From: Anaerococcus obesiensis ph10
GTDB lineage: Bacteria; Bacillota; Clostridia; Tissierellales; Peptoniphilaceae
Direction: 5' to 3'
Assembly (NCBI RefSeq): GCF_000311745.1
Contig: NZ_HE978531.1
Location: 418,787 to 482,786, forward strand
DNA length: 64,000 nucleotides
Below, one piece after another: positions 1 to 64,000 of this stretch. Both the position numbers and the translations under genes were made by a program. Each line of letters opens with the position of its first letter. Within the stretch, counting starts at the first letter, position 1. The notes under the pieces were generated by a model, which did not search any database, was not told the DNA's origin, and was given only the letters and a program-made list of their open reading frames with translations.

Positions 1-366
1 AAAGCAAACTGTAGTTTTAAAGTAAGCATCTCTATTTTCACAATTTTTTAATTCATCTAATAGTTTATCCCTATTGTCTTTATATGTTGGATTATCTCCA
101 GCATATCTATGAGAATAAACACCTGGTCTTAAATCTAGTGATTTTACAAATAAACCTGTATCATCAGCAAGTGTTGGTACTTTTAAAATATCATATAAAG
201 TTTTTGCTTTTTTATAAGCATTTTCTTTTAATGTTTCTCCATCTTCCTCAACTTCAAAATTATCTACATTATAATCTTTAGTTGTATATATTTTTATATT
301 CTCCCCTAAAATTTCTTTGATTTCTCTAACCTTATCTTTGTTAGATGTTGCTAATACTATCTTCAT
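1..366 (-). CDS. rdgB: XTP/dITP diphosphatase (RdgB/HAM1), 3' end cut by window edge
   Basis: This is a house-cleaning pyrophosphatase that hydrolyses non-canonical purine nucleoside triphosphates (ITP, XTP) to monophosphates. The translation starts MKIVLATSNKDKVREIK, the family's N-terminal substrate-binding motif, and contains ADDTGLFVKSLDLRPGVYS, the conserved catalytic segment. About 122 codons are visible; family members are near 195 residues, so the C-terminal third lies outside the window. It is the last visible gene of the operon that begins near 8019 and follows the lipoprotein gene by 58 bases. Family assignment is secure; substrate range is taken from the family. Confidence 0.93.
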   Translation of the reverse strand, partial: MKIVLATSNKDKVREIKEILGENIKIYTTKDYNVDNFEVEEDGETLKENAYKKAKTLYDILKVPTLADDTGLFVKSLDLRPGVYSHRYAGDNPTYKDNRDKLLDELKNCENRDAYFKTTVCF

Positions 367-424
367 ATTCACCTCTTAATAAATCTTATCAAATATTTTA
401 AAGTCAAGTCAATTTTTTGTTTTA

Positions 425-1900
425 TTAATGTATGATTATATTATTATCGCTGAATAATTTCTCCCATTTTTCAGCATACGAACCCAAACCTTGTTCAAAC
501 ATAATAATATCTGTTGAATTTGATAGTTGAATTGAAAATTTAGGATTTGGATCTATTAGTCCATTTCTTACATTATAAAATAAAATTTCATCTGGAGTTT
601 GTACAGCAACATATTGTCCATTAACTAGCTCAAAATAATCTTTGGCATGACTGTTAATATTTTTTATCATATCAACTGTTATGTCCTTTTTATTTTGCTC
701 TAAAAGCTCTTCTGTTATTGCCATATCTATAGGAAATGATTTTTGTTCTAAATTTTCATCCTTTTTCATTTGATAAGAAGATTCCAACTGCCACAAACCA
801 AAATTTCTTATAAAACCAAAATTTGTAAAATCGTAAGATATTTTATTATCATCAAGAGAGCCTACATTTTGACTAATTTGATCATAAACTACATTTTTAA
901 ATATGTCCTTACTCTTACTTTCTCCTGTAAACTCTTTAATTGTAAGAAAAGAATCATTTGATAACTGGTCAGTTTTTAACATAGCATATTTATTTATTGG
1001 AAGTTTATCAGAAACTAAGTTGTAGTCAAAAGAAATATAATCTTCATCTACATAATTGATTTTTAAATCAATATCACTGTTTTCAAACTTATACTTATCC
1101 TTATATTTTTTATCATTCATCTTGTTTTCTAATTTTATTGGATAAGCTAAAATATTATCGTATTTTTTATTTTTAGTATTTATTTCACATTTTAAACGCC
1201 AAAATTCTTCTTTTAAAGGGAAAAATATATGCTCAGCTTTTTCAATTCTCGCCATTTTATTTGGCTCAAGTCTAATACAATAAGTATAGTAATAATAATT
1301 TGGACTTGATGTATTATTATCAACTCTTTCCCTTACGCCTATTAATACACTTGTATCTTCTTCTACTTTTTCTCCAGTTTTTGTAGTAGTTCTTTCTTTT
1401 GACGCTCTCTTTGCATATTTTTTTATAACATTTCTTTTTACAGATTTATCTATTTTCTTTAAAATAACTGCACAATCTTCTTGAATATAAAAGATAGTAT
1501 CTTTGTCCAAAACAACAAAATCTCTAGAATACAATTGTCCTTGATTTGCTGATAAGATTTTTACGTATGATTTTGATGATAAATCTAAATCTAAGGACCT
1601 ACTTTCTAAATAGGATTTTAAATTTACATATTTTGTAGAAAATTTTGGTGGATAAGCATAATCATCATTTAAAGCTACTAAATTTTTATCAATATATAAT
1701 TTGTCATTTATTTTTACATTTGATAAATCAGTTGTGCCTGATGCCTTTTTTATTTCGCTTACTTGCCATGTTCCTTTTAAAATTGGATCTTCTACTTTTG
1801 GAGCTTCAATTAATTCTGTCACATCTTCAGGTCTTCCAAAACTACATGCAGTTAAAACAAAAAGAAATATTAATAGTATTAATTTTTTAAATTTTTTCAT
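425..1900 (-). CDS. Lipoprotein of unknown function in a two-component operon
   Basis: Secreted lipoprotein of 491 residues. The N-terminus has a short lysine-rich head, a hydrophobic stretch (about residues 7-18) and a lipobox LTAC with the lipidated Cys at about residue 19. The rest is hydrophilic, lysine/aspartate-rich, with repeated hydrophobic/aromatic beta-strand-like patches. I recognise no enzyme motif or named family. Its start overlaps the stop of the histidine kinase gene by 4 bases, so the two are probably translationally coupled. A role in envelope sensing or as an output of the two-component system is inference from position only. Confidence 0.8.
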   Translation of the reverse strand: MKKFKKLILLIFLFVLTACSFGRPEDVTELIEAPKVEDPILKGTWQVSEIKKASGTTDLSNVKINDKLYIDKNLVALNDDYAYPPKFSTKYVNLKSYLESRSLDLDLSSKSYVKILSANQGQLYSRDFVVLDKDTIFYIQEDCAVILKKIDKSVKRNVIKKYAKRASKERTTTKTGEKVEEDTSVLIGVRERVDNNTSSPNYYYYTYCIRLEPNKMARIEKAEHIFFPLKEEFWRLKCEINTKNKKYDNILAYPIKLENKMNDKKYKDKYKFENSDIDLKINYVDEDYISFDYNLVSDKLPINKYAMLKTDQLSNDSFLTIKEFTGESKSKDIFKNVVYDQISQNVGSLDDNKISYDFTNFGFIRNFGLWQLESSYQMKKDENLEQKSFPIDMAITEELLEQNKKDITVDMIKNINSHAKDYFELVNGQYVAVQTPDEILFYNVRNGLIDPNPKFSIQLSNSTDIIMFEQGLGSYAEKWEKLFSDNNIIIH

Positions 1901-3336
1901 ACTTTAGCCCTCGGTAAAACTACAATGACAGAAGTCCCAACTGTATATTTACTTTTTATTACAAGTTTTCCATCATGAGCTTTTACTATTTCCTCACAAA
2001 TAGATAAGCCCAATCCAGTTTGGCTTTTTGATGAAGAACCTTTGAAAAATTTACTAGAAACAAAAGAAATTTCATCTTCCTTTATTCCTTCCCCATCATC
2101 TTTAACTTCAATATTTACATTTTCGTCTTCTTTGCTTATAAAAATATCAATATGTCCATCTTTTGGAGTAAATTTCATGGCATTGTCAATGATATTTATA
2201 AAGACTTCTTTCATTCTATTTTTATCACAATTAACAATAATTTCTTCATAAGCAGTTTTAAAATCAAAATTTATTTTTTCGTTTAAACTTCTAGGATAAA
2301 GTTGTTGATAAACTTCTTTTGCAATCTCAACAATATTAAGATCTTCTTTTTCATATTGAAAAGATGTGGAAGATAATCTTGAAAAATTAAGAAGATCTTC
2401 TACCATAAGTGATAATCTTTCTCCCTCATTTTCAATTATAGTTAATCCTTGATTTAGCATATCTTCATTTTTTTGAATTTCTTTTGCTTGTAAAGTTATT
2501 GCCCAACCTTTAATAGAAGTAAGTGGAGTTCTAAGCTCATGTGAAACAGAAGATATAAATTCATTTTTCATATCTTCTCTTTTAACTATATTTTCACTCA
2601 TATAATTAAGAGTTTGCCCTAGTTCGGAAATTTCATTTTTTCCATCTTCACTGGCTTTTACTTTAAAATCTCCCTGAGCTAATTTTTCTCCAACCTTTGT
2701 CAAATTTTTAATTGGGACAATCCATCTTTTTGATGCATAAAAAGAAACCACCAGCGCAAAAAGAAAAATTGTAAAGCCAAAAAATAAAAATATAATCATT
2801 TGATTATTTACATTTTCTTTTACTTTTGCAGTAGAAGAAATTAGCCTTATAATGCCAATTTGTTTTTGGTTATCGCTTAATGGATATGAAAGAGCTATAA
2901 CTTCTTCTCCAGTTTTTTTATTTATTATTTTTTGGTAAGAATATTCCCCTTTATTTGCATTGATGACATCAGTTGATTTTATTTTAGTTCCAATTTTTGA
3001 AGAGCCAAGTGAATCAAATAAAACATTGGAAGAATTATCTAAGATTTGAACTTGGCTAACATTATTTCTATAAAAAGAATTTTTATCTCCAATTACAATC
3101 TCCGAAAGATCATATCTTGACAAATAATTTGAATATAAAACCTGATTGTATTTTGCTTGATTAAGCATAGCTCCAACAAGTGCAGATTCATAATAATTAG
3201 TAATTGACCTATATGAAAAAATTTCAAATCCTACAACAACTAAAGTTACAAAAATCATTATTATTTTCATAATACTAAAAATTATGCTATTAAAATTTAT
3301 TTTAAATAATGATTTTTTCTTTTTTTCTATCTCCAT
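1897..3336 (-). CDS. Membrane sensor histidine kinase (WalK/PhoR-like)
   Basis: Sensor kinase of 479 residues. Order of parts: cytoplasmic Lys-rich head; TM1 about 20-42; extracytoplasmic sensor domain about 43-178; TM2 about 180-200; HAMP linker about 203-255; HisKA with the phospho-acceptor in SVSHELRTPLTSIKGW (His about 266); HATPase with N-box NIIDNAMKFTP (about 381-390), G1 DDGEGI and G2 GLGLSI. It overlaps the response regulator gene by 10 bases, so the two are an obvious pair. The layout resembles WalK but lacks an intracellular PAS domain, so PhoR-like is as good a name. The signal is unknown. Confidence 0.93.
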   Translation of the reverse strand: MEIEKKKKSLFKINFNSIIFSIMKIIMIFVTLVVVGFEIFSYRSITNYYESALVGAMLNQAKYNQVLYSNYLSRYDLSEIVIGDKNSFYRNNVSQVQILDNSSNVLFDSLGSSKIGTKIKSTDVINANKGEYSYQKIINKKTGEEVIALSYPLSDNQKQIGIIRLISSTAKVKENVNNQMIIFLFFGFTIFLFALVVSFYASKRWIVPIKNLTKVGEKLAQGDFKVKASEDGKNEISELGQTLNYMSENIVKREDMKNEFISSVSHELRTPLTSIKGWAITLQAKEIQKNEDMLNQGLTIIENEGERLSLMVEDLLNFSRLSSTSFQYEKEDLNIVEIAKEVYQQLYPRSLNEKINFDFKTAYEEIIVNCDKNRMKEVFINIIDNAMKFTPKDGHIDIFISKEDENVNIEVKDDGEGIKEDEISFVSSKFFKGSSSKSQTGLGLSICEEIVKAHDGKLVIKSKYTVGTSVIVVLPRAKV

Positions 3337-4022
3337 CTATAACCTGTTCCCCAAACTGTTTCTATATACTCGGGTCTTGCTGGATTTTCTTCAATTTTTG
3401 CTCTAATTCTTCTTATATTTACATCTACGATTTTTGTATCTGTGCTATAATTATCGCCCCAAGTATCTTTCATTATTTCCATTCTACTCATTGCCTTACC
3501 TTTATTTAAAATAAAGTTTTTTAATATTGTAAACTCAGTTGGTGTAACATCAATTTCTATATTATTTTTATAAAAATTTCTAGAATACAAATCTAATTTG
3601 AATACACCATCTTCGAGAACATTTTCATTTTTTTCTTCTTTTTCTACATCAATAAATTTAACTCTTCTCATCAAAGATTTAACTCTTAAAATTAGCTCTT
3701 GAGGATTGAACGGTTTTATAATGTAATCATCACACCCTCTTTCAAGACCTAAAATTTTATCAATATCTTGACTTTTTGCTGACACCATAATTATTCCAAC
3801 TTTTGGATATTTTTTTCTTATGCTATCGCAAACTTCATAGCCACTAATTCCTGGTAGCATTATATCTAAAATACAAACCAAAGGTTCTTCTTCATCTGCT
3901 AATCTCAATGCTTCTTCTCCACTACCAGCTTCAATAATATTAAATCCAGCATACTCAAGATTTATTTTCATAAATTGTCTGATATGTTCTTCGTCATCGC
4001 AAATCAAAATTTTATCACTCAT
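3327..4022 (-). CDS. OmpR/PhoB-family response regulator
   Basis: Two-domain transcription regulator of 231 residues. The receiver domain has the acidic pair DD (9-10), phospho-acceptor Asp53 in CILDIMLPG, the switch residue in VSAKS and Lys103 in IIKPF. The C-terminal winged helix (about 135-230) has the TPTEFTIL and VDVNIRRIRAKIE segments and ends in ETVWGTGYRWR, typical of the OmpR/PhoB DNA-binding domain. It overlaps both neighbours (kinase by 10 bases, ROK kinase by 8), showing tight co-expression with its sensor. The regulon cannot be told from the sequence. Confidence 0.95.
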   Translation of the reverse strand: MSDKILICDDEEHIRQFMKINLEYAGFNIIEAGSGEEALRLADEEEPLVCILDIMLPGISGYEVCDSIRKKYPKVGIIMVSAKSQDIDKILGLERGCDDYIIKPFNPQELILRVKSLMRRVKFIDVEKEEKNENVLEDGVFKLDLYSRNFYKNNIEIDVTPTEFTILKNFILNKGKAMSRMEIMKDTWGDNYSTDTKIVDVNIRRIRAKIEENPARPEYIETVWGTGYRWR

Positions 4023-4917
4023 TTTTTAACCTTTCCATTGCAATTCTTCCTGCACCAATAACACCAGCTTCATTTAAAAATTTAGCTGATTTGATTTCAA
4101 TTTTATCAGATAAATGGCAATATTTTTTGAAATTTTCCAAAACTTCATTCCACCAAAAATCTTTAGAATTTATTACTCCACCACCAACAATTATTAATTG
4201 AGGATCAAAAATATTTCTCAAGCTTGTTAAAAACCAAGCCAAATCGCTTGTAAATCTTTCAATGACTTTTTTTGCATTTTCATCATCATCATTAGCAAGT
4301 TTAAATATTTCTTGCCCATTTAATTCATTTCTTGTTAATTCTTCATAATGTCTTACAATAGCAGTTCCAGAACAATAACTTTCTGCACAACCACTTTGTC
4401 CACATGTACAATATTCTCCATCAGGATGTAAAATTATATGTCCAAGCTCTGCTCCTTGAAAATTACTTCCAGATAATAATCCCATTTTTTCATTATAAAC
4501 AGCCCCGCCAAGTCCTGTTCCAATTGTAATCATAACTATATCATTATAACCTTTACCAGCCCCTAGCCATTTTTCACAAACCAAAGCTATATTTGCATCA
4601 TTTTCTACAAATACAGGAAGTCCTGATATTTTTTCAAGTTCTTTTTTTAAATTAAGACCTGTCCAACCATCTATGTTTCCTGCAAAAGTAACTATTCCAT
4701 TTTCTGAATCTATAAAACCAGGTGTTCCAACGCCAATGGCTTCAATTTCGTCAGTTTTTAAAAACTCTATAATTTTTGAAATATTTTCTAAAACTTTATC
4801 TTTTCCTTCTCTAGCACAAGTTTCAAGTCTATAAGTTTTTAAAATTTCTCCGTTTTCATCAATTACAGCACCTTGGATTTTTGTTCCACCTATATCAAGT
4901 CCTATTGTTTTAGTCAT
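4015..4917 (-). CDS. glcK: ROK-family glucokinase
   Basis: Cytosolic sugar kinase of 300 residues that would phosphorylate glucose with ATP. It shows the ROK N-terminal phosphate loop GLDIGGTKIQGAVID, the substrate segment FVENDANIA, the glycine-rich GTGLGGAV and the Zn-binding motif CTCGQSGCAES typical of bacterial ROK glucokinases. C-terminal IIVGGGVINS is the second nucleotide-binding strand. It overlaps the nucleoside kinase and response regulator genes by a few bases, so it belongs to the same transcript. It lacks the N-terminal DNA-binding domain of ROK repressors. Glucose specificity is the usual assignment; N-acetylglucosamine or N-acetylmannosamine remain possible. Confidence 0.85.
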   Translation of the reverse strand: MTKTIGLDIGGTKIQGAVIDENGEILKTYRLETCAREGKDKVLENISKIIEFLKTDEIEAIGVGTPGFIDSENGIVTFAGNIDGWTGLNLKKELEKISGLPVFVENDANIALVCEKWLGAGKGYNDIVMITIGTGLGGAVYNEKMGLLSGSNFQGAELGHIILHPDGEYCTCGQSGCAESYCSGTAIVRHYEELTRNELNGQEIFKLANDDDENAKKVIERFTSDLAWFLTSLRNIFDPQLIIVGGGVINSKDFWWNEVLENFKKYCHLSDKIEIKSAKFLNEAGVIGAGRIAMERLKNE

Positions 4918-6538
4918 TATCTTCTCCTATAAATTCTCTTAGTATTGAGTGATCGTCAATTATTTTTGTATTTTCAATTTCTACAAAATATGACAAAATA
5001 TTTTCAAGCCTATCAACCATATAATAATATTTAGAATTTTTTGAAACTTGTTTGAAACATTCTATGGCGTATTTTTTTAATGCATTATATTCATATATAA
5101 GTGATGAATCAACATAAAAATCTGCCCTGTTTTGATAAGGAAAAATATATTTTTGCTCTCCTAATTTTACCTTATCCCAAGATTTTAAAGTTTCTAAAGT
5201 ATCATATCCTCTGTACTTGTTATCTCTAACTATTCTTCTTATAAGTCTTGTTTCAGTTGATGAAATTCTATTTGTTGAGTCTATATTTATACCTGTTAAA
5301 ACTGAAACGTAAATTTTGTATTTATTTTTTTCTGGTATATAGTCAGTTAGTTTTGGATTTAGAGCATGAATTCCTTCTATTATCAAAATCGTATTATCTT
5401 TCATTTTTATTTTTTTATTTGATAAGGTTCTAATTCCTTTTATAAAATTAAATGAAGGTAAAATAACTTCTTTGCCCTCTAAAAGATCTAATAAATCTTC
5501 ATTTAAACTATGTAGATCTATGGCATCAATACTTTCAAAATCCTTATTTCCATTTTCATCTAAGGGCGTTTTATTTCTATCTACAAAATAATCATCAGTT
5601 GAAATTACATAAGCATCTTTTCCCAATACCGCAAGTTGAATTGCTAATTTTTTTGCTGTAGTTGTCTTTCCTGATGAGGAAGGACCTGCAAGCATAACTA
5701 TATTCATATTATTTGCAATAATATCTTTGGCACATTTATTTAACTGATTATTATAATATGTTTCATTAACATTAACCAAGCTTTCAATTTTATCATTTAT
5801 TACTAATTCATTTAAGTCGCTTGCAAAATTAATCCCCAATAGATTTGTCCATCTTTTTGATCTTTCATATATTTTTGGTATATTAATTTGCTCTTTAAAA
5901 TCTAATAATTTTGAATTTTCAGATTTTTTATAATTTATTAAAATTCCTGGATGATAATAAATTATATCAAAATCTTCTATCCAAGATGATTTTGGGCATA
6001 AATAATTAGTAAAAAAATAAAATTTATCTTTTACGTCGTATATATTTATTTCATTTAAATCTAAGCTATTTAATAAATTGTACTTATCTAAGTCATCATT
6101 TTCTTTAAAGATTTTAAGAGCTTCATATTTTTTGTAAGTTTTTTTAACAATTGGAAAATCTTCTTTTATTAGATTTTCCATCTCTTTTTTTATTTTTTCT
6201 ATATCTTTATGTAAGATTTTAAAATTTTCAACTGATAAGTATAAGCAATTATTAACAGAATATTCTATATTAACTTTTTTGTTTTTATAAATTTTTTCTA
6301 TTGCAAGCATACAAATCAAAGCTATGGTAGATTCATAGGATAAATTTGCTATGTGAGTATATTTTTTTATTAAATCTATTTTGTCATCTTGAGAAATTTC
6401 ATAATTAAGATCTACAATTTTACCTTTCACATTTGCTAAAACATAATCTTTAAAATTATTTGGGTATTTTTCTTTTATAATTTCATATAAAAATTTTTTA
6501 TTTGTTTTTAAAAACTCATCATTTAATAAGATTTCCAT
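4910..6538 (-). CDS. Nucleoside kinase with N-terminal extension (uridine kinase-like)
   Basis: Protein of 542 residues with a C-terminal phosphoribulokinase/uridine-kinase-type P-loop domain: Walker A GPSSSGKTTTAKKLA at about 285-300, STDDYFVDRN as the uridine kinase-like substrate motif, and IIEGIHALNP as the Walker B region. The N-terminal roughly 270 residues match the long-form nucleoside kinases of clostridia, which carry threonyl-tRNA-synthetase-like domains before the kinase. The length fits that family. It overlaps rluA and glcK at its ends. The physiological substrate (uridine, cytidine or another nucleoside) is not determined by sequence. Confidence 0.82.
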   Translation of the reverse strand: MEILLNDEFLKTNKKFLYEIIKEKYPNNFKDYVLANVKGKIVDLNYEISQDDKIDLIKKYTHIANLSYESTIALICMLAIEKIYKNKKVNIEYSVNNCLYLSVENFKILHKDIEKIKKEMENLIKEDFPIVKKTYKKYEALKIFKENDDLDKYNLLNSLDLNEINIYDVKDKFYFFTNYLCPKSSWIEDFDIIYYHPGILINYKKSENSKLLDFKEQINIPKIYERSKRWTNLLGINFASDLNELVINDKIESLVNVNETYYNNQLNKCAKDIIANNMNIVMLAGPSSSGKTTTAKKLAIQLAVLGKDAYVISTDDYFVDRNKTPLDENGNKDFESIDAIDLHSLNEDLLDLLEGKEVILPSFNFIKGIRTLSNKKIKMKDNTILIIEGIHALNPKLTDYIPEKNKYKIYVSVLTGINIDSTNRISSTETRLIRRIVRDNKYRGYDTLETLKSWDKVKLGEQKYIFPYQNRADFYVDSSLIYEYNALKKYAIECFKQVSKNSKYYYMVDRLENILSYFVEIENTKIIDDHSILREFIGEDND

Positions 6539-7478
6539 AGAAGACTTCCTCTTTTAGGTCATTAATTTTTCCTACTTGTCTTGAAATAAATATTTTTTTA
6601 TCTAGATATGATAAATCTTCAATAAAATCAAATTCTAATTTGTAGGCTAATAGAGCTTGATTTTTAAGATTTATTTTTTTATAATCTATATTTGATTTAC
6701 TATATTTTCTATCGCCGATTATTGGTGTAGAATTTTTGCTTAATGAATATCTAATTTGATGGGTTTTTCCAGTAATAAGCTTACACTCTAGTAAAGTAAA
6801 ATTATTTTTTGTTTCTAGAGGATGAAATTTTGTAATAATCCTTTTTCCATCTTCTTTTTCTTTTACCATGTTTTTATTTTCATTTTTTGAAATTCTAGTA
6901 TCAATTTCAAAATCTTTATGAATTTCTCCTTCAACTATAGTAAGGTAATATTTATTTATCTTTCCTTGACGAATTGCTTTGTTAAGACTTCTAAGTGCTT
7001 TTGCATTTTTTGCTCCAATAATAAGCCCTGCAGTATTTCTATCAAGTCTATTTACTATACTTGGTTTAAAGGTTAAATCTCTACTGTTTACCTTGTTTGT
7101 TTTATATAAATATGAAGTCATCTGATCTACTATATTATTTCCATAATCATTTTTATTGGCAGCATGAGATAAAACTCCAGATTTTTTGTCGATTATAATA
7201 ATATTTTCATCTTCATATATTATATCAAGGTCAAAATCACTAGCTTTAAATTCTTTTTTTCTAACCCATTTTTTGTAATCTTCATCTTTAATATACATTG
7301 TAATAATATCGCCATTTTTGACGAAATCATCTTTTTTTGCTCTTTTATCATTTATTTTAAAATTTTTCTTTCTAATATTTTTTTGAATAAGTGATAAGGG
7401 AGCATTTTGTAAATATTTTCTTAAAAATCTGTCAAATCTTTGATTTGCATCATTTTCATTAATTTTAACTTCTATCAT
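6519..7478 (-). CDS. RluA-family 23S rRNA pseudouridine synthase
   Basis: RNA-modifying enzyme with an N-terminal S4 domain (about 1-75) and a RluA catalytic domain. The active-site Asp lies in NRLDRNTAGLIIGAKN, and GKTHQIRYSLS is the second conserved RluA motif. I take the ATG at 7478 (MIEVKINENDANQR) as start because it opens the S4 domain and sits one base after the preceding stop. The longer frame would begin at a TTG inside that gene without a clear ribosome-binding site. Protein length is then about 319 residues. The target uridine is unknown; a second RluA paralogue lies at 19136-19996. Confidence 0.9.
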   Translation of the reverse strand: MIEVKINENDANQRFDRFLRKYLQNAPLSLIQKNIRKKNFKINDKRAKKDDFVKNGDIITMYIKDEDYKKWVRKKEFKASDFDLDIIYEDENIIIIDKKSGVLSHAANKNDYGNNIVDQMTSYLYKTNKVNSRDLTFKPSIVNRLDRNTAGLIIGAKNAKALRSLNKAIRQGKINKYYLTIVEGEIHKDFEIDTRISKNENKNMVKEKEDGKRIITKFHPLETKNNFTLLECKLITGKTHQIRYSLSKNSTPIIGDRKYSKSNIDYKKINLKNQALLAYKLEFDFIEDLSYLDKKIFISRQVGKINDLKEEVFYGNLIK

Positions 7479-7479
7479 A

Positions 7480-8019
7480 TTAATATGATTTATTAACATA
7501 GGAATCAATCATAGATATTTTTGCTTCATCCAAAAAACATTCTCTCTCTTTTAATTTTTGAAGAAGATTTTTATTTTTTGAATGCAGTATCAACTTATCA
7601 AAATCTTTTAGATATATCTCAAATATTTCACCTGTTAATCTTTTTGATTTTAATTTTATGAAATAAGCTTCTATATCCTTATAATCTATCAATTCAAGCA
7701 ATTTTTCTGTTGCTAAATCTTTTAAATAATAATAATTTTCCCTATTGTTTATTTCTTGTTGATATTTTTTCTTTTTTCTAGAAATAAAAGTAAGAGCCAT
7801 TTGATTAGATCTTTTTGCCATTATATTGTAATACTGATAATTATATACAGCTTCTAAAACAGAAGAAATATTTGAAAATGGTTTTAAATCAAGCTTTACC
7901 AAATACCTATAATTTAATTCTAAAAATTCATCTTTACCAATTTTTTGATTAGTTAATAAATCAATGCTTTCCTTTCTCCATTTATTGAAAGATTCTAATT
8001 TTTTTACTTCATCTAACAT
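7480..8019 (-). CDS. Conserved-looking protein of unknown function
   Basis: Protein of 179 residues, Lys- and Tyr-rich, mostly predicted helical, with no signal peptide or membrane segment. I do not recognise its family. Notable local features are the central basic block SRKKKKYQQEINNR and long amphipathic helices after it, which could bind RNA or a partner protein. It is the first gene after a strong terminator at about 8025-8050, so it probably heads the operon running left to rdgB. It directly precedes the RluA gene (one base between stop and start), so a link to RNA metabolism is possible but only positional. Confidence 0.7.
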   Translation of the reverse strand: MLDEVKKLESFNKWRKESIDLLTNQKIGKDEFLELNYRYLVKLDLKPFSNISSVLEAVYNYQYYNIMAKRSNQMALTFISRKKKKYQQEINNRENYYYLKDLATEKLLELIDYKDIEAYFIKLKSKRLTGEIFEIYLKDFDKLILHSKNKNLLQKLKERECFLDEAKISMIDSYVNKSY

Positions 8020-8024
8020 AATAT

Positions 8025-8050
8025 CAAAAAACCGTCTCTTAGAGACGGCT
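8025..8050 (-). terminator. Rho-independent terminator after the P-loop gene
   Basis: A perfect 7-bp stem (CCGTCTC/GAGACGG, 8032-8038 with 8042-8048) and a 3-base loop are followed on the minus strand by a run of six T. It lies just after the stop at 8056 and before the start at 8019, separating two transcripts. Confidence 0.85.
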
Positions 8051-8055
8051 TAAAT

Positions 8056-8484
8056 TTAATCTAATAATTTTGTTTCGTGAATTTCTGCATCAAGAGATTC
8101 AGGTATATCACTTGACTTACAATCTAGGCCAAGATAAATATCTACATTACATTCATTTGAAAGTTTAGTTAAGTCATCTGAAAGTTTCTCAATATTTTCA
8201 CTATTAATATCAATTATATCGTAGATACCATCAATATAAATTTTTCCAATATCATAATCTCTTGCTAATATTCCAGCTATAAATCCTCTAAAAGATTCTA
8301 CAGAATCTATAAAAAAGTTTGAGGCATCAATTAGTCTTACAGAATGGTCAAGTGAATAAATTTGTTCATTATCACTATCAACAAATACTATATTTGTGTT
8401 TCCTTTACCTTTTTCATCATTAGCTTGGTCTATTAACCATTTTGTTTTTCCACTTCCTGATGGTCCTAATACTAAATAAATCAT
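8056..8484 (-). CDS. Small P-loop ATP-binding protein
   Basis: Protein of 142 residues. The N-terminus MIYLVLGPSGSGKTKWLI holds a Walker A motif (about 7-14). Central KIYIDGIYDIIDI looks like a hydrophobic Walker B-type strand ending in Asp, and the fold would be a minimal RecA/adenylate-kinase-like core. No effector domain is present, so its reaction is unknown. Its start overlaps the stop of the radical SAM gene by 4 bases, implying coupled translation with it. A strong terminator follows. This kind of small ATPase is common in Peptoniphilaceae-like genomes but I know of no assigned role. Confidence 0.78.
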   Translation of the reverse strand: MIYLVLGPSGSGKTKWLIDQANDEKGKGNTNIVFVDSDNEQIYSLDHSVRLIDASNFFIDSVESFRGFIAGILARDYDIGKIYIDGIYDIIDINSENIEKLSDDLTKLSNECNVDIYLGLDCKSSDIPESLDAEIHETKLLD

Positions 8485-9437
8485 TTCATCTCTCCCTTTA
8501 ATTTTTTATATTCTTTTTGGCAAGTCATATCGCCTTGAAAAATATTATTTTCGTTCATATAATCTATAATTTCATCTCTAATCATCCACCATGAACAGTT
8601 CCAATTACAAAAAACAGAATCTTCTTTAGGTGCTCTTCCTACAAGTCTTTGTATTGCTACATCCTTATTAATATATCTCAAAAACAAAATAACATTTTTT
8701 TGATAATCTTCTTTTGAGGGCATTTTAAATTCATTGTTTTGATACATTTTTTCAAGTTTTGTATTTTTTATTACAAACAAGGAATGAATTTTAACCTCTT
8801 TTACTCTAAGTACATTAATAATCCTAGCAGTTTCAATTATATCTTCATCATCATCCCAAGGAAGTGATAAGATAACATGAGTACAAATCCTAAATCCATA
8901 TTCATTTATCATATTGCAAGCTTTTATAAAGTCAGCCAAATCTTCACATCTATTAAGAATATTTAGAGTTTTATAATTTGCAGTTTGTAAACCCAATTCT
9001 ATGATTATATCAATCCCTGTTTTTTTTGAAAAATCACTTAAAAAATCTAATTTTTTATATGTGATACAATCACTTCTAGTTGATATTGATATAGCTACAA
9101 TATATTCTTTGTTGCAAGCTTCAATAATATTTTTAAATTTTTCGAACTCTACATAAGTATTTGAAAAGTTTTGAAAATAGGCTATGAACTTTTTTGCTTT
9201 ATATCTACTACCTATATAATTTTTATTTATCTCTAATTGCCTATCAACTGTCAAAAATGAAGGTAAATTTTCAAAACTTCCCCCACTTTCCGAGCAAAAA
9301 ATACATCCTTTTGTACTTTTTTCTCCATCTCTGTTTGGACAGGATAAAGATAATTTTACAGGTAGTTTATATACCTTTTGTCCATATTCTAATTTGTAAT
9401 ATTCTGATATAGGAAAATATGGTAAATCCCTATTCAT
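8481..9437 (-). CDS. Radical SAM protein, TIGR01212 family (YhcC/YtqA-like)
   Basis: Protein of 318 residues. The cluster motif region reads LSLSCPNRDGEKSTKGCIFC, with the three Cys in the extended spacing typical of TIGR01212 (E. coli YhcC, B. subtilis YtqA) rather than the classic CxxxCxxC. Upstream VYKLPVKL and downstream GLQTANYKTLN and THVILSLPWDD are also family signatures. In B. subtilis this family has been linked to wobble-uridine modification of tRNA (MnmL), so a tRNA role is likely here but not proven. It overlaps the DUF1292 gene upstream and the P-loop gene downstream. Confidence 0.9.
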   Translation of the reverse strand: MNRDLPYFPISEYYKLEYGQKVYKLPVKLSLSCPNRDGEKSTKGCIFCSESGGSFENLPSFLTVDRQLEINKNYIGSRYKAKKFIAYFQNFSNTYVEFEKFKNIIEACNKEYIVAISISTRSDCITYKKLDFLSDFSKKTGIDIIIELGLQTANYKTLNILNRCEDLADFIKACNMINEYGFRICTHVILSLPWDDDEDIIETARIINVLRVKEVKIHSLFVIKNTKLEKMYQNNEFKMPSKEDYQKNVILFLRYINKDVAIQRLVGRAPKEDSVFCNWNCSWWMIRDEIIDYMNENNIFQGDMTCQKEYKKLKGEMK

Positions 9438-9786
9438 TTAAATCACTATCTTCTAAATCACTTTCGTATTCACTTACAATCTCATCAATTGTATCGTAAT
9501 CCCAATAATGTGAAAATAAATGATATATTTCATCAAGTTTTTCTTCATCTTCTAAAGAATTTAATTTGATTTCTCCGCTTTCTTCATCCTCTAATTCATA
9601 CAAGAGAATAATAAGTTCGCTGTTTTCAGAATCAACTAAGGCTATATAATCAACGCCATCTACAGAAAATATATCAATTAAATAACATTGTCTTGGATTC
9701 TCTTCCAATTGCAATTCAATTATTGCTTTTCCTTCATTTTTTTCAAACTCAATTTCATGATTATGAATTTCTAATTTTTTTGACAT
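9430..9786 (-). CDS. DUF1292 family acidic protein
   Basis: Small acidic protein of about 118 residues. It matches the DUF1292 pattern: N-terminal beta strands (DYIALVDSENSELIILLYE), then an acidic, Glu/Asp-rich tail. B. subtilis YrzB belongs to this family; the function is unknown. I choose the ATG at 9786 because GGAG lies 5 bases upstream. The longer reading frame begins two codons earlier at a GTG that overlaps the ribosome-binding site. It sits between the PepD-like gene (stop 9789) and the radical SAM gene (8-base overlap). Confidence 0.85.
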   Translation of the reverse strand: MSKKLEIHNHEIEFEKNEGKAIIELQLEENPRQCYLIDIFSVDGVDYIALVDSENSELIILLYELEDEESGEIKLNSLEDEEKLDEIYHLFSHYWDYDTIDEIVSEYESDLEDSDLNE

Positions 9787-9788
9787 CT

Positions 9789-11189
9789 TCACTCCAAATT
9801 TTTATTTAGTTTAAACAAAACTTCCTTAATTAAAGAAAAAGTTTTTAAAATATCTTTAAAATCACAAGCAGAATTTATCATATCCACTTGTTTATATTTT
9901 ACCCCAATTGATATCATATTAACATTAAATTTATAAAAAATCAGGTTGCAGTCTAAAGAATATTGTGTTTTTATTATCTCTAAATTGCTCTTATATAAAT
10001 AATCATAGGTATCTTTAAATATAAGAGCCAGATCATTTTCTTTATTTTGCCATGAAGGAATTGATAACCTATTTGTAAATTCTCCCCCATTAATATCACT
10101 AGCAAGCTTAGTTTGTTCTAACATTCTGCTTAAACTTTCTTCTGATAAAGACCTAAAAATCATAACAGCATTTAATTTATAACTTGAAGTTCTTACTTTT
10201 GTTAAAACCGAAGAAGAGATTGTGGTTTTTGTATTACTATCTACAGAAAATGTTCCATTTAATGATAATTCAACGAAAGAAGCTATGTGATTGTATGATT
10301 CTTGAGTCATTGGATAAAATTTTAATTTATCTATCTTCTTTATTTCAAATTTTAAATTTGGTTCAATTTTTAAATTTGCAGTTAAATATTCGCTTTCAAA
10401 TAAATAAAATACATCTAATAAATCATTTTCGAATTCATTTTTACAAACTAAGTCTACAAAACAATAGGATGGTGTTTTGTCGTGCTTGCCACCGCCTTCA
10501 ATATTAATTACATCTAAATCAACTTTTGATTTTATTTTTCTAATAAAAGTCATCAACATTTTTATTGTATTTTTGAAAACATTATTGAAATCATTAGAAA
10601 AATTATCGCCAGCTATATTTTTAAGACTTATTCTATAAATTAAATTATTTTCTAAGAAACTTTCTTCTTCAATTTCTTTCCTATTTATAGGAATTCCAAC
10701 TGTACTAATCGTATGTGAAGCAAAACTTTCTGCTATGCAATCAGATTCATTTAAATTTAAATTAATAATATTTTTTGATCTTATAACGGATCTTAAAACA
10801 GAAAAATCTTTATTATAATCATTTATATAATTATTTGTTAATAAAATATCAAAATTATTTATACCTTCTTCCAAAAGCATTGTTATCGATAAAATCCCGC
10901 TTATTTCAGTTGGATTTAAATTTGTTTCAAATGAAAAATCTTCATCTTCCTTAATTTTAATAAAAGAAGATTGGTTTATTTTATCACTAATATTTAGGTG
11001 TAAAACAGCTTTAGAATTTTCATTTTTTATATAATAACAATCGTTTATTAAAAGTATAACTAATTTTCTTTCCTTAGCTTTTGACAAAACGAATTTTATA
11101 AGTGATTTTTTATCATCAATTACTTTAATATATTCACTTAAATCTTTTGCAATTGCCCTTAGCTTATTGGAATAATTCGACTTTTCCAT
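9789..11189 (-). CDS. PepD-like (M20C) pseudopeptidase lacking metal ligands
   Basis: Protein of 466 residues, the same length as the true PepD at 35605-37005. Hand alignment of the two is colinear: PepD GHMD aligns with LNIS (about 65-68), INIDSEEEG with INLNLNESD (about 142-150), GGHSG with GDNFS, YPGWEYKEDSKL with IPSWQNKENDL, and LDIISIGP with VNMISIGV. At every zinc-ligand position the residue differs (His73 to Asn, Asp75 to Ser, Asp166 to Asn, the TTEEE catalytic pair to TNNYI, the C-terminal His absent). It therefore looks like an M20C fold without catalysis, perhaps a binding or scaffold protein. The family link is by eye. It lies between a foldase gene and a DUF1292 gene. Confidence 0.72.
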   Translation of the reverse strand: MEKSNYSNKLRAIAKDLSEYIKVIDDKKSLIKFVLSKAKERKLVILLINDCYYIKNENSKAVLHLNISDKINQSSFIKIKEDEDFSFETNLNPTEISGILSITMLLEEGINNFDILLTNNYINDYNKDFSVLRSVIRSKNIINLNLNESDCIAESFASHTISTVGIPINRKEIEEESFLENNLIYRISLKNIAGDNFSNDFNNVFKNTIKMLMTFIRKIKSKVDLDVINIEGGGKHDKTPSYCFVDLVCKNEFENDLLDVFYLFESEYLTANLKIEPNLKFEIKKIDKLKFYPMTQESYNHIASFVELSLNGTFSVDSNTKTTISSSVLTKVRTSSYKLNAVMIFRSLSEESLSRMLEQTKLASDINGGEFTNRLSIPSWQNKENDLALIFKDTYDYLYKSNLEIIKTQYSLDCNLIFYKFNVNMISIGVKYKQVDMINSACDFKDILKTFSLIKEVLFKLNKNLE

Positions 11190-11201
11190 AAAATTTCCTT
11201 C

Positions 11202-11948
11202 TTAGTAATATTTTTTAACTTCTACCTTCTCTTTGATTTTTCTTGTTTTTTCTAGATATTTTTCTTGTCTTTTTATCATCAAAAGTGTATCGTGAATTCT
11301 ATCTTTTATTTCATCAAATTCTGGTAAATACTCATCATGTGTATGGTCTAATTTTATTATATGATAACCAAATTGTGTCTTTACTGGTTTTGAAATTTCT
11401 CCCTCTCCTAGTTTATCAAGGGCTTCTTCAAATTCTTTAACCATAGTTCCTTTTGGAAATTCTCCCAAATCTCCATTTTTTGAGCCATTATCTTTTGAAT
11501 ATTTATTAGCAGCATCTTCAAAACTTAAACCATCATTTATTTCATTTAAAATATTTTTGGCACTTTCTTCATCGTCTACTAAAATATGACTTGCTCTGTA
11601 AGATTTTGGTTTTTTTACCACTTCTTTATTGTTATCATAATAATTTTTAATTTCTTCGTCGCTTACTTCTATGCTTTCAAATAATTTGTGCATTGCATAA
11701 TTTTTGAGCATATTTTCCTTTGTTATTTCTAACTCTTTGGTAAATTCTTCATCTTCGTCTAGTTTATTTTCTAATGCATCTATATACATCAATTCTTGAT
11801 TAACTAATTCGTCTGTAATTTGATGAATTCCTTGTGGATTCAAAAATTGTTGTCCGCCTTGCATTTGTGTAATAAAGCTTACAACTTCTTTTTGACTAAT
11901 TTTTTTACCATTTACTTCTGCTAATATATCCTTATTTTTTTCTGTCAT
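11202..11948 (-). CDS. Cytosolic parvulin-type peptidyl-prolyl isomerase (PrsA-like)
   Basis: Folding catalyst of 248 residues. An N-terminal SurA/PrsA-like helical region (about 5-110) is followed by a parvulin rotamase domain (about 115-205) with RASHILVDDEESAK, YSKDNGSKNGDLGEFPKG and TQFGYHIIKLD, all family signatures. The C-terminus is a basic helix. Unlike PrsA it has no signal peptide or lipobox (MTEKNKDILAEVNGK), so it should act in the cytoplasm, as in the short clostridial homologues. It lies one base after the cvfB-like gene. Confidence 0.9.
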   Translation of the reverse strand: MTEKNKDILAEVNGKKISQKEVVSFITQMQGGQQFLNPQGIHQITDELVNQELMYIDALENKLDEDEEFTKELEITKENMLKNYAMHKLFESIEVSDEEIKNYYDNNKEVVKKPKSYRASHILVDDEESAKNILNEINDGLSFEDAANKYSKDNGSKNGDLGEFPKGTMVKEFEEALDKLGEGEISKPVKTQFGYHIIKLDHTHDEYLPEFDEIKDRIHDTLLMIKRQEKYLEKTRKIKEKVEVKKYY

Positions 11949-11949
11949 T

Positions 11950-12756
11950 TTACCTCTCCAATAATTGTATTTTTTTAGGATAAATCTTAATATATTTATC
12001 TTTATAAAGTCTACCTATAGCTCTTTTATAGGCAGATTTTGAAAATCCAAATATTTTATAAATCTTATCAGGAGATGACTTATCTCCCAAATTTAAGAAA
12101 CCATTATTTTCTTCCAAATAATCTAATATTTTTTGACAATCATCATCTATTTCAAGATAAGATCTTTTTCTATTAGATAATTCAATTTTACCATCTTCTC
12201 TTACTTCTTTTACTCTTAATTTTAAAAGTTCTCCCTCAATATGAACTCCATTTAATTCTTTAATTCTAATTAACGAGTCAAATTGATTATTAATCGCAAT
12301 GAAAGCTCCTATATGTTTATTTATAGAATAAATTCTTCCTTCAACAATATCATTTTCTTTAAAATTATGGTCAAACGATAACATATCCCTAATTTTGCTT
12401 GTAAGAATAGGCATATTTTGATCATCTATGATAAGTCCAACTGGATAAGTCATATCCTTAATAATCCTATAAGTTTTCTCACTAGCTGGCATTAATAATT
12501 TTATTTTATCTTGATATAAAAAATATGCTCCATTTTTTTTGACATCTATACACTTTAAACTATATATTTTTCCACTTTCAATATCAAGATTTATGCTTGC
12601 TCTTAAAGTATTATTCTTATCAAAATAAATATATGTCTTTATTTCATCGCCTTGTTTGTATTTTTTTACTTCATTTTTGTCAATTATAGCATCGCCATAC
12701 TTTGTTTGTATGTATGCCTTATTTTTATTAAATCTTTTTATTTTTAAATTTTTAAT
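11950..12756 (-). CDS. cvfB: CvfB-like S1 RNA-binding protein, apparent AUU start
   Basis: RNA-binding regulator-like protein. The first in-frame ATG (12492) would delete the N-terminal S1 domain. Reading upstream, the frame stays open for 88 more codons (KAYIQTKYGDAIIDKNEV, then KQGDEIKTYIYFDKNNTLRA) and encodes the S1-like start expected of CvfB/YitL. The open frame has no ATG, GTG or TTG. An ATT at 12756-12754 sits 8 bases after GGGAG, a good ribosome-binding site, so I propose an AUU start and a 268-residue protein. Two further S1-like parts and a C-terminal winged helix (FGFSKSAYKRAIGRLYKD) follow. CvfB affects virulence gene expression in staphylococci; the role here is unknown. Confidence 0.75.
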   Translation of the reverse strand: MKNLKIKRFNKNKAYIQTKYGDAIIDKNEVKKYKQGDEIKTYIYFDKNNTLRASINLDIESGKIYSLKCIDVKKNGAYFLYQDKIKLLMPASEKTYRIIKDMTYPVGLIIDDQNMPILTSKIRDMLSFDHNFKENDIVEGRIYSINKHIGAFIAINNQFDSLIRIKELNGVHIEGELLKLRVKEVREDGKIELSNRKRSYLEIDDDCQKILDYLEENNGFLNLGDKSSPDKIYKIFGFSKSAYKRAIGRLYKDKYIKIYPKKIQLLER

Positions 12757-12771
12757 TTAAATCACTCCCAT

Positions 12772-13623
12772 TTATTCAAAAACTTGATATGTAAATCCTT
12801 CGCCTAATACTTCTGATATAGCATGAGTAAAAACAAATGCATTTTTGTCAATTTTTAATATATCATCTCTAATAGGTATGTATTTTCTAAAAGGAACTAC
12901 AGTTAGTATTATATTTCTTTCTTTATGAGAAAAACCTCCCTCTGCTTTGTAAAGGCTTACTCCTCTTCTATATTTACCCAAAATCATTTTATTAATTTCA
13001 TCACTATAATCACTAATAACAGTAATGGCAATTTTTCTTCCTAATCCTTGTATGAAATAATTAAAACCAAATGATTGAATAATAACAGATAAAACCGCAT
13101 ACAAAGCAGTTTCTACACCAAATTCTTTGACTGCCATCAAAACTACAAGAGAGTCAATCATAAATAAAGATTTTGCTACTGTAATATTAAAATATTTGTT
13201 TATGATTGCAGCAATTATATCTGTTCCTCCAGAAGATGCATCATTAAAAAAAATACAACTTAAAGAATAAGATACAATACCTGCACCAAAGAATACGTTT
13301 ATTATCAAATCATCAGTTAAAATTGTTTGTGGAAAATATCTTTCAAAAAACATTATAGCCAAGGAAATTATTGATGCAGACAAGACCGTCTTTTTTCCAA
13401 AATCTTTTCCCATAAGTAAAAAAGCCATAATAAATAAAATTATATTTAAAATTAAATACCATTGTCCAACCGTGAAAAAATTAAAAAGTTTTGCCATAAT
13501 TAAAGAAATTCCAGTGACACCACCTGGTGCAATATTATGTTTTACTAAAAAAAAATACAATCCGAACGCTAATAATATTGAATTAAATCCAATATTAATA
13601 AATTTTATTAAATTTTTTGCCAT
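12772..13623 (-). CDS. YitT-family membrane protein
   Basis: Membrane protein of 283 residues with five or six N-terminal transmembrane segments (first about 8-28) and a soluble C-terminal DUF2179 domain (about 200-280, ending TYQVFE). NIAPGGVTGISLIM and DASSGGTDIIAAI are the conserved loops of the YitT family. The function is not firmly known; a transporter or sensor is usual speculation. It precedes cvfB by 15 bases, and its stop codon lies in the cvfB ribosome-binding region. Confidence 0.88.
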   Translation of the reverse strand: MAKNLIKFINIGFNSILLAFGLYFFLVKHNIAPGGVTGISLIMAKLFNFFTVGQWYLILNIILFIMAFLLMGKDFGKKTVLSASIISLAIMFFERYFPQTILTDDLIINVFFGAGIVSYSLSCIFFNDASSGGTDIIAAIINKYFNITVAKSLFMIDSLVVLMAVKEFGVETALYAVLSVIIQSFGFNYFIQGLGRKIAITVISDYSDEINKMILGKYRRGVSLYKAEGGFSHKERNIILTVVPFRKYIPIRDDILKIDKNAFVFTHAISEVLGEGFTYQVFE

Positions 13624-13707
13624 ACTTTCTTTCCTTTTGTAAATATTTATATAAATTTTATCATATTTTTTAATTTTCTACAATAAATCAAAATTTGATT
13701 TTAATTT

Positions 13708-13749
13708 ACAAAAAAATAAAAGGCTAAAAAAATTTACTTTCTTAGCCTC
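13708..13749 (-). terminator. Terminator after the APH-like gene
   Basis: On the minus strand AGGCTAAGAAA pairs with TTTTTTTAGCCT around a short loop, and the stem is followed by a T-rich tail. It ends the ptsH-ptsI-APH transcript. Confidence 0.8.
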
Positions 13750-13759
13750 TTTATAAAAT

Positions 13760-14679
13760 TTATTTTGCCCATGTAGGAATGATTTCTGAAAAATTATCAT
13801 ACATATTTAAAATCGCTTCAATTTCTTGCTCATTTAAATATGGTTCTTTTTTATCTCTAATATCAACCAAAGATTCTAGAATATAATAAACTTGGTAGAA
13901 ACTTAATAGCCTATAAAATTTTCTTGAAATCACTTCATCGTTATGATAAGAATCAAGAACTCCTTTGGCAAATTCAGGATATTTTATAGCAATTTTATTT
14001 ATATTTACAAAATCACTAACTCCATCTCCAATTTTAATTTCTTTTAAGCCTCTAATATCAATTTCCCCATCATCAAATATCCTAATATTTTTTTCACTAA
14101 TATTTTGATACAAAGAATTAAATGCAGTATTTTTGCATATATATTTATTTGAGGTCAAATAATCAATCAAAATATAATCGTTATTATCATTAATCTTATT
14201 TAACCCATGCCTATAAAGTAAGAAATTGACTTTTGTATCTACATTTTTATACCAATCAAATCCATCATACTCATCAATTTTTTTGATATGAATATTTTTT
14301 AGAATTTTACCAAATTTTATACCAATATTATATATTTCATCTTTTTTAAGCTTATCTAAATAATCTCCCAAGGAAATTTCATCCCTGTACTCAAATATTT
14401 TGTAAGATTTGTTAATATCTGGCATTATTCCTATTTCAAATAAATCCAAAGTATCTAATAAATCTATACTTTTTAGATAATTATTAATAATTTCTTCTTT
14501 TTTAATTTATCAAAATCATCCATTGAATACAAACCCAAAACATAAGATTTTTCATTTGAAATCACTCTAATTTTATTAGATGAAATATCCTCGATTGAAG
14601 ATATATTTTTAATTTTATCTGTAAAAAATTTGGTTCTTTTAATAATATCTAGAGATTTATCATTCATTTTTTTATCCAT
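13760..14679 (-). CDS. APH/choline-kinase-like protein, frameshifted, probable pseudokinase
   Basis: Two open frames (14473-14679 and 13760-14449) join into one 306-residue aminoglycoside-phosphotransferase-fold protein if one base is gained in the A6 run at 14498-14503. The joined part reads DKLKKEEIINNYLKSIDLL, then DLFEIGIMPDINKS. The same place reads A AAA AAG in frame, a classical -1 slippery heptamer, so recoding is formally possible. The catalytic loop expected as HGDxxxxN reads FNSLYQNISEKN and the metal-binding IDF reads IDIRG, so both catalytic Asp are missing. It starts on the stop codon of ptsI, so it is co-transcribed with the PTS genes. The role is unknown. Confidence 0.65.
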
Positions 14680-16388
14680 TAATTATGTTTTTCTATTGAC
14701 TCCTCAACATCTTTAACATCTTCTAAATCTAAAATAGTTAAGGCAAATTTTTCTTCTTCTTTAAAATTAGAATTTAAAATAATATCTTTAACTTTTGGAA
14801 GTTTTGAAGCTGAGCCTGAAAATTCGTCTAATCCAAGTCCTAACAATAGTTTTGTTGCCTTTGTATCTGAGGCAAATTGTCCACACATTCCAGTCCATTT
14901 TCCAGCTTTGTGACTTTCATCAATAACATGTTTAATAGATCTAATTACTGCTGGATTAAAATTGTTATAAATATCTGAAATATTTTCATTTCCTCTGTCA
15001 CAAGCTAAGGTGTATTGGGTAAGGTCATTTGTTCCTATTGAAAAGAAATCAGAATATTTTATTAATTTATCTGCCATAATAATTGAAGCTGATGTTTCAA
15101 CCATAATTCCAAGATCTATGTCTTTATTATAAGCAATTCCCTCTTTATCAAGGTCTTTTTTCAATTCTTCAAGTATTAGTCTAGTTTGTTTTATTTCATC
15201 AGTTGAAATTACAAAAGGAAGCATTATTTTTAAATTTCCATAAGCTGATGCTCTTAGTAAAGCTCTTAATTGGTCTTTAAAAATATCTTGGTGGTCTAGG
15301 CAAAATCTAATTGCTCTGTAACCTAAGAATGGATTTTCTTCTTTTGGAAAATCATAATAATCAAGCCCCTTATCTCCACCTATATCTAAAGTTCTTACAA
15401 CCAAAGGTTTTTCTCCAAGCATTTGTGTAGCTTCTTTGTAAACTTCATATTGTTCTTCTTCTGTTGGGAAATGATCATTTTCCATATATAAAAATTCTGT
15501 TCTAAATAAACCAACCCCATCGCAACCATGTTCAATTGCTACTTTTAAATCTTCAATATTTCCAATATTTGCAGAAACTTCACAAACTTTACCATCCAAA
15601 GTTTTAGCTTCTAGATTTTTAACTTTTTCAAGTCTTTGTTTTTCTTCTTTTTCTTTTTCAATTAAATTTTTATAATCTTCTATTTCTTTTTCGCTAGGAT
15701 CTACAATTAAAATTCCTTGATTTCCATCAATTATTGCTAGCTCTTCGCCTTTAATATTACTTGAAACATCTTGCATACCTACAAGCGCTGGAATATCTAA
15801 ATTTTGTGCAATTATTGAAACGTGAGAAGTTTTTCCTCCAAGGTCTGTTGCAAATCCTAAAACTTTTTCCTTATCCATATTTGATGTATCAGAAGGTGTA
15901 AGTTCCTTAGAAATAATAATGCATTCTTCATCTAATTTTGACAAATCTTTAGGTACAACATTTTTAATTTTGCAAAGAACTTGAAATCCTATATCTTTGT
16001 AGTCATCAGCTCTTTCTTTTAAATATTCATCTTCTAGAGCTGACATAACCATTACCATTTGCTCAACTGTTTCATTTGTAGCAAGCTCAGAATTTTTATT
16101 TTCATTTTGAATTTTTTCTTTGATTGTATCTACAAAATAAGGATCTTGTAATAATTCCTTATGTGCTCTAACAATATTTAAAACTTCTTCATTTTGTTCA
16201 TTTTTTTCTTTGTAATCTAAGTCGTTGAAATAGGAACTGATAGCATCTTCTACTTTTTTAACGTGTAAATCTTTATCTTGATCACTAATATTTGACTTAT
16301 CAATAACTAATTCTTCTTTACTAAATAGAAAAAGCTTTGCAATAGCAACTCCATTTGAAGCTATAATACCTTTTAGTTTATTAGACAT
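14679..16388 (-). CDS. ptsI: PTS enzyme I (phosphoenolpyruvate-protein phosphotransferase)
   Basis: Transfers phosphate from PEP to HPr, the first step of the sugar phosphotransferase system. At 569 residues it is a normal length. It shows the swivelling His domain with LGGKTSHVSIIAQ (active His about 189), the PEP-binding TIM-barrel motifs GVGLFRTEFLYM and LDIGGDKGLDY, FFSIGTNDLTQY, and the C-terminal MCGQFASD with the catalytic Cys. It lies directly after ptsH with a terminator-like hairpin between. Expected acceptors are HPr (16448-16708) and through it DhaM (55304-55696). Confidence 0.97.
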   Translation of the reverse strand: MSNKLKGIIASNGVAIAKLFLFSKEELVIDKSNISDQDKDLHVKKVEDAISSYFNDLDYKEKNEQNEEVLNIVRAHKELLQDPYFVDTIKEKIQNENKNSELATNETVEQMVMVMSALEDEYLKERADDYKDIGFQVLCKIKNVVPKDLSKLDEECIIISKELTPSDTSNMDKEKVLGFATDLGGKTSHVSIIAQNLDIPALVGMQDVSSNIKGEELAIIDGNQGILIVDPSEKEIEDYKNLIEKEKEEKQRLEKVKNLEAKTLDGKVCEVSANIGNIEDLKVAIEHGCDGVGLFRTEFLYMENDHFPTEEEQYEVYKEATQMLGEKPLVVRTLDIGGDKGLDYYDFPKEENPFLGYRAIRFCLDHQDIFKDQLRALLRASAYGNLKIMLPFVISTDEIKQTRLILEELKKDLDKEGIAYNKDIDLGIMVETSASIIMADKLIKYSDFFSIGTNDLTQYTLACDRGNENISDIYNNFNPAVIRSIKHVIDESHKAGKWTGMCGQFASDTKATKLLLGLGLDEFSGSASKLPKVKDIILNSNFKEEEKFALTILDLEDVKDVEESIEKHN

Positions 16389-16409
16389 ATCTTAAATTTC
16401 CTTTCTATT

Positions 16410-16441
16410 ATAAAAATATAGGGGTACTTGATGTACCCCTT
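16410..16441 (-). terminator. Hairpin with short U-run between ptsH and ptsI
   Basis: A perfect 8-bp stem (AGGGGTAC/GTACCCCT, 16420-16427 with 16433-16440) is followed on the minus strand by ATATTTTTA. It lies between ptsH and ptsI, so it probably lowers ptsI expression relative to ptsH instead of separating operons. Confidence 0.75.
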
Positions 16442-16447
16442 AATTAA

Positions 16448-16708
16448 TTATTCTGATAAGTTATCTATAAAATCAGTTAATTTATCTGCAAATGCTTCTT
16501 CGTCTTCGCCTTCAACTATGATACCAATTTCTGTACCTTTTGAAATTCCAAGACTCATAACATTGAAAATGCTTTTTGCGTTAGCTTCTTTTCCATCTTT
16601 AACTAATTTTACATCACCTGGGTAATTTTTTACAAATTGAACCAAAGATGCTGCTGGTCTTGCGTGAAGACCTGTTTCGTTAGTTACAACAATTTTTCTT
16701 TCTGCCAT
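16448..16708 (-). CDS. ptsH: Phosphocarrier protein HPr
   Basis: Carries phosphate from enzyme I to the sugar-specific PTS components. At 86 residues it is a normal length. TGLHARPA contains the active His15, and KSIFNVMSLGI contains Ser46, the HPr kinase target that links HPr to carbon catabolite control in Firmicutes. The ribosome-binding site AGGAGG is clear. The upstream gene is a LacI/CcpA-type regulator on the same strand, the expected partner of HPr-Ser46-P. Confidence 0.98.
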   Translation of the reverse strand: MAERKIVVTNETGLHARPAASLVQFVKNYPGDVKLVKDGKEANAKSIFNVMSLGISKGTEIGIIVEGEDEEAFADKLTDFIDNLSE

Positions 16709-16760
16709 AATTGCCTCCTAAATTATTATATTATTATTTTAACATTTAAATAAGTTACAT

Positions 16761-17771
16761 TCAACTAATGCTTTTTGTACTATCTCTTTCTATTAATTGA
16801 GCATCCAAAACCCAATCATTTTCTAGTATATCTTCTTCGCCTCTTATTCTTTTAATCAAAGCCCTTATTCCTATTGCTCCTATATCATAATTTGGTATAG
16901 AAACAGTAGTTAATTTTGGTCTGTATACTCTAGAAATTTCAAAATTTCCAAATCCTGCTACTGAATAATCTTCTGGAATTTTTATATTGTTATCATAGCA
17001 ATATGAAATAAATCCAACTGCAGTTTGATCGTTATAAAAGCTTATAGCACTTACATTTTCACTTTTAGCTTGAGATATAACTTCTTCCCCAATATTATAC
17101 CCATCATCACTATTTTTTCCATCAGCTTCTATAATAATAGATTTTAAATTATTTTCATTAACAAATTTTTCATATCCTTTGATTTTTATATCAGTTAAAT
17201 AATTATGTTCTTTTAAAGTAACGTAAGCAATATTTTCATGCCCTTGTTCATATAAGTATTTTGTTAATTCATATTCTTCTTTTTCATAATCTATTTTTAC
17301 AGTGTTTATTTTTTTGAAATCGTGGAATTTATCTAATAATAAAAATGGTATTTTATTATCTCTCAATTTAACTAGAATTTCTGCAGAAATATCTTCACTT
17401 ATTACTACAATTCCTTCAACTTGTTTTGTTGACAAAAAGTCTATCGCATTTTCTAGAGAATTATCATCTCCATAAGTACTTGAAAGAATTATATCGTATT
17501 TATACAAGTGACCAATTTCTTCAACGCCTCTAATTAGTTGAGCCATATATTCAATTCCAATATCTTCAACTATTACACCAATTAGATTAGATTTTTTCAT
17601 AACCAAACTTCTTGCTAGTTCGTTAGGTTTAAAATCCAATTTGTTAATTGCATCTAGTACTTTTTTTCTTGCTTCAGGACTAACAGGTTTTGAATCATTC
17701 ATTACTCTCGATACAGTGGAAATTGATACACCTGCAAGTTTTGCTACATCTTTAATTGTAGGTTGTGCCAT
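16761..17771 (-). CDS. LacI-family transcription regulator, CcpA candidate
   Basis: Repressor of about 336 residues. The N-terminal helix-turn-helix is TIKDVAKLAGVSISTVSRVM, followed by the hinge NELARSLVMKKSNLIGV and a periplasmic-binding-protein-like sensor domain. I choose the ATG at 17771 because AAGGAG sits 7 bases upstream; the longer frame starts five codons earlier inside that site. Position next to ptsH, with HPr carrying Ser46, suggests this is CcpA, but LacI paralogues are hard to separate by eye and no sugar genes adjoin it. Confidence 0.85.
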   Translation of the reverse strand: MAQPTIKDVAKLAGVSISTVSRVMNDSKPVSPEARKKVLDAINKLDFKPNELARSLVMKKSNLIGVIVEDIGIEYMAQLIRGVEEIGHLYKYDIILSSTYGDDNSLENAIDFLSTKQVEGIVVISEDISAEILVKLRDNKIPFLLLDKFHDFKKINTVKIDYEKEEYELTKYLYEQGHENIAYVTLKEHNYLTDIKIKGYEKFVNENNLKSIIIEADGKNSDDGYNIGEEVISQAKSENVSAISFYNDQTAVGFISYCYDNNIKIPEDYSVAGFGNFEISRVYRPKLTTVSIPNYDIGAIGIRALIKRIRGEEDILENDWVLDAQLIERDSTKSIS

Positions 17772-17795
17772 ATATGCTCCTTTCATTATTAAACA

Positions 17796-17822
17796 ATAAT
17801 AAAGGCCATCAAATGATGGCCT
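17796..17822 (-). terminator. Terminator overlapping the stop of the DUF948-like gene
   Basis: Perfect 9-bp stem AGGCCATCA/TGATGGCCT (17803-17811 with 17814-17822), followed on the minus strand by a T-rich stretch. It overlaps the last codon of the upstream gene and separates it from the LacI-family gene. Confidence 0.82.
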
Positions 17823-18264
17823 ATCTTCCTGATATTACGCTTCTAACTATATCAAACACATCCATAATTAATGACGCATAATCATTTATTGAAGCAATTC
17901 CTTCTCCAAATGTATCAGTTGTATCTATTACGCTTTCTCCAAAATAGTTCACTGTATCTTTTATATCTACAGTTATATCACTTACATTAGAAATAGCCAG
18001 ATTTGCATTGGATATAGCCATTTTTAGGTTAGGATCAGAAACTAATCCATTTACATTTTCTACTAAAATATTTGCTTGATCAACCAAGTTTGGTAGTTTA
18101 TTTATTACATTATCTAAATTATCTTCATTTTTGTCAACAATTTTTTGAATAGATTGAACCAAACCTGATGCTTTTTTCAAAAACATAGCAAGAAATACAA
18201 TAGCGATTATGCCTACTAATACTAAGATAATATCTCCTATTAATCTTAAATTTATGGTAACCAT
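17821..18264 (-). CDS. DUF948-like membrane-anchored protein
   Basis: Protein of 147 residues with one N-terminal transmembrane helix (about 8-28) and a helical cytoplasmic or surface part with regularly spaced Ile, Val and Leu, consistent with a coiled coil. It resembles the DUF948 family, which often occurs beside YtxH proteins, as here. The function is unknown; general-stress and envelope roles have been suggested for such pairs. It follows the YtxH gene by 10 bases and ends in a strong terminator. Confidence 0.78.
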   Translation of the reverse strand: MVTINLRLIGDIILVLVGIIAIVFLAMFLKKASGLVQSIQKIVDKNEDNLDNVINKLPNLVDQANILVENVNGLVSDPNLKMAISNANLAISNVSDITVDIKDTVNYFGESVIDTTDTFGEGIASINDYASLIMDVFDIVRSVISGR

Positions 18265-18274
18265 TATCTACTCC

Positions 18275-18850
18275 TTACTTATTTTTTTTATCTTCTGCTC
18301 TTCTTACTTCTCCAGCTTTCTTTTTAGTATCTTCTGCTACTTCTTTAACTTCTTCTTTGCCCTCTTTGACGTCTTTTTTAGCTTCTTTTGCGCCTTCTTT
18401 TGCAGCATCTTTAACGTCTTTAGCATCTTCTTTTAATTTTTCAGCTTCTTCTTTAACATCTTTTGCATTATCTTTTAGATTTGCTTTTGTTTTTTCATAA
18501 GTATCTTTAACTACTTTTTTTCCTTCTTCAAAGCCTTCTTCAATTGGTTGTAGTTCTGTATATGCTCTATCTTTAAAATCAACGTATGATTCTTTAGCAC
18601 TTTCTACAAAATCATTTGTTGTATCTTTAACTTGATTAATTGTGTTATCAACAGAATTAACTATATCTTTTCTTAAATTTTTACCAGATTTTGGTGCAAG
18701 TAATAAACCAGCAGCAACTCCTGCAACAGCTCCAACCAAAGCTCCTTGAGCTCTCATTCTGCTATCATGATTTTTCATTTTCCAAATTTCATATTTAATT
18801 TCTCTTTGTTTTCTTTGTGCTTTACTTTCAATATAATCAGCTATACTCAT
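18275..18850 (-). CDS. YtxH-domain protein with long Lys/Glu/Ala helix
   Basis: Protein of 191 residues. GALVGAVAGVAAGLLLAPKSGKNLR is split here as the glycine-zipper membrane segment GALVGAVAGVAAGLL (about 36-50) and LAPKSGK, the YtxH signature. The C-terminal half (about 100-190) is almost only Lys, Glu, Asp and Ala with heptad-like spacing (VKEEAEKLKEDAKDVKD), a charged helix resembling LEA or apolipophorin-type stress proteins. The DUF948-like gene follows. A stress or envelope role is inference from the family. Confidence 0.85.
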   Translation of the reverse strand: MSIADYIESKAQRKQREIKYEIWKMKNHDSRMRAQGALVGAVAGVAAGLLLAPKSGKNLRKDIVNSVDNTINQVKDTTNDFVESAKESYVDFKDRAYTELQPIEEGFEEGKKVVKDTYEKTKANLKDNAKDVKEEAEKLKEDAKDVKDAAKEGAKEAKKDVKEGKEEVKEVAEDTKKKAGEVRRAEDKKNK

Positions 18851-18931
18851 ATTAACTCTCCTTATTTATTATTTTTTAAATTTTTGTTCTTATAAATTTA
18901 TACCCACTATTGGATAAAAACAACAAAATAT

Positions 18932-19099
18932 AAAAAAAATCCAAGGCGGCCCTATTATTTAATACCTTCGCGTAAGTGAAGGTGGGTTTGCTGTTTGAAA
19001 TATCTGACTTCCACTCAAAGGAGGCTTGCCATCAAAGTCAAAACTCCGCAATCCCTTATAAATGTTGTAGGTTTAAATTTGGACCTTGCCCCTTGGAAT
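18932..19099 (-). ncRNA. ssrS: Standalone structured RNA, probable 6S RNA
   Basis: A gap between two genes holds a roughly 165-base transcription unit on the minus strand with its own promoter and U8 terminator. The ends pair (CCAAGG near the 5' end with CCTTGG before the U-run). Inside, GGGATTGC pairs with GCAAACCC and GACTT with AAGTC toward an apical arm. The large central bubble carries a small hairpin, CCTTCACTTACGCGAAGG, on its 3' side. Closing stem, central bubble with a 3'-side hairpin and size match 6S RNA, the RNA polymerase-binding regulator. I see no SRP-type or RNase P motifs. The name is inferred from shape. Confidence 0.6.
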
Positions 19100-19105
19100 A
19101 CCTTT

Positions 19106-19134
19106 ATTATATATCATGAAAAGCATAATTGCAA
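19106..19134 (-). promoter_or_regulatory. Promoter of the 6S-like RNA
   Basis: Minus strand: -35 TTGCAA (19129-19134), a 17-base spacer, and a perfect -10 TATAAT (19106-19111). Transcription would start near 19099. The -35 box lies directly beside the stop codon of the upstream RluA gene. Confidence 0.8.
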
Positions 19135-19135
19135 A

Positions 19136-19996
19136 TTAGCTATCGCCTCTTAAAAGGCTAGAATTTAAATATTTATCAAAATTTGGTCGTGATAATATCG
19201 TTATTTTTTCTTCATCTCTAAATCTTATAAAACTTACCTTGTATGAATGCAATAAAAACCTATCCAATTTATATTTTGAACCATAAAGTTTATCTCCAAT
19301 TATTGGATGATTTAAATTTGATAAGGAAATTCTAATTTGATGAGTTTTGCCTGTATAAATTTTGCAATAAATTAAGGAAAATTTATCGTATAATTTTATA
19401 TTTTTAAAATATGTTTTTATTTCATAGCCTTCATCTGCTATTTTCATTTTTTTATTATTTTCATCATAATTTATCTTCAAAAAAATTGTTTTATCTATTT
19501 CTAAATTCCCTTCTACAAGCGCCAAATATTCTTTATTAAAATCATTATTTTCTATCAATTTTTGGTAATATGCTTGGGCATAAGGATTTTTTGCAATCAA
19601 AATAATTCCTGATGTATTCATATCTAGCCTATTTATAAATCTAACTTGAGATTTTATATTATTTTTCAAAAAATAATAGCTAATATAATTTGCCAAACTT
19701 TCTTGACCTTTAGAATTTACAGTAAGATTTGCGTCTTTGTCTATAGCAATTATATCTTGATCTTCATATAAAATTTCAAGCTCTTTATTTATCGGCTCAT
19801 AATTAAGAATTTCATCTTCAATAATTATTTTAATATTGTCATCTGGATTTAATTTAATATTTTTTTCTATTTTTTTGTCATTAACCAAGATAGAATTTTT
19901 AATTATTTTTTTGTAAGCCCTATTTGAAATATTCTTATCTAACAAGAATTTTTTTAAACTAATCTTTCTATCTGTTTTAAATTCAATATATTTCAT
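19136..19996 (-). CDS. RluA-family pseudouridine synthase (RluD-like)
   Basis: Protein of 286 residues. An N-terminal S4-like domain (about 10-60, ISNRAYKKIIKNSILVNDKK) precedes the catalytic domain with FINRLDMNTSGIILIAKN (catalytic Asp in RLD) and GKTHQIRISLSNLNHPIIGD. It modifies uridines in 23S rRNA or tRNA; the exact site is unknown. It is divergent to nadK, and the roughly 60-base gap holds AT-rich promoter-like sequence for both. Confidence 0.9.
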   Translation of the reverse strand: MKYIEFKTDRKISLKKFLLDKNISNRAYKKIIKNSILVNDKKIEKNIKLNPDDNIKIIIEDEILNYEPINKELEILYEDQDIIAIDKDANLTVNSKGQESLANYISYYFLKNNIKSQVRFINRLDMNTSGIILIAKNPYAQAYYQKLIENNDFNKEYLALVEGNLEIDKTIFLKINYDENNKKMKIADEGYEIKTYFKNIKLYDKFSLIYCKIYTGKTHQIRISLSNLNHPIIGDKLYGSKYKLDRFLLHSYKVSFIRFRDEEKITILSRPNFDKYLNSSLLRGDS

Positions 19997-20056
19997 TTTT
20001 TCCTCAAAAATTTTTTTATGTTATAATTAATTATATCTTAAGAAAGGTAAGTAACA

Positions 20057-20842
20057 ATGAATAAAACGATTAATATTTTCAAAAATAAATCTAGATATAC
20101 TAAAAATATTTATAATAAAACTAGAGCAATATTAAAAGATTTTGGATATGAAATTTCTAATAACTATGATCCAAACGCTTGCTTAAACCTTGTTATTGGA
20201 GGAGATGGAACGTTTTTAAACGCTGTAAAGCTTTCAAAATTTTCTCAAATTCCTTTTATAGGTATAAACACAGGACACTTAGGTTTCTATCAAGAAGTAA
20301 ATCCTGACAATATTGAAGATTTTGTAAGAAGATTATCTGAAAAAAATTATTATATGGAAAAACTTGCAATTCTCGAATCAAATATTGGTAATAATAAAAT
20401 TAATGCTGTAAATGAAGTTGTAGTAAAAAGCAATAGAAATCAAATTGTAAGGCTTAGACTTTTCATTGACGGAAATTTTATAGAAAATTTTTCAGGAGAT
20501 GGTCTAATAATATCTACTCCTCATGGTTCAACAGCTTATAACTTATCATCAAACGGTGCAATTTTGCACCAATCTCTTGAGGGCTTTCAACTTACACCAA
20601 TCGCTCCTATTTTTTCAAGTTTAAATAGGTCATTAAAAGCACCAATAATTTTGCCAAAAAATGCTGAAATCGAAATTAACGTAAGCAAAAGAGATAATTA
20701 TCACACAGTTTTTTTGTTTGATGGCAAAGAATATAAGACAAATAGTTTTAAAATAAGCACAAGAATTTCTAATAAGGAACTAAAAAAGCTTATTTTAAAT
20801 AAAAACCATTATTGGTCTAATATAAAAAATAAGCTTTTGTAA
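20057..20842 (+). CDS. nadK: NAD kinase
   Basis: Makes NADP from NAD. At 261 residues it is a normal length. It has the GGDGTFLNAVK motif (substrate and catalytic Asp), INTGHLGF, VVKSNRN in the NE/D motif region, and the glycine-rich GDGLIISTPHGSTAYNLSS. The ribosome-binding site AGAAAGG precedes the ATG. It is the first plus-strand gene of the window, divergent from an RluA gene, and ends in a bidirectional terminator. In many Firmicutes nadK sits beside an RluA gene, as here. Confidence 0.96.
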   Translation: MNKTINIFKNKSRYTKNIYNKTRAILKDFGYEISNNYDPNACLNLVIGGDGTFLNAVKLSKFSQIPFIGINTGHLGFYQEVNPDNIEDFVRRLSEKNYYMEKLAILESNIGNNKINAVNEVVVKSNRNQIVRLRLFIDGNFIENFSGDGLIISTPHGSTAYNLSSNGAILHQSLEGFQLTPIAPIFSSLNRSLKAPIILPKNAEIEINVSKRDNYHTVFLFDGKEYKTNSFKISTRISNKELKKLILNKNHYWSNIKNKLL

Positions 20843-20875
20843 ATTTTTTTAATTATAACTATTTAATCACAATAA

Positions 20876-20915
20876 AAATGCTTTGGATATATTTTTTTAT
20901 ACCAAAGCATTTTTT
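20876..20915. terminator. Bidirectional terminator between nadK and the PBP gene
   Basis: The stem AATGCTTTGG with CCAAAGCATT is flanked by a T-run on the right and an A-run on the left, so it can stop transcription from both convergent genes. Confidence 0.85.
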
Positions 20916-20922
20916 AATTATT

Positions 20923-22428
20923 TTAATTTAGATTGACGTTATTTACAATACTTGTAATTAACTCTCCTGCAATTGGAGCAGCTGTAATTCCTGCCGTATC
21001 ATCAGAATCTTCAATAACAATAGCAAAAGCTAATTTAGGTTGATAAGCTGGAGCAAATCCAACAAACCAAGCATCTGTTGCTCCGTTTTTTTTATCAGCT
21101 GTTCCAGTTTTTCCTGCTATTTGTACAGTTCTGGTGTATGCATTTGTTCCCGTTCCTCTATTTACAACATCAACCATAAAATCTCTAATATAATTAGAAT
21201 TTTCTACACTTGTAACATCTGATATAACTTTACTTTCACTTTCTTTTATTATTTTTCCATCTTTGTTTACAACATTTTTTACAAGTCTTGGTTGCATCAT
21301 TTTTCCATTATTAGCAATTGTAGATGCAATCATTGCCATGTGAAGCGGAGTAACTTCTGTCTTACCATATCCAAATCCTGTCATAGCTAAATCAACTTGA
21401 TTTAAATCATCAAATGGAATTTTGGAATTTATTTTTTCTATATCGAACTTATAATCCTTATTGAACATATATTTTTCAGCTATTTGTTTATAAAAATCTT
21501 TACCTAATTCATCTGTTTTTGATGCAAAATAAGTATTAACAGAATTTAAAAACGCTGATCGTAAATTTAAATTCCCGTAAGAATATCCACCATAATTTTC
21601 TATATCATATCCTTGAATTTTAACTTTTCCTGTATCGTTATAATGAGTATTTAATTTACTTTCTAATATTGCATTAGCAGTAACAATCTTCATTGAAGAA
21701 CCAGGTCTATAAATTCCTTGACTGGACCTATTAAGCAAAGGTGCATTTGTATTTTGAATTAACATATCCCAATCTTGGTCTAGACTGTTTGGATCATAAG
21801 ATGGTTTTGAAACCATTGCCAAAACTTCTCCATTTCTTGGATCCATAACGACAATAGAGCCAATATGATCGCCTAAGCTTTCATAAGCTATTTTTTGAAT
21901 TGTTTGGTCAATCGTTAGATTCAAATTATTTCCAATTCCAGATTTTTCTACCATATCCCTTATTTTTGATGTTGGTTGGTCTGAAATATCTAATAATTCT
22001 TTATTGTAAGTTTTTTCTAAACCACTTTTTCCATACTTAATTGAATTATATCCAGTAAAAGCCGAATTTATTTTTCCATTTTTATAAACTCTTATATTAT
22101 TTCCATTTTCATCTTTTTCATTATATACTAAAAGATTTCCATTTCTATCGTAAATATTTCCTCTTTTAATTACATTTTCATTTACCCAATTTCTTTTATT
22201 ATGACTGTTATCAGCTAGAGTTTGAGCTTTAAATAATTGAAAATATACCAAATATAAAACTATAGATAAAAACAAAAGAATAAAAAGCATCATAACATAT
22301 ATTAATCTTTTATTCATAGTTGATTTTTCTAATATATGTTTGTTATCTTCGTCTTTTAATCTTTGTTTTTTTTCCATATCTAAGATTTTTTGAATAAATG
22401 GCTTTTGCTTATCTTTCTTCTTTTTCAT
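20923..22428 (-). CDS. Class B-like penicillin-binding protein (transpeptidase)
   Basis: Peptidoglycan cross-linking enzyme acting outside the membrane. A charged cytoplasmic head is followed by one transmembrane helix (about 40-62), a short linker domain and the transpeptidase domain with all three motifs: SxxK in RPGSSMK (Ser about 245), SxN in SVNTYF, and KTG in AGKTGTAD. At about 500 residues it matches the PbpA group paired with RodA/FtsW proteins. Three ATGs occur close together (22440, 22434, 22428); I use the last. It overlaps the ftsW-like gene by about 20 bases. Confidence 0.9.
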   Translation of the reverse strand: MKKKKDKQKPFIQKILDMEKKQRLKDEDNKHILEKSTMNKRLIYVMMLFILLFLSIVLYLVYFQLFKAQTLADNSHNKRNWVNENVIKRGNIYDRNGNLLVYNEKDENGNNIRVYKNGKINSAFTGYNSIKYGKSGLEKTYNKELLDISDQPTSKIRDMVEKSGIGNNLNLTIDQTIQKIAYESLGDHIGSIVVMDPRNGEVLAMVSKPSYDPNSLDQDWDMLIQNTNAPLLNRSSQGIYRPGSSMKIVTANAILESKLNTHYNDTGKVKIQGYDIENYGGYSYGNLNLRSAFLNSVNTYFASKTDELGKDFYKQIAEKYMFNKDYKFDIEKINSKIPFDDLNQVDLAMTGFGYGKTEVTPLHMAMIASTIANNGKMMQPRLVKNVVNKDGKIIKESESKVISDVTSVENSNYIRDFMVDVVNRGTGTNAYTRTVQIAGKTGTADKKNGATDAWFVGFAPAYQPKLAFAIVIEDSDDTAGITAAPIAGELITSIVNNVNLN

Positions 22429-23686
22429 TATCATCACCATTTTCTATTTTTTGACCACAATATTGTAGGCAGGCTAATAAAATAAAACCTGATACCATTG
22501 AGGAGCCTCCTGCAGAAATAAATGGAAGAGTAACACCTGTTAATGGAATAAGTTTTAAAACTCCACCTAAAATTATCAAGGTTTGAAGCGCAAAAAGCCC
22601 CCCTATACCAAAAGCAAGTATTGAAAAGAATTTATTTTCTTGTTGAAGAGCAATTTTTATTGCCCTATAAACTAAAATCAAGAACAATAAAACTACTGCA
22701 ATTCCCATAAAAATCCCATATTCTTCACAAATTGCAGGAAAAATGAAATCACTTTCTGCAACTGGAATATAATCAGGTCTACCCAAGCCTATTCCTGTTC
22801 CAAATAGTCCACCACTTGCAAGAGCAAATAATGATTGAGTAATTTGGTAACCCTTATCGTCAATAACAGACCATGGATCAAGCCATGTTTGTACCCTTAC
22901 TCTAATATGAGAAAATAAAAAATATGCAAGTATAGCTCCCAAAATTGTAAATATTACGTTCAAAAGAATAAGCTTTCTATCTCTTTCATAAACAAATTGT
23001 GTCAAAATCATTGTCCCAAAAAAAATTAAAGCTGTTCCCAATTCTTTTTGAATAAAAAACATCAAAATAAAAAAGTAAATTCCAATATTCAAATAATACT
23101 TACCAAATGCTTTTTTTCTATATTTATTGTAATTTGTATAAAAGCTTGCCACAAAAAATATAAAAGGAATTTTAATAAATTCTGATGGTTGTATGGTAAT
23201 AGGGCCAATTACAATCCAGTTTTTCGCACCACCAGATGCAAAACCAAATACCAAAGTTGCCATAAATAAAACTATAGAAATTACGAAATAAAAAATAATA
23301 TAATCATCCCAATTTTTTATTTTTGGCAATATAAAATAGGTAATAAAAAATACAACCACACCAATTATATAAAACAACAATTGCTTTTTTCCTAAAGTAG
23401 GATCTAGTCTATAAATCATAGCAACGCCAATTGAAAACAACATATTTACTATAAGTAATAAAATACTATCGCTTCTTGTAAATTTATTAGCCAAAACTGT
23501 AGATAGTATTGTTGTAATTAGTATTGTTAAATAGGAATAGAAATCTCTGCTTTGTAAATGTTTAGCATTGTAAATCATTGACAAACTTAAACTTAAAAAT
23601 TCAAATACAAATAAAAGAAATAAAGCAGAATTTTTATATTGTCTTTGCCTGGTGATATTTATATTTTCATTTTTAATCATCTTCAT
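22409..23686 (-). CDS. FtsW/RodA/SpoVE-family peptidoglycan glycosyltransferase
   Basis: Polytopic membrane protein of about 425 residues with roughly ten transmembrane segments. Family signatures are GGAKNWIVIGPITIQPSEFIK split by the catalytic-Asp loop, ESDFIFPAICEEYG, and PLTGVTLPFISAGGSSM near the C-terminus. SEDS proteins polymerise glycan strands with a partner class B PBP, here the next gene. The ATG at 23686 follows a GTG one codon upstream and overlaps the reconstructed end of the FHA gene. FtsW or RodA identity cannot be settled by eye. Confidence 0.92.
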   Translation of the reverse strand: MKMIKNENINITRQRQYKNSALFLLFVFEFLSLSLSMIYNAKHLQSRDFYSYLTILITTILSTVLANKFTRSDSILLLIVNMLFSIGVAMIYRLDPTLGKKQLLFYIIGVVVFFITYFILPKIKNWDDYIIFYFVISIVLFMATLVFGFASGGAKNWIVIGPITIQPSEFIKIPFIFFVASFYTNYNKYRKKAFGKYYLNIGIYFFILMFFIQKELGTALIFFGTMILTQFVYERDRKLILLNVIFTILGAILAYFLFSHIRVRVQTWLDPWSVIDDKGYQITQSLFALASGGLFGTGIGLGRPDYIPVAESDFIFPAICEEYGIFMGIAVVLLFLILVYRAIKIALQQENKFFSILAFGIGGLFALQTLIILGGVLKLIPLTGVTLPFISAGGSSMVSGFILLACLQYCGQKIENGDDNEKEER

Positions 23687-24175
23687 CACCGTTTATAAAT
23701 AAGAATTTAAGTTCTCCAAATTTAATAATATCCTTGTTTTTAATTCTATCGCTTCATTAATTCTTTCATCATTTAAAAAAGTTCCATTAGAAGAGTTCAT
23801 ATCTTCCAAAAAATAAATACCTTGGTCTAAAATAATTCTCGCATGAAAACTTGATAAAAATTTGTCTTTTATACAAATAGTATTTTTATCATCTCTTCCA
23901 ATAGTATTATTGTCTCCAATATAATAATATTCTTGTACTTTAAATTTGTGTTCTTGATTTTGATTTATGAATTGTAAATACGTATCAGATATTTGCTCTT
24001 TTTTAATAGCATATCTAACATCATAATATATTATTCTAATAATTGAATAGATAAAGTACAAAACAATAACAACAAATACATATTTTAAAATTGTTGATAA
24101 TAATTGATATAAAGTTAAATTTCCAAAAACTTGAATAGAAAATACTTTATCTATAAAGTTAAAAAATTGATCCAT
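23673..24175 (-). CDS. Membrane-anchored FHA-domain protein, frameshifted near C-terminus
   Basis: An N-terminal transmembrane helix (about 25-48) precedes a forkhead-associated phosphothreonine-binding domain with the conserved NTIGRDDKN, LSSFHARI and NSSNGTFLND motifs. The frame as given ends at 23693 with an unlikely tail. Adding one A in the A5 run at 23737-23741 yields IELKNKDIIKFGELKFLF, the normal last FHA strands, and a stop at 23673 overlapping ftsW (167 residues). The FHA-FtsW/RodA-PBP order resembles the actinobacterial fhaB-rodA-pbpA cluster, suggesting Ser/Thr-kinase-linked control of wall synthesis, though no kinase is in this window. Confidence 0.85.
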
Positions 24176-24340
24176 AAAACCTCCTTACTTCCTGTTTACT
24201 TATTTTATCAGAAATTTAAAATTCTTTAAAATATCCTTATTAAAAATATCTAATATAAAAGCCTTAGATAAATTTGTTTTAAAATTTGATTTAAAATCAC
24301 AATATTTTTTAGCTTATTTTTTCTGCTTATCTAAACAAAA

Positions 24341-24381
24341 TAAAAAAAGTGCCAGGAATTAATTTACATCCATGGCACTTT
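24341..24381 (-). terminator. Terminator of the glycogen operon
   Basis: On the minus strand AAAGTGCCA pairs with TGGCACTTT around an 18-base loop and is followed by a run of T. It lies directly after pgcA. Confidence 0.85.
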
Positions 24382-24393
24382 AATTTTAAATTT

Positions 24394-26085
24394 TTAGTCA
24401 ATTTTATCAATTATTTTATTTACTTCATCTTTCAATTTATCTTTTTTAATTTCTGATTCTTTTTTACTTTTTTCTATTACATTTAGGTATAATTTAATTT
24501 TTGGCTCTGTTCCTGATGGTCTTAATACAAACCATGAATCATCTTCTAGATAATATTTTAATACATTTGATTTTGACAACCCTGTATCATCATTTAAGTA
24601 ATCAACTATGTTTTTAACTTTAAGTCCTATTACTTCTTCAATTGGATTGTTTCTTATTGTTTCCATTATTCTTTTAATTTTATTTGCTCCATCAAGTCCT
24701 TCAAGAACTATTGATTGAACTTCGTTTGAATAATATCCAAATTTTTCATATATATCATCCAATACATCTAACAAAGTTTTACCTTTATCTTTATAATAAG
24801 CTGTCATTTCGCTAATAAGCATAGCAGAATTTACCGCATCCTTATCTCTGACAAATGTTTTGTAATTATATCCTATACTTTCTTCAAATCCAAAAATAAA
24901 TTCGCCTTTGCCTTTTCTTTCGAATTCATTTGCTACTTCATAAATATTTTTAAATCCTGTCAAAACTTCATAGACTTCAACCCCATAGCTTTTTGCAATT
25001 GGTTTAATTAAATCTGTAGATACAATAGTTTTTACAACTGCTCCATCTTCTGGCAATTCATTATTTTCATCTAGAGCTGTCAAAATATAATTTGTAAGCA
25101 ATGATCCAATTTGATTTCCTGTTAAAAATTGATAGTTTCCTTTTTCATCTTTAACTTCAACTGCACATCTATCTGAGTCTGGATCTGTTGCAAGCAACAA
25201 ATCTGCTTCTTTTTCTTCTCCTAATTTTTCTGATAATTTAAATGCTTTTGGATCTTCTGGATTTGGATAACCTACTGTTGTAAAATCAGGATCTGGATTT
25301 TCTTGTTCTTTTACTATATAAATATTTTCAAATCCTCTTTCCTTAAGTATTCTTCTTACCAATTTATTTCCACAACCATTTAATGGAGTGTAAACAATTT
25401 TTACTTTCTTGTCTACGTCATCGTTAATTGTACAAGCCAAAACTTCTTTTACATAATCTTCTATTAATGAATCGTCTATCCATGAAATTAATCCTTCATC
25501 CATTGCCTTGTCAAAATCAATTCTTTTTATTTTTGAATAATCATCATATTCTTTCATATAATTTTGAATTTGTACTGCAATATCTTCAAGAATTTGACTT
25601 CCATCAGAACCATAAGCCTTGTATCCATTATATTCTCTTGGATTGTGGCTTGCTGTTACCATTACTCCAGCTATAGATTTTAATTTTCTTATAGCGTATG
25701 AACAAACTGGTGTTGGTTGAATTTCTTTGAAAATATTTACTTTAATTCCGTTTGCGGCAAAGACTTCAGCTGTTATTTTTGAAAATTCATCAGATTTGTG
25801 TCTAACGTCATAACAAATTGTAACTCCTCTTTTTTTTGCGTCTTCGCCCATATCTGATATTGTATCAGCAAAGGCTTGGCTTGCTTTGGCAACTGTATAT
25901 TGGTTCATTCTATTTGTTCCAGCACCTAATTTCCCTCTTAGTCCTGCAGTTCCAAATGCCAACTCTTGATAAAATCTATCTTCAATTTCATTCTCATCAT
26001 TTTCAATATTTTTTAATTCATCTCTTGTGTCTTGGTCAAAAAATTCATTATTTAACCAAGATTCATAAACTTTTTTATAATCCAT
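24394..26085 (-). CDS. pgcA: Phosphoglucomutase / phosphomannomutase
   Basis: Alpha-D-phosphohexomutase of 563 residues interconverting glucose-1-phosphate and glucose-6-phosphate. It has the phosphoserine loop MVTASHNPREYNGYKAY (Ser about 146), the metal loop DPDSDRCAVEV, the sugar-binding GFEESIGYN and the phosphate-binding RPSGTEPKIKLYL. It is the last gene of the glycogen operon, linking glycogen-derived glucose-1-phosphate with glycolysis. GGAGG precedes the start. Length fits the PgcA group, not GlmM (46481-47821). Confidence 0.93.
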   Translation of the reverse strand: MDYKKVYESWLNNEFFDQDTRDELKNIENDENEIEDRFYQELAFGTAGLRGKLGAGTNRMNQYTVAKASQAFADTISDMGEDAKKRGVTICYDVRHKSDEFSKITAEVFAANGIKVNIFKEIQPTPVCSYAIRKLKSIAGVMVTASHNPREYNGYKAYGSDGSQILEDIAVQIQNYMKEYDDYSKIKRIDFDKAMDEGLISWIDDSLIEDYVKEVLACTINDDVDKKVKIVYTPLNGCGNKLVRRILKERGFENIYIVKEQENPDPDFTTVGYPNPEDPKAFKLSEKLGEEKEADLLLATDPDSDRCAVEVKDEKGNYQFLTGNQIGSLLTNYILTALDENNELPEDGAVVKTIVSTDLIKPIAKSYGVEVYEVLTGFKNIYEVANEFERKGKGEFIFGFEESIGYNYKTFVRDKDAVNSAMLISEMTAYYKDKGKTLLDVLDDIYEKFGYYSNEVQSIVLEGLDGANKIKRIMETIRNNPIEEVIGLKVKNIVDYLNDDTGLSKSNVLKYYLEDDSWFVLRPSGTEPKIKLYLNVIEKSKKESEIKKDKLKDEVNKIIDKID

Positions 26086-27960
26086 AATATTTTCCTCCTA
26101 CATATACGTTTACAGAATATTTACTGATTTTTTTTATATCAGAAACATTTAATCTTTTATTAATTTTACCCTTTTTATCAAATATTTTAACAAGTTCTCT
26201 TTGCTCATTAAATATTTTATTTCTTGTTATATCATCAAGTTCATAATCATTTTTTAAAGCATTAAATACTAAATAATTTTTTTATTTTCAAAATTTATTT
26301 TATAAGCTATCAAGAAATCTTCTAGTCCATCAACAAAAGTTAAAACTTTTTTTATATCTTCGCTTTTATATAAGTCAAAAACTTCTAATTTTTTTCTCAA
26401 TTCAATAAGCTCTTTTACATAAGTAAAAGTTTCCAAATTATCAATTTTATCTTGCCAATTTATTCCATTTATATCAAGGCTCGAATTATATGAATTGCTG
26501 TTATTTGATTTTGAATTATTAAATTCAGTTCCTTCATATATAAATGGCTTGCCAAATGATAAAAACAAAATTGCAAATCCAAGTCTTGATATAGAATCAA
26601 TATTTTCATGATTTGTTAAAGAAATTTTTAACTTATCGTAATAAATGAGATTATCATGACATGCAAAATAATTTATAACTTCGCTTGCATCATCTGCAAC
26701 TCCAATTCTTTTTTCATCAAAATTAATACTTCCGCTAATTCCTATTTCAATTTCATTTTTTAATGTAAAATTTCCTTGGATAAATCCTTTTGAATATCCA
26801 TCATTATCTCCCCTAATTGCATTTCTAAATCTATCATTAAAAACTGCAAAGCCATTGGATTTTTGACTTCCTATAAGAATTTGTTTTTCAATAGGTAAGA
26901 CTGATTCTCCTCCCATCCAAGGCTCTCCATAAATAATTATGTAGGGTTTTATTTTTTTCAATTCTTTTATTGCAATTTTTATTGTGTCAATATCAATCAA
27001 AGCCATCAAATCAAATCTAAATCCATCAATATCATATTCATTTACCCAATGTTTCAAGGAATCTATAATCAATTTTCTTACAAAAGCTTTTTCACTTGAA
27101 AGCTCATTTCCAACTCCCGAACCATTAGAAAAATATCCATCTTGATTTTTTCTATGATAATAATTTGGTGCTAAAATTTCCAAATTTGAATCTATGGTTT
27201 TAAATGTATGATTATATACAACGTCCATAACAACATTCATTCCATTTTCGTGAATTTTATTTACCATTTCTTTAAATTCATAGATTCTTCTTTTTATTTT
27301 GTATGGATTTGTAGCATAAGAACCTTCTACATTAAAATACAATTCTGGATCATAGCCCCAATTGTAATTATCATCATCAAAAAATTTCTCATTTTCTTCG
27401 AAAGTGGAAATAAAATCATAAACTGGTAAAAGTTGTATGTGAGTCACATTCATTTCTTTTAAATGGCTTAATCCGGTTGTATGTCCTTTAAATTTTGTAT
27501 TTTCTTCACAAAGACCAAGAAATTTTCCCCTGTATTTTACATTTGAATTTTTATTTGCAGTATAATCTTTTACATTCAATTCATAAATTATTGCCTTATT
27601 TTCACAAATTTTCGGGGCAAATTTTTTAAAGTTTTTTGGATTTGTCTTTTCAAAATCAACTACAGCTGACATCAAGCTATTGATAGATGACGCCTTTGAG
27701 TAAGGATCTGTTACTTCGTATTTATCCTCAACCAAATATGAGTAAAAAAATCCATCCAAATCTTTATCAATTTTACAATAAAATATATCAAATTTTGTTT
27801 TGACCATAGAAAATTTTTCTTTTCTTATTTTTCTATAATCATCTGTTATTAATAAATCTATTTTTTTTCTATTTGGAGCAAAAACTCTAAATTCTGTATA
27901 TTTTTTTGTATATGTTGCCCCTAATTTTATATCCTTAATTTCTTCGTAATTATATGTCAT
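26075..27960 (-). CDS. pulA: Type I pullulanase-like GH13 debranching enzyme, frameshifted near C-terminus
   Basis: Alpha-glucan debranching enzyme. An N-terminal CBM48-like domain (about 10-110) is followed by the GH13 barrel with YNWGYDPELYF, MDVVYNHTF, nucleophile Asp in DGFRFDLMALID and acid Glu in IIYGEPWMGG. The intact frame stops at 26269. One extra A in the A7 run at 26277-26283 continues it (NYLVFNALKNDYELDD and on) to 26075, overlapping pgcA by 11 bases and giving 628 residues, a normal PulA length. No signal peptide is present, so it acts on intracellular glycogen. Confidence 0.88.
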
Positions 27961-27965
27961 ATTTC

Positions 27966-30214
27966 CTATTTCAATTTTTCAAAATTTTTATCAAGATTAA
28001 ATTCATTCGCCCACAAAATATTATCAATTTCCTTATCAATCCATTTTTTCTTATCTAGGTAATCCATGCCCATTTCAAGTCTTTTTTCCAATAGTTGTTC
28101 ATGATCTTTGAAAATAAAAAATGAATCATTATATGAAATTAAATAATCATATATATTTTTAAAATTATAAGGCAAATTACTATAATCTTCATTGATTAAG
28201 TTATCAATCGTTGTTTTGATTATATCATTTTTATAATAGAATTCGCGAGCATTATATGAATTTTCTTCTTTAATATTTTCGATTTTTTTGTAGTCATCTG
28301 CAAAAGTATAAATTTTATTTTCTTTTTGAATATTTGTAAGTATTCCACCCTTTGCTGAAATAATATTTGAAAAATTAAAAATAGAATTTAGCATATGAAA
28401 ACTTTGATTATCGTATAAAGGAAGAGTTAAATTGCTGTAAATATCACAAGCAGGATAAATTTTCCTAAGTTTTTCAACATTTAAATCTTCAATAAAAATT
28501 ATTTTTAATTTTTCTTTGATTAGCTTGTCCTTATCCAACATATATTTTAATGCCAAAATGAATTTTATTATCTCTTTTGCCATAAAATATCCATCACTGG
28601 CTTTTCCAGAAAATATATAAGTTGTTGGTGGAATTAAAATATTTGAATTATCTTTCAACTTATAATACATGCTTGCTATACATATTGCACTAAGAAGTTG
28701 TCTTTTTGCCTCATGAAACATAGTAAGTTGCATATCAAATATAGAATATGGATTTATAGGCTCAGTTTCATTTATTTTAAAATAATCAATTAATTGAAGT
28801 TTATTTTTGTATTTAACATCTTCAACTTCATCATAAAAATCCATATTATTTTTTAATTTTTCCAATTTTTCTATGCTATTTTTATCACTAATATTAATAT
28901 TATAATTTTCAAGCAATTTTTTTAAATTTTTATTGTTTGATTTTGCGTACAAATACCTATCAATCCCAAAATTTAAATGTGAAAAATTATCTGACCTATC
29001 CTTATAGTTTTCAACAATTGTTTTAGACAAATAAAAATATTTTTCAGCAAAAAAATAATTTAACCTATCATATTGCAATTGGTTATTTTCAATTATTGGT
29101 AAGTTGAAATTTATTTTTGCATAGTCATTTAATTTTATAACTATATCAAAAAAAGATTCATCAATTGATTTTATCATAGAAATATCATAGCTCTCCCTAG
29201 AATCTGGAGTAACCAAAAATCCAATATGATCGAAAACTTTTCTAGAAATATCTACACATTCTTCGATTTCTAAATTATAACCTTGGTGCAAACTTCTAAT
29301 AAATTCTACTATTGCTAAGGAAGGATGTATGTCTGCAAGGACAATTTTGATCTTATTTTTAATATTTTTTATTTCAAAATTCCTTTTAAAATATCTTCTA
29401 AAAATATCTTGAATAGAAGATACACAATAAAAATATTCTTGTTTTAGCCTAAAAATTTTTCCTTCATAGGTCGAATTATCTAAGTACAAAAATTGAGTAA
29501 GAGAATTGTTGTTTATATAATCGTCGTAAGCACTTTTTAAATCTCCACTTTTTAAATTTAAGTAATCTATTTTATTTATAGATTCAGATTTCCATAATCT
29601 TAAACTATTAACAAAATTATTTTCATTATTAAAAATTGGCATATCATAAGCAACAGCTTTGACTTCTTTATCTTGAATATTTAAAATATAAGAGAAATCT
29701 TTTTTATGTTCCCATTTATTTCCCCTATATAACCACTCGTTAGGATTTACAAATTGCCTACCTTCTCTTATTTCCTGTTTCATCCCTCCGCTTTCATATC
29801 TTAAAGCATAGGCCATTGATTTTATTTTATTTTTACTTAATTCTTTCATCAAATACCAAGAGCCAATACCTATATCGCTATTTCCAAGACTTGCTTCTTT
29901 TTCATAATTAACCAAATCTTCCATAGAAATATTTAAACTATCAAGACACTTATTAACTTCATCAGTATAGTCTAAGGATTCAATAGCGCTTTCAATAAAT
30001 TTTCCTGGATTATATTCAAAAGATAGTAAGTAAACTTCTTTATTTTTAAAAATTTTTTTGACTTTGTCCAATTTTTTCCTATATCTTGCATCAAAGCTTT
30101 TACAAGCCCATCATAAATTTCACTTAATCTCGCATCATCTGTTTCTTTAGCATAAAAAGAATACAAAAAATTTTGTATTCTTTTTAAGATAAAATTATTA
30201 TTATTTTTTTCCAT
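27966..30214 (-). CDS. glgP: Glycogen phosphorylase-like protein without PLP lysine motif, frameshifted
   Basis: Two frames (29972-30214 and 27966-30071) join when one A is added to the A6 run at 30072-30077, giving about 749 residues with QDIGKKLDKVKK followed by LLSFEYNPGKF. Phosphorylase landmarks are LRYESGGMKQEIREGRQFVN, ADIHPSLAIVEFIRSL and IFSGKASDGYFMAKEIIKFI. However, the PLP-lysine segment (EASGTGNMKF in active enzymes) reads LYDNQSFHMLN, TNHT reads FLVT, and the LGNGGLG loop reads LGNSDIG. Glucose-1-phosphate release is therefore doubtful; it may be a glucan-binding or regulatory relative. It sits between glgA and pulA with almost no spacing. Confidence 0.75.
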
Positions 30215-30215
30215 T

Positions 30216-31646
30216 CTAAGCCTTAATATCTTCGTATAATTTTATATATTTTTTAGAAGATTCTTCCCAATCATTTTTCTCTTTCATTGCATTAACTACA
30301 AGTTTATCAAAAGCCTCTCTATTATTTTTGTATAAATCAATTGCATTTTTGCTTGCAAAAAGTAATTCGTGAGCATTTATATTTTCAAATGAGAATCCAC
30401 TTCCTTCTCCAGTATACTTATTGTAAGGTTTTACTGTATCTTTTAAACCACCAGCTTCTCTTACAATTGGTAAAGATCCGTATCTCATAGCAATTAATTG
30501 ACTAATTCCACAAGGCTCTGATATTGATGGCATCATATATAAATCGCTAGCCGCATATAATTTATGACTTTCTTTTCCATCATAATAAATTCTTGCAGCA
30601 ACCTTGTCAGGATATTTCCACTCAAAATACTTAAACATTTCTTCGTAAGTATAATCTCCTGTGCCCAATACAACCAATTGAATATCTTCTTGTAATAATT
30701 CATCCAATATATATCTTACAAGATCAAATCCTTTCATTGATGTAAGCCTTGAACAAATTGCAATCATTGGCACATCTTTATTAACTGGGAGTCCATATTC
30801 TTCTTGTAATTTCATCTTATTTTCTATTTTATTTTCCAAAGATTTTATATCATAATTTTTGAAAATATTTTTATCAGTTTTTGGATTCCACAAATCATAA
30901 TCTATTCCATTTACAATTCCTGAAAGCTTGTTTTGATATTCTCTAATTATTCCATCAAGACCTTCCCCATAAAATGGATATTTGATTTCTTGGGCATAAT
31001 TTTCACTTACAGTATTAAAAGCTGTTGAATGAACAATTCCGCCTTTCATAAAATTAATGGCATCAAAATATTTTAAATCATGTTCATTAAAATAATAACC
31101 ATCAAGTCCTGTTAAGGTTAAATATCCCGAATCAAAAACTCCTTGGTATTTTAAATTATGAATAGTAAATAAAGTTCTTATATCATCAAAATAGTGATCG
31201 CCTTTTCTAAAATCATTTACATAAATATTTACCAAAGCTGTGTGCCAATCATTAGCATGAATTATATCTGGTTTAAAATCAATTTCTTTTCCTAATAAGG
31301 TAGCAGCTTTTGAGAAAAATATAAATCTTTCAGCATCATCGTCATAGCCGTATGCGTTTGGTCTGTCAAAATATTCAAGATTATCTATAAAATAAAATGT
31401 AACGCCTTCCCATTTTAGGCTAAAAATTCCAGCGTATTGATGTTTCCAATCAAGATCTACATAAAAATCTTTTATTTTTTTCATCTTTTTTCTATAAATA
31501 TCATCAATACTTGAATACAAAGGCATAACAACTCTTATATCGATACCTTTTTTTGCAAGTTCTTTTGGCAAAGAACCTGCTACATCTGCAAGACCTCCTG
31601 TTTTTATAAAAGGATCAGCTTCACTTGTTAAAAATAATACTTTCAT
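30216..31646 (-). CDS. glgA: Glycogen synthase (ADP-glucose)
   Basis: GT5 enzyme of 476 residues that transfers glucose from ADP-glucose to the glycogen chain. N-terminal SEADPFIKTGGLADVAGSLP is the KTGGL substrate motif, HANDWHTALV is the conserved GT5 segment, IVNGIDYDLWNP the domain linker, and the C-terminal SISEPCGISQLIAMRYGSLP with REAGGLKDT the nucleotide-binding half. It lies between glgD and glgP with only 1-10 bases between genes. Confidence 0.97.
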   Translation of the reverse strand: MKVLFLTSEADPFIKTGGLADVAGSLPKELAKKGIDIRVVMPLYSSIDDIYRKKMKKIKDFYVDLDWKHQYAGIFSLKWEGVTFYFIDNLEYFDRPNAYGYDDDAERFIFFSKAATLLGKEIDFKPDIIHANDWHTALVNIYVNDFRKGDHYFDDIRTLFTIHNLKYQGVFDSGYLTLTGLDGYYFNEHDLKYFDAINFMKGGIVHSTAFNTVSENYAQEIKYPFYGEGLDGIIREYQNKLSGIVNGIDYDLWNPKTDKNIFKNYDIKSLENKIENKMKLQEEYGLPVNKDVPMIAICSRLTSMKGFDLVRYILDELLQEDIQLVVLGTGDYTYEEMFKYFEWKYPDKVAARIYYDGKESHKLYAASDLYMMPSISEPCGISQLIAMRYGSLPIVREAGGLKDTVKPYNKYTGEGSGFSFENINAHELLFASKNAIDLYKNNREAFDKLVVNAMKEKNDWEESSKKYIKLYEDIKA

Positions 31647-31656
31647 CTTACACCCC

Positions 31657-32772
31657 TTAGTTAATGTGTTCTCCCTTATCTGTTAAGTAAGGATGGGTTC
31701 TGTTTCCAAATAGTTTAACATCTTCAAAAACTTTTGTGTCTTTATCAGTTATAACGTGATTTAAAATTGCACCTTCGCCTATCTCAGAATTTTGGAAAAT
31801 AATTGAATTTTTGATTACTGCACCTTTTTTAACTGTAACTCCTCTAAAAATAATAGAATTTTCAATTTCTCCTTCTATTATTGCTCCATTTGCTACCAAA
31901 GAATTTCTTACTTTAGAACCTTTTAAATATTCAGTTGAAGGCTCGTCTTTGCTTTTTGTATAAACCATTCCTTGTTCATAGAAAATTTCATCAAAAAAGT
32001 CCCTATCTAACAAATTAAAACTAGCTTCAAAGTATGTCAAAGTATCCATAATAACACTCAAACTTTCTTTTGATTTATAAAGACCAATTGATTTTTTCTT
32101 TGGATATTTGAATAAAGCATCAAGTACATTTGTAGCATTATTTTTTTCAATTGAATATCTAAGAAGATCCATAAAAATATCTTTTTTAATCAATATTGAA
32201 CCTGTAAATAAATTTATTTCTTCTTCAAGTCCAAGATTAATTCCAACACTAACTGGATTTTCATTTTCGTCAGTATTAATAATTCTTCTATTCAAATAAT
32301 ATCCATACTCATCATTCTTTTTTTGAGTAAAAATTAAAGCATCCAAATTTTCATCTTGCATTTTTTCATAAGCATCTGAAATATTTACCTTAGAAATATA
32401 CATTGGATTTGTAATATAAACATACTCACGTTTATTTCTCATAAAATGTTTCATCGTGTTGTAGTAGGTTTCTATTTCATTAGCAAGTCTTGACCTTAAA
32501 TATACTGGCGGATTAATCATCAAACCACCGCTTCTTCTATTTAATTCCCAATTTCTTCCATCTCCTACATGATCAAGAGTTGATCTTAGAGGTTCTCCAC
32601 CATATAAAATAACACTTGATATATTGTGATTTGTTATATTAGATAAAGTAAAATCTATAACCCTATACCTACAACCAAAAGGTAGCATATAATCAGGTCT
32701 ATATTTACAAAGTGTATCATAATTTTTTTCATCAAATTCTGAACTATAAATTAAAGCAAGTATATTTTGCAT
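31657..32772 (-). CDS. glgD: GlgD, glucose-1-phosphate adenylyltransferase regulatory subunit
   Basis: GlgC paralogue of 371 residues. It has the nucleotidyltransferase-like fold start (SSEFDEKNYDTLCKYRP, YMLPFGCRYRVIDFTLSN) but lacks the intact GGxGxRLxxLT substrate loop of GlgC, as is normal for Firmicute GlgD. The C-terminal left-handed beta-helix hexapeptide repeats are visible (NSIIFRGVTVKKGAVIKNS). In B. subtilis relatives GlgD is a non-catalytic partner that modulates GlgC. It begins one base after glgC ends. Confidence 0.93.
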   Translation of the reverse strand: MQNILALIYSSEFDEKNYDTLCKYRPDYMLPFGCRYRVIDFTLSNITNHNISSVILYGGEPLRSTLDHVGDGRNWELNRRSGGLMINPPVYLRSRLANEIETYYNTMKHFMRNKREYVYITNPMYISKVNISDAYEKMQDENLDALIFTQKKNDEYGYYLNRRIINTDENENPVSVGINLGLEEEINLFTGSILIKKDIFMDLLRYSIEKNNATNVLDALFKYPKKKSIGLYKSKESLSVIMDTLTYFEASFNLLDRDFFDEIFYEQGMVYTKSKDEPSTEYLKGSKVRNSLVANGAIIEGEIENSIIFRGVTVKKGAVIKNSIIFQNSEIGEGAILNHVITDKDTKVFEDVKLFGNRTHPYLTDKGEHIN

Positions 32773-32773
32773 C

Positions 32774-33907
32774 TTATTCCTCCTCTATCCCATCTTCACT
32801 TACAAGATAAACTGATGTAGAATTTTTATCTCCAATATTTTCACTGATTTCCATATTTTCAGTAATTACAGAATTATATACTTTTACACCTTCTTTTATA
32901 GTAACCCCTGATAATATTACACAATTATTTACACAAGCATTTTTTTCAATTTTTACATTTGAAAACAATACAGAATTATTAACCTCTCCATCTATAATAC
33001 ATCCTTCATTTATTAGCGCATCATTTAATACACCATTTTTACCAACTCTATGAGGAGGCAAATTTAATGCAGTTGTATATATTTTCCAAGAATCATCTTG
33101 AATATTTAGAGGGTTTTCAGGATCAATTAAATCAAGATTAGCTTGCCAATAAGATTTTACAGTTCCTACATCCTTCCAATATCCATCAAATTTATAAACA
33201 AATAAATCTCTATTATTATTTAGTAAGTAAGGAATAATATCATGACCAAAATCATTTGTAGATTCAGAATTATTATGATCTTCAATCAAAGCAGCTCTTA
33301 AAACTTTCCAATTAAAAATATAAATTCCCATTGAAGCAAGATTTGATTTAGGATTTTCAGGTTTTTCTTCAAACTCAACAATTCTTCCCTCATCATCAGT
33401 ATTCATAATACCAAATCTAGATGCCTCATCCCAATCAACTTCCATAACTGCAATAGTCGCATCAGCACCTTTTTGCATATGTTCAGAAAGAAGTTTTGTA
33501 TAATCCATTTTGTAAATATGATCTCCAGATAAAATCAAAACATATTCTGGGTCAATACTATCAAGATAATTAATATTTACAAAAATTGCTCCAGCAGTAC
33601 CTTCAAACCATCTTCCACCTTCTTCTGTGTAGTAAGGAGTTAAAATTCTTAAACCACCAAAATTTCTATCATAATCCCATGCTGCACCAATACCCAAGTG
33701 CTTATTTAATAATTGAGGTTTATATTGAGTTAAAACACCAATATCTCTAATTTCTGAATTAGTTGCATTTGACAAAGCAAAATCTATAATTTTATATTTT
33801 CCACCAAAAGGAACTACAGGTTTTGCCATTTCTTTAGTAAGAGCCTTTAATCTAGATCCTTGACCACCAGCAAGAAGCATAGCTGCAATTTTATTATTAT
33901 TTCTCAT
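32774..33907 (-). CDS. glgC: Glucose-1-phosphate adenylyltransferase
   Basis: Makes ADP-glucose from ATP and glucose-1-phosphate, the first committed step of glycogen synthesis. [20 protein letters not shown] is the nucleotide loop, [17 protein letters not shown] the sugar-phosphate motif, and C-terminal hexapeptide repeats ([18 protein letters not shown]) form the beta-helix. I start at the ATG at 33907, with AGGAGG just upstream, giving 377 residues; the open frame extends 20 codons further without a signal. First gene of the glg operon, divergent from ssrA. Confidence 0.96.
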
Positions 33908-34016
33908 AAATCCTCCTATTACTTCATGATTAAAAAAATCTGAATGACTTAATATAATAATACCCAAAAAATAATAATTTAATTTACTATAAATAATTTT
34001 ATAAAAAATTAAGATT

Positions 34017-34044
34017 TTGACATAAAAATAATTTTTAGTATAAT
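34017..34044 (+). promoter_or_regulatory. Promoter of ssrA
   Basis: -35 TTGACA (34017-34022), 16-base spacer and -10 TATAAT (34039-34044), both perfect matches to the vegetative consensus. The mature tmRNA starts 17 bases downstream. Confidence 0.85.
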
Positions 34045-34061
34045 ATAAATGTTAATTATAA

Positions 34062-34418
34062 GGGGATGTTTTGGTTTCGACGTGCTTGTTAAGATTTAAG
34101 CTGCAAGTCGTTTATCAATTCGTAAAATTGAAAATTAAATATAAATGCAAACAATAATAGCGAAAGACAATTCGCATTAGCTGCCTAATTTAGGCAAGCA
34201 GCAAATAAAAATTAAGCCACAGTAGTTTTTATTTGTTTCATAATTTTATGTGGCAACTAATATACAAAGCTTTGAGTATATTTAGTATCCATGAAGCTAG
34301 TCTAGTAAGTTATTTGTAAGTAGATAAGTGCTAGATGAAAATCAAATACTTACTAAACTTGTAGATGCTTTTATTAAGACTCGTGCGGACACGGGTTCAA
34401 ATCCCGTCATCTCCACCA
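34062..34418 (+). ncRNA. ssrA: Transfer-messenger RNA (tmRNA)
   Basis: Rescues stalled ribosomes. The 5' end GGGGATGTTTTGGTTTCGAC and the 3' end with GGGTTCAAATCCCGTC and CATCTCCACCA form the tRNA-like part: 7-bp acceptor stem with one G-U pair, T-arm, encoded CCA. The tag reading frame starts at the GCA resume codon at 34147 and encodes ANNNSERQFALAA before TAA at 34186-34188. The tail ALAA is the usual ClpXP degron. Length is 357 bases, normal for one-piece tmRNA. Confidence 0.97.
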
Positions 34419-34427
34419 TAAATATTT

Positions 34428-34460
34428 AAAGCCTTGATTTTCAAGGTTTTATTTTTTTAT
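34428..34460 (+). terminator. Terminator of ssrA
   Basis: Stem CCTTGA/TCAAGG with a 3-base loop, followed by a T-rich tail including seven T. It begins about 14 bases after the tmRNA CCA end. Confidence 0.8.
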
Positions 34461-34506
34461 AATAAAATATTGATTTAATTTGAATTTTATATTATATTAT
34501 TTACAA

Positions 34507-34577
34507 TAACAAAGCACATACGTGACCCCCTAATAGAATTTTCTTTGGGTTGCGCCCTGTGCTTTGTTAACTTTTTT
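34507..34577 (+). ncRNA. Structured hairpin unit A (possible small RNA)
   Basis: AACAAAGCACA pairs with TGTGCTTTGTT (11 bp). Inside, CGTGACCC pairs with GGGTTGCG using two G-U pairs, around a loop of about 18 bases. A run of six T follows. G-U pairs that keep the inner stem intact only on the plus strand, and the T-run, argue for an RNA made from this strand. It lies outside the ssrA transcript, which has its own terminator. I recognise no RNA family. Confidence 0.4.
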
Positions 34578-34603
34578 ATGAATTTATAGTATATTATTAA
34601 TAT

Positions 34604-34667
34604 TAGAGGTACTTTCCACCTTCCGCATTTGTGGGGGAGTGAGTTAGTATCTCTATTATTTCTTTTT
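34604..34667 (+). ncRNA. Structured hairpin unit B (possible small RNA)
   Basis: Outer stem AGAGGTAC (34605-34612) with GTATCTCT (34647-34654), one G-U pair; inner stem CTTCC with GGGAG; then a T-rich tail with TCTTTTT. Same general build and size as units A and C. No family recognised. Confidence 0.38.
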
Positions 34668-34697
34668 GTAAACTTTATATTTTTAAGTATATTAAAA

Positions 34698-34762
34698 TAA
34701 ACAGAGATTAATCACTGTCCGTGAAACCTTATAGGTGGAGATGGTGTTTATCTCTGTTTTTA
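34698..34762 (+). ncRNA. Structured hairpin unit C (possible small RNA)
   Basis: Outer stem AACAGAGAT with ATCTCTGTT; middle stem CACTGTCC with GGAGATGGTG (two G-U pairs, one bulged A); apical ACCT/AGGT; TTTTT tail. Sequence just upstream, TTGTAA then TATATT with a 16-base spacer, could be its promoter. Nothing recognisable is seen in the AT-rich stretch 34763-34890 that follows. Confidence 0.4.
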
Positions 34763-34891
34763 CGATTATAACACTTAAATATTTTTATATTACCATCTAA
34801 TATTTGATATAATTTTCATGCTAATTTATATTAGTTTTTATAAATTATCAAATTACCATTTCTACTTTCTAAATTATCATTATCCAAATAA

Positions 34892-34925
34892 AAAAATCGT
34901 GAGTAAAATTTTAATACTCACGATA
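34892..34925 (-). terminator. Terminator of the toxin-antitoxin operon
   Basis: ATCGTGAGTA pairs with TACTCACGAT around an AT-rich loop; on the minus strand it is followed by a run of seven T. It lies directly after the toxin stop codon. Confidence 0.85.
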
Positions 34926-34932
34926 ATTAAAT

Positions 34933-35199
34933 TTATTTATAATGACACTTACATTGGAAAATTACAAGGCTATCATCATCTATAAAATATACAAGTCTAT
35001 GCTCTTTATCTATTCTCCTACTCCATAACCCTTTTAAATTTTCTTTTAATGGTTCTGGTTTTCCTATTCCCTCAAATGGATTTCTTTTTATATCTTTGAT
35101 TAGTTGATTAATTCTTTTAAAGTTATTTTTATCTGCTTTTTGCCAATATAGATAATCATTCCATGCGTCAAAATCCCATTTCAAACTTTTAATTTTCAT
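34933..35199 (-). CDS. YoeB/Txe-family mRNA interferase toxin
   Basis: Ribosome-dependent endoribonuclease toxin of 88 residues. IKSLKWDFDAWNDYLYWQK is the family start; the catalytic segments are GIGKPEPLK (Glu), LWSRRIDKEHRLVY (Arg and the YoeB core) and the terminal CKCHYK (His, Tyr). I start at the ATG at 35199; the longer frame begins at a TTG two codons earlier. It overlaps the antitoxin gene by 11 bases, the usual type II arrangement. All key residues are present, so it should be active if not neutralised. Confidence 0.92.
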   Translation of the reverse strand: MKIKSLKWDFDAWNDYLYWQKADKNNFKRINQLIKDIKRNPFEGIGKPEPLKENLKGLWSRRIDKEHRLVYFIDDDSLVIFQCKCHYK

Positions 35200-35449
35200 C
35201 TTCAATTATCTCATTTTCAATAAGTTTCATATTTCCTTTTTTATACTCGCTAAATTTTTCTTCAAGATATTCAATATTTTTTTTACTATAAAATGGATCT
35301 ACTGAAACATCAAAAGGGATTCTGTATTCTCTACCTAATTTTTTTAAATAAATGTTTATAGCACTTGATAAAGAAATTCCTATATCATTGCATACTAATT
35401 CCGCTTGTTTTTTTACATCATCATCTACCCTTAAATTTATTTGTGCCAT
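35189..35449 (-). CDS. RelB/DinJ-family antitoxin
   Basis: Antitoxin of 86 residues. The N-terminal ribbon-helix-helix (INLRVDDDVKKQAELVCNDI, then GISLSSAINIYLKK) binds DNA and autoregulates the operon; the acidic C-terminal tail (residues about 55-86) would wrap the toxin. A good ribosome-binding site (AGGTGA) precedes the ATG. The two-gene module lies between tmRNA and pepD with its own terminator. Confidence 0.92.
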   Translation of the reverse strand: MAQINLRVDDDVKKQAELVCNDIGISLSSAINIYLKKLGREYRIPFDVSVDPFYSKKNIEYLEEKFSEYKKGNMKLIENEIIEDEN

Positions 35450-35533
35450 ATTATCACCTCTTGATTTTATTATAGCATTATTATATTATTTGTAAAGATA
35501 TATTATATAATAATCTTTGTTTTCTAAGAGATA

Positions 35534-35583
35534 ATAAAAAAGATGATGTGTAAAATAGTTTTATCTATTTCAAACATCATCTA
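35534..35583 (-). terminator. Terminator after pepD
   Basis: AGATGATGT with ACATCATCT and an inner AAATAG/CTATTT-type pairing form a long stem, followed on the minus strand by six T. It ends the yfcC-pepT-pepD operon. Confidence 0.85.
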
Positions 35584-35604
35584 TTAAAAATTATTTTTAC
35601 TAGC

Positions 35605-37005
35605 TTATTTAATTTCTTTTAGTAATTGTTTTAAATATGCATACACTCTTTGTACTGATTCTATTTCAACTTTTTCTTCTGGAGAGTGAGCTCCTGTTAT
35701 GTTTGGTCCTATTGAAATTATATCTAGATTTGGATATTTTTCATAAAATGCTCCGCATTCTAGTCCAGCGTGTATTACTATCGTATCAAATTCTTTTCCT
35801 TCAAATTCTTTGTATACTTTTTGAGCTAGTGGTCTAAGTTTTGAATCTTCTTTGTATTCCCATCCTGGATATATTGAATCAATTCTATAATTAATTCCTA
35901 AATCTTCTATAACTGTCCTGATTTTTTTGGATAATTCTTCTAGTGCATCATTATCTGAAGATCTTAAAGAAATTTCACTTTTAATAAATCCGTCTTCTTC
36001 TTTTATTAGGGCTAAATTATCTGAGGATTCTACTGTTTCTCCATCTTTCATCATAGTATTTGTTCCACAAGCTACATTTGCTATCATTTTTATTATTTTT
36101 TCTGATAATTCTTTTGAATAACTTTTTCCGCTTGCTTCGTTAATTTCTATTTTTAATTCGCCTTTTACATCTTTAAATTTATCTAGAGTATTTTTCTTAG
36201 CTTCTTCTAATTCTTCTAATTTTGCTCCATAAACTTTCACGCTTCCTGATGATGGAATTATATTATCAAGACTTCCACTTGTAAATTCTCCTATTGTTAT
36301 ATCTGAATTTAAATTATCTAAAATGGATGCAAATACTTTTAGAGCATTTCCTCTATTGTCATTTATATCCATTCCTGAATGTCCACCTAGTAAGCCTGAA
36401 ACTTTTATTTCATAACCATCTTTTTGTTCTTCTTGTCCAATTTTTTCTTCTACAAAAATTGTAATTCCTCCAGCAGAACCAACTGTTAAGACTCCTTCTT
36501 CTTCTGAGTCTATATTTATTAAATATTCTCCTTCAAGTACATCATCTGCCAAGTTCAAAGCTCCTGCCATTGAAGTTTCTTCTTCTGTAGTAACTAATAA
36601 TTCAATTTGTGGTCCAACATAATTTTCATCTTCAAGCAAAGCTAATCCCATAGCAACAGCAATTCCATTGTCTGCTCCTAAAGTTGTATCTTTTGCAGTT
36701 AAATATTTTCCATCAATTACTGGAATTATTGAATCTTTTAGGAAATCATGGTTTGAATCTTCTGTTTTTGATGCAACCATATCCATGTGACCTTGCAAAA
36801 TTACTTTTGGTGCATTTTCATATCCTTTAGATGCTTTTCTTTTCAAAATTACATTTAAACTTTCGTCTTGATATGTTTCAAGATTTAATTCTTTTCCTGT
36901 TTTTACTAAAAAATCAGAAACTTTTTTTTCGTGAAAGCTTGGTCTTGGAATTTCCATTAATTTTGAAAAATAATAAAAAACTCTTTCTGGTTGTAATTTT
37001 TCCAT
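35605..37005 (-). CDS. pepD: Xaa-His dipeptidase PepD (M20C aminoacyl-histidine dipeptidase)
   Basis: Zinc dipeptidase of 466 residues. All metal ligands are present: ILQGHMDMV (His73, Asp75), TTLGADNGIAVAMG (bridging Asp112), VTTEEETSMAG (catalytic Glu141, ligand Glu142), INIDSEEEG (Asp166), and C-terminal ITGAHSPEEKVEIES (His about 440). LLGGHSGMDI and IHAGLECGAF are further family motifs. It follows pepT directly (its start touches the pepT stop) in an operon with a YfcC transporter, so it likely finishes hydrolysis of imported peptides. A metal-less relative lies at 9789-11189. Confidence 0.95.
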   Translation of the reverse strand: MEKLQPERVFYYFSKLMEIPRPSFHEKKVSDFLVKTGKELNLETYQDESLNVILKRKASKGYENAPKVILQGHMDMVASKTEDSNHDFLKDSIIPVIDGKYLTAKDTTLGADNGIAVAMGLALLEDENYVGPQIELLVTTEEETSMAGALNLADDVLEGEYLINIDSEEEGVLTVGSAGGITIFVEEKIGQEEQKDGYEIKVSGLLGGHSGMDINDNRGNALKVFASILDNLNSDITIGEFTSGSLDNIIPSSGSVKVYGAKLEELEEAKKNTLDKFKDVKGELKIEINEASGKSYSKELSEKIIKMIANVACGTNTMMKDGETVESSDNLALIKEEDGFIKSEISLRSSDNDALEELSKKIRTVIEDLGINYRIDSIYPGWEYKEDSKLRPLAQKVYKEFEGKEFDTIVIHAGLECGAFYEKYPNLDIISIGPNITGAHSPEEKVEIESVQRVYAYLKQLLKEIK

Positions 37006-38216
37006 TATTTACTCTCCTTAGCATTTAACTCTACAATATTTTTTAGAACTTCGAGTGATTTTTCCATTATATCTACTGATAAAATTTCATATCTACCGTG
37101 GAAATTGTATCCACCTGTAAAAAGGTTAGGTGTTGGAAGTCCTTTGTATGAAAGACTTGCTCCATCTGTTCCACCTCTTACAGGTTTTACAATTGGATCC
37201 ATGCCTGCTTTTTTGATTGATTCTTTTGCAAGCTCAACAATTTCTATACATGGCTCGATTTTTTCTTTCATATTGTAATAAGAATCTTCTATTTTTAAAT
37301 CTATTATATCATCATATTTTTTATTTAGGAAATTTACTATTTCTTCTAATAATTTTTTCTTTTCGTTAAATGAGTCTGTGAAAAAATCTCTTATCAAATA
37401 AACAATATCAACTTCAGCAGATGTTCCATAAATTTCATCTAGCATAAAAAATCCTTCATATCCTTCTGAATATTCTGGTCTTTCATTTACTGGAAGCATT
37501 GAATTTAATTCTTGGCCTACTAGAAGAGCGTTTATCAAAACATTTTTTGCAGCTCCTGGATGAACTGATTTTCCTTCGATATGAATTTTTGCTGTTGCAG
37601 CATTAAAGTTTTCATATTCTAATTCTGCAACAGGTCCCCCATCAATTGTATAGGCAAAGTCAGCTCCAAATTTTTCTACATCAAATAGATCTGCTCCCCT
37701 ACCAATTTCTTCATCTGGTGTAAATCCTATTTTTATATCTCCGAATTTTAAATCTCTATTTTCCATGAAATATTTTGCTATTTCCATAATTATAGCAATT
37801 CCAGCCTTGTCATCTGCTCCAAGCAAGGTTGTTCCATCGGTTGTAACTAATTTATGTCCTACTAATTCTTTTAAAAATGGATATTCTTCTTCACTTAATT
37901 TATATTTTTCGTTTAAAACAATATCTCCACCCTTGTATGAATCAATAATTTGAGGATTAACATTTTTACCTGTTAATTCTAAAGCTGTATCCATGTGAGA
38001 AATGAAACCAATTGTAGGAACATTTTTTACTGTTCCCTCAATTGATGCATAAACATATCCATTTTCATCTACATGAGCATTTTCAATTCCAATTTCTTTT
38101 AAATCCTCAACGATAACTTTTGCAAGTTTCATTTGTCCTGGTGTTGATGGACATGATTCGTTTTTGTCATCACTTTGAGTATCAAATTTAACATATTTCA
38201 AAAATTTGTCTAGCAT
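37005..38216 (-). CDS. pepT: Tripeptidase T (M20B)
   Basis: Zinc aminopeptidase of 403 residues releasing the N-terminal residue of tripeptides. The ligand motifs are all there: GFISHMDTALE, TTLLGADDKAGIAI, GFTPDEEIGRGAD, YTIDGGP, and the C-terminal NLFTGGYNFHGRYE. VRGGTDGASLSYKGLPTPNL is the characteristic PepT segment. No signal peptide, so it acts in the cytoplasm. It lies 13 bases after the YfcC transporter gene. Confidence 0.95.
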   Translation of the reverse strand: MLDKFLKYVKFDTQSDDKNESCPSTPGQMKLAKVIVEDLKEIGIENAHVDENGYVYASIEGTVKNVPTIGFISHMDTALELTGKNVNPQIIDSYKGGDIVLNEKYKLSEEEYPFLKELVGHKLVTTDGTTLLGADDKAGIAIIMEIAKYFMENRDLKFGDIKIGFTPDEEIGRGADLFDVEKFGADFAYTIDGGPVAELEYENFNAATAKIHIEGKSVHPGAAKNVLINALLVGQELNSMLPVNERPEYSEGYEGFFMLDEIYGTSAEVDIVYLIRDFFTDSFNEKKKLLEEIVNFLNKKYDDIIDLKIEDSYYNMKEKIEPCIEIVELAKESIKKAGMDPIVKPVRGGTDGASLSYKGLPTPNLFTGGYNFHGRYEILSVDIMEKSLEVLKNIVELNAKESK

Positions 38217-38229
38217 AGATTCTCCATTT

Positions 38230-39747
38230 CTAAATTACAGTTTGTATTCCTAACATAACTATAGCTAATACTAACAATATTCCCATTAATGGTGCAATAA
38301 ATTTAATCCATTTATTATATGAAACATCTACCATCTCGAGAGTTGCCAAAATTAATCCTGTTGGAGCTATTATTGCCATCCAACCTTGTCCAAAATTATA
38401 TGCTGATACTACAACATCTCTTCCAAGAGAAACTGTATCTGCAAGTGGAGCAATAATTGGCATTGACAAAGTAGCAAGTCCTGATGATGAAGGAATAAAA
38501 ATTCCCAAGAATGAGAATAAAATCATTTGTACTGATGAGAATAATACTCCATTTATTCCGCTAATAATATTTGATGCTCCATAAAGCATTGTATCTGAAA
38601 TCATTCCGTCATCTAAAATTATATTAATTCCCCTAGCTACTCCTATGATTAAGGCAACTGATACTAGATCTGCTGCTCCATCTAAGAATGATCCAACTGC
38701 ATCTTGTTCTTCTAAACCTGATAGAATAATCAATAAAATTCCAACTACCAAGAACAAGGTTGACATTTCTTCAAACCACCATTCTAAATTCATAACACCA
38801 TAAATCATTATAGGAAATGCTAGCATAAATACAACAAGCATTGCAATTCTTCTAAAATTAAATGGTGCTACATTATCTGGATCATAATCTTTTAGATATT
38901 GATCTTTAATTCTAGGCATATCTTCTTCAATTATAGAATTTGATGGGTCTTTTTTAACTTTTTTAGAATATCTATAGATATACCAAAGAGAAATAGCTTG
39001 AGCTAAAACTAAGCTTATAATTCTTACACCCATTCCTTCTTTAAAGGAAATTCCTGCAGCATTTGATGCAACTACAACTGAGAAAGCATTTGTTGTTGAA
39101 AACATTGTTCCTATTGATGAGCCCATATAAATTGCAGCAATTGTTACCATAGCATCAAATCCTGATGCTAAAAATATTGGCATTAAAATAGGATAAAAGG
39201 CAATTGTTTCTTCTGCCATTCCAAAAGTTGTTCCACCAAGAGCAACAATACTTGATAAAATTGCAACCATCAAAAATTCTTTTCCCTTTGTTAGTTTTGA
39301 CAAAGCAGCAATTCCCGCATCAAAAGTACCTGTCTTATTTAAAACTCCAATACAACCACCAAGTAGCAATACAAAAACAATAATTCCTATAGAATCAGCT
39401 ACACCATCTATTGGTGCTCTAGCTACCTTTAGAAAACCTTGTGGTTGTTGATCAAGCTTATGGTAAGATCCTGGTATAGCTACAGGCTTTTTAATATCTT
39501 CCTTGACAAAACTTTTTAATGGAACAGTTATTTTTAACTTATCCAAAACATCTTGAGTTGCTGGAAGTTTTTCTTCCTCTCCATCAACTCCACTTCTTAT
39601 GAATACATTTTCTTCCTTATTATACTCTAACCTATCATAAGAACCTGCTGGTACTAGGTAAGTTAAAATAGAAGCTAATACTAAAACTATAAATAGTACA
39701 GTAAAAGCTGAAGGAAACTTAAATTTCTTTTTCTTTTTTTCACTCAT
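38230..39747 (-). CDS. YfcC-family membrane transporter
   Basis: Membrane protein of 505 residues with about 11-12 transmembrane segments. The first hydrophobic helix (about 12-30) ends in YLVPAGSYDR, the family's hallmark. A long extracytoplasmic loop follows, then GTTFGMAEETIAFYPILMPI and IFIPSSSGLATLSMPIIAPL, the conserved re-entrant-like segments. The YfcC/AbgT-like carriers move amino acids or short peptides. With pepT and pepD just downstream, short peptides are the likely substrate; that is inference from context. Confidence 0.88.
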   Translation of the reverse strand: MSEKKKKKFKFPSAFTVLFIVLVLASILTYLVPAGSYDRLEYNKEENVFIRSGVDGEEEKLPATQDVLDKLKITVPLKSFVKEDIKKPVAIPGSYHKLDQQPQGFLKVARAPIDGVADSIGIIVFVLLLGGCIGVLNKTGTFDAGIAALSKLTKGKEFLMVAILSSIVALGGTTFGMAEETIAFYPILMPIFLASGFDAMVTIAAIYMGSSIGTMFSTTNAFSVVVASNAAGISFKEGMGVRIISLVLAQAISLWYIYRYSKKVKKDPSNSIIEEDMPRIKDQYLKDYDPDNVAPFNFRRIAMLVVFMLAFPIMIYGVMNLEWWFEEMSTLFLVVGILLIILSGLEEQDAVGSFLDGAADLVSVALIIGVARGINIILDDGMISDTMLYGASNIISGINGVLFSSVQMILFSFLGIFIPSSSGLATLSMPIIAPLADTVSLGRDVVVSAYNFGQGWMAIIAPTGLILATLEMVDVSYNKWIKFIAPLMGILLVLAIVMLGIQTVI

Positions 39748-39766
39748 AATTATACCTCCAATTCAA

Positions 39767-39795
39767 ACCATACAGGTTTTAACTAAGATTGTCAA
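39767..39795 (-). promoter_or_regulatory. Promoter of yfcC-pepT-pepD
   Basis: Minus strand: -35 TTGACA (39790-39795), 17-base spacer, -10 TATGGT (39767-39772). The rest of the 274-base gap holds the folC terminator and AT-rich sequence without other visible features. Confidence 0.7.
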
Positions 39796-39965
39796 TAATA
39801 TTGTAATGTTGAGCAATCAATCTAAAAGATTGAATCATATTTGTGATTTAATTGCTATAATTATATTTTTTCACTTAATTTTATCTAACTATCATATTTA
39901 TTTATAGTAATCAATAAATATTAAAGCATTTATTTGTTTTTAGATAAATCTTTTTTTGCAATAAT

Positions 39966-40003
39966 AAAAAATACCAGATTTAAAAATTTAAAATCTGGTA
40001 TTT
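39966..40003 (-). terminator. Terminator after folC
   Basis: AAATACCAGATTT pairs with AAATCTGGTATTT around an AT-rich loop, followed on the minus strand by a T-rich tail. Confidence 0.87.
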
Positions 40004-40021
40004 CTTATAAATATAATAATT

Positions 40022-41308
40022 TTATATATCTTTATTCATTTTTTCATATTTGATTATTTCTCCAATCAAATAAAGAGATCCACACCACAAAACCAAATCA
40101 TTTTCTTTAGCTATTTGTTTTGAATATTCGTAAGCATTTTTTATATTATCTATTGCCTTAATATTTGTAAATTTTTCTCCAACAATTTTTTCCAATTTAC
40201 CTAAATCAAATGCTCTTGGATTATCAACTTTTGTTATAACAATTTCATCTGCTATTGATGACAAATTTTCTATAATATAATCATAATCCTTATCTTTTAA
40301 AACAGAAAAACCTACTATAAGCCTATTATATTTGAATAATTTTAATGATTTAATTAAAGCATCTATTGATTCTTTATTGTGACTTCCATCTATTAAAACT
40401 TTTGGATTTTTAGAAATAAGTTCCATCCTTCCCGAATTTTTGCTTTCAAATATCCCCTCTTTAATAATATTCTCATCCAAGAAAAATTCCTCTTTAAAAT
40501 AATCCAAAAAATTTATAGCATTGCAAGCATTATAAATTTGAACCTTTCCTATTAAAGAAGTTTTTATATTTTTATAATTTCTAAAATCAAATTCATTGTA
40601 GTTATAATTTTGAGTTTTTATTTTTATCTCATCAAAATCAAATTTATAAATCCTAGAATTTTTTTCATTCGCTTCTTTTAAAATGACATCAAGGGCTTCT
40701 TGAACTTGAGGATAAATAAATACAGGAACATTTTCTTTAATAATTCCCGCCTTATTCCAAGCAATTTCTTCAATAGTATCACCCAAAATATTTGTATGGT
40801 CCATTGATATTGTTGTAATAATAGTAGCAAGAGGTTTTTGTACAATATTTGTAGAATCCAATCTTCCTCCCAAACCTGTTTCAACAACACATACATCAAC
40901 TTTTTTATCATAAAAATACTTATACATAAGAGCTGTCATAACCTCAAAATATGTATTTTTTAATCCTCTTACATCCAATTTTTCACATATAGGTCTAATT
41001 AAGTTTATATAAGAAAAAAAATCTTCATCACTAATTGCTTTTCCATTTATTTGTACTTCTTCATTTATTTCAATCATATAAGGAGAAGTAAATAATCCAC
41101 ACTTAGAAGTTTTTGCTAGGGTATTTGCAATATAATTTGCAGTAGAACCCTTTCCATTTGTTCCTGCTATATGAATAACCTTTATTTTATCTTGAGGATT
41201 TCCAAGCTCATTTAGTAAAGCCTTTATATCCGATAAATCTCTCCTTTTGCCAGCAGAATTTCCTCTTCCATAAATCCAATCCAAATAATAATCTTTATCT
41301 TTAATCAT
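40022..41308 (-). CDS. folC: Folylpolyglutamate synthase / dihydrofolate synthase
   Basis: Adds glutamate to dihydropteroate or folates. At 428 residues it is a normal length. IHIAGTNGKGSTANYIANTL is the P-loop, CGLFTSPYMIEINE the conserved substrate loop, VETGLGGRLDSTNIV and ISMDHTNILGDTIEEIAWNK the Mur-ligase-like motifs, and ILIDGSHNKES the C-terminal motif. It is monocistronic, with a terminator after it and the divergent DUF1624 gene upstream. No other folate gene is in the window. Confidence 0.95.
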   Translation of the reverse strand: MIKDKDYYLDWIYGRGNSAGKRRDLSDIKALLNELGNPQDKIKVIHIAGTNGKGSTANYIANTLAKTSKCGLFTSPYMIEINEEVQINGKAISDEDFFSYINLIRPICEKLDVRGLKNTYFEVMTALMYKYFYDKKVDVCVVETGLGGRLDSTNIVQKPLATIITTISMDHTNILGDTIEEIAWNKAGIIKENVPVFIYPQVQEALDVILKEANEKNSRIYKFDFDEIKIKTQNYNYNEFDFRNYKNIKTSLIGKVQIYNACNAINFLDYFKEEFFLDENIIKEGIFESKNSGRMELISKNPKVLIDGSHNKESIDALIKSLKLFKYNRLIVGFSVLKDKDYDYIIENLSSIADEIVITKVDNPRAFDLGKLEKIVGEKFTNIKAIDNIKNAYEYSKQIAKENDLVLWCGSLYLIGEIIKYEKMNKDI

Positions 41309-41395
41309 TTCTACCTCTTTCTTAACACAAATATTATATTATAATAAAAAATAAAGTAAAATAATAATGGACACTCTTATTTTAAAGGAAAGAAA

Positions 41396-42109
41396 ATGAA
41401 AAGAAACTACACACTAGATAAGTACAGAGGCTTTACAATAATATCTATGGTATTATTTCATCTTTGTTATGATATAAACCTATACACAAGGCTTGACTGG
41501 TACAATAATATTTATATAAATAAAATTTGGCAATTATCCATAGCCATATCATTTTTCATAATTTCAGGAATCAGCTCAAATTTTCTTGATTGGAAAATGA
41601 ATTTAAAACGTGGAATAATAATTTCAATCTTAGGAATTTTAATTACTTTAATAACATATTTTTTTGTACCCGACCAATTAATAATTTTTGGGGTACTAAA
41701 CGGTCTTGGTCTATCAATGATAATAATATCTTTTTTACAAAAAAATATAAAAATAAACAAAAACCTACTAATTATTTTTATTATCTTGTTTGCCATAACT
41801 TATAGCCTACCTAGCGGAAAATTTTTAAGTAAAAATATAGAGCTTTCTTTATATAATAAAAATTTATTTATTCTAGGATTTCCATCAAATAGCTTTCATT
41901 CAACGGATTATTTCCCAATTATTCCGTGGTTTTTTGCTTATATGAGCGGTTATATCATAGGAAAAATTTTAATAGAAAAAAATTTTTATAATCATTACGG
42001 CAAAAATTCTTTTCTTGCAAAAATCGGTCAAAATTCCCTAAAAATTTACCTCTCCCACCAGATAATAATATATGCCCTTGTTTATTTTGTTTTTGAAATA
42101 ATTAAATAA
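41396..42109 (+). CDS. DUF1624 / HGSNAT-like membrane acyltransferase-related protein
   Basis: Integral membrane protein of 237 residues with about seven transmembrane helices. RNYTLDKYRGFTIISMVLFH and DINLYTRLDWYN match the start of the DUF1624 family, related to heparan-alpha-glucosaminide N-acetyltransferase; IIPWFFAYMSGYIIG and IYLSHQIIIYALVYF are the conserved late helices. A role in acyl transfer to a surface sugar is possible, but no substrate can be named. It is a single gene, ending in a bidirectional terminator shared with the Fur-family gene. Confidence 0.85.
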   Translation: MKRNYTLDKYRGFTIISMVLFHLCYDINLYTRLDWYNNIYINKIWQLSIAISFFIISGISSNFLDWKMNLKRGIIISILGILITLITYFFVPDQLIIFGVLNGLGLSMIIISFLQKNIKINKNLLIIFIILFAITYSLPSGKFLSKNIELSLYNKNLFILGFPSNSFHSTDYFPIIPWFFAYMSGYIIGKILIEKNFYNHYGKNSFLAKIGQNSLKIYLSHQIIIYALVYFVFEIIK

Positions 42110-42110
42110 C

Positions 42111-42152
42111 AAAAGAAGGCGATAAATAAAAAATAATTTATCGCCTTCTTTT
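42111..42152. terminator. Bidirectional terminator between DUF1624 and Fur-family genes
   Basis: AAAAGAAGGCGATAAAT pairs with ATTTATCGCCTTCTTTT around a short loop. T-runs on the right (plus) and the mirrored A-run on the left serve both convergent genes. Confidence 0.88.
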
Positions 42153-42600
42153 ATTTTTTACAATTAGGACAAATTCCTCTAATTGTTATATCTACACTAT
42201 TTATTTTATAGCCTTCTAATTCTTCTAATTTTAGATTGTCGATATCAACATTTAAATCCAGAATATTTCCACATTTTTCACAAATAAAATGAGAATGATT
42301 TTTTTGATAAAAATCATATCTTTTTCTTGATTGATTAAAATCTAATTCACTTACTATATTATTTTCAACAAATAAATTTAAAGTATTATAAACCGTTGCC
42401 TGAGATATAATAGGATCGTAAGATTTTAAATTTTTATAAATATCATCAGCAGTTGGATGATTTCTATTATTCACAAGAAAATCTAGTATCATTAGCCTTT
42501 GATGACTAACTCTAATCCCATGTTTTTTTAGTATATGTTTTTCAATCTCAAATTTTTTATTTTGATCGACATTTTCAAGAGAATCAATAATTTCTTTCAT
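42151..42600 (-). CDS. Fur/PerR-family metalloregulator
   Basis: Metal-dependent repressor of 149 residues. The winged helix (about 20-90) contains RVSHQRLMILDFL and SQATVYNTLNLF; the metal-binding part has HSHFICEKCGN and ends in GICPNCKK, giving the two CxxC structural-zinc pairs typical of Fur and PerR. Fur and PerR cannot be told apart with certainty, though RKRYDFYQKNHSHF is PerR-like. It could act on the Fur-box-like site at the flavodoxin promoter (57830-57844). Confidence 0.92.
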   Translation of the reverse strand: MKEIIDSLENVDQNKKFEIEKHILKKHGIRVSHQRLMILDFLVNNRNHPTADDIYKNLKSYDPIISQATVYNTLNLFVENNIVSELDFNQSRKRYDFYQKNHSHFICEKCGNILDLNVDIDNLKLEELEGYKINSVDITIRGICPNCKK

Positions 42601-42673
42601 ATTCTCCTCTTTCCAAAATTAAAATCCTTCATTTTTAATATACATTATAAACTAATAAGTGTCAATCTTCGCA

Positions 42674-42700
42674 AAGAAAAAAGGCTCAATTGAGCCTTTT
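42674..42700 (-). terminator. Terminator after rplL
   Basis: AAGGCTCAATTGAGCCTT (42681-42698) is a perfect palindrome, followed on the minus strand by a T-rich tail. Confidence 0.85.
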
Positions 42701-42712
42701 TATAAATAGAAA

Positions 42713-43093
42713 CTATGCTAATTCTACTTCTGCACCAGCTTCTTCTAATTTTGATTTTAATTCTTCAGCTTCGTCTTTAGCTACGCCTTCTTTAACTGGT
42801 TTTGGAGCTCCATCAACTAATGCTTTAGCATCTTTTAATCCAAGACCTGTAACTTCTTTAACTACTTTGATTACGTTAATTTTTGAAGCACCTGCTGATT
42901 TTAATACAACATCAAATTCTGATTTTTCTGCTGCACCTGCTTCAGCTGCTCCTGCTGCAGCTACTGGAGCTGCTGCTACTGTAGCTTGAGCTGTTACATC
43001 AAATTCTTCTTCTAATGCTTTTACTAATTCTGATAGTTCTAATACTGTAAGTTCTTTAATTTCTTCTAATAAGTTTGTTACTTTTTCTGACAT
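42713..43093 (-). CDS. rplL: 50S ribosomal protein L7/L12
   Basis: Stalk protein of 126 residues. N-terminal dimerisation helices [20 protein letters not shown], an Ala-rich hinge (about 36-54) and the C-terminal domain with [20 protein letters not shown] and [12 protein letters not shown], which bind translation factors. It follows rplJ by 39 bases and is the last gene of the L10 operon. Confidence 0.98.
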
Positions 43094-43132
43094 TTTTAAT
43101 CCTCCGATATTTTAATTTAAATTGTTATTATA

Positions 43133-43681
43133 TTAAGCTGCTTCGTTTTCTTTTTTTTCTCTAACTGCATCAAGTGCATAAACAAGTTTTGCATTGATTT
43201 GTGATAAATCACCAGCAAGTTTTCTAATTGGTGCTTGTAATGTATTAACAAGCATTGAAGCAAGTTCTTGTTGTCCTGGTAATTTTGCAATTGCTAACAT
43301 TTCGTCTGGAGTTTGATAGTTTCCATCAACTACACCAGATTTAATTATAAGCTTATCTTTGTTTGCATCGTCTTTAACGATGTATTTTCTTGCTACTTTT
43401 GGTCCATCAACCATTTCTTCATTTGAAAAAATTAGTGCGTTAGAACCTTTTAGCTCTTCTGTAAATTGGTCAAATCCTAGTTGTTGGAATGCAAATCTCA
43501 TCATAGTATTTTTGTATACTTTGTATTCAGTATTTGCATCTCTAAAATTGTTACGTAAATCAGTAATTTCTTTTACATCCATTTTATCAAATTCTACAAG
43601 AGTAACTGATTTAGCATTTTCAATTTTTTTAACTATTTCATTAACAATTACTTGTTTTTGTTGTATAGCTTTTTCAGACAT
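43133..43681 (-). CDS. rplJ: 50S ribosomal protein L10
   Basis: Base of the L7/L12 stalk; 182 residues, slightly longer than average. KQVIVNEIVKKIENAKSVTL is the normal start, and YKVYKNTMMRFAF and the C-terminal helix that holds L7/L12 dimers are recognisable. It is preceded by a typical L10 leader RNA (43695-43840) through which L10 represses its own operon. Confidence 0.97.
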   Translation of the reverse strand: MSEKAIQQKQVIVNEIVKKIENAKSVTLVEFDKMDVKEITDLRNNFRDANTEYKVYKNTMMRFAFQQLGFDQFTEELKGSNALIFSNEEMVDGPKVARKYIVKDDANKDKLIIKSGVVDGNYQTPDEMLAIAKLPGQQELASMLVNTLQAPIRKLAGDLSQINAKLVYALDAVREKKENEAA

Positions 43682-43694
43682 ATTTCACCTCCTA

Positions 43695-43840
43695 TGGCTT
43701 TTGGTAGGTATATAAAAATCCCCACAATTAGGCATAATTATTATGCCTACATCGGTGGGGATGTAGATTCTTATTCCCACCTATACGGAATAATTAAACT
43801 ATTAAGTCTCCGTAGTCTTTGGTAGCCTATTTATTTGACT
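43695..43840 (-). promoter_or_regulatory. Ribosomal protein L10 leader RNA with attenuator
   Basis: The 5' untranslated region before rplJ folds as expected for the L10-binding leader: GGTGGGAATAAGAATC is the conserved kink-turn part. CCCCAC pairs with GTGGGG around an inner GGCATAAT/ATTATGCC hairpin and is followed by ATTTTT, forming a terminator. Excess L10, or L10-L12 complex, would favour termination. Confidence 0.88.
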
Positions 43841-43845
43841 ATGAT

Positions 43846-43874
43846 AGTATATCACTTGATATATATGTTGTCAA
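43846..43874 (-). promoter_or_regulatory. Promoter of the L10 operon
   Basis: Minus strand: -35 TTGACA (43869-43874), 17-base spacer, -10 TATACT (43846-43851). The -35 box lies just after the rplA stop codon, so rplJL has its own promoter downstream of the rpmG-rplA operon. Confidence 0.8.
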
Positions 43875-43882
43875 ATATTTTT

Positions 43883-44593
43883 TTATTTTTCAACCAAGTC
43901 CATTGCTCTTGCTGGAGATAATTTTACTCCAGGACCCATTGTTGAAGCAATAGTAATTGATTTTAAATATTTTCCTTTTGCTGAAGCTGGTTTTGCTTTA
44001 ACAATAGCAGTGATTAAAGCTTTTAAGTTGTCTGATAATTTTTCTTTACCAAATGAAACTTTTCCAGTTGGTACGTGAACTAGATTGTTTTTATCTGTTC
44101 TATATTCTACTTTACCTGCTTTTACTTCTTTAATTGCGTTTGCAATATCATTTGTTACAGTTCCTGATTTAGGGTTTGGCATTAATCCTTGAGGTCCTAA
44201 AACTCTACCAAGTCTACCTACTTGTCCCATCATGTCAGGGCTTGTTACTATTACATCAAAATCCAACCAGTTTTCTTTTTGGATTTTATCTGTATATTCT
44301 TCACTACCTGCATAGTCTGCACCTGCATTTAAAGCTTCTTCAACTTTATCATCTTTTACAATTGCAAGTACTTTAACATCTCTACCAGTTCCGTGTGGAA
44401 GTACAACAGTACCTCTTACTTGTTGGTCAGCATGTCTTGAATCTACACCTAATCTTACGTGTAATTCTACAGTTTCGTCAAAGTTTGCTTTTGCAGTTTT
44501 TTCAACTATATCTAATGCTTCTGATAATTCATATTCTTTTTGAGTATCAAAAGATTTTTTTGATTCTATATATTTTTTACCTTTTTTAGCCAT
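43883..44593 (-). CDS. rplA: 50S ribosomal protein L1
   Basis: L1-stalk protein of 236 residues. [34 protein letters not shown] and [16 protein letters not shown] are the classic L1 signatures. Together with rplK it forms the conserved secE-nusG-rplK-rplA order. In most bacteria L1 represses this operon by binding its own mRNA. Confidence 0.98.
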
Positions 44594-44630
44594 GTTGCCT
44601 CCTTGTGGTATAACGAGTTTCCTCTTCCAC

Positions 44631-45065
44631 TTATTCCTCTACAGTAATTCCCATGCTTCTGCATGTGCCTTTTATCATGCTCATTGCAGCTTCTAGGCTT
44701 GCAGCATTTAAATCTTGCATCTTAGTTTCAGCTATTTCTTTTACTTGTTCAAGTTTTATTGAACCAACTTTATTTTTGTTTGGTTCTCCACTTGCTTTTT
44801 CAAGTCCTATAGCTTTTTTGATTAATACTGGTGCTGGTGGTGTTTTGGTGATAAAATCAAATGATCTATCCTTATAAATTGTCATTTCAACCGGTATTAT
44901 CATTCCAGCTTGGTCAGCTGTTTTAGCATTAAATGCTTGCACGAATTCCATGATGTTGATTCCGTGTGGTCCTAGTGCTGTACCTACTGGAGGTGCTGGT
45001 GTAGCTTTTCCTGCTGGTACTTGTAATTTAACTTTTGCTTGTACTTCTTTTTCTTTTGCTGGCAT
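44631..45065 (-). CDS. rplK: 50S ribosomal protein L11
   Basis: GTPase-centre ribosomal protein of 144 residues. [35 protein letters not shown] and the C-terminal RNA-binding [11 protein letters not shown] are typical. A good ribosome-binding site (GGAGG) lies before the start. It sits 63 bases after nusG and 37 bases before rplA. Confidence 0.98.
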
Positions 45066-45128
45066 ATTAAATCCTCCTTTGTGGTTTTTGGCGGGTTATC
45101 CCCTCCCACTTACATTACGTAAGCCAGT

Positions 45129-45722
45129 TTAAATTGTCTCAATATCCTCGAAACTTAAATCAATAATTGTATCTCTTCCAAACATATCAATTAAAGCTTT
45201 AATTATTTGTTTGTCTGTATCAACTTCTTTTACTTCAGCTACTAAATCTTTAAATGGTCCTTGGATAATATTTATATTATCTCCTACATTTATATTAATA
45301 TTTAGTACAGGCTTATCTTCTTTAATACCAAATTTTCTTACCTCTCTTTTTGTTAATGGAACAGGTTTAGAATCTGGTCCTACAAAGCCTGTGACGCCTT
45401 GAGTATTTCTAATTATATACCAAGATCTGTTAGTAATATTCATCTTTACCATTACATAACCTGGGAATAATTTTCTTGTTTTAAGTTTCTTTGATTCATT
45501 TTTTACTTCAACATACTCTTCTTCTGGCACTGTTACATCGATGATATCAGGATTTTGTTCGTTGTCTATCATCATTTGGATCTTATCTTTGACCCTATTT
45601 TCGTAGCCAGTATATGTGTGAACTACATACCATTTTGGTTGTTTTTCTGAATCTTTAGAATCAATTTCTTCTTTAGTATTGTTTGGTTCATTTGAATTAT
45701 TGTTATTAGATAAATCAGTCAT
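45129..45722 (-). CDS. nusG: Transcription termination/antitermination protein NusG
   Basis: RNA polymerase elongation factor of 197 residues. It has an Asn/Glu/Asp-rich, likely disordered N-terminal extension of about 28 residues, then the NGN domain (KWYVVHTYTGYENRVKDKI, LFPGYVMVKM, TQGVTGFVG) and a C-terminal KOW domain (VGDNINIIQGPFKDLVAEV). The extension is longer than in most NusG proteins. It lies between secE and rplK. Confidence 0.97.
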   Translation of the reverse strand: MTDLSNNNNSNEPNNTKEEIDSKDSEKQPKWYVVHTYTGYENRVKDKIQMMIDNEQNPDIIDVTVPEEEYVEVKNESKKLKTRKLFPGYVMVKMNITNRSWYIIRNTQGVTGFVGPDSKPVPLTKREVRKFGIKEDKPVLNININVGDNINIIQGPFKDLVAEVKEVDTDKQIIKALIDMFGRDTIIDLSFEDIETI

Positions 45723-45729
45723 ATCTTAC

Positions 45730-45913
45730 CTACATCAAAAATCCAAGCATGTTTCCAAAGACTATATCTAATAACCAAATGAGAAGTCCTGTAATCACAC
45801 TGACAATAATAACAAGTAATGAGTAATTTAAAGTTTCATTTTTTGTTGGCCATGTGATTTTTTTTGAATTCTCTACTTACAGATTTAAAAAATCCATCTT
45901 TTTTCTTAGCCAT
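45730..45913 (-). CDS. secE: Protein translocase subunit SecE, frameshifted in an A8 run
   Basis: Essential subunit of the SecYEG protein channel. The start MAKKKDGFFKSVSREFKK is followed in the given sequence by a quick stop, because the run at 45858-45865 holds eight A on the coding strand. With seven A it reads KKITWPTKNETLNYSLLVI, then VSVITGLLIWLLDIVFGNML, exactly the SecE pattern (conserved WPT before a single transmembrane helix). The reconstructed protein is 60 residues with a TAG stop at 45730-45732. It lies between rpmG and nusG, the normal place. A broken secE is not expected in a living cell, so sequence error or slippage is likely. Confidence 0.9.
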
Positions 45914-45927
45914 TTTAAAACTCCTTA

Positions 45928-46077
45928 CTATTTTGTTTCTTTATGAACAGTGTGTTTTTTACAGAAAGGACAATACTTTTTAAGCTCAAGTCTTTCTTGA
46001 GTGTTCTTTTTGTTTTTTGTAGTATCGTAATTTCTATTTTTGCAAACTGTGCATTCTAGTTTTACTTTATCTGCCAT
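45928..46077 (-). CDS. rpmG: 50S ribosomal protein L33
   Basis: Zinc-type L33 of 49 residues: [20 protein letters not shown] with a first CxxC and [17 protein letters not shown] with a second. I start at the ATG at 46077, preceded by AGGAGG; the longer open frame upstream covers the promoter and has no ribosome-binding site. First gene of the secE-nusG-rplKA operon. Confidence 0.96.
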
Positions 46078-46121
46078 TAAAACACCTCCTAATTTATATG
46101 GATAGTCCCATACAAACACAT

Positions 46122-46150
46122 ATATTACCATCAAATTACAATATTGTCAA
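46122..46150 (-). promoter_or_regulatory. Promoter of rpmG-secE-nusG-rplK-rplA
   Basis: Minus strand: -35 TTGACA (46145-46150), 17-base spacer, -10 TAATAT (46122-46127), about 45 bases before the rpmG start. Confidence 0.78.
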
Positions 46151-46156
46151 TATTTT

Positions 46157-46477
46157 TTATTGACTTTTTTCTAGGCTTTCATAAAGTTTTTTTCTTTTAT
46201 TTATTAAAAAATCTCTAAGATCATCTAAGTCGTGATTAGAAAAACATGAATCGCTATAATCAAGAAGTATTTCTTCTATATCTAAAAGCTCATATACTCC
46301 TTCGTCATAAATTTTCCCCAAATAATTTTTATTTTTATCATAAAATATTTTTGGCGGATAGCCTTCTAATTTTCTTGTGTCCATGCTTATATAAGATTTT
46401 TTTGAATATATTTTATTTCCTACTACAAGTACAGCTTCTTTTATATTTATCTCTCTACCTGTAAGATAATCTTTCAT
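46157..46477 (-). CDS. Unknown small protein co-transcribed with glmM
   Basis: Protein of 106 residues, no signal peptide, no membrane helix, rich in Lys, Tyr, Asp and Leu. It has short beta-rich stretches (KEAVLVVGNKIYSKKSY), then a helical acidic C-terminal half (LDIEEILLDYSDSCFSNHDL). I recognise no family. It begins 3 bases after glmM ends, so it shares that transcript. Function is not assignable. Confidence 0.65.
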   Translation of the reverse strand: MKDYLTGREINIKEAVLVVGNKIYSKKSYISMDTRKLEGYPPKIFYDKNKNYLGKIYDEGVYELLDIEEILLDYSDSCFSNHDLDDLRDFLINKRKKLYESLEKSQ

Positions 46478-46480
46478 TAA

Positions 46481-47821
46481 TTAAAGTCCGCTTTTTTCTA
46501 TTGCTTCTACTATATTGTTTACTTTTTTATCAGCGATTTCCTCTGTTTCTGCTTCTGCCATTACCCTAATCAATGGTTCTGTTCCGCTTTCTCTAACTAA
46601 AATTCTTCCTGTATCTTTTAGACTTTCACTTTCTTTTTCTATAATATTTTTTATAGATTCATCATTTAATACAGCTTTTTTATCATTTACTCTTACATTT
46701 TTTAAAACTTGTGGATAAATTTTTAAATCTCTTCTCAATTCTGATAGGCTTGTTTTGTTGTCTATCATAGCTTCCATTAATCTAAGTGAAGTTAAAATTC
46801 CATCTCCTGTGTTTGCATATTTTGAAAAAATAATATGACCTGATTGTTCTCCACCAAGTTCATATCCATTTTCGCTCATTTCTATGTGGACATATTTATC
46901 TCCAACTTTTGTCTTGCTATAATTTATTCCAATTTTGTCTAGTGCTTTGTACAAGCCTATATTTGACATTATTGTTGTTACAATTGTATTTGATTCTAAA
47001 TATCCTTCTTCTTTCATGTGTTTTCCACAAATATAAAGAATAGCATCTCCGTCAACAACTTCACCATTTTCATCGACTGCTATACACCTATCAGCATCTC
47101 CATCATAAGCAAATCCACAATCAAGTTTATTTTCTTTTACATATTTTTGTAAAACTTCAATGTGTGTTGAACCACAATCCACATTTATATTAAAGCCATC
47201 AGGATTATTATTTATTACGTAGGTTTCTGCTCCTAGAGCATCATAAACACTTTTTACTATTGATGATGCAGCTCCATTTGCACAATCTAGTCCTACTTTT
47301 TTGCCTTTAAAAGATTTTGATACAGTTTGAATTAAAAATGCTGTGTACCTATTTCTTCCACCAACAAAATCATGAGTTCTTCCTATCTCTTCTCCAATTT
47401 TTAAATCAATATCTTTAATATCCGCATCAATATAATCTTCTAATTTTTGCAAAAATTCATCATCCATTTTTTCTCCATCAGAATTTATAATTTTTATTCC
47501 GTTATCATGATATGGATTGTGGCTTGCTGTTATCATTACACCACAATCAAAATCTTCACTTCTAACTACATAAGATACTGAAGGAGTTGTTGTTACATGA
47601 AGAAGATATGCATCAGAGCCTGATGAAGTTATCCCTGCTGATAAGGCATCTTCAAACATATATGATGATCTTCTCGTGTCTTTGCCTATTACAATTTTTC
47701 CGTTTCCATTTTTTTCTTTATTAAAATAATATCCTAAAAATCTTCCAATTTTAATTGCATGATAAAGGGTAAGATCTTGGTTAGCTTCTCCCCTAAATCC
47801 GTCTGTTCCAAAATATTTCAT
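46481..47821 (-). CDS. glmM: Phosphoglucosamine mutase
   Basis: Converts glucosamine-6-phosphate to glucosamine-1-phosphate for cell-wall precursors. At 446 residues it is a normal length. It starts KYFGTDGFRGEAN, has the phosphoserine loop MITASHNPYHDNGIKI (Ser about 100), the metal loop YDGDADRCIAVDENG, the sugar loop GGEQSGHIIFSKYANTGDG and the phosphate-binding RESGTEPLIRVM, all GlmM-type. Confidence 0.96.
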   Translation of the reverse strand: MKYFGTDGFRGEANQDLTLYHAIKIGRFLGYYFNKEKNGNGKIVIGKDTRRSSYMFEDALSAGITSSGSDAYLLHVTTTPSVSYVVRSEDFDCGVMITASHNPYHDNGIKIINSDGEKMDDEFLQKLEDYIDADIKDIDLKIGEEIGRTHDFVGGRNRYTAFLIQTVSKSFKGKKVGLDCANGAASSIVKSVYDALGAETYVINNNPDGFNINVDCGSTHIEVLQKYVKENKLDCGFAYDGDADRCIAVDENGEVVDGDAILYICGKHMKEEGYLESNTIVTTIMSNIGLYKALDKIGINYSKTKVGDKYVHIEMSENGYELGGEQSGHIIFSKYANTGDGILTSLRLMEAMIDNKTSLSELRRDLKIYPQVLKNVRVNDKKAVLNDESIKNIIEKESESLKDTGRILVRESGTEPLIRVMAEAETEEIADKKVNNIVEAIEKSGL

Positions 47822-47909
47822 TCTAACCTCCTAATTTACTAATATAATTATAGATTAGTAAGTTCATTGATTCAAGTTCTTGTTATATAAAATTGCATTT
47901 TTACTTTAT

Positions 47910-48329
47910 TTATAATAATTCTTCTAATATTTCTATTGTTGTTTTTATTGATTTTGTACAGACACTTTCAAATAAACCTTTTTCTTCAGCCAATTTCATA
48001 TTATCATCTTCTAAAATCTCCATAGATAATAACTCTTTGCAATTTTTAGCTTTCATTTTTCCATCAAATAATTCGTTTAATTTTTTGATTTTCTTTAAAA
48101 GTTTCATTCTATCATCAAAGTCTGTTGATCCATATTTCAATCCAAGAATCATATATGCTGCAGATAGTGCTCCACAAGTCTTGCTTTCATATATTCCCAT
48201 CTCAAAAGGAGTTGCAAGTTTCATAGCAGTTTTTTTATCTATTCCATAGTCCTCTGCAAAATAGCAAAAAACGACTTGGCTACAATTATATCCTTTTTCC
48301 ATCATTTCATTTATCTTTTCATAGTCCAT
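47910..48329 (-). CDS. C_GCAxxG_C_C family redox-type protein
   Basis: Protein of 139 residues with GYNCSQVVFCYFAEDYG, ESKTCGALSAAYMILGLKYG and late Cys in KAKNCKELL and ESVCTKS, the pattern that names the C_GCAxxG_C_C family. Members are small, cytosolic and thought to bind a metal or take part in redox chemistry; the reaction is unknown. It is the last gene of the cluster coming from 52834 and follows the CCG Fe-S protein by 10 bases. Confidence 0.87.
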   Translation of the reverse strand: MDYEKINEMMEKGYNCSQVVFCYFAEDYGIDKKTAMKLATPFEMGIYESKTCGALSAAYMILGLKYGSTDFDDRMKLLKKIKKLNELFDGKMKAKNCKELLSMEILEDDNMKLAEEKGLFESVCTKSIKTTIEILEELL

Positions 48330-48339
48330 AATATTTTTC

Positions 48340-49299
48340 CTACTTTCTATAATTTTTAAATTTAAATTTCAAAATATTTTTTCCATAATTTGATGATGCA
48401 CTTTCATTCACACCTAAAATTTCAGATAAAATATTTTTAACATTATTTAGTTTATATTGATTAGTAAAAATTCCAGAGCAAGATGAACAATAGGTATAAA
48501 TATTGTCTTCATTTTTTTCTTTCATATAATTAGATATGTCTTTTACTAAATCTTTTTCGTATGTAATTGCCCCTCCACCTAGACCACAGCAATTTAATTT
48601 CTTGTAAGCATCTTTATAAGATTCTATGTAATACTTTGTGTCCTGAAATATTTCTTTATTATATCTATCACTACAAGGAAAGAATATATTAACTTCTCCT
48701 TTGATTTTTTGACCTATATTATTTTCTTTTAAAAATTTATATATACTGATAACTTCTATATCTATCTTATCTTTCAAAAAATGATAGCAATTTGGACAAC
48801 AACAAATAAGCCTTCCTACATTTTTAATTTTACATAATTTTTTTATCTGACTTATTTTTGCATATCCTCCTTTTTCATAAACTGGTTTTTTACAGCAATC
48901 TACACTATAATCAATTCCTTTTTCTTTGCAAATATCTATTAACTTTTTCGAAGTTTCAGGAAAAAAACCTGGATAATTACATCCCAAATAGAGCAAATCT
49001 TTTGATTTTTTTTTACTATTGTTTGAAAATTTATAATTATTTTTAATAAATTTTGTTTTTAAAACTCCTCTAGGTTTTTTCTTTCTCATTTCTAAAGCAA
49101 GATCTCTTCCCGATAGGTTTTTTGGGCAAACAGACTCACACTTATTACACATAAAGCAAGAATATCTTAAATCTTTTCTATCTACAAATTCTAAAAGATT
49201 TATATTATATTTTTCTAAGAAGCTACAATTATTTTTACAAATATCACATCTAATGCATTCATCTTTTATTTTACTTACAATATTTTTTTGATCTCCCAA
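48340..49299 (-). CDS. Fe-S oxidoreductase-like protein with CCG domains
   Basis: Protein of 319 residues. The N-terminus has two [4Fe-4S] ferredoxin-type motifs (CIRCDICKNNC and CFMCNKCESVCPKN). Two cysteine-rich CCG domains follow, as in HdrB/GlpC/LutA: YLGCNYPGFF with DCCKKPVYEKGG, and FFPCSDRYNKE with LNCCGLGGGA and YCSSCSGIF. It is a likely electron-transfer or heterodisulfide-reductase-like subunit, but no flavin or dehydrogenase partner is adjacent. It starts at a TTG with AGGAG five bases upstream. Confidence 0.87.
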   Translation of the reverse strand: MGDQKNIVSKIKDECIRCDICKNNCSFLEKYNINLLEFVDRKDLRYSCFMCNKCESVCPKNLSGRDLALEMRKKKPRGVLKTKFIKNNYKFSNNSKKKSKDLLYLGCNYPGFFPETSKKLIDICKEKGIDYSVDCCKKPVYEKGGYAKISQIKKLCKIKNVGRLICCCPNCYHFLKDKIDIEVISIYKFLKENNIGQKIKGEVNIFFPCSDRYNKEIFQDTKYYIESYKDAYKKLNCCGLGGGAITYEKDLVKDISNYMKEKNEDNIYTYCSSCSGIFTNQYKLNNVKNILSEILGVNESASSNYGKNILKFKFKNYRK

Positions 49300-49307
49300 A
49301 ACTTCTC

Positions 49308-49991
49308 CTATTCTTTTTGCTCATAAACATTATATATATCATCTATAATTTTATTTACATATCCTTTTTTTCTAGCTTTTCTATAAGTTTTTTGCAATTT
49401 ATGCATCATCCTATTAGTTTTCAAAATTCCATTTTTCATATATCTTCTAGATGATGTTGTTATGGGTGTATTTAGTCGTTTTATTGGAATATCATTTTCT
49501 TTTAACATAATTGAAAACTCATAATCTTCCATTAATGGAATTGGCTTATATCCTCCTAGTTTTTTAAATAATGATTTTTTTATAAATATTCCTTGATCTC
49601 CAAATGCAATTTTTCTTATGTCAACTCTTAAATTAGATCCTATTTCAATCATTTGTAAAAGTAAATTTTTCTTATCAAATTTTAGCTTAAAACATCCAAC
49701 AGCATCTAAATCACTTTCTTCAATTTTTTTTATACTCAAAGGATCTACAATAGAATCTGCATGCAAAAACCAAAGAATATCTCCTTGTGCATATTTTACA
49801 GCTTTATTCATTTGGTTTGACCTGTATTTTGCTTGTCTAATTTTTTTATATTTGATTAAGTCATAAGTCCTATCAGTTGAAAATCCATCAGAAAAAATAA
49901 TTTCAAAATCACCCTCTAATTTACTTAAATTATTTTGAAATTTTTTTATATTTTCTTCTTCATTATATGTAGGGACTATTATTGTTACCAT
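49308..49991 (-). CDS. GT2 glycosyltransferase, rSAM/selenodomain-associated type (TIGR04283-like)
   Basis: Family 2 glycosyltransferase of 227 residues. VTIIVPTYNEEENIKKFQNN is the nucleotide-sugar loop, GDILWFLHADSIVDP carries the metal-binding HAD motif, and FGDQGIFIKKSLFKKLGGYK is the conserved acceptor-side segment. The short length and LHAD pattern match the TIGR04283 group. It starts at the ATG at 49991 (GGAG upstream), overlapping the TVP38 stop. Its natural partner class, TIGR04282, is fused to a kinase-like domain at 51380-52834. Confidence 0.85.
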   Translation of the reverse strand: MVTIIVPTYNEEENIKKFQNNLSKLEGDFEIIFSDGFSTDRTYDLIKYKKIRQAKYRSNQMNKAVKYAQGDILWFLHADSIVDPLSIKKIEESDLDAVGCFKLKFDKKNLLLQMIEIGSNLRVDIRKIAFGDQGIFIKKSLFKKLGGYKPIPLMEDYEFSIMLKENDIPIKRLNTPITTSSRRYMKNGILKTNRMMHKLQKTYRKARKKGYVNKIIDDIYNVYEQKE

Positions 49992-50674
49992 CAATTCTCC
50001 TTGTTTACACTATCTTTTAAAAATAATTTTGAAATTATAGCAGAAATTATTACTAAAATAAATAAAAATAATAAACTAACAAAAAATTCTTTACTTCCAA
50101 TCTTTAATACATTTTCTCCAATATTTATAAACACTATAATTCCTGGTAAAACTCCTATAATTGTAGTCAGGATATAAGGGATAAATTTTATTTCAGTTAT
50201 ACCTGATATATAGTTTACTAGATTATAGCTAAAAATTGGACTTAGCCTTATTATAAATAAAACTAAGGATAAAACTTTTTGATTTTTGCTAAAAAGTGCA
50301 TTTTTTATTTTTTCACTTACATGATTCTCTACAAAAGAATTTACAAAATCTTTAAATAAAAATCTACCAAGAAAATACATTATTGTTGTATTTACAATAA
50401 CAGCCATAAAAGTATAAATTGAACCTTTTGTTAATCCAAATAAACTTCCACCAGCTACAACTATTACCGGAACAGGGAAAAAGAAAATTGGTAAAATTAT
50501 AAAGGTTAAAATATATATTATAGCTGCCCATTTGTTATTTATAAGCACCCATTTTTTTATATGTTGTATACTAATATTTCTAACCAAAAAATAACTTACC
50601 AATCCTATTATGATAATTAGAAAAATCTTTATATATTCTATTTTTTTCTCATTTATATTTAATTTATTTTTCAA
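49991..50674 (-). CDS. TVP38/TMEM64 (DedA-like) membrane protein, copy 1
   Basis: Membrane protein of 227 residues with about six hydrophobic segments. FFPVPVIVVAGGSLFGLTKG and FIIRLSPIFSYNLVNYISGI are the SNARE-associated (VTT) domain signatures. It probably acts in lipid or envelope transport, as proposed for DedA/TVP38 proteins. The start appears to be TTG, overlapping the other TVP38 gene by 11 bases. It is clearly diverged from copy 2. Confidence 0.87.
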   Translation of the reverse strand: MKNKLNINEKKIEYIKIFLIIIIGLVSYFLVRNISIQHIKKWVLINNKWAAIIYILTFIILPIFFFPVPVIVVAGGSLFGLTKGSIYTFMAVIVNTTIMYFLGRFLFKDFVNSFVENHVSEKIKNALFSKNQKVLSLVLFIIRLSPIFSYNLVNYISGITEIKFIPYILTTIIGVLPGIIVFINIGENVLKIGSKEFFVSLLFLFILVIISAIISKLFLKDSVNKEN

Positions 50675-51383
50675 TTTTTTTGCTCTTTTGTTTTTCTTGA
50701 TAAATTTTCTTTCCTACATAGGCTATAAGAGAAAAAGCAAACAGACCTAAAAGTCCATACATCAACGCTTGAGCTCCTCCTGTAAGTTGACCTCCAAAAT
50801 AAGAATAAATTATTGTTGCAGGTAATTGACCTATTCCTGTCGCAATAAAAAATGACCAAAAATTCATTGATGTCAATCCTGCGGCATAACTTACTGGATC
50901 AAAGGGAACAAAAGGAAGTAATCTGCATATTAATATTGCCTGTTTTCCAAATCTATCAAAAAATTCTTCCGCTGATTGCAAAGCTCCATTTGTAGCAATT
51001 TTTTTAACTACATCTCTTCCTAAAATTCTTGCAATAAAAAAACATAACAAAGCTCCTGCCATTGCTGAAGACCAAGAAAGAATAGCTCCTTTCCACCATC
51101 CCCAAATCATAGAATTTGCAAGAGTTATAAAAAATGCTGGTATAGGGGCAATTATAGCTTGTAAAATCATCAATAAAAATGATATTATAACAGCTAAACT
51201 TCCAAAACTTCTTATATAACTTGCGATTTCATTTATGTCTAATTTTCTTAAAACATTAAAAGCATAATTTATTTCACTATTTATTTGTGGTACAAAAAAA
51301 TAAACTAATACGCATAATAAAACTATAGAAATGAGTATAATTCTATTTTTGTTTTCATTACTTATTTTTTTTGCTTTTTTCAT
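50664..51383 (-). CDS. TVP38/TMEM64 (DedA-like) membrane protein, copy 2
   Basis: Membrane protein of 239 residues with five or six transmembrane helices. APIPAFFITLANSMIWGWWK, LCFFIARILGRDVV and ICRLLPFVPFDPVSYAAGLT are canonical VTT-domain motifs, closer to the family consensus than copy 1. A basic C-terminal tail (KKIYQEKQKSKK) faces the cytoplasm. It overlaps the transferase-kinase fusion gene by 4 bases. Confidence 0.88.
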   Translation of the reverse strand: MKKAKKISNENKNRIILISIVLLCVLVYFFVPQINSEINYAFNVLRKLDINEIASYIRSFGSLAVIISFLLMILQAIIAPIPAFFITLANSMIWGWWKGAILSWSSAMAGALLCFFIARILGRDVVKKIATNGALQSAEEFFDRFGKQAILICRLLPFVPFDPVSYAAGLTSMNFWSFFIATGIGQLPATIIYSYFGGQLTGGAQALMYGLLGLFAFSLIAYVGKKIYQEKQKSKKIEK

Positions 51384-52834
51384 TTAAACTCCTCATATAA
51401 TTTACTTAACATTTCTAAATATTCTCGGCTTAAAAATTTGTTTATTTTTTCTATAGTATCTTCATTTTTTATTTTTCTTTCTTTATTATATTCAACTTTT
51501 GCCATAGAACACCAAGTCACTCCTCTTAGAGAATTAAACATTAGATATTTGAAGAATTTATACATATCCACTTTTCTATACTTTTTATATATGTTCAAAA
51601 AATCCAACATATCTTTTTTTTCTAAGATTACATCCGTTTTCCAATTTGTTGTAGTTGGAACTAAAAAATGGGCTAAGTCTTGCTCGCATTCTCCGATTAT
51701 TGGTTTTTCCCAATCTATGACCTTAGAATTTTCTCCAATAATAAAATTTCTATTATTTAACTCAGTATTAATAATACAAGGATTTTCAATTTTTTTATTT
51801 AATCCTGAGCGTTTAGCAATCAACATAAATTTATCTATATATTTTTCTATATCTTTGTTTTTATTTTCCCAGCCTTTATAATAAGAATACATCTGTTCAA
51901 ATTCTTCATACATATTTTTGAAAGGTTTATCAGCAAAAATCAATTTTGAATCTTCAATTTTTGTACTATGAATTTTTGAAAGCATATATGCTGCTATTTC
52001 TAAATCTTTATTATAATCTAAAGCTCTTCCTTCTATAAATTCCATAGTCAAAAATCCAAATGGCAAATATTTACCTTTATCATAAAGTTCGTATGCTTTT
52101 GGTGTGACTGTACTTTTTTCAAGCTCTTTTAGAGCATTATATTCGTATTTTATTTGTTCTTTTCCTAAACCAAGCTGAGATTGTAAATTAATTCTAATAA
52201 CCTTATTTTTATATTTATAGTTAATATTATATTCTCCAGCTCCTAATAACTCTATATCCTTGCTTGAAAACTCTGCCTTTAATAAATCTGTAAAATCATC
52301 TATATCATAAATTTCATCAAGCAGTTTGTAAGTTTTATTCATTTCTTTTATTTTTTTTATTGTCTCTTCCAAAACATTTGACTTAGAATAAACAATATTA
52401 GAAAAAATATCTAAAGATTCTTTCATACCTACAAGCCCATAACCTCCATCATCTGAAGGAGAAATTACAATATCATAATAATCTAATTGTTCAAAAGCTC
52501 TATTTATTTCTTTTTCACTTAAATTAATCAAATCAGAACCTATAAGAATAACTTTATCAGAAAGAATTAGCTGTTTATCTATTGCATTTTTCATTCTAGC
52601 TCCAAGGTCATCTCCTTGTTGATGAATTTTTTCTCCACTTAAAAAATCTATATCGTTTTTTGAACCATCATAATAAATTACATAATCCTTATTGGTTTTT
52701 TTTATTTTCTTATAATTTTCATTTATTAAATCTATTGTTAGTTGTAATCTTTGATTTTCATCAAGATAATTTTTAAGTCTTGATTTGCCAAATCCAAGTC
52801 TTGGAGCTTTTGTAAAAAAAATAATTTTGTCCAT
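51380..52834 (-). CDS. Fusion: DUF2064 nucleotidyltransferase-like domain + APH kinase-like domain
   Basis: Protein of about 484 residues. Residues about 1-190 match the TIGR04282/DUF2064 transferase group (IIFFTKAPRLGFGKSRLKNY, GDDLGARMKNAI, ILIGSDLINLSE, SPSDDGGYGLVGM). Residues about 195-484 are an aminoglycoside phosphotransferase/choline-kinase-like fold (ELLGAGEYNINYKYKNKVIR, LTMEFIEGRALD, VIDWEKPIIGECEQDLAHF). The catalytic HGD motif is altered to NTELNNRN, while the metal-binding Asp in IDWE is kept. The ATG at 52834 has AAAGGA upstream; the longer frame starts at a TTG. First gene of the TVP38-GT2-FeS cluster. Confidence 0.83.
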   Translation of the reverse strand: MDKIIFFTKAPRLGFGKSRLKNYLDENQRLQLTIDLINENYKKIKKTNKDYVIYYDGSKNDIDFLSGEKIHQQGDDLGARMKNAIDKQLILSDKVILIGSDLINLSEKEINRAFEQLDYYDIVISPSDDGGYGLVGMKESLDIFSNIVYSKSNVLEETIKKIKEMNKTYKLLDEIYDIDDFTDLLKAEFSSKDIELLGAGEYNINYKYKNKVIRINLQSQLGLGKEQIKYEYNALKELEKSTVTPKAYELYDKGKYLPFGFLTMEFIEGRALDYNKDLEIAAYMLSKIHSTKIEDSKLIFADKPFKNMYEEFEQMYSYYKGWENKNKDIEKYIDKFMLIAKRSGLNKKIENPCIINTELNNRNFIIGENSKVIDWEKPIIGECEQDLAHFLVPTTTNWKTDVILEKKDMLDFLNIYKKYRKVDMYKFFKYLMFNSLRGVTWCSMAKVEYNKERKIKNEDTIEKINKFLSREYLEMLSKLYEEFK

Positions 52835-52849
52835 AGAAATTCCTTTCAA

Positions 52850-52901
52850 AAAAACTTTAAGAATAAAAGTCTTTATTTAACTTTTATTCTTAAAGTTTTT
52901 A
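52850..52901. terminator. Strong bidirectional-type hairpin after the rhodanese gene
   Basis: AAACTTTAAGAATAAAAGT pairs perfectly with ACTTTTATTCTTAAAGTTT around a 9-base loop, with a T-run on the minus strand. It ends the rhodanese lipoprotein gene and lies 16 bases before the fusion gene start, so expression of the cluster depends on read-through or an internal start. Confidence 0.83.
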
Positions 52902-52908
52902 ATAGGTC

Positions 52909-53658
52909 TTATTTAATTAATTCATATCCATCATATTCTTTTGTTCCATCCCATGCATTATAAACTTCATGGCCTTCTTTTGATAATTTGTCTGCAACTG
53001 TCCAAGATTTATTTCCACTATAACAATATGTTAAAAATGGTTTTTCTTTAGGCAAATCTTTAATATCTTCATCAATTGTATCTACAGATGTATGAATTGC
53101 ATCTTTCATGTGTCCATCATTATAATCTTTTTCATCTCTTGCATCTATAATTGTATAATTTCCAGATGCAGCTTTTTCTTTAAATTCTTCTGGAAGAATT
53201 GTAGCAACTTTTGTCATTGTTGTATATTCAAAATCTTTTACGCCTTGAGCATTCCAAACATTTTTAAATCCTGCTTCAACAAGTTTTTTTGCCATCTCTG
53301 AACTTTTTTTGCCTGTATTACAAATTGTTACTACGTTTTTATCTTTGTAATCACTTATTTCAGAGATTTTTTTGTCAGCATCATCAAGAGGAATATTTAT
53401 AGCATGTTTTACATGACCTTCCTTATATTCTTCCTCACTTCTTACATCAATTACAAGATAATCCTCTTTTTTCTTATTATCTTCCTCAATTTTATCTAGC
53501 TGTTCGCCTTTCATTTCTTGATATTCGCTAATTTGTGTGCTAGCCTCATTTGATTTTACTTCTGTAGAAGTACTATCAACTGCATTATTTTGAGAACAAC
53601 CAGTTAATAAAGCTAAACTAGTAAATATACTTACTAACAATAAATTTGATTTTTTCAT
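52909..53658 (-). CDS. Lipoprotein with two rhodanese domains
   Basis: Surface sulfurtransferase-like protein of 249 residues. The signal peptide ends in lipobox LLTGC (lipidated Cys about 21). Rhodanese domain 1 (about 50-150) has active loop VTICNTGKKSS; domain 2 (about 160-245) has LTYCYSGNKSW; both keep the catalytic Cys. DVRSEEEYKEGHVKHAINIP and DARDEKDYNDGHMKDAIHTS are the two CDC25-like lead-ins. It may carry sulfane sulfur or selenium outside the membrane. A promoter with an internal palindrome lies upstream (53719-53746). Confidence 0.92.
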   Translation of the reverse strand: MKKSNLLLVSIFTSLALLTGCSQNNAVDSTSTEVKSNEASTQISEYQEMKGEQLDKIEEDNKKKEDYLVIDVRSEEEYKEGHVKHAINIPLDDADKKISEISDYKDKNVVTICNTGKKSSEMAKKLVEAGFKNVWNAQGVKDFEYTTMTKVATILPEEFKEKAASGNYTIIDARDEKDYNDGHMKDAIHTSVDTIDEDIKDLPKEKPFLTYCYSGNKSWTVADKLSKEGHEVYNAWDGTKEYDGYELIK

Positions 53659-53718
53659 AAAACTCTCCTTATTAAAATTTATTTTTTAAATAAAATATAA
53701 TATTTAAACATAGTTATC

Positions 53719-53746
53719 ATTGTATGATATACAAATATATTGTCAA
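53719..53746 (-). promoter_or_regulatory. Promoter of the rhodanese gene with palindromic operator
   Basis: Minus strand: -35 TTGACA (53741-53746), 16-base spacer, -10 TACAAT (53719-53724). The spacer and -10 box contain the perfect inverted repeat TTGTATGATATACAA (53720-53734), placed where a repressor would block polymerase. The regulator is unknown. Confidence 0.62.
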
Positions 53747-53797
53747 TTTATCCCCTATTTTGTTTACTTACAAAAATGTTAGAATATAATCTATAAT

Positions 53798-54499
53798 ATG
53801 ATTAAATTAGATTACATACCAAAAACAAATTTATATATGAAGCACGTAGAGAAATCTTATTCTTTTGGGATTGATTCAATACTACTTGCAAATTTTTCAA
53901 AAATGAAAAAAAATAAAATCTTAATTGATATTGGCTCTGGCAGTGGAATTTTATCTCTTTTTTGTTCTTCTTATTACAATTTAAGTAAAGTTTTTTCTAT
54001 CGAAATTCAAAAAGAAAAAGCTAATCTTTTAAAAGAAAATATAAAATTAAATGGAATTAATAATATTGAAGTTATAAACGATGACTTAAATAAGGTAAAT
54101 TTTCCTAATAATTTTTGTGATTATATTATTACAAATCCTCCTTATTATAAAAAGGGAGCTAATATAAAGAATGAAAAGAAAGAATTTTTATTGTCTAGGC
54201 AAGAAATTAAAATGAATCTTTCTGATATTTTTAGATTTTCTAATAAGTGCCTAAAAGATAAGGGAAAATTATTTATGATTCACAAACCCGAAAGGCTTGT
54301 TGATATTATAAAAGAAAGTGGAAACTTAAAATTGAAAAGAATAAAATTTGTTCAATCTAAGGCATTTGAAAAACCTGTTTTTATTTTAATGGAGTTTGTA
54401 AAAAATGCAAATGATGGATTAAAATTTGAAAATCCCCTTATAATATATGATGAAAATAATAATTATACAAAGGAGGTCAAAGAAATAAATGGATTATAG
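53798..54499 (+). CDS. trmN6: tRNA1(Val) adenine-37 N6-methyltransferase-like (TrmN6/YfiC)
   Basis: SAM-dependent methyltransferase of 233 residues. IDIGSGSGILSLFCSSYY is the SAM loop, SIEIQKEKANLLKENIKLNG the acidic ribose-binding strand, and IITNPPYYKKG the NPPY catalytic motif for adenine N6-methylation. The pairing with rsmI just downstream is the common Firmicute order (YabB-YabC type). The stop lies inside the rsmI start (11-base overlap). Confidence 0.9.
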   Translation: MIKLDYIPKTNLYMKHVEKSYSFGIDSILLANFSKMKKNKILIDIGSGSGILSLFCSSYYNLSKVFSIEIQKEKANLLKENIKLNGINNIEVINDDLNKVNFPNNFCDYIITNPPYYKKGANIKNEKKEFLLSRQEIKMNLSDIFRFSNKCLKDKGKLFMIHKPERLVDIIKESGNLKLKRIKFVQSKAFEKPVFILMEFVKNANDGLKFENPLIIYDENNNYTKEVKEINGL

Positions 54500-55307
54500 T
54501 ATATATTTTGTCCCAACTCCCATAGGAAATTTAGACGATATGACATTGAGAGCTATCAATGTTTTAAAAAATGTTGATATAATTGCTTGCGAAGATACAA
54601 GAGAAAGTAAAAAACTTTTAAATTATTTTGAAATAAATAAAAAACTAACTTCATATCATAAATTTAATGAAAAGCAAAAATCACAGGAAATTATTAAAAA
54701 CGCCCAAGAAGGTACAAGTTATGCAATTATAACTGACCAAGGAATGCCAGGAATTTCTGATCCAGGTCATATTCTAATTAAAGAATGCATTAAAAATAAT
54801 ATTTCTTACACAGTTTTGCCAGGTCCATCATCAATTCTTACAGGCTTAATTGCAAGTGGCTTCGATAATGATAGGTTTGCTTTTTATGGTTTTATTCCCA
54901 AAAAAAATTCTGATAAGAAAAAATTATATGAAGAGCTAAAAATTGAAAATAAAACATCAATTTTATTTGATACTCCTCACAACTTAGAAAATACAATCAA
55001 TGATTTTAAAATAGAATTTCCTAATAGAAAATTGGCGATTACCCGCGAATTAAGCAAAAAATTCGAACAATATCAAATTTTTGATATAAAAAATATAAAC
55101 ACAGATGAGCTTACTTTAAAAGGAGAATTTGTTCTTATTTTGGAAAAAAATAATGAAAATGAATCTTTAGATATTTCATCATACAAAGAACAAATTTTAC
55201 AAATGAAAAAAAATGGCGAATCAACTAAGGATATTGTAAAATCCTTGAGAAAATCCACCACTTTTTCAAAAAATGATATTTATGAATTTGTAATCAGCTT
55301 AGATTAA
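54489..55307 (+). CDS. rsmI: 16S rRNA (cytidine-1402-2'-O)-methyltransferase
   Basis: SAM-dependent rRNA methyltransferase of 272 residues. IYFVPTPIGNLDDMTLRAIN, ACEDTRESKKLL, TDQGMPGISDPGHILIKE and VLPGPSSILTGLIASG are the RsmI signatures. AAAGGAGGT lies upstream of the ATG. Its stop overlaps the dhaM stop by 4 bases (convergent genes with no room for a terminator between). Confidence 0.95.
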   Translation: MDYSIYFVPTPIGNLDDMTLRAINVLKNVDIIACEDTRESKKLLNYFEINKKLTSYHKFNEKQKSQEIIKNAQEGTSYAIITDQGMPGISDPGHILIKECIKNNISYTVLPGPSSILTGLIASGFDNDRFAFYGFIPKKNSDKKKLYEELKIENKTSILFDTPHNLENTINDFKIEFPNRKLAITRELSKKFEQYQIFDIKNINTDELTLKGEFVLILEKNNENESLDISSYKEQILQMKKNGESTKDIVKSLRKSTTFSKNDIYEFVISLD

Positions 55308-55696
55308 TTTTCTAATTTATTTACTGGATATTCTTTTAAATATTCAACTATTTTCTCCAAACTTTGTCCTGCTGATGCTTCAACAGCAATTTGAACACTT
55401 GTTTCAACAATTGGTGTTCCAGCAAGATAAACTTTGGATTTTTTTTCATCATCCAACATATCAATTGCCATTTGACAATTCATCATAGAAGAACCCAAAT
55501 CAAAAAATATAACCAAACCATCATTTGTAGCATATTCATTTATGATTTGATTAATTTCATCAAAATTTGAGCCAATATTTCCATCCTTATCTCCGCCGCT
55601 TACCAAAATATTTACATTTGGAGCCATTTGAATGAGAATTTCTCTTAAACCTTCAGCCAATTTTTTGCTGTGGCTTGCTATCAATATATTAATCAT
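55304..55696 (-). CDS. dhaM: PTS-dependent dihydroxyacetone kinase, phosphotransferase subunit DhaM
   Basis: EIIA-Man-like protein of 130 residues that passes phosphate from HPr to the ADP bound in DhaL. NILIASHSKKLAEGL contains the active His (about 9), followed by GDKDGNIGSN and FFDLGSSMMNCQMA. It consists of the EIIA domain only, without fused HPr or EI domains, so it depends on the PTS genes at 14679-16708. It overlaps dhaL by 8 bases. Confidence 0.93.
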   Translation of the reverse strand: MINILIASHSKKLAEGLREILIQMAPNVNILVSGGDKDGNIGSNFDEINQIINEYATNDGLVIFFDLGSSMMNCQMAIDMLDDEKKSKVYLAGTPIVETSVQIAVEASAGQSLEKIVEYLKEYPVNKLEN

Positions 55697-56288
55697 TCAA
55701 ATCTCCCACTATGCTTTTTATACACAAATATGAAGAATATGCGCCTGGATCAATATGTCCAATTGACCTATCCCCAAGATAGGCAGCTCTTCCTTTTCTA
55801 GCCTTAATTTCTTTTGTTTTTTCCATTTTTTCTTGTGCAATTTTAAGAATTTCATCAAAGCTTGAATCATTTTTTAAAGCCTCTGCTACAGGATATAAAA
55901 CATCAACCATAGTTTTATCTCCAACTTGAGCCTTGCCTCTCATTATTACTCCATCAACTCCGTCAGAAAAAGCTTTTGAAAATGAATTTTTATCCAATTC
56001 AATATCTCCATCAAAAACTTGAGCAAATTTCATAAAAAATGTTCCATATAATGGCCCACTAGCTCCTCCAACATTAGAAATCAAAGTCATAGCAATCTTA
56101 TTAAAAAGTGTTTTTAAATCTTTGTAATCATCATTCATGGCATCTTTCACTTTATTAAAACCTTTTGCCATATTAAAACCATGATCACCATCGCCAATTG
56201 CCCTATCAAGATCTGTCAAATATTCTTCATTTTCAATAATTATATTTGATAAAGCTATTACCTTTGACTTAACTTTTTCTATATCCAT
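55689..56288 (-). CDS. dhaL: Dihydroxyacetone kinase subunit DhaL
   Basis: ADP-binding subunit of 199 residues. LTDLDRAIGDGDHGFNMAKG holds the Mg-binding Asp residues, SNVGGASGPLYGTFFMKFAQ and the C-terminal ARKGRAAYLGDRSIGHIDPG are DhaL signatures. It begins one base after dhaK ends. Confidence 0.95.
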   Translation of the reverse strand: MDIEKVKSKVIALSNIIIENEEYLTDLDRAIGDGDHGFNMAKGFNKVKDAMNDDYKDLKTLFNKIAMTLISNVGGASGPLYGTFFMKFAQVFDGDIELDKNSFSKAFSDGVDGVIMRGKAQVGDKTMVDVLYPVAEALKNDSSFDEILKIAQEKMEKTKEIKARKGRAAYLGDRSIGHIDPGAYSSYLCIKSIVGDLND

Positions 56289-56289
56289 A

Positions 56290-57276
56290 TTAACCCCTAA
56301 CTATATCTACATTTTCTTCAAGCAATTTTAAAATTTCTTCATCAACTTTAAAAAGCGTTAATGAAAATCCAGCCATATCCATGCTTGTCATAAAATTACC
56401 CAAGAAAGTTTTTTTGATATTTATATTTCTTTCTTTCAAATAATCACTTGCAAAATTATTTACAATAAACAATTCCATTTCAGTAGTTTGACCCATGCCA
56501 TTAACCATTAAAACAAAATCTCCATCTAGATTTTCATAATCGCCAAGAATATGATCCAAAAGCTCCTTAGAAATTTCGTCAGCTGTTTTAATTTTTTCTT
56601 GTTTTACACCAGGCTCTCCATGAATTCCTACGCCAATTTCCATATCATCTTCAGACAAATCAAAACTTTCTTTTCCAGAAATAGGATTTATGCAAGCCTT
56701 AGTAGCCATGCCCATTGATTTAATATTTTTTACAATTTTTTCAGCCATAGCTTTCATTTCTTCCAAACTTTTTCCACTTCTTGCCATAGCTCCCAAAACC
56801 TTATGAACAAAAATTGTTCCAGCGATTCCTCTTCTACCTGTTGTGTATGTGGAATCTTCAACTGCCACATCATCATTTACGATAATATAATCAACATTAA
56901 TTCCTTCCATCTCTGCCATATCTTTTGCCATTTCAAAATTCATGACATCTCCAGTATAATTTTTAATTACCATAAATACACCTTCGCCAGAATCCGCAAG
57001 TTTTATAGCTTCTAAAACTTGATCTGGAGTTGGAGAAGTAAAAATTTCTCCGCAAATTGCACAATCAAGCATTCCATCTCCGACATATCCAGCATGAGCA
57101 GGCTCATGTCCACTTCCACCACCAGAAATTAAACCAACTTTTCCTTTAATGGGAAGATCTTTTCTGTAAACTATTTTTAACTCTTCATTAATTTTTACCT
57201 TGTCCTCATTAGCCTTTTGAAGACCATTTAGCATTTGACTTATGATTTTATCCTTGTCATTAATTATTTTTTTCAT
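56290..57276 (-). CDS. dhaK: Dihydroxyacetone kinase subunit DhaK
   Basis: Binds dihydroxyacetone covalently and phosphorylates it with DhaL. KVGLISGGGSGHEPAHAGYV is the substrate loop, VMVIKNYTGDVMNFEMA and EIGVGIHGEPGV (substrate-binding His) are typical. I start at the ATG at 57276 with AAGGTGG upstream, giving about 328 residues; the longer frame has no such site. No glycerol dehydrogenase gene adjoins the operon, so the source of dihydroxyacetone lies elsewhere. Confidence 0.94.
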   Translation of the reverse strand: MKKIINDKDKIISQMLNGLQKANEDKVKINEELKIVYRKDLPIKGKVGLISGGGSGHEPAHAGYVGDGMLDCAICGEIFTSPTPDQVLEAIKLADSGEGVFMVIKNYTGDVMNFEMAKDMAEMEGINVDYIIVNDDVAVEDSTYTTGRRGIAGTIFVHKVLGAMARSGKSLEEMKAMAEKIVKNIKSMGMATKACINPISGKESFDLSEDDMEIGVGIHGEPGVKQEKIKTADEISKELLDHILGDYENLDGDFVLMVNGMGQTTEMELFIVNNFASDYLKERNINIKKTFLGNFMTSMDMAGFSLTLFKVDEEILKLLEENVDIVRG

Positions 57277-57788
57277 ACAAACCACCTTTCTTAATAAAAA
57301 TATACCCAAATAAAAAATTTTTATGGTTATTATTTCTCAATACTAGGAAGTGCTTATGGAAAATTTAATTTACTTAATTTAAAAAATCCATTCAAAATCT
57401 AATCTTTAAATCCTAAAAATCAAGTCAATTTAAATTTTTCGATTTATTTAGAAGTCTGATATTAAAATTATGACATTGATTGAAATTTAAATTTTAAATT
57501 TAGTGTGGAAATTCATCTATACTATGAAAAAAATTTTCTTATTTAATTTATTTCAAAATTAATTATCCTGCTTGTAAAATTATAATATTTGATTTTTCAA
57601 ATTGCTATTTTTAAATTTACAAAGTAGAGTTTTTCGGATAAATTTTTTTTATTTAACGTTTTGCTTGTCATTTATTCCCATATATTTTTAATTTGAAAAT
57701 TTTTCTTTCGTTAAAATTTTTTTACTTTGAAAAGTATTTAATTTTCAATATTTTTTTATTTTATTTAAAAAAATTCTTAAAAAAATGC
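57277..57788. other. AT-rich intergenic region, no gene seen
   Basis: About 510 bases between dhaK and the flavodoxin promoter. It is extremely AT-rich with many short poly-A and poly-T runs. I find no convincing ORF, RNA fold or repeat. It presumably contains the dhaK promoter, but no clear consensus is visible. Confidence 0.6.
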
Positions 57789-57844
57789 TTGACAATATTT
57801 TTACAAGTATGTATTATTATCTTAGATATTGATATAGGTTATCA
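57789..57844 (+). promoter_or_regulatory. Flavodoxin promoter with Fur-box-like operator
   Basis: -35 TTGACA (57789-57794), 17-base spacer, -10 TATTAT (57812-57817). Just after the start point lies TGATATAGGTTATCA (57830-57844). This matches 11 of the 14 fixed positions of the 7-1-7 Fur consensus, and its flanks extend the inverted repeat. Flavodoxin is a classic iron-starvation substitute for ferredoxin, and a Fur-family gene is at 42151-42600. Confidence 0.68.
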
Positions 57845-57882
57845 GTATCAAAGAAAAATTTAAAATTTTTAAGGAGAAATTT

Positions 57883-58317
57883 ATGAAAAAAATTGCTATT
57901 GTTTATTGGTCAGGTACTGGTAACACAGAAGCTATGGCTAATGAAATTGCAGAAGAACTTAAAAAAAATGATGTAGAAATTGAATTATTAGATCCAAATT
58001 CTTTTACAAAGGACTCAATTGATTCTTTTGATGGATTTGCATTTGGTTGTCCTGCTATGGGAAGTGAAGAATTGGAAGAAACTGAATTTGAACCTATGTT
58101 TGAAAGTATTGAAAAAGAACTTTCTAACAAACCTGTTTTAATTTTTGGATCTTACCAATGGGCTGATGGCGAATGGATGGAAATTTGGCAAGATAGATGC
58201 AAGGAAGATGGAATAAATCTTGTAAGAGATGGTCTAATTGCTTATGATAGTCCAGATGATGAAGCTTTAAGCGAATGTAGAAAGGCGGCATTAGATTTAT
58301 CTAAAGCCATAGGTTAA
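57883..58317 (+). CDS. Short-chain flavodoxin
   Basis: FMN-binding electron carrier of 144 residues. IVYWSGTGNTEAMANEIAE is the phosphate-binding loop, FAFGCPAMGSEELEETEFEP the isoalloxazine loop, and FGSYQWADGEWMEIWQDR the second one, as in clostridial flavodoxins. AAGGAG precedes the ATG. A Fur-box-like site in its promoter suggests iron repression. The DUF3793 gene follows after 4 bases. Confidence 0.95.
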   Translation: MKKIAIVYWSGTGNTEAMANEIAEELKKNDVEIELLDPNSFTKDSIDSFDGFAFGCPAMGSEELEETEFEPMFESIEKELSNKPVLIFGSYQWADGEWMEIWQDRCKEDGINLVRDGLIAYDSPDDEALSECRKAALDLSKAIG

Positions 58318-58321
58318 TTTT

Positions 58322-58867
58322 ATGAACGAAGAATTGTTAATTGATTACGCATCACAAACTTTAGCGAATCAAAAACTTGCTAATTTATTTACTTTTAAAA
58401 ATTCTGAAAATATTGATATAGAAAAGATGGTTTTTGAGTGGAATGAAATACTTAATGAAAAAAATATGTACGTGGAAATACTTAATAACAATAAATCTTC
58501 CGCCCAAATTTATGCATACAGACCTCACAAGCTAAAATACGTATTAAATGAAACAAAAACAAAAACTCTCCTAAGTAAATTGGGTTATAATACCAATGAC
58601 TTAAATCAATGCATAAACCATCTAAAATTCAGATTTAAAAAAGAAAATTTCCCACATGAAATTGGTATTTTTTTAGGCTATCCTTTTGAAGATGTTATGG
58701 GATTTATTGAGAATAAGGGAAATAAATTTCTAATAAATGGATATTGGAAAGTCTATGCCAATGAAGATAAAAAAATAAAAATCTTTAATAACTACAATAA
58801 AATTAAAAAATCTTATAAAATCTTATTTAACCGTTACAAAAACATAAGCCAACTTTGTGTAAATTAA
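58322..58867 (+). CDS. DUF3793 family protein
   Basis: Cytosolic protein of 181 residues. FPHEIGIFLGYPFEDVMGFI and the following GYWKVYANEDKKIKIFNNY are the DUF3793 signature. The family has no known function but recurs next to flavodoxins in anaerobic Firmicutes, often with iron transport, so an iron or heme link is plausible. It would be co-transcribed with the flavodoxin. Confidence 0.88.
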   Translation: MNEELLIDYASQTLANQKLANLFTFKNSENIDIEKMVFEWNEILNEKNMYVEILNNNKSSAQIYAYRPHKLKYVLNETKTKTLLSKLGYNTNDLNQCINHLKFRFKKENFPHEIGIFLGYPFEDVMGFIENKGNKFLINGYWKVYANEDKKIKIFNNYNKIKKSYKILFNRYKNISQLCVN

Positions 58868-58897
58868 CAATTCTTTAAAATTATATTAACCTACTAA

Positions 58898-59036
58898 AAA
58901 GGGATTGTTGTAAAAATAGATAATCTTTTAATTTTAGAAAACTCTTTTAGGAAATTTTCCTAGCTAATCTAGAAAAATTTCCTTTGAGTTGTTCTAAATA
59001 TTTTAAGATTTGTAATCTATTTACAACAATCCCTTT
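58898..59036. repeat. Long foldback (MITE-like) palindromic element
   Basis: A 139-base near-complete inverted repeat. The outer arms AAAGGGATTGTTGTAAA and TTTACAACAATCCCTTT are perfect, followed inward by AATAGAT/ATCTATT, AATCTT/AAGATT, ACTC/GAGT and AGGAAATTTT/AAAAATTTCCT. The right arm forms the last codons of the HAD phosphatase gene. The pattern resembles a miniature foldback element used as a bidirectional terminator. No target-site duplication is clear. Confidence 0.68.
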
Positions 59037-59626
59037 ATTTTTAATAAATCACTGATTCTTTCAATTTTATAATCTGATAGGTCTCCCTCACTTTCTTTAC
59101 CATAGCCGTATTTTGCAAAAATGGATATATTATTATTTAGAAAACCAGCTTTTATATCGGATAGCCTATCTCCCACCATTATAAAATTATTAATTTTATT
59201 TATTCTTATTATTTCTGCTTTTGATTTGTAATTGTAATCTTCTCCTACTAAATATTTACTAAAATATAAATCAAGATCATAGATTTTTCTTGCATTTTCT
59301 ATATATTTTTTTGTACAAGAAGATAAAATTATAAGTTCGTGTTTTTCTTTTAGGAAATTTAATACTTTTTCTGTTTTTTCATATAAACTACCAAAATCTT
59401 TCATATTTTCTATCATAAAATCCCCTGTTATTTTTATTAATTTTTCTTTATCGTAGGAATCGTCTAGAAAATCATCCCAAATTTTTCTTGGTGGATCTCC
59501 AAGATATGATTTTGGATCAAGATTTGGTTTTTTTATTTTATATTTTTTTAAAGTATCATAAAATGCTTTTTCATAAATTTCGTCACTTTTATGGATAGTT
59601 CCATCAAAGTCAAAAATTATTTTCAT
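59021..59626 (-). CDS. HAD-family phosphatase in the riboflavin operon
   Basis: Hydrolase of 201 residues. [18 protein letters not shown] is motif I with nucleophile Asp, [14 protein letters not shown] motif II, and [17 protein letters not shown] motif IV with its metal-binding Asp; a small helical cap follows motif I. It overlaps ribH by 4 bases, so it probably supplies the phosphatase that dephosphorylates the pyrimidine phosphate intermediate, a step done by HAD enzymes in other bacteria. That role is inferred from position. The last codons come from the foldback element. Confidence 0.82.
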
Positions 59627-60081
59627 ATAAGATCCATTAGATTTGCCATTTCTATTGCAGAAATTGCTGCATCACTTCCTTTATTTCCAGCTTTTGTTCC
59701 TGCTCTTTGAACAGCTTGTTCTATTGTATCTGTTGTAACAACTCCAAAAATAATTGGCTTTCCGCTTTCAAGTGATACATTTGCAATTCCTTTTGAAACT
59801 TCTGAGCAAACATAATCATAATGAGAAGTATCTCCTCTTATAACTGCTCCCAAACAAATTACAGCATCATAATCTTTGTGAGCTAATTTTTTTGCAGCAA
59901 GAGGGATTTCAAAAGCTCCAGGAACTCTTACAAGTTCTATTTCTTCATCTTTTACTTCATGTCTTTTTAATGTATCAAGACAGCCTTCTACAAGCCTATC
60001 TGTTATAAAATGATTAAATCTTGCAACAACAATTGCATATTTTTTACCATTTGAAACTAAATTTGCACTATATTCTTTCAT
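59623..60081 (-). CDS. ribH: 6,7-dimethyl-8-ribityllumazine synthase
   Basis: Penultimate enzyme of riboflavin synthesis, 152 residues, normal length. [53 protein letters not shown] with the catalytic His, and [17 protein letters not shown] are all conserved. It lies directly after ribBA and overlaps the HAD gene. Confidence 0.97.
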
Positions 60082-61296
60082 TTATCTCTCCTTAAATTCT
60101 CTTAAATCGTGACCCATTCTGTCAGCTTTTGTTTTTAAATAAATTCTATCTATATGATTTGAATGAATTTCTATTGGAACTCTTTTATTAACTTTAATAT
60201 TATATTTTTCCACTTGTTCGATTTTATCAGGATTATTTGTGAGCAAGTCAATTGATTTCACTCCCAATTCTTTCAACATAAGACAAGCTATTTTATAATT
60301 TCTCAAGTCTGGTGCAAAGCCAAGTTTTATATTTGCATCTACTGTATCATAACCTTCTTCTTGAAGATGATAAGCTTTTATTTTATTAAATAAACCAATT
60401 CCTCTTCCTTCTTGTCTTAAATATAAAATAATTCCTTCTCCTTTTTCATCAATCATCTCCATTGCCTTGTGAAGTTGATTTCCACAATCACACCTGTTTG
60501 ATGAAAACACATCCCCAGTCAAACATTCAGAGTGAATTCTAGTTAAAATATTTTCTCCATCAATCTTGCCTTTGATTAAAGCTAAGTGTTCTTTTTTTTC
60601 AACTTTGTCATAAAAACTTATGGCTTTAAATTTTCCGTGATCTGTTGGTAGATTGATAATATTTGTTTTTTCCAAAAAATTTTCTTCATTTTTTGAAAAA
60701 TCCAAATTGTTTTCTTTTATATATTTTTTTATCTCAGCAACACTTGTCATTTTCATTCCAAGTTTTTGAGCAAGCTCTACTACTGCTTTTCCTCTTAGCA
60801 TGTGACCATCATCAGCCATAATTTCACAGCATAAACCAATTTCTTTTAAATTTGCAATTTTCATCAAATCAATTGTAGCTTCTGTGTGGCCTTCTCTTAC
60901 CAAAACTCCTCTATCTTTTGCAATAAGTGGAAAAACATGGCCAGGTCTTCTAAAATCACTTGCTTTTGTATTATTATCTGCAAGTGCCCTTATAGTTTGT
61001 GCTCTTTCAAATGCTGAAATTCCTGTTTCTGTATCAACATGGTCAATTGAAACTGTAAAGGCTGTTTCGTGATTGTCAGTATTATTTTTAACCATCATTT
61101 CTAGGTCAAATTGTCTAGCAATATTTTTACCAATCGGTGTGCAAATCAAACCTCTTGCATATTTTGCCATAATATTAATCATCTCGCCTGTAACTTTTTC
61201 TCCAGCACAGATCATATCGGCTTCATTTTCCCTATTTTCATCATCAGTTACTATAATTATTTCGTTATTTTGTAATGCTTTTATTATCTCTTCCAT
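60082..61296 (-). CDS. ribBA: Bifunctional 3,4-dihydroxy-2-butanone 4-phosphate synthase / GTP cyclohydrolase II
   Basis: Two-domain enzyme of 404 residues. RibB (about 1-200): VTDDENRENEADMICAGE, FRRPGHVFPLIAKDRGVLVR, EGHTEATIDLMKIA. RibA (about 205-400): RIHSECLTGDVFSSNRCDCG with the three zinc Cys, RQEGRGIGLFNKIKAY and LTNNPDKIEQVE. All catalytic segments are intact in both halves. It starts 5 bases after ribE ends. Confidence 0.97.
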   Translation of the reverse strand: MEEIIKALQNNEIIIVTDDENRENEADMICAGEKVTGEMINIMAKYARGLICTPIGKNIARQFDLEMMVKNNTDNHETAFTVSIDHVDTETGISAFERAQTIRALADNNTKASDFRRPGHVFPLIAKDRGVLVREGHTEATIDLMKIANLKEIGLCCEIMADDGHMLRGKAVVELAQKLGMKMTSVAEIKKYIKENNLDFSKNEENFLEKTNIINLPTDHGKFKAISFYDKVEKKEHLALIKGKIDGENILTRIHSECLTGDVFSSNRCDCGNQLHKAMEMIDEKGEGIILYLRQEGRGIGLFNKIKAYHLQEEGYDTVDANIKLGFAPDLRNYKIACLMLKELGVKSIDLLTNNPDKIEQVEKYNIKVNKRVPIEIHSNHIDRIYLKTKADRMGHDLREFKER

Positions 61297-61301
61297 ATTT
61301 T

Positions 61302-61925
61302 TTAAAAACCATTTTCCAATAAAAAGTTTTTATCCAACCTTTCTTCTTTTTTATTTGCCATAGATTTTCGGATAAATCTATTTATAATATCAGTTTCAAT
61401 ATTTATTTCATCGCCAATTTTTTTGTATTTAAAATTTGTTCTTTCTATTGTTTCTGGAATAAGTGATACCTCAAAACTTGTAATTTTATCATCAGAAACA
61501 GTAAGAGAAATTCCATCAAGAGCAACTGAGCCTTTTTTCACAATCAAAGAGCAAATTTCTGGACTTGCTGAAATTGTATAAACATTTTTATTTATATTTT
61601 TAATTTTCCCAACCCCATCAACATGCCCTTGAACAATATGACCATCAAGCCTATCAGAAAGCCTCAAAGCCCTTTCAAGATTTACATTTTTATTTACAAT
61701 TGACCTATCAAATTTAGTCATTTTTAAACTTTCATTCATAAGATCCGCCTTGTAAGTTTCATCAGTAATTTCTGTTACTGTAAGGCAAACCCCATCAGTC
61801 ATAATAGAATCTCCAAGTTTTGTATCTTCCAAAACAATACTAGCTTGAACTTCAATTTGAACATGGTCATTAATTTTTTTAAAAGAAATAACCTTGCCCA
61901 TTTCCTCAGATATTCCAGTGAACAT
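61302..61925 (-). CDS. ribE: Riboflavin synthase alpha subunit
   Basis: Forms riboflavin from two lumazines. About 207 residues made of two lumazine-binding half repeats: MFTGISEEMGKV... with SIMTDGVCLTVTEI, and VQGHVDGVGKI with GSVALDGISLTVSD. The ATG at 61925 has GAGG 6 bases upstream; the longer frame begins at a TTG inside ribD. It overlaps the ribD end by about 20 bases. Confidence 0.95.
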   Translation of the reverse strand: MFTGISEEMGKVISFKKINDHVQIEVQASIVLEDTKLGDSIMTDGVCLTVTEITDETYKADLMNESLKMTKFDRSIVNKNVNLERALRLSDRLDGHIVQGHVDGVGKIKNINKNVYTISASPEICSLIVKKGSVALDGISLTVSDDKITSFEVSLIPETIERTNFKYKKIGDEINIETDIINRFIRKSMANKKEERLDKNFLLENGF

Positions 61926-62984
61926 TTTTAGCCTCAATCATAATATCATTATCAAATCTTTTCACATCTTCAATCTCAAACTCATAAGCATCCTTAATTT
62001 TATCTACTCCCCTTCCATAGAAAGAAGATTTAGAATCAAAACCACTAATTATTTTAGGCGAAATAAATTCATAAATTTTATCAACCAAGCCTTCTTCTAA
62101 AAATCCATAATTAAGACTTGAGCCACCCTCAACCAAAATCGAACCGATTTTCATTTGGTAAAGTTTATTTGCCAAATCATTTAAATCAACATGATTATTT
62201 TTCATTTTACATTTAATTATATTTAAATCAGGATTATTAGAGGCCTTGCAAGTTGCTATATAAGTTTTTTATCACTTTTTAAATTAAAAATCTTATAAGA
62301 CATATAATCTTTTTCAATTTCAAGATTAGTATCCACAATAATTCTTACAGGATCAACTCCGTTTTCAATCCTTGAATTTAAAGATGGATTGTCCTTAATC
62401 AAAGTATTTTTTCCAACAATTATTGCATCATAATCACTTCTTAATTCATGAACATAAGCTCTTGATGATTCATTAGAAATCCACTTAGAATCATTAATAT
62501 TAGAAGAAATTTTACCATCCAAAGTTTGAGCAAATTTTAATGCAATAAGAGGTCTGTTATATTTTATATTAAAGAAAAATTTTTCATTTAATTTTTTTCC
62601 TTCATCTTCAAGTAAACCCGTAACAACTTCAATATTGTTATCTTTTAAAACTTTAAGACCATCGACCTTTGGATTAGTATCAATATTTGAAATAATAACT
62701 TTTTTAATATTTCTTTTAATAATTTCCAAAGTACAAGGACCTTGTTTGCCCCAATGAGAACAAGGTTCCAAATTCACATACAAAATCGCTCCATCACAAT
62801 CACTTTTCAAATTATTAAAACAATCAACTTCCGCATGAGTTTTTCCATACTCATGATGAAAACCTGTAGAAATAATTTTATTATCTTTTACAAGCACAGC
62901 ACCAACAAGAGGATTAGTTAAAGTTTTTCCTCTCGCTTTTTTTGCAAGTTCAAAACATTTTCTCATATAGTATTTATCATTCAT
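61906..62984 (-). CDS. ribD: Bifunctional riboflavin deaminase/reductase RibD, frameshifted
   Basis: First gene of the rib operon. The deaminase half has THAEVDCFNNL and NLEPCSHWGKQGPCTLEI (zinc ligands His, Cys, Cys); the reductase half begins ALKFAQTLDGKISSNINDS and continues in another frame as GSILVEGGSSLNYGFLEEG. One extra A in the A6 run at 62265-62270 joins them as SDKKTYIATCKASNNPDLNI, giving 359 residues, the normal RibD length. The shift lies in the reductase domain. With the rest of the operon intact, error or slippage seems more likely than loss. Confidence 0.9.
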
Positions 62985-63010
62985 CTTGCCTCCTCCACAA
63001 TTCTTGGCAA

Positions 63011-63038
63011 AAGAAAAAGTCCCTTCCAGGGACCTTGA
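63011..63038 (-). terminator. Riboswitch-controlled terminator before ribD
   Basis: Minus strand AAGGTCCCTGGAAGGGACTT hairpin (GTCCC/GGGAC, 63019-63037) followed by TTTTTCTTTT. It lies between the FMN aptamer and ribD, the usual place for the expression-platform terminator. Confidence 0.87.
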
Positions 63039-63061
63039 TTATTTCAAAAGAAAAATTAAAA

Positions 63062-63170
63062 ATCTTCTCTCATCCAGACTATACTGTCGGTATAGGAATT
63101 TCACCTATTCAGCAAAAAGCTCGCGGACTTTACCGCCGGTGGGGAATCACACCCCGCCCTGAAGAATTGT
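63062..63170 (-). promoter_or_regulatory. FMN riboswitch (RFN element)
   Basis: Minus strand shows the RFN aptamer: TTCAGGGCGGGGTGTGATTC, CCCACCGGCGGTAAAGTC, CGCGAGC, TGAATAGGTGAAATTCCTA, ACCGACAGTATAGTCTGGAT and GAGAGAAGA in order, forming the six-helix junction. FMN binding would favour the downstream terminator and reduce riboflavin gene expression. Confidence 0.97.
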
Positions 63171-63190
63171 GTTATTTTATTTACACTTTT

Positions 63191-63218
63191 ATTATAATAC
63201 AAATTTTATTTTTGTCAA
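63191..63218 (-). promoter_or_regulatory. Promoter of the riboflavin operon
   Basis: Minus strand: -35 TTGACA (63213-63218), 16-base spacer, -10 TATAAT (63191-63196), about 20 bases before the FMN aptamer. Confidence 0.82.
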
Positions 63219-63271
63219 TCGTTTACATAAATAAAGTAAATATTACTATTATCTTAAAAATGAATTAATTT

Positions 63272-63990
63272 TTATTCCACATTTTCTATGAAAGGAAATT
63301 TCAACTGATCATTTACAAGAATATATACTCTAGATTCATCTTCATCAATATATTTTTTTCTGCTTGGAAATCCTATCCATTCATTTACAGTATCTTCCAT
63401 TTGACTTCTTTTCTTAAAAGGAAGGTAAAGAGTGTAATCTCTACAAATTTCATTTTCACTCTGATCATTTGTTTGAAAACCATAAGGAACTTCAACAAGT
63501 TTATATTTTTTTCATCTCCATAACTAAATGGCTCGTTGCCAAAACTTGTATATTCTACAAGTCTTAAACTATAGGTTAAATCATCTATTTTTTGACTAAC
63601 TTCAAATTTACCCAAACCATTTGTCAAATAAATAGTGCTTTCATCTTCGTATTTATAAGATAAATCAAAGGTTCCCGCTTCTTCTCTAAAGTGTATTTTT
63701 GTAAACCAATTACCCCCTTCTTCTTCTTCTTGTAAAATAAGTTCTTTACCTATTAAATCTTTAAGAAGATCTTGATTTTCTAAATTTTTGCTATAAGTTT
63801 CTGTAGACTTATTATTTCTTTTAGAAAAATCTCCTACAATAGAAGATCTTGATTTAAAAACCCTATCATAAAAATAATTTTTTTCGCCTCTTATTTCTTT
63901 TATAGAAATTAAATCCTCTTGCCCATAAGTTTTTATAGGTAAAAATATAAGGCCTAAAATAAATAATATTATAAGTTTTTTCTTTTTCAT
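63272..63990 (-). CDS. Secreted protein of unknown function, frameshifted
   Basis: N-terminal signal peptide KKKKLIILFILGLIFLPIKT with likely cleavage after TYG or YGQ. The given frame ends at 63385 in unlikely sequence. One extra A in the A7 run at 63506-63512 continues it as YGDEKKYKLVEVPYGFQTND to a stop at 63272 (about 239 residues), ending in KFPFIENVE. The mature part is rich in Glu, Lys and Tyr; no family recognised. GGAGTGA lies before the ATG at 63990, so the N-terminus is complete. Confidence 0.72.
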
Positions 63991-64000
63991 AAGTCACTCC

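Follow-up and report, generated by a model that had tools for sequence, protein, structure and literature searches.

A nucleotidyltransferase-kinase fusion with an altered active site in a seven-gene cluster of Anaerococcus obesiensis, and its possible role in sugar activation and transfer

What joins a nucleotidyltransferase fused to a kinase-like domain, a glycosyltransferase, two TVP38/VTT membrane proteins and three sulfur or redox proteins in a single run of genes? Such a run occurs in Anaerococcus obesiensis ph10, within the 64,000-nucleotide stretch of DNA analysed here (the window). An earlier note on this DNA had seen in it an undescribed pathway, perhaps for a sulfur-, selenium- or metalloid-containing glyco- or phospholipid. 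On our analysis, the chances are evenly balanced that these genes form the core of a route for activating a sugar and transferring it.

Layout and composition of the cluster

All seven ORFs are intact and collinear on the minus strand (Table 1), which bears out the head-to-tail run previously described. Overlaps, which had been attributed to most of the genes, occur at only 3 of the 6 junctions (4, 11 and 4 bp); at two others the genes stand 10 and 8 bp apart, and at the last they are separated by 74 bp that hold a hairpin. For the fusion gene, the ATG at 52834, preceded by a GAAAGGA site, is the most probable start and is preferred to a TTG at 52849.

Table 1. Features of the cluster, in coordinates of the window
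Feature	Position	Strand	Basis or detail
Possible operon promoter TTGACA-16-TACAAT, upstream of RHO	53719..53746	-	consensus match
RHO, rhodanese lipoprotein	52909..53658	-	lipobox LLTGC, two rhodanese domains, PF00581
AT-rich hairpin then T run, between RHO and the remaining genes	52850..52901	-	folding energy, relatives
NT-KIN fusion	51380..52834	-	TIGR04282/DUF2064 CofC-like nucleotidyltransferase + APH-like kinase
NT domain, N-terminal half of NT-KIN	about 52271-52834	-	TIGR04282
KIN domain, C-terminal half of NT-KIN	51383-52279	-	PF01636
VTTa, TVP38/VTT membrane protein, close to E. coli YdjZ	50664..51383	-	PF09335
VTTb, second TVP38/VTT membrane protein, nearer E. coli YdjX	49991..50674	-	PF09335
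GT2, TIGR04283 glycosyltransferase	49308..49994	-	211 bits
CCG Fe-S protein, N-terminal two-cluster ferredoxin + cysteine-rich CCG-like repeats	48340..49299	-	weak Fer4, NF045663
CGA, C_GCAxxG_C_C putative redox protein	47910..48329	-	PF09719, TIGR01909

Both transferase families named in the earlier note were recovered above their cut-offs, NT matching TIGR04282 (glyco_like_cofC; 150.6 bits, cut-off 134) and GT2 matching TIGR04283 (glyco_like_mftF; 211.1 bits, cut-off 182). KIN matched the APH family PF01636 in the same ORF as NT (28.3 bits, cut-off 23.2), confirming the fusion of the TIGR04282 protein to a kinase-like domain. RHO carries two PF00581 stretches (115 bits) and, by eye, one active-site cysteine loop per domain (CNTGKKS and CYSGNKS); it scored below the cut-off of NF045521, rhoda_near_glyco (96.8 bits against 145). 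The CCG protein gave only weak Fer4_8 and Fer4_9 matches, its residues 17-283 matched the C-terminal part of the NF045663 model at 63.5 bits (cut-off 530), and CCG-type cysteine motifs were recognised in it by eye. CGA matched PF09719 (93.4 bits, cut-off 27) and TIGR01909 (58.2 bits, cut-off 47.4). Comparison with the sole other genome of the species (G159, 97 per cent complete, the window genome being 92 per cent complete) gave dN/dS of 0.03-0.17 for CGA, GT2, VTTa, VTTb and NT-KIN and, from few changes, 0.70 for RHO; CCG is split by a frameshift in G159.

The hairpin (-24.7 kcal/mol, z -6.3) had been considered as a possible full divide between unrelated genes. Of 11 RHO-NT gaps of relatives that were inspected by eye, 9 likewise contain a hairpin with a T run, one of these nine coming from the same species with a near-identical sequence. 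Since it is kept at this junction, the hairpin belongs to the arrangement rather than dividing unrelated units, and it would attenuate transcription, or terminate it leakily, between RHO and the downstream genes. The terminator scan demands three G-C pairs and so missed this AT-rich hairpin. The sigma-70 scan gave 51 sites, against a mean of 48.5 in shuffles, and was uninformative except for the site upstream of RHO, the best of the 51, which has 11 of 12 consensus bases and is a candidate promoter.

The fusion protein and its altered active site

The model of NT (pLDDT 93.1) has the fold of a CofC-group nucleotidyltransferase. Its best PDB match was 3cgx (Z 25.6), followed by 7p97 (20.7), 2i5e (19.6) and Rv2983 (17.9), with other nucleotidyltransferases at 14.5 or below; the nearest characterised structure was that of 3-phosphoglycerate guanylyltransferase (Z 20.7, rmsd 2.3, 180 aligned). 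GT-A glycosyltransferases, for example mannosylglycerate synthase, were also among the neighbours (Z 13.9).

KIN was modelled with a pLDDT of 93.2 as a complete APH-type fold. Its best 50 listed neighbours, which include APH, choline-kinase, homoserine-kinase and NahK structures, superposed at Z 18 to 22 (up to 21.7) with rmsd 3.1 to 4.8 and 8 to 19 per cent identity. Many of these 50 lay within 3 Z units, and the neighbours gave no answer as to the substrate. N-acetylhexosamine 1-kinase was among them (Z 19.4), a likeness that provides a precedent for phosphorylation at C1 by KIN.

While KIN has the full fold in common with APH-type kinases (APH(9)-Ia, choline kinase, homoserine kinase, NahK), their His-x-Asp and beta3 Lys are replaced by Asn-Thr-Glu and Arg in 30/30 aligned rows. 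Residue correspondence was taken from the alignment with APH(9)-Ia, a weak sequence match (E 5e-6), from the third strand of the model and from inspection. In alignment A2 (55 rows), R29, T172 and E173 never vary and N171 hardly does, and the altered catalytic loop that had been noticed in the window is thus real and family-wide. Judged from these replacements in its sequence, KIN may be no kinase at all. It could be a pseudokinase, or perform other chemistry such as AMP transfer, as an ATP-binding partner of NT. We consider this improbable, because N178 and D189, the counterparts of the metal-binding Asn and Asp of APH enzymes, are invariant in A2, the Glu could serve as base, and the fold is complete.

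NT and KIN were fused in 15 genomes and were encoded by adjacent separate ORFs in 15/15 other loci examined. Labels assigned by phmmer add 24 ORFs in which NT is joined to GT2 and 2 in which it is joined to a nucleoside hydrolase; HMMs confirmed one fusion of each kind (L088 and L103, respectively). Labels of NT-CCG and VTTb-NT-CCG fusions come from phmmer only. LicA/LicC, FKP and similar systems are pairs of a kinase and a nucleotidyltransferase. The same order, kinase then nucleotidyltransferase, would apply in the window, where the two are fused, and KIN superposes on LicA at Z 18.9. Unlike in those pairs, NT belongs to the CofC/TIGR04282 group and KIN to a separate APH-like family with another catalytic loop.

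Co-occurrence, alternative inputs and the arsenic link

Among 199 genomes sampled from the order, 50 gave a match to the fusion query and are hereafter called module genomes; TIGR04283 was above cut-off in 49, all of them inside the 50. This confirmed the expectation that the genes co-occur elsewhere and ruled out a chance neighbourhood: the gene set is widespread in bacteria. In the phylum sample, KIN was found in 11/398 genomes, 8 of these with TIGR04283, and TIGR04283 in 28/398. Since 20 of these 28 lacked KIN, the domain is not essential to the route. All 28 module genomes of the order without ArsS, a radical-SAM enzyme, have KIN, and all 10 without KIN have ArsS. No substitute kinase or nucleoside phosphorylase was recognised in the neighbourhoods of 7 of these 10 genomes (L116-L122), for which labels of all seven and ORF lists of four were inspected; by Pfam, six unlabelled neighbours (L118, L120, L122) comprised a binding protein, a HAD hydrolase, two rhodaneses and two unmatched proteins.

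The core in relatives pairs either with ArsS or with a YnjB-type ABC importer, the latter usually accompanied by a nucleoside hydrolase. Twenty module genomes have ArsS only, 26 YnjB only, 2 both (G168 and G178) and 2 neither (Fisher 1e-9; our statistics ignore shared ancestry, for which the genus count given below is a partial guard only). The two with neither are the window genome and G159, so that the window's species has the core without either usual input. In the window genome the best ArsS match reached 41 bits (cut-off 300), so the remark that no radical SAM gene is present here is right, and none of the ArsS type was found elsewhere in this 92 per cent complete genome; the best YnjB match reached 19.2 bits (cut-off 203). 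G159 is not among the 22 genomes over the ArsS cut-off and has no YnjB above cut-off. The window genome's own nucleoside hydrolase was rejected as the missing input: its lone PF01156 protein has no DxD...DD motif and shows little similarity to the cluster-type hydrolase.

Locus counts were made on the 42 loci for which 8 kb of flanking sequence was available in each direction, leaving out 35 with less than 8 kb on a side as well as L071, L100 and L109, where ORF picking gave no kinase ORF. ArsS only was found in 11, hydrolase only in 16, neither in 15 and both in 0. The two are not strict alternatives, as the short locus L043, outside this count, has both in one run. Both also lie within the fetched stretch in G136 and G188, and in G147 and G178 the hydrolase is at the module and ArsS elsewhere in the genome. 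Rhodanese locus counts are too low, five unlabelled proteins being rhodaneses, three of them within the 80 loci.

All 22 ArsS-bearing genomes among the 199 were module genomes. An ArsM-like gene (E <= 1e-30) was present in 32/50 module genomes against 15/149 others and, counted by genus, in 18/24 with the module against 5/53 without. Four NCBIfam families are named for arsenosugar biosynthesis (TIGR04282, TIGR04283, TIGR04167 and TIGR04169: two transferases, a radical SAM and a peroxidase-like protein), and the names, to our knowledge, rest on gene neighbourhood. The two transferases are present in the window, and in relatives the run of genes also includes ArsS and the peroxidase-like protein. 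The window differs from the ArsM-ArsS pathway in having a kinase domain fused to TIGR04282, and it adds the VTT pair, CCG and the rhodanese lipoprotein to the neighbour families. Of arsenosugar formation, passages of PMC8552651 describe only the first two enzymes, ArsM and ArsS, and cite ArsS with ArsM as catalysing the initial steps in Synechocystis, and parts of PMC10456119 report AsSugPL958 and AsSugPL978 in a green alga.

These data are consistent with arsenosugar-phospholipid biosynthesis proper, in which the module would make dimethylarsinoyl-ribosyl lipids and the window's species would take its neighbours' arsenicals or arsenonucleosides. We regard this as possible but doubtful, given that neither genome of the species has ArsS, ArsM or YnjB above cut-off (for ArsM, the best match in the window genome was 37.8 bits against a cut-off of 263, and neither genome had one at E <= 1e-30) and that only 5/25 named KIN genomes searched had an ArsM-like match at this E value. 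Of the nine named KIN genomes whose locus we read as ArsS-bearing, eight had no ArsM-like match and the ninth (L039) only a partial one of 147 bits, so that the case for arsenic is weaker in them. For the module, though not for the window genome, arsenic has more support than any other element; that the module as a whole handles it is a tentative proposal, somewhat short of even, and lower for the window genome.

The lipid proposal of the earlier note stood in part: relatives tie the set to ArsS and ArsM, and so to arsenic, and the logic of an activated sugar plus a membrane lipid fits, but no ArsS, ArsM or YnjB above cut-off was found in the genome of this organism, in which a direct role of arsenic, selenium or sulfur is at most conjectural. 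To call the pathway undescribed is only partly right, since NCBIfam already names the arsenosugar families; no title or abstract opening listed in the literature on these families and arsenosugars described the cluster.

Although the window genome is without both inputs, purifying selection acts on most of its core genes, and the rhodanese and CCG partners are sulfur/redox proteins. This could point to a sulfur or plain-carbon ribose (5-methylthioribose, 5-deoxyribose) exported or stored as a glycoconjugate, with a precedent in 5-methylthioribose kinase, an APH-fold enzyme acting on C1. In this reading MTA/SAH nucleosidase, acting on radical-SAM and polyamine by-products, would supply the ribose. 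We think the reading unlikely, as the association with ArsS and ArsM finds no clear place in it.

The membrane pair and the proposed route

VTTa and VTTb matched PF09335 at 102.6 and 75 bits (cut-off 33.9). By phmmer, VTTa matched YdjZ at 242 bits, and VTTb matched YdjX at 70 and YdjZ at 50, so that the two form an adjacent YdjZ-like and YdjX-like pair. They have the VTT domain in common with UptA/DedA undecaprenyl-phosphate flippases; UptA itself was rejected, as VTTa scored 39 bits where the cut-off is 250 and VTTb gave no match. We take YdjX/YdjZ-type VTTs to be COG0398. For COG0398, passages of PMC10127716 propose phospholipid scrambling and tie its DedA proteins to aerobic metabolism. The aerobic tie fits these Clostridia poorly.

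In E. coli, a single region, ydjXYZ-ynjABCDE, contains a VTT pair, the YnjB importer, an AhpD-like protein and a rhodanese. It has the VTT pair and rhodanese in common with the window and, with the window's relatives, also the YnjB importer (182 bits between the two YnjB) and an AhpD-fold protein, both missing from the window operon. E. coli gave no TIGR04282 match and no strong TIGR04283 match, and the annotation of the stretch read shows no counterpart of KIN; part of the set therefore works without the sugar arm. The FNR regulon table of PMC3688515 lists ydjXYZ-ynjABCD and ynjE, and the paper names ynjE as directly activated. Together with the gene layout, these likenesses could point to an envelope redox or sulfur system of the ydjXYZ-ynjABCDE type, with the VTT pair, rhodanese and Fe-S proteins as the unit and NT-KIN and GT2 added secondarily. 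Such a system has a low probability here, because in the order sample TIGR04283 picks out the same genomes as the NT query and the fusions of NT to KIN, GT2 and hydrolase make the sugar arm the module's tightest part.

For the sugar-activation and transfer route, the fusions and the confident folds suggest successive action of a hydrolase, a kinase, a nucleotidyltransferase, a glycosyltransferase and a VTT pair that moves lipid. In this route, of which we infer each reaction as well as phosphorylation at C1, the kind of acceptor and the element involved, the input nucleoside of relatives would come from ArsS or through the YnjB-type importer, usually with a dedicated nucleoside hydrolase. In the ArsS branch, a methylated arsenical would be adenosylated, leading to 5-dimethylarsinoyl-ribose. 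KIN would phosphorylate the free ribose-type sugar released from the nucleoside, most likely at C1, NT would join the sugar phosphate to a nucleotide, and GT2 would move the sugar onto an acceptor, most likely a glycerol-based lipid. The VTT pair would carry the resulting glycolipid across the membrane, and RHO, CCG and CGA would supply thiol/Fe-S redox chemistry around the route. The window's species would have lost, or would bypass, both the ArsS and YnjB inputs.

A broader version, which we advance with considerable reserve, has one back end and two inputs turning 5-modified nucleoside riboses into surface glycolipids; Clostridia would make and trade arsenonucleosides, and E. coli ydjXYZ-ynjABCDE would be a relic or branch. 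Its back end might, tentatively, consist of the new-active-site kinase, the CofC-like nucleotidyltransferase, GT2 and the YdjX/YdjZ-type lipid mover. Its inputs, no more confidently proposed, could be ArsS inside the cell, or an importer and hydrolase scavenging the nucleosides of other organisms.

The fusions and either/or inputs turn the set into ordered candidates: hydrolase, kinase, nucleotidyltransferase, glycosyltransferase, flippase. The KIN family may represent a new catalytic version of the APH fold, and the link to E. coli ydjXYZ-ynjABCDE, if true, would provide a handle on laboratory-strain genes of unknown role.

Conservation of the seven-gene cluster

The cluster of seven genes that the earlier note had described lies on the minus strand and was confirmed by family cut-offs and, for CCG, by motif. 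TIGR04282, TIGR04283 and TIGR01909 all scored over cut-off in the operon, as did the Pfam models VTT, APH, rhodanese and C_GCAxxG_C_C, while CCG, a ferredoxin/CCG Fe-S protein, was assigned from its motif and a partial NF045663 match. RHO, the first gene transcribed, encodes a two-domain rhodanese lipoprotein, and NT-KIN joins a TIGR04282/DUF2064 domain (NT) to an APH-like kinase (KIN). VTTa and VTTb are VTT membrane proteins, GT2 is the TIGR04283 glycosyltransferase, and CGA belongs to the C_GCAxxG_C_C family. Elsewhere in the window lie a tmRNA gene with the tag ANNNSERQFALAA and genes that, by eye, resemble a dihydroxyacetone kinase set (DhaK, DhaL, DhaM-like).

Coordinates of features in the window and in other genomes
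Feature	Location	Coordinates	Strand	Remark
Operon	window	47910-53658	-	transcription order RHO, NT-KIN, VTTa, VTTb, GT2, CCG, CGA
NT-KIN start	window	52834		ATG; most likely start
Hairpin	window	52850-52901		RHO-NT junction
DhaK, DhaL, DhaM-like set	window	55304-57309	-	resemblance by eye
tmRNA gene	window	34062-34418		
PF01156 protein	window genome G000, contig 3 (L137)	34865-35677		the one found in the genome
Cluster hydrolase	L032, Tissierella pigra	12923-13792		
Hydrolase-NT fusion	L103	8328-9968		PF01156 + DUF2064, HMM-confirmed
Hydrolase-NT fusion	L108	1845-3377		phmmer label only
ydjXYZ-ynjABCDE	E. coli K-12 NC_000913 (L140)	1833401-1840774		

The hairpin between RHO and NT has a folding energy of -24.7 kcal/mol (z -6.3). 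In relatives, 9 of the 11 junctions between RHO and NT carry a hairpin with a T run behind it, one of the nine being G159, a second genome of the same species; the other two junctions comprised a 17-base gap and an ORF pair overlapping through our script's choice of first start codon. We infer that the hairpin looks like a leaky terminator, allowing an excess of RHO. Comparison of the window with G159 gave dN/dS values of 0.03 for CGA, 0.09 for VTTa, 0.10 for VTTb, 0.16 for GT2 and 0.17 for NT-KIN, against 0.05 for the glmM reference and 0.70, from few changes, for RHO. A frameshift, possibly a sequencing error, splits the CCG gene of G159 (L135).

The suggestion that these genes belong together was borne out in 199 genomes of the order, at 42 KIN loci with both flanks, and in a phylum sample of 398 genomes. 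A search with NT-KIN was positive in 50 order genomes from 24 of 77 genera (hereafter module genomes). The kinase of one genome of the order (L022) is 81 per cent identical to that of Tissierella pigra (L032), which suggests that the order is Tissierellales. TIGR04283 scored over cut-off in 49 order genomes, all within these 50, and reached 167 bits, below the cut-off of 182, in the fiftieth (G043). In the phylum sample the KIN family was found in 11 genomes, 8 of which also carried TIGR04283, itself counted in 28/398 at E <= 1e-40 (Fisher 3e-8; kinship ignored). Searching with the KIN alignment brought in 80 further loci, the best of 221 confirmed, mostly from Clostridia or Firmicutes, with one spirochaete and one Adlercreutzia; 77 of them yielded a kinase ORF, and 8 kb was available on either side in 42. 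At these 42, GT2 lies within 8 kb of KIN in 38, NT and at least one VTT in 37 each, CCG in 32, CGA in 15 and RHO, an undercount, in 19.

Fold and fusions of the kinase and nucleotidyltransferase halves

The altered kinase loop is real. All 30 aligned rows read NTE(L/V)N..NF instead of HxDxxxxN, and have the Arg of a RIN/RVN/RIA/RLN motif where Lys is expected. A 55-row alignment shows no variation at Arg29, Thr172, Glu173, Asn178 and Asp189, and hardly any at Asn171. In APH enzymes the Asn and Asp that correspond to Asn178 and Asp189 bind metal. Conserved as it is across both alignments, the loop change marks the family and does not reflect decay. The AlphaFold2 model of KIN (299 residues, pLDDT 93.2) has a complete APH fold, closest to 3dxp (Z 21.7, rmsd 3.3, 281 aligned), with ytaA, a choline/ethanolamine kinase family protein, homoserine kinase and aminoglycoside kinases close behind, and also matches N-acetylhexosamine 1-kinase (Z 19.4) and LicA (Z 18.9). 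In NCBIfam, one KIN member shown in full had no model over cut-off, and the best matches of 19 members were weak, to thiamine-kinase and GntI models.

The NT model (188 residues, pLDDT 93.1) is closest to 3cgx, a putative nucleotide-diphospho-sugar transferase (Z 25.6, rmsd 1.4), followed by the 3-phosphoglycerate guanylyltransferase 7p97 (Z 20.7), 2i5e (19.6) and Rv2983 (17.9). IspD, TarI and GlmU scored Z 14.5 and below, and the glycosyltransferase mannosylglycerate synthase 13.9. These neighbours make the NCBIfam term 'glycosyltransferase' for TIGR04282 doubtful; on the model, nucleotidyltransferase fits better as a label, a fold alone proving no function.

NT-KIN is a single fused ORF in 15 genomes; each of the 15 further loci inspected has separate ORFs for NT and KIN, next to each other and in that order. 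NT was also fused to GT2 in 24 ORFs (mostly label-based; TIGR04282 and TIGR04283 were confirmed by HMM in L088) and to a nucleoside hydrolase in two. NT therefore links directly to kinase, hydrolase and glycosyltransferase, and the hydrolase fusion is a direct hint that NT would act on a nucleoside-derived sugar.

Two inputs and a possible arsenic link

Two types of extra gene recur beside the module. Some loci carry the radical SAM protein ArsS (TIGR04167, 442 bits in L088) with a peroxidase-like TIGR04169 protein, others an ABC importer of the YnjB family (NF008633; 434 bits for L032). Among the 42 flanked loci ArsS occurred in 11 and YnjB in 19, never together, and 14 of the 19 YnjB loci had a PF01156 nucleoside hydrolase; ArsS and the hydrolase likewise never shared a locus, 11 loci having ArsS alone, 16 the hydrolase alone and 15 neither of the two. 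Genome-wide, 20 of the 50 module genomes had ArsS only, 26 YnjB only, two both and two neither (Fisher 1e-9; kinship ignored). KIN was present in all 28 module genomes without ArsS, and ArsS in all 10 without KIN. YnjB was also present in eight order genomes without the module. A strict either/or rule for the hydrolase is, however, contradicted by L043, with ArsS and hydrolase in one gene run, by G136 and G188 of the window's genus, with a hydrolase-type gene beside NT-KIN and ArsS in the same stretch, and by G147 and G178, where the module has the hydrolase and ArsS sits elsewhere in the genome. In many relatives (G136, G168, G178, G188, G047, G189, G195 and others) the ArsS match has one in-frame TGA, selenoprotein-like.

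The only module genomes with neither ArsS nor YnjB were G000 and G159. In G000 (2.04 Mb, 5 contigs, 92 per cent complete) the best scores were 41 bits for ArsS (cut-off 300), 19.2 for YnjB (203) and 37.8 for the methyltransferase ArsM (263), and its PF01156 protein has no DxD...DD pattern. This pattern was present in 36/37 cluster-type hydrolases, the exception, L111, having V for the first D. Classical nucleoside hydrolases have a shorter DxD-to-DD spacing. Because the spacing is longer in the cluster hydrolases, including that of L032 (e.g. DCDNTFGIDGCDVDD), they look like a separate clade.

Defining ArsM-like proteins as NF008823 matches at E <= 1e-30 (of the 47 in all, 18 exceed the curated cut-off), we found them in 32/50 module genomes vs 15/149 others, in 18/24 module genera vs 5/53 others, and in 20/22 ArsS genomes of the order sample. 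Many also carry one TGA. Against an arsenic link, however, only 5 of 25 KIN genomes chosen from the 80 loci had such a match; nine of the 25 read as ArsS-bearing at the locus, eight without a match and L039 with a partial one (147 bits). Eight clostridial loci (L053, L064, L077, L086, L088, L090, L091 and L092) combine ArsS, the peroxidase-like protein and the module in genomes with no ArsM-like match at E <= 1e-30, and their ArsS may have a different substrate.

A proposed route and its E. coli counterpart

From the anatomy of the gene set we deduce a possible route. A nucleoside would be hydrolysed to free 5-modified ribose, which KIN would phosphorylate and NT activate; GT2 would pass the activated sugar to an acceptor, and the VTT pair would move the product. 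KIN would be dispensable where ArsS makes the nucleoside, housekeeping phosphorolysis being one candidate explanation. A lipid acceptor is plausible by analogy, since excerpts of PMC10456119 report the arsenic-sugar lipids AsSugPL958 and AsSugPL978 in a green alga. The earlier note's reading of an undescribed pathway, perhaps for a sulfur-, selenium- or metalloid-containing lipid, is partly supported overall. The kind of gene set is known, with a thin experimental record.

VTTa resembles E. coli YdjZ (242 bits), and VTTb is closer to YdjX (70 bits). Excerpts of PMC10127716 present COG0398 DedA proteins as proposed phospholipid scramblases, and also link them to aerobic metabolism. In E. coli the run ydjX-ydjY-ydjZ-ynjA-ynjB-ynjC-ynjD, with ynjE after it, also encodes the importer YnjB, a rhodanese and a protein like AhpD; it resembles the module's membrane, importer and rhodanese genes without its sugar arm. 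An FNR regulon table excerpted from PMC3688515 includes ydjXYZ-ynjABCD and ynjE, the latter named as directly activated. The likeness to the module offers a possible handle on ydjXYZ-ynjABCDE, genes of unknown role.
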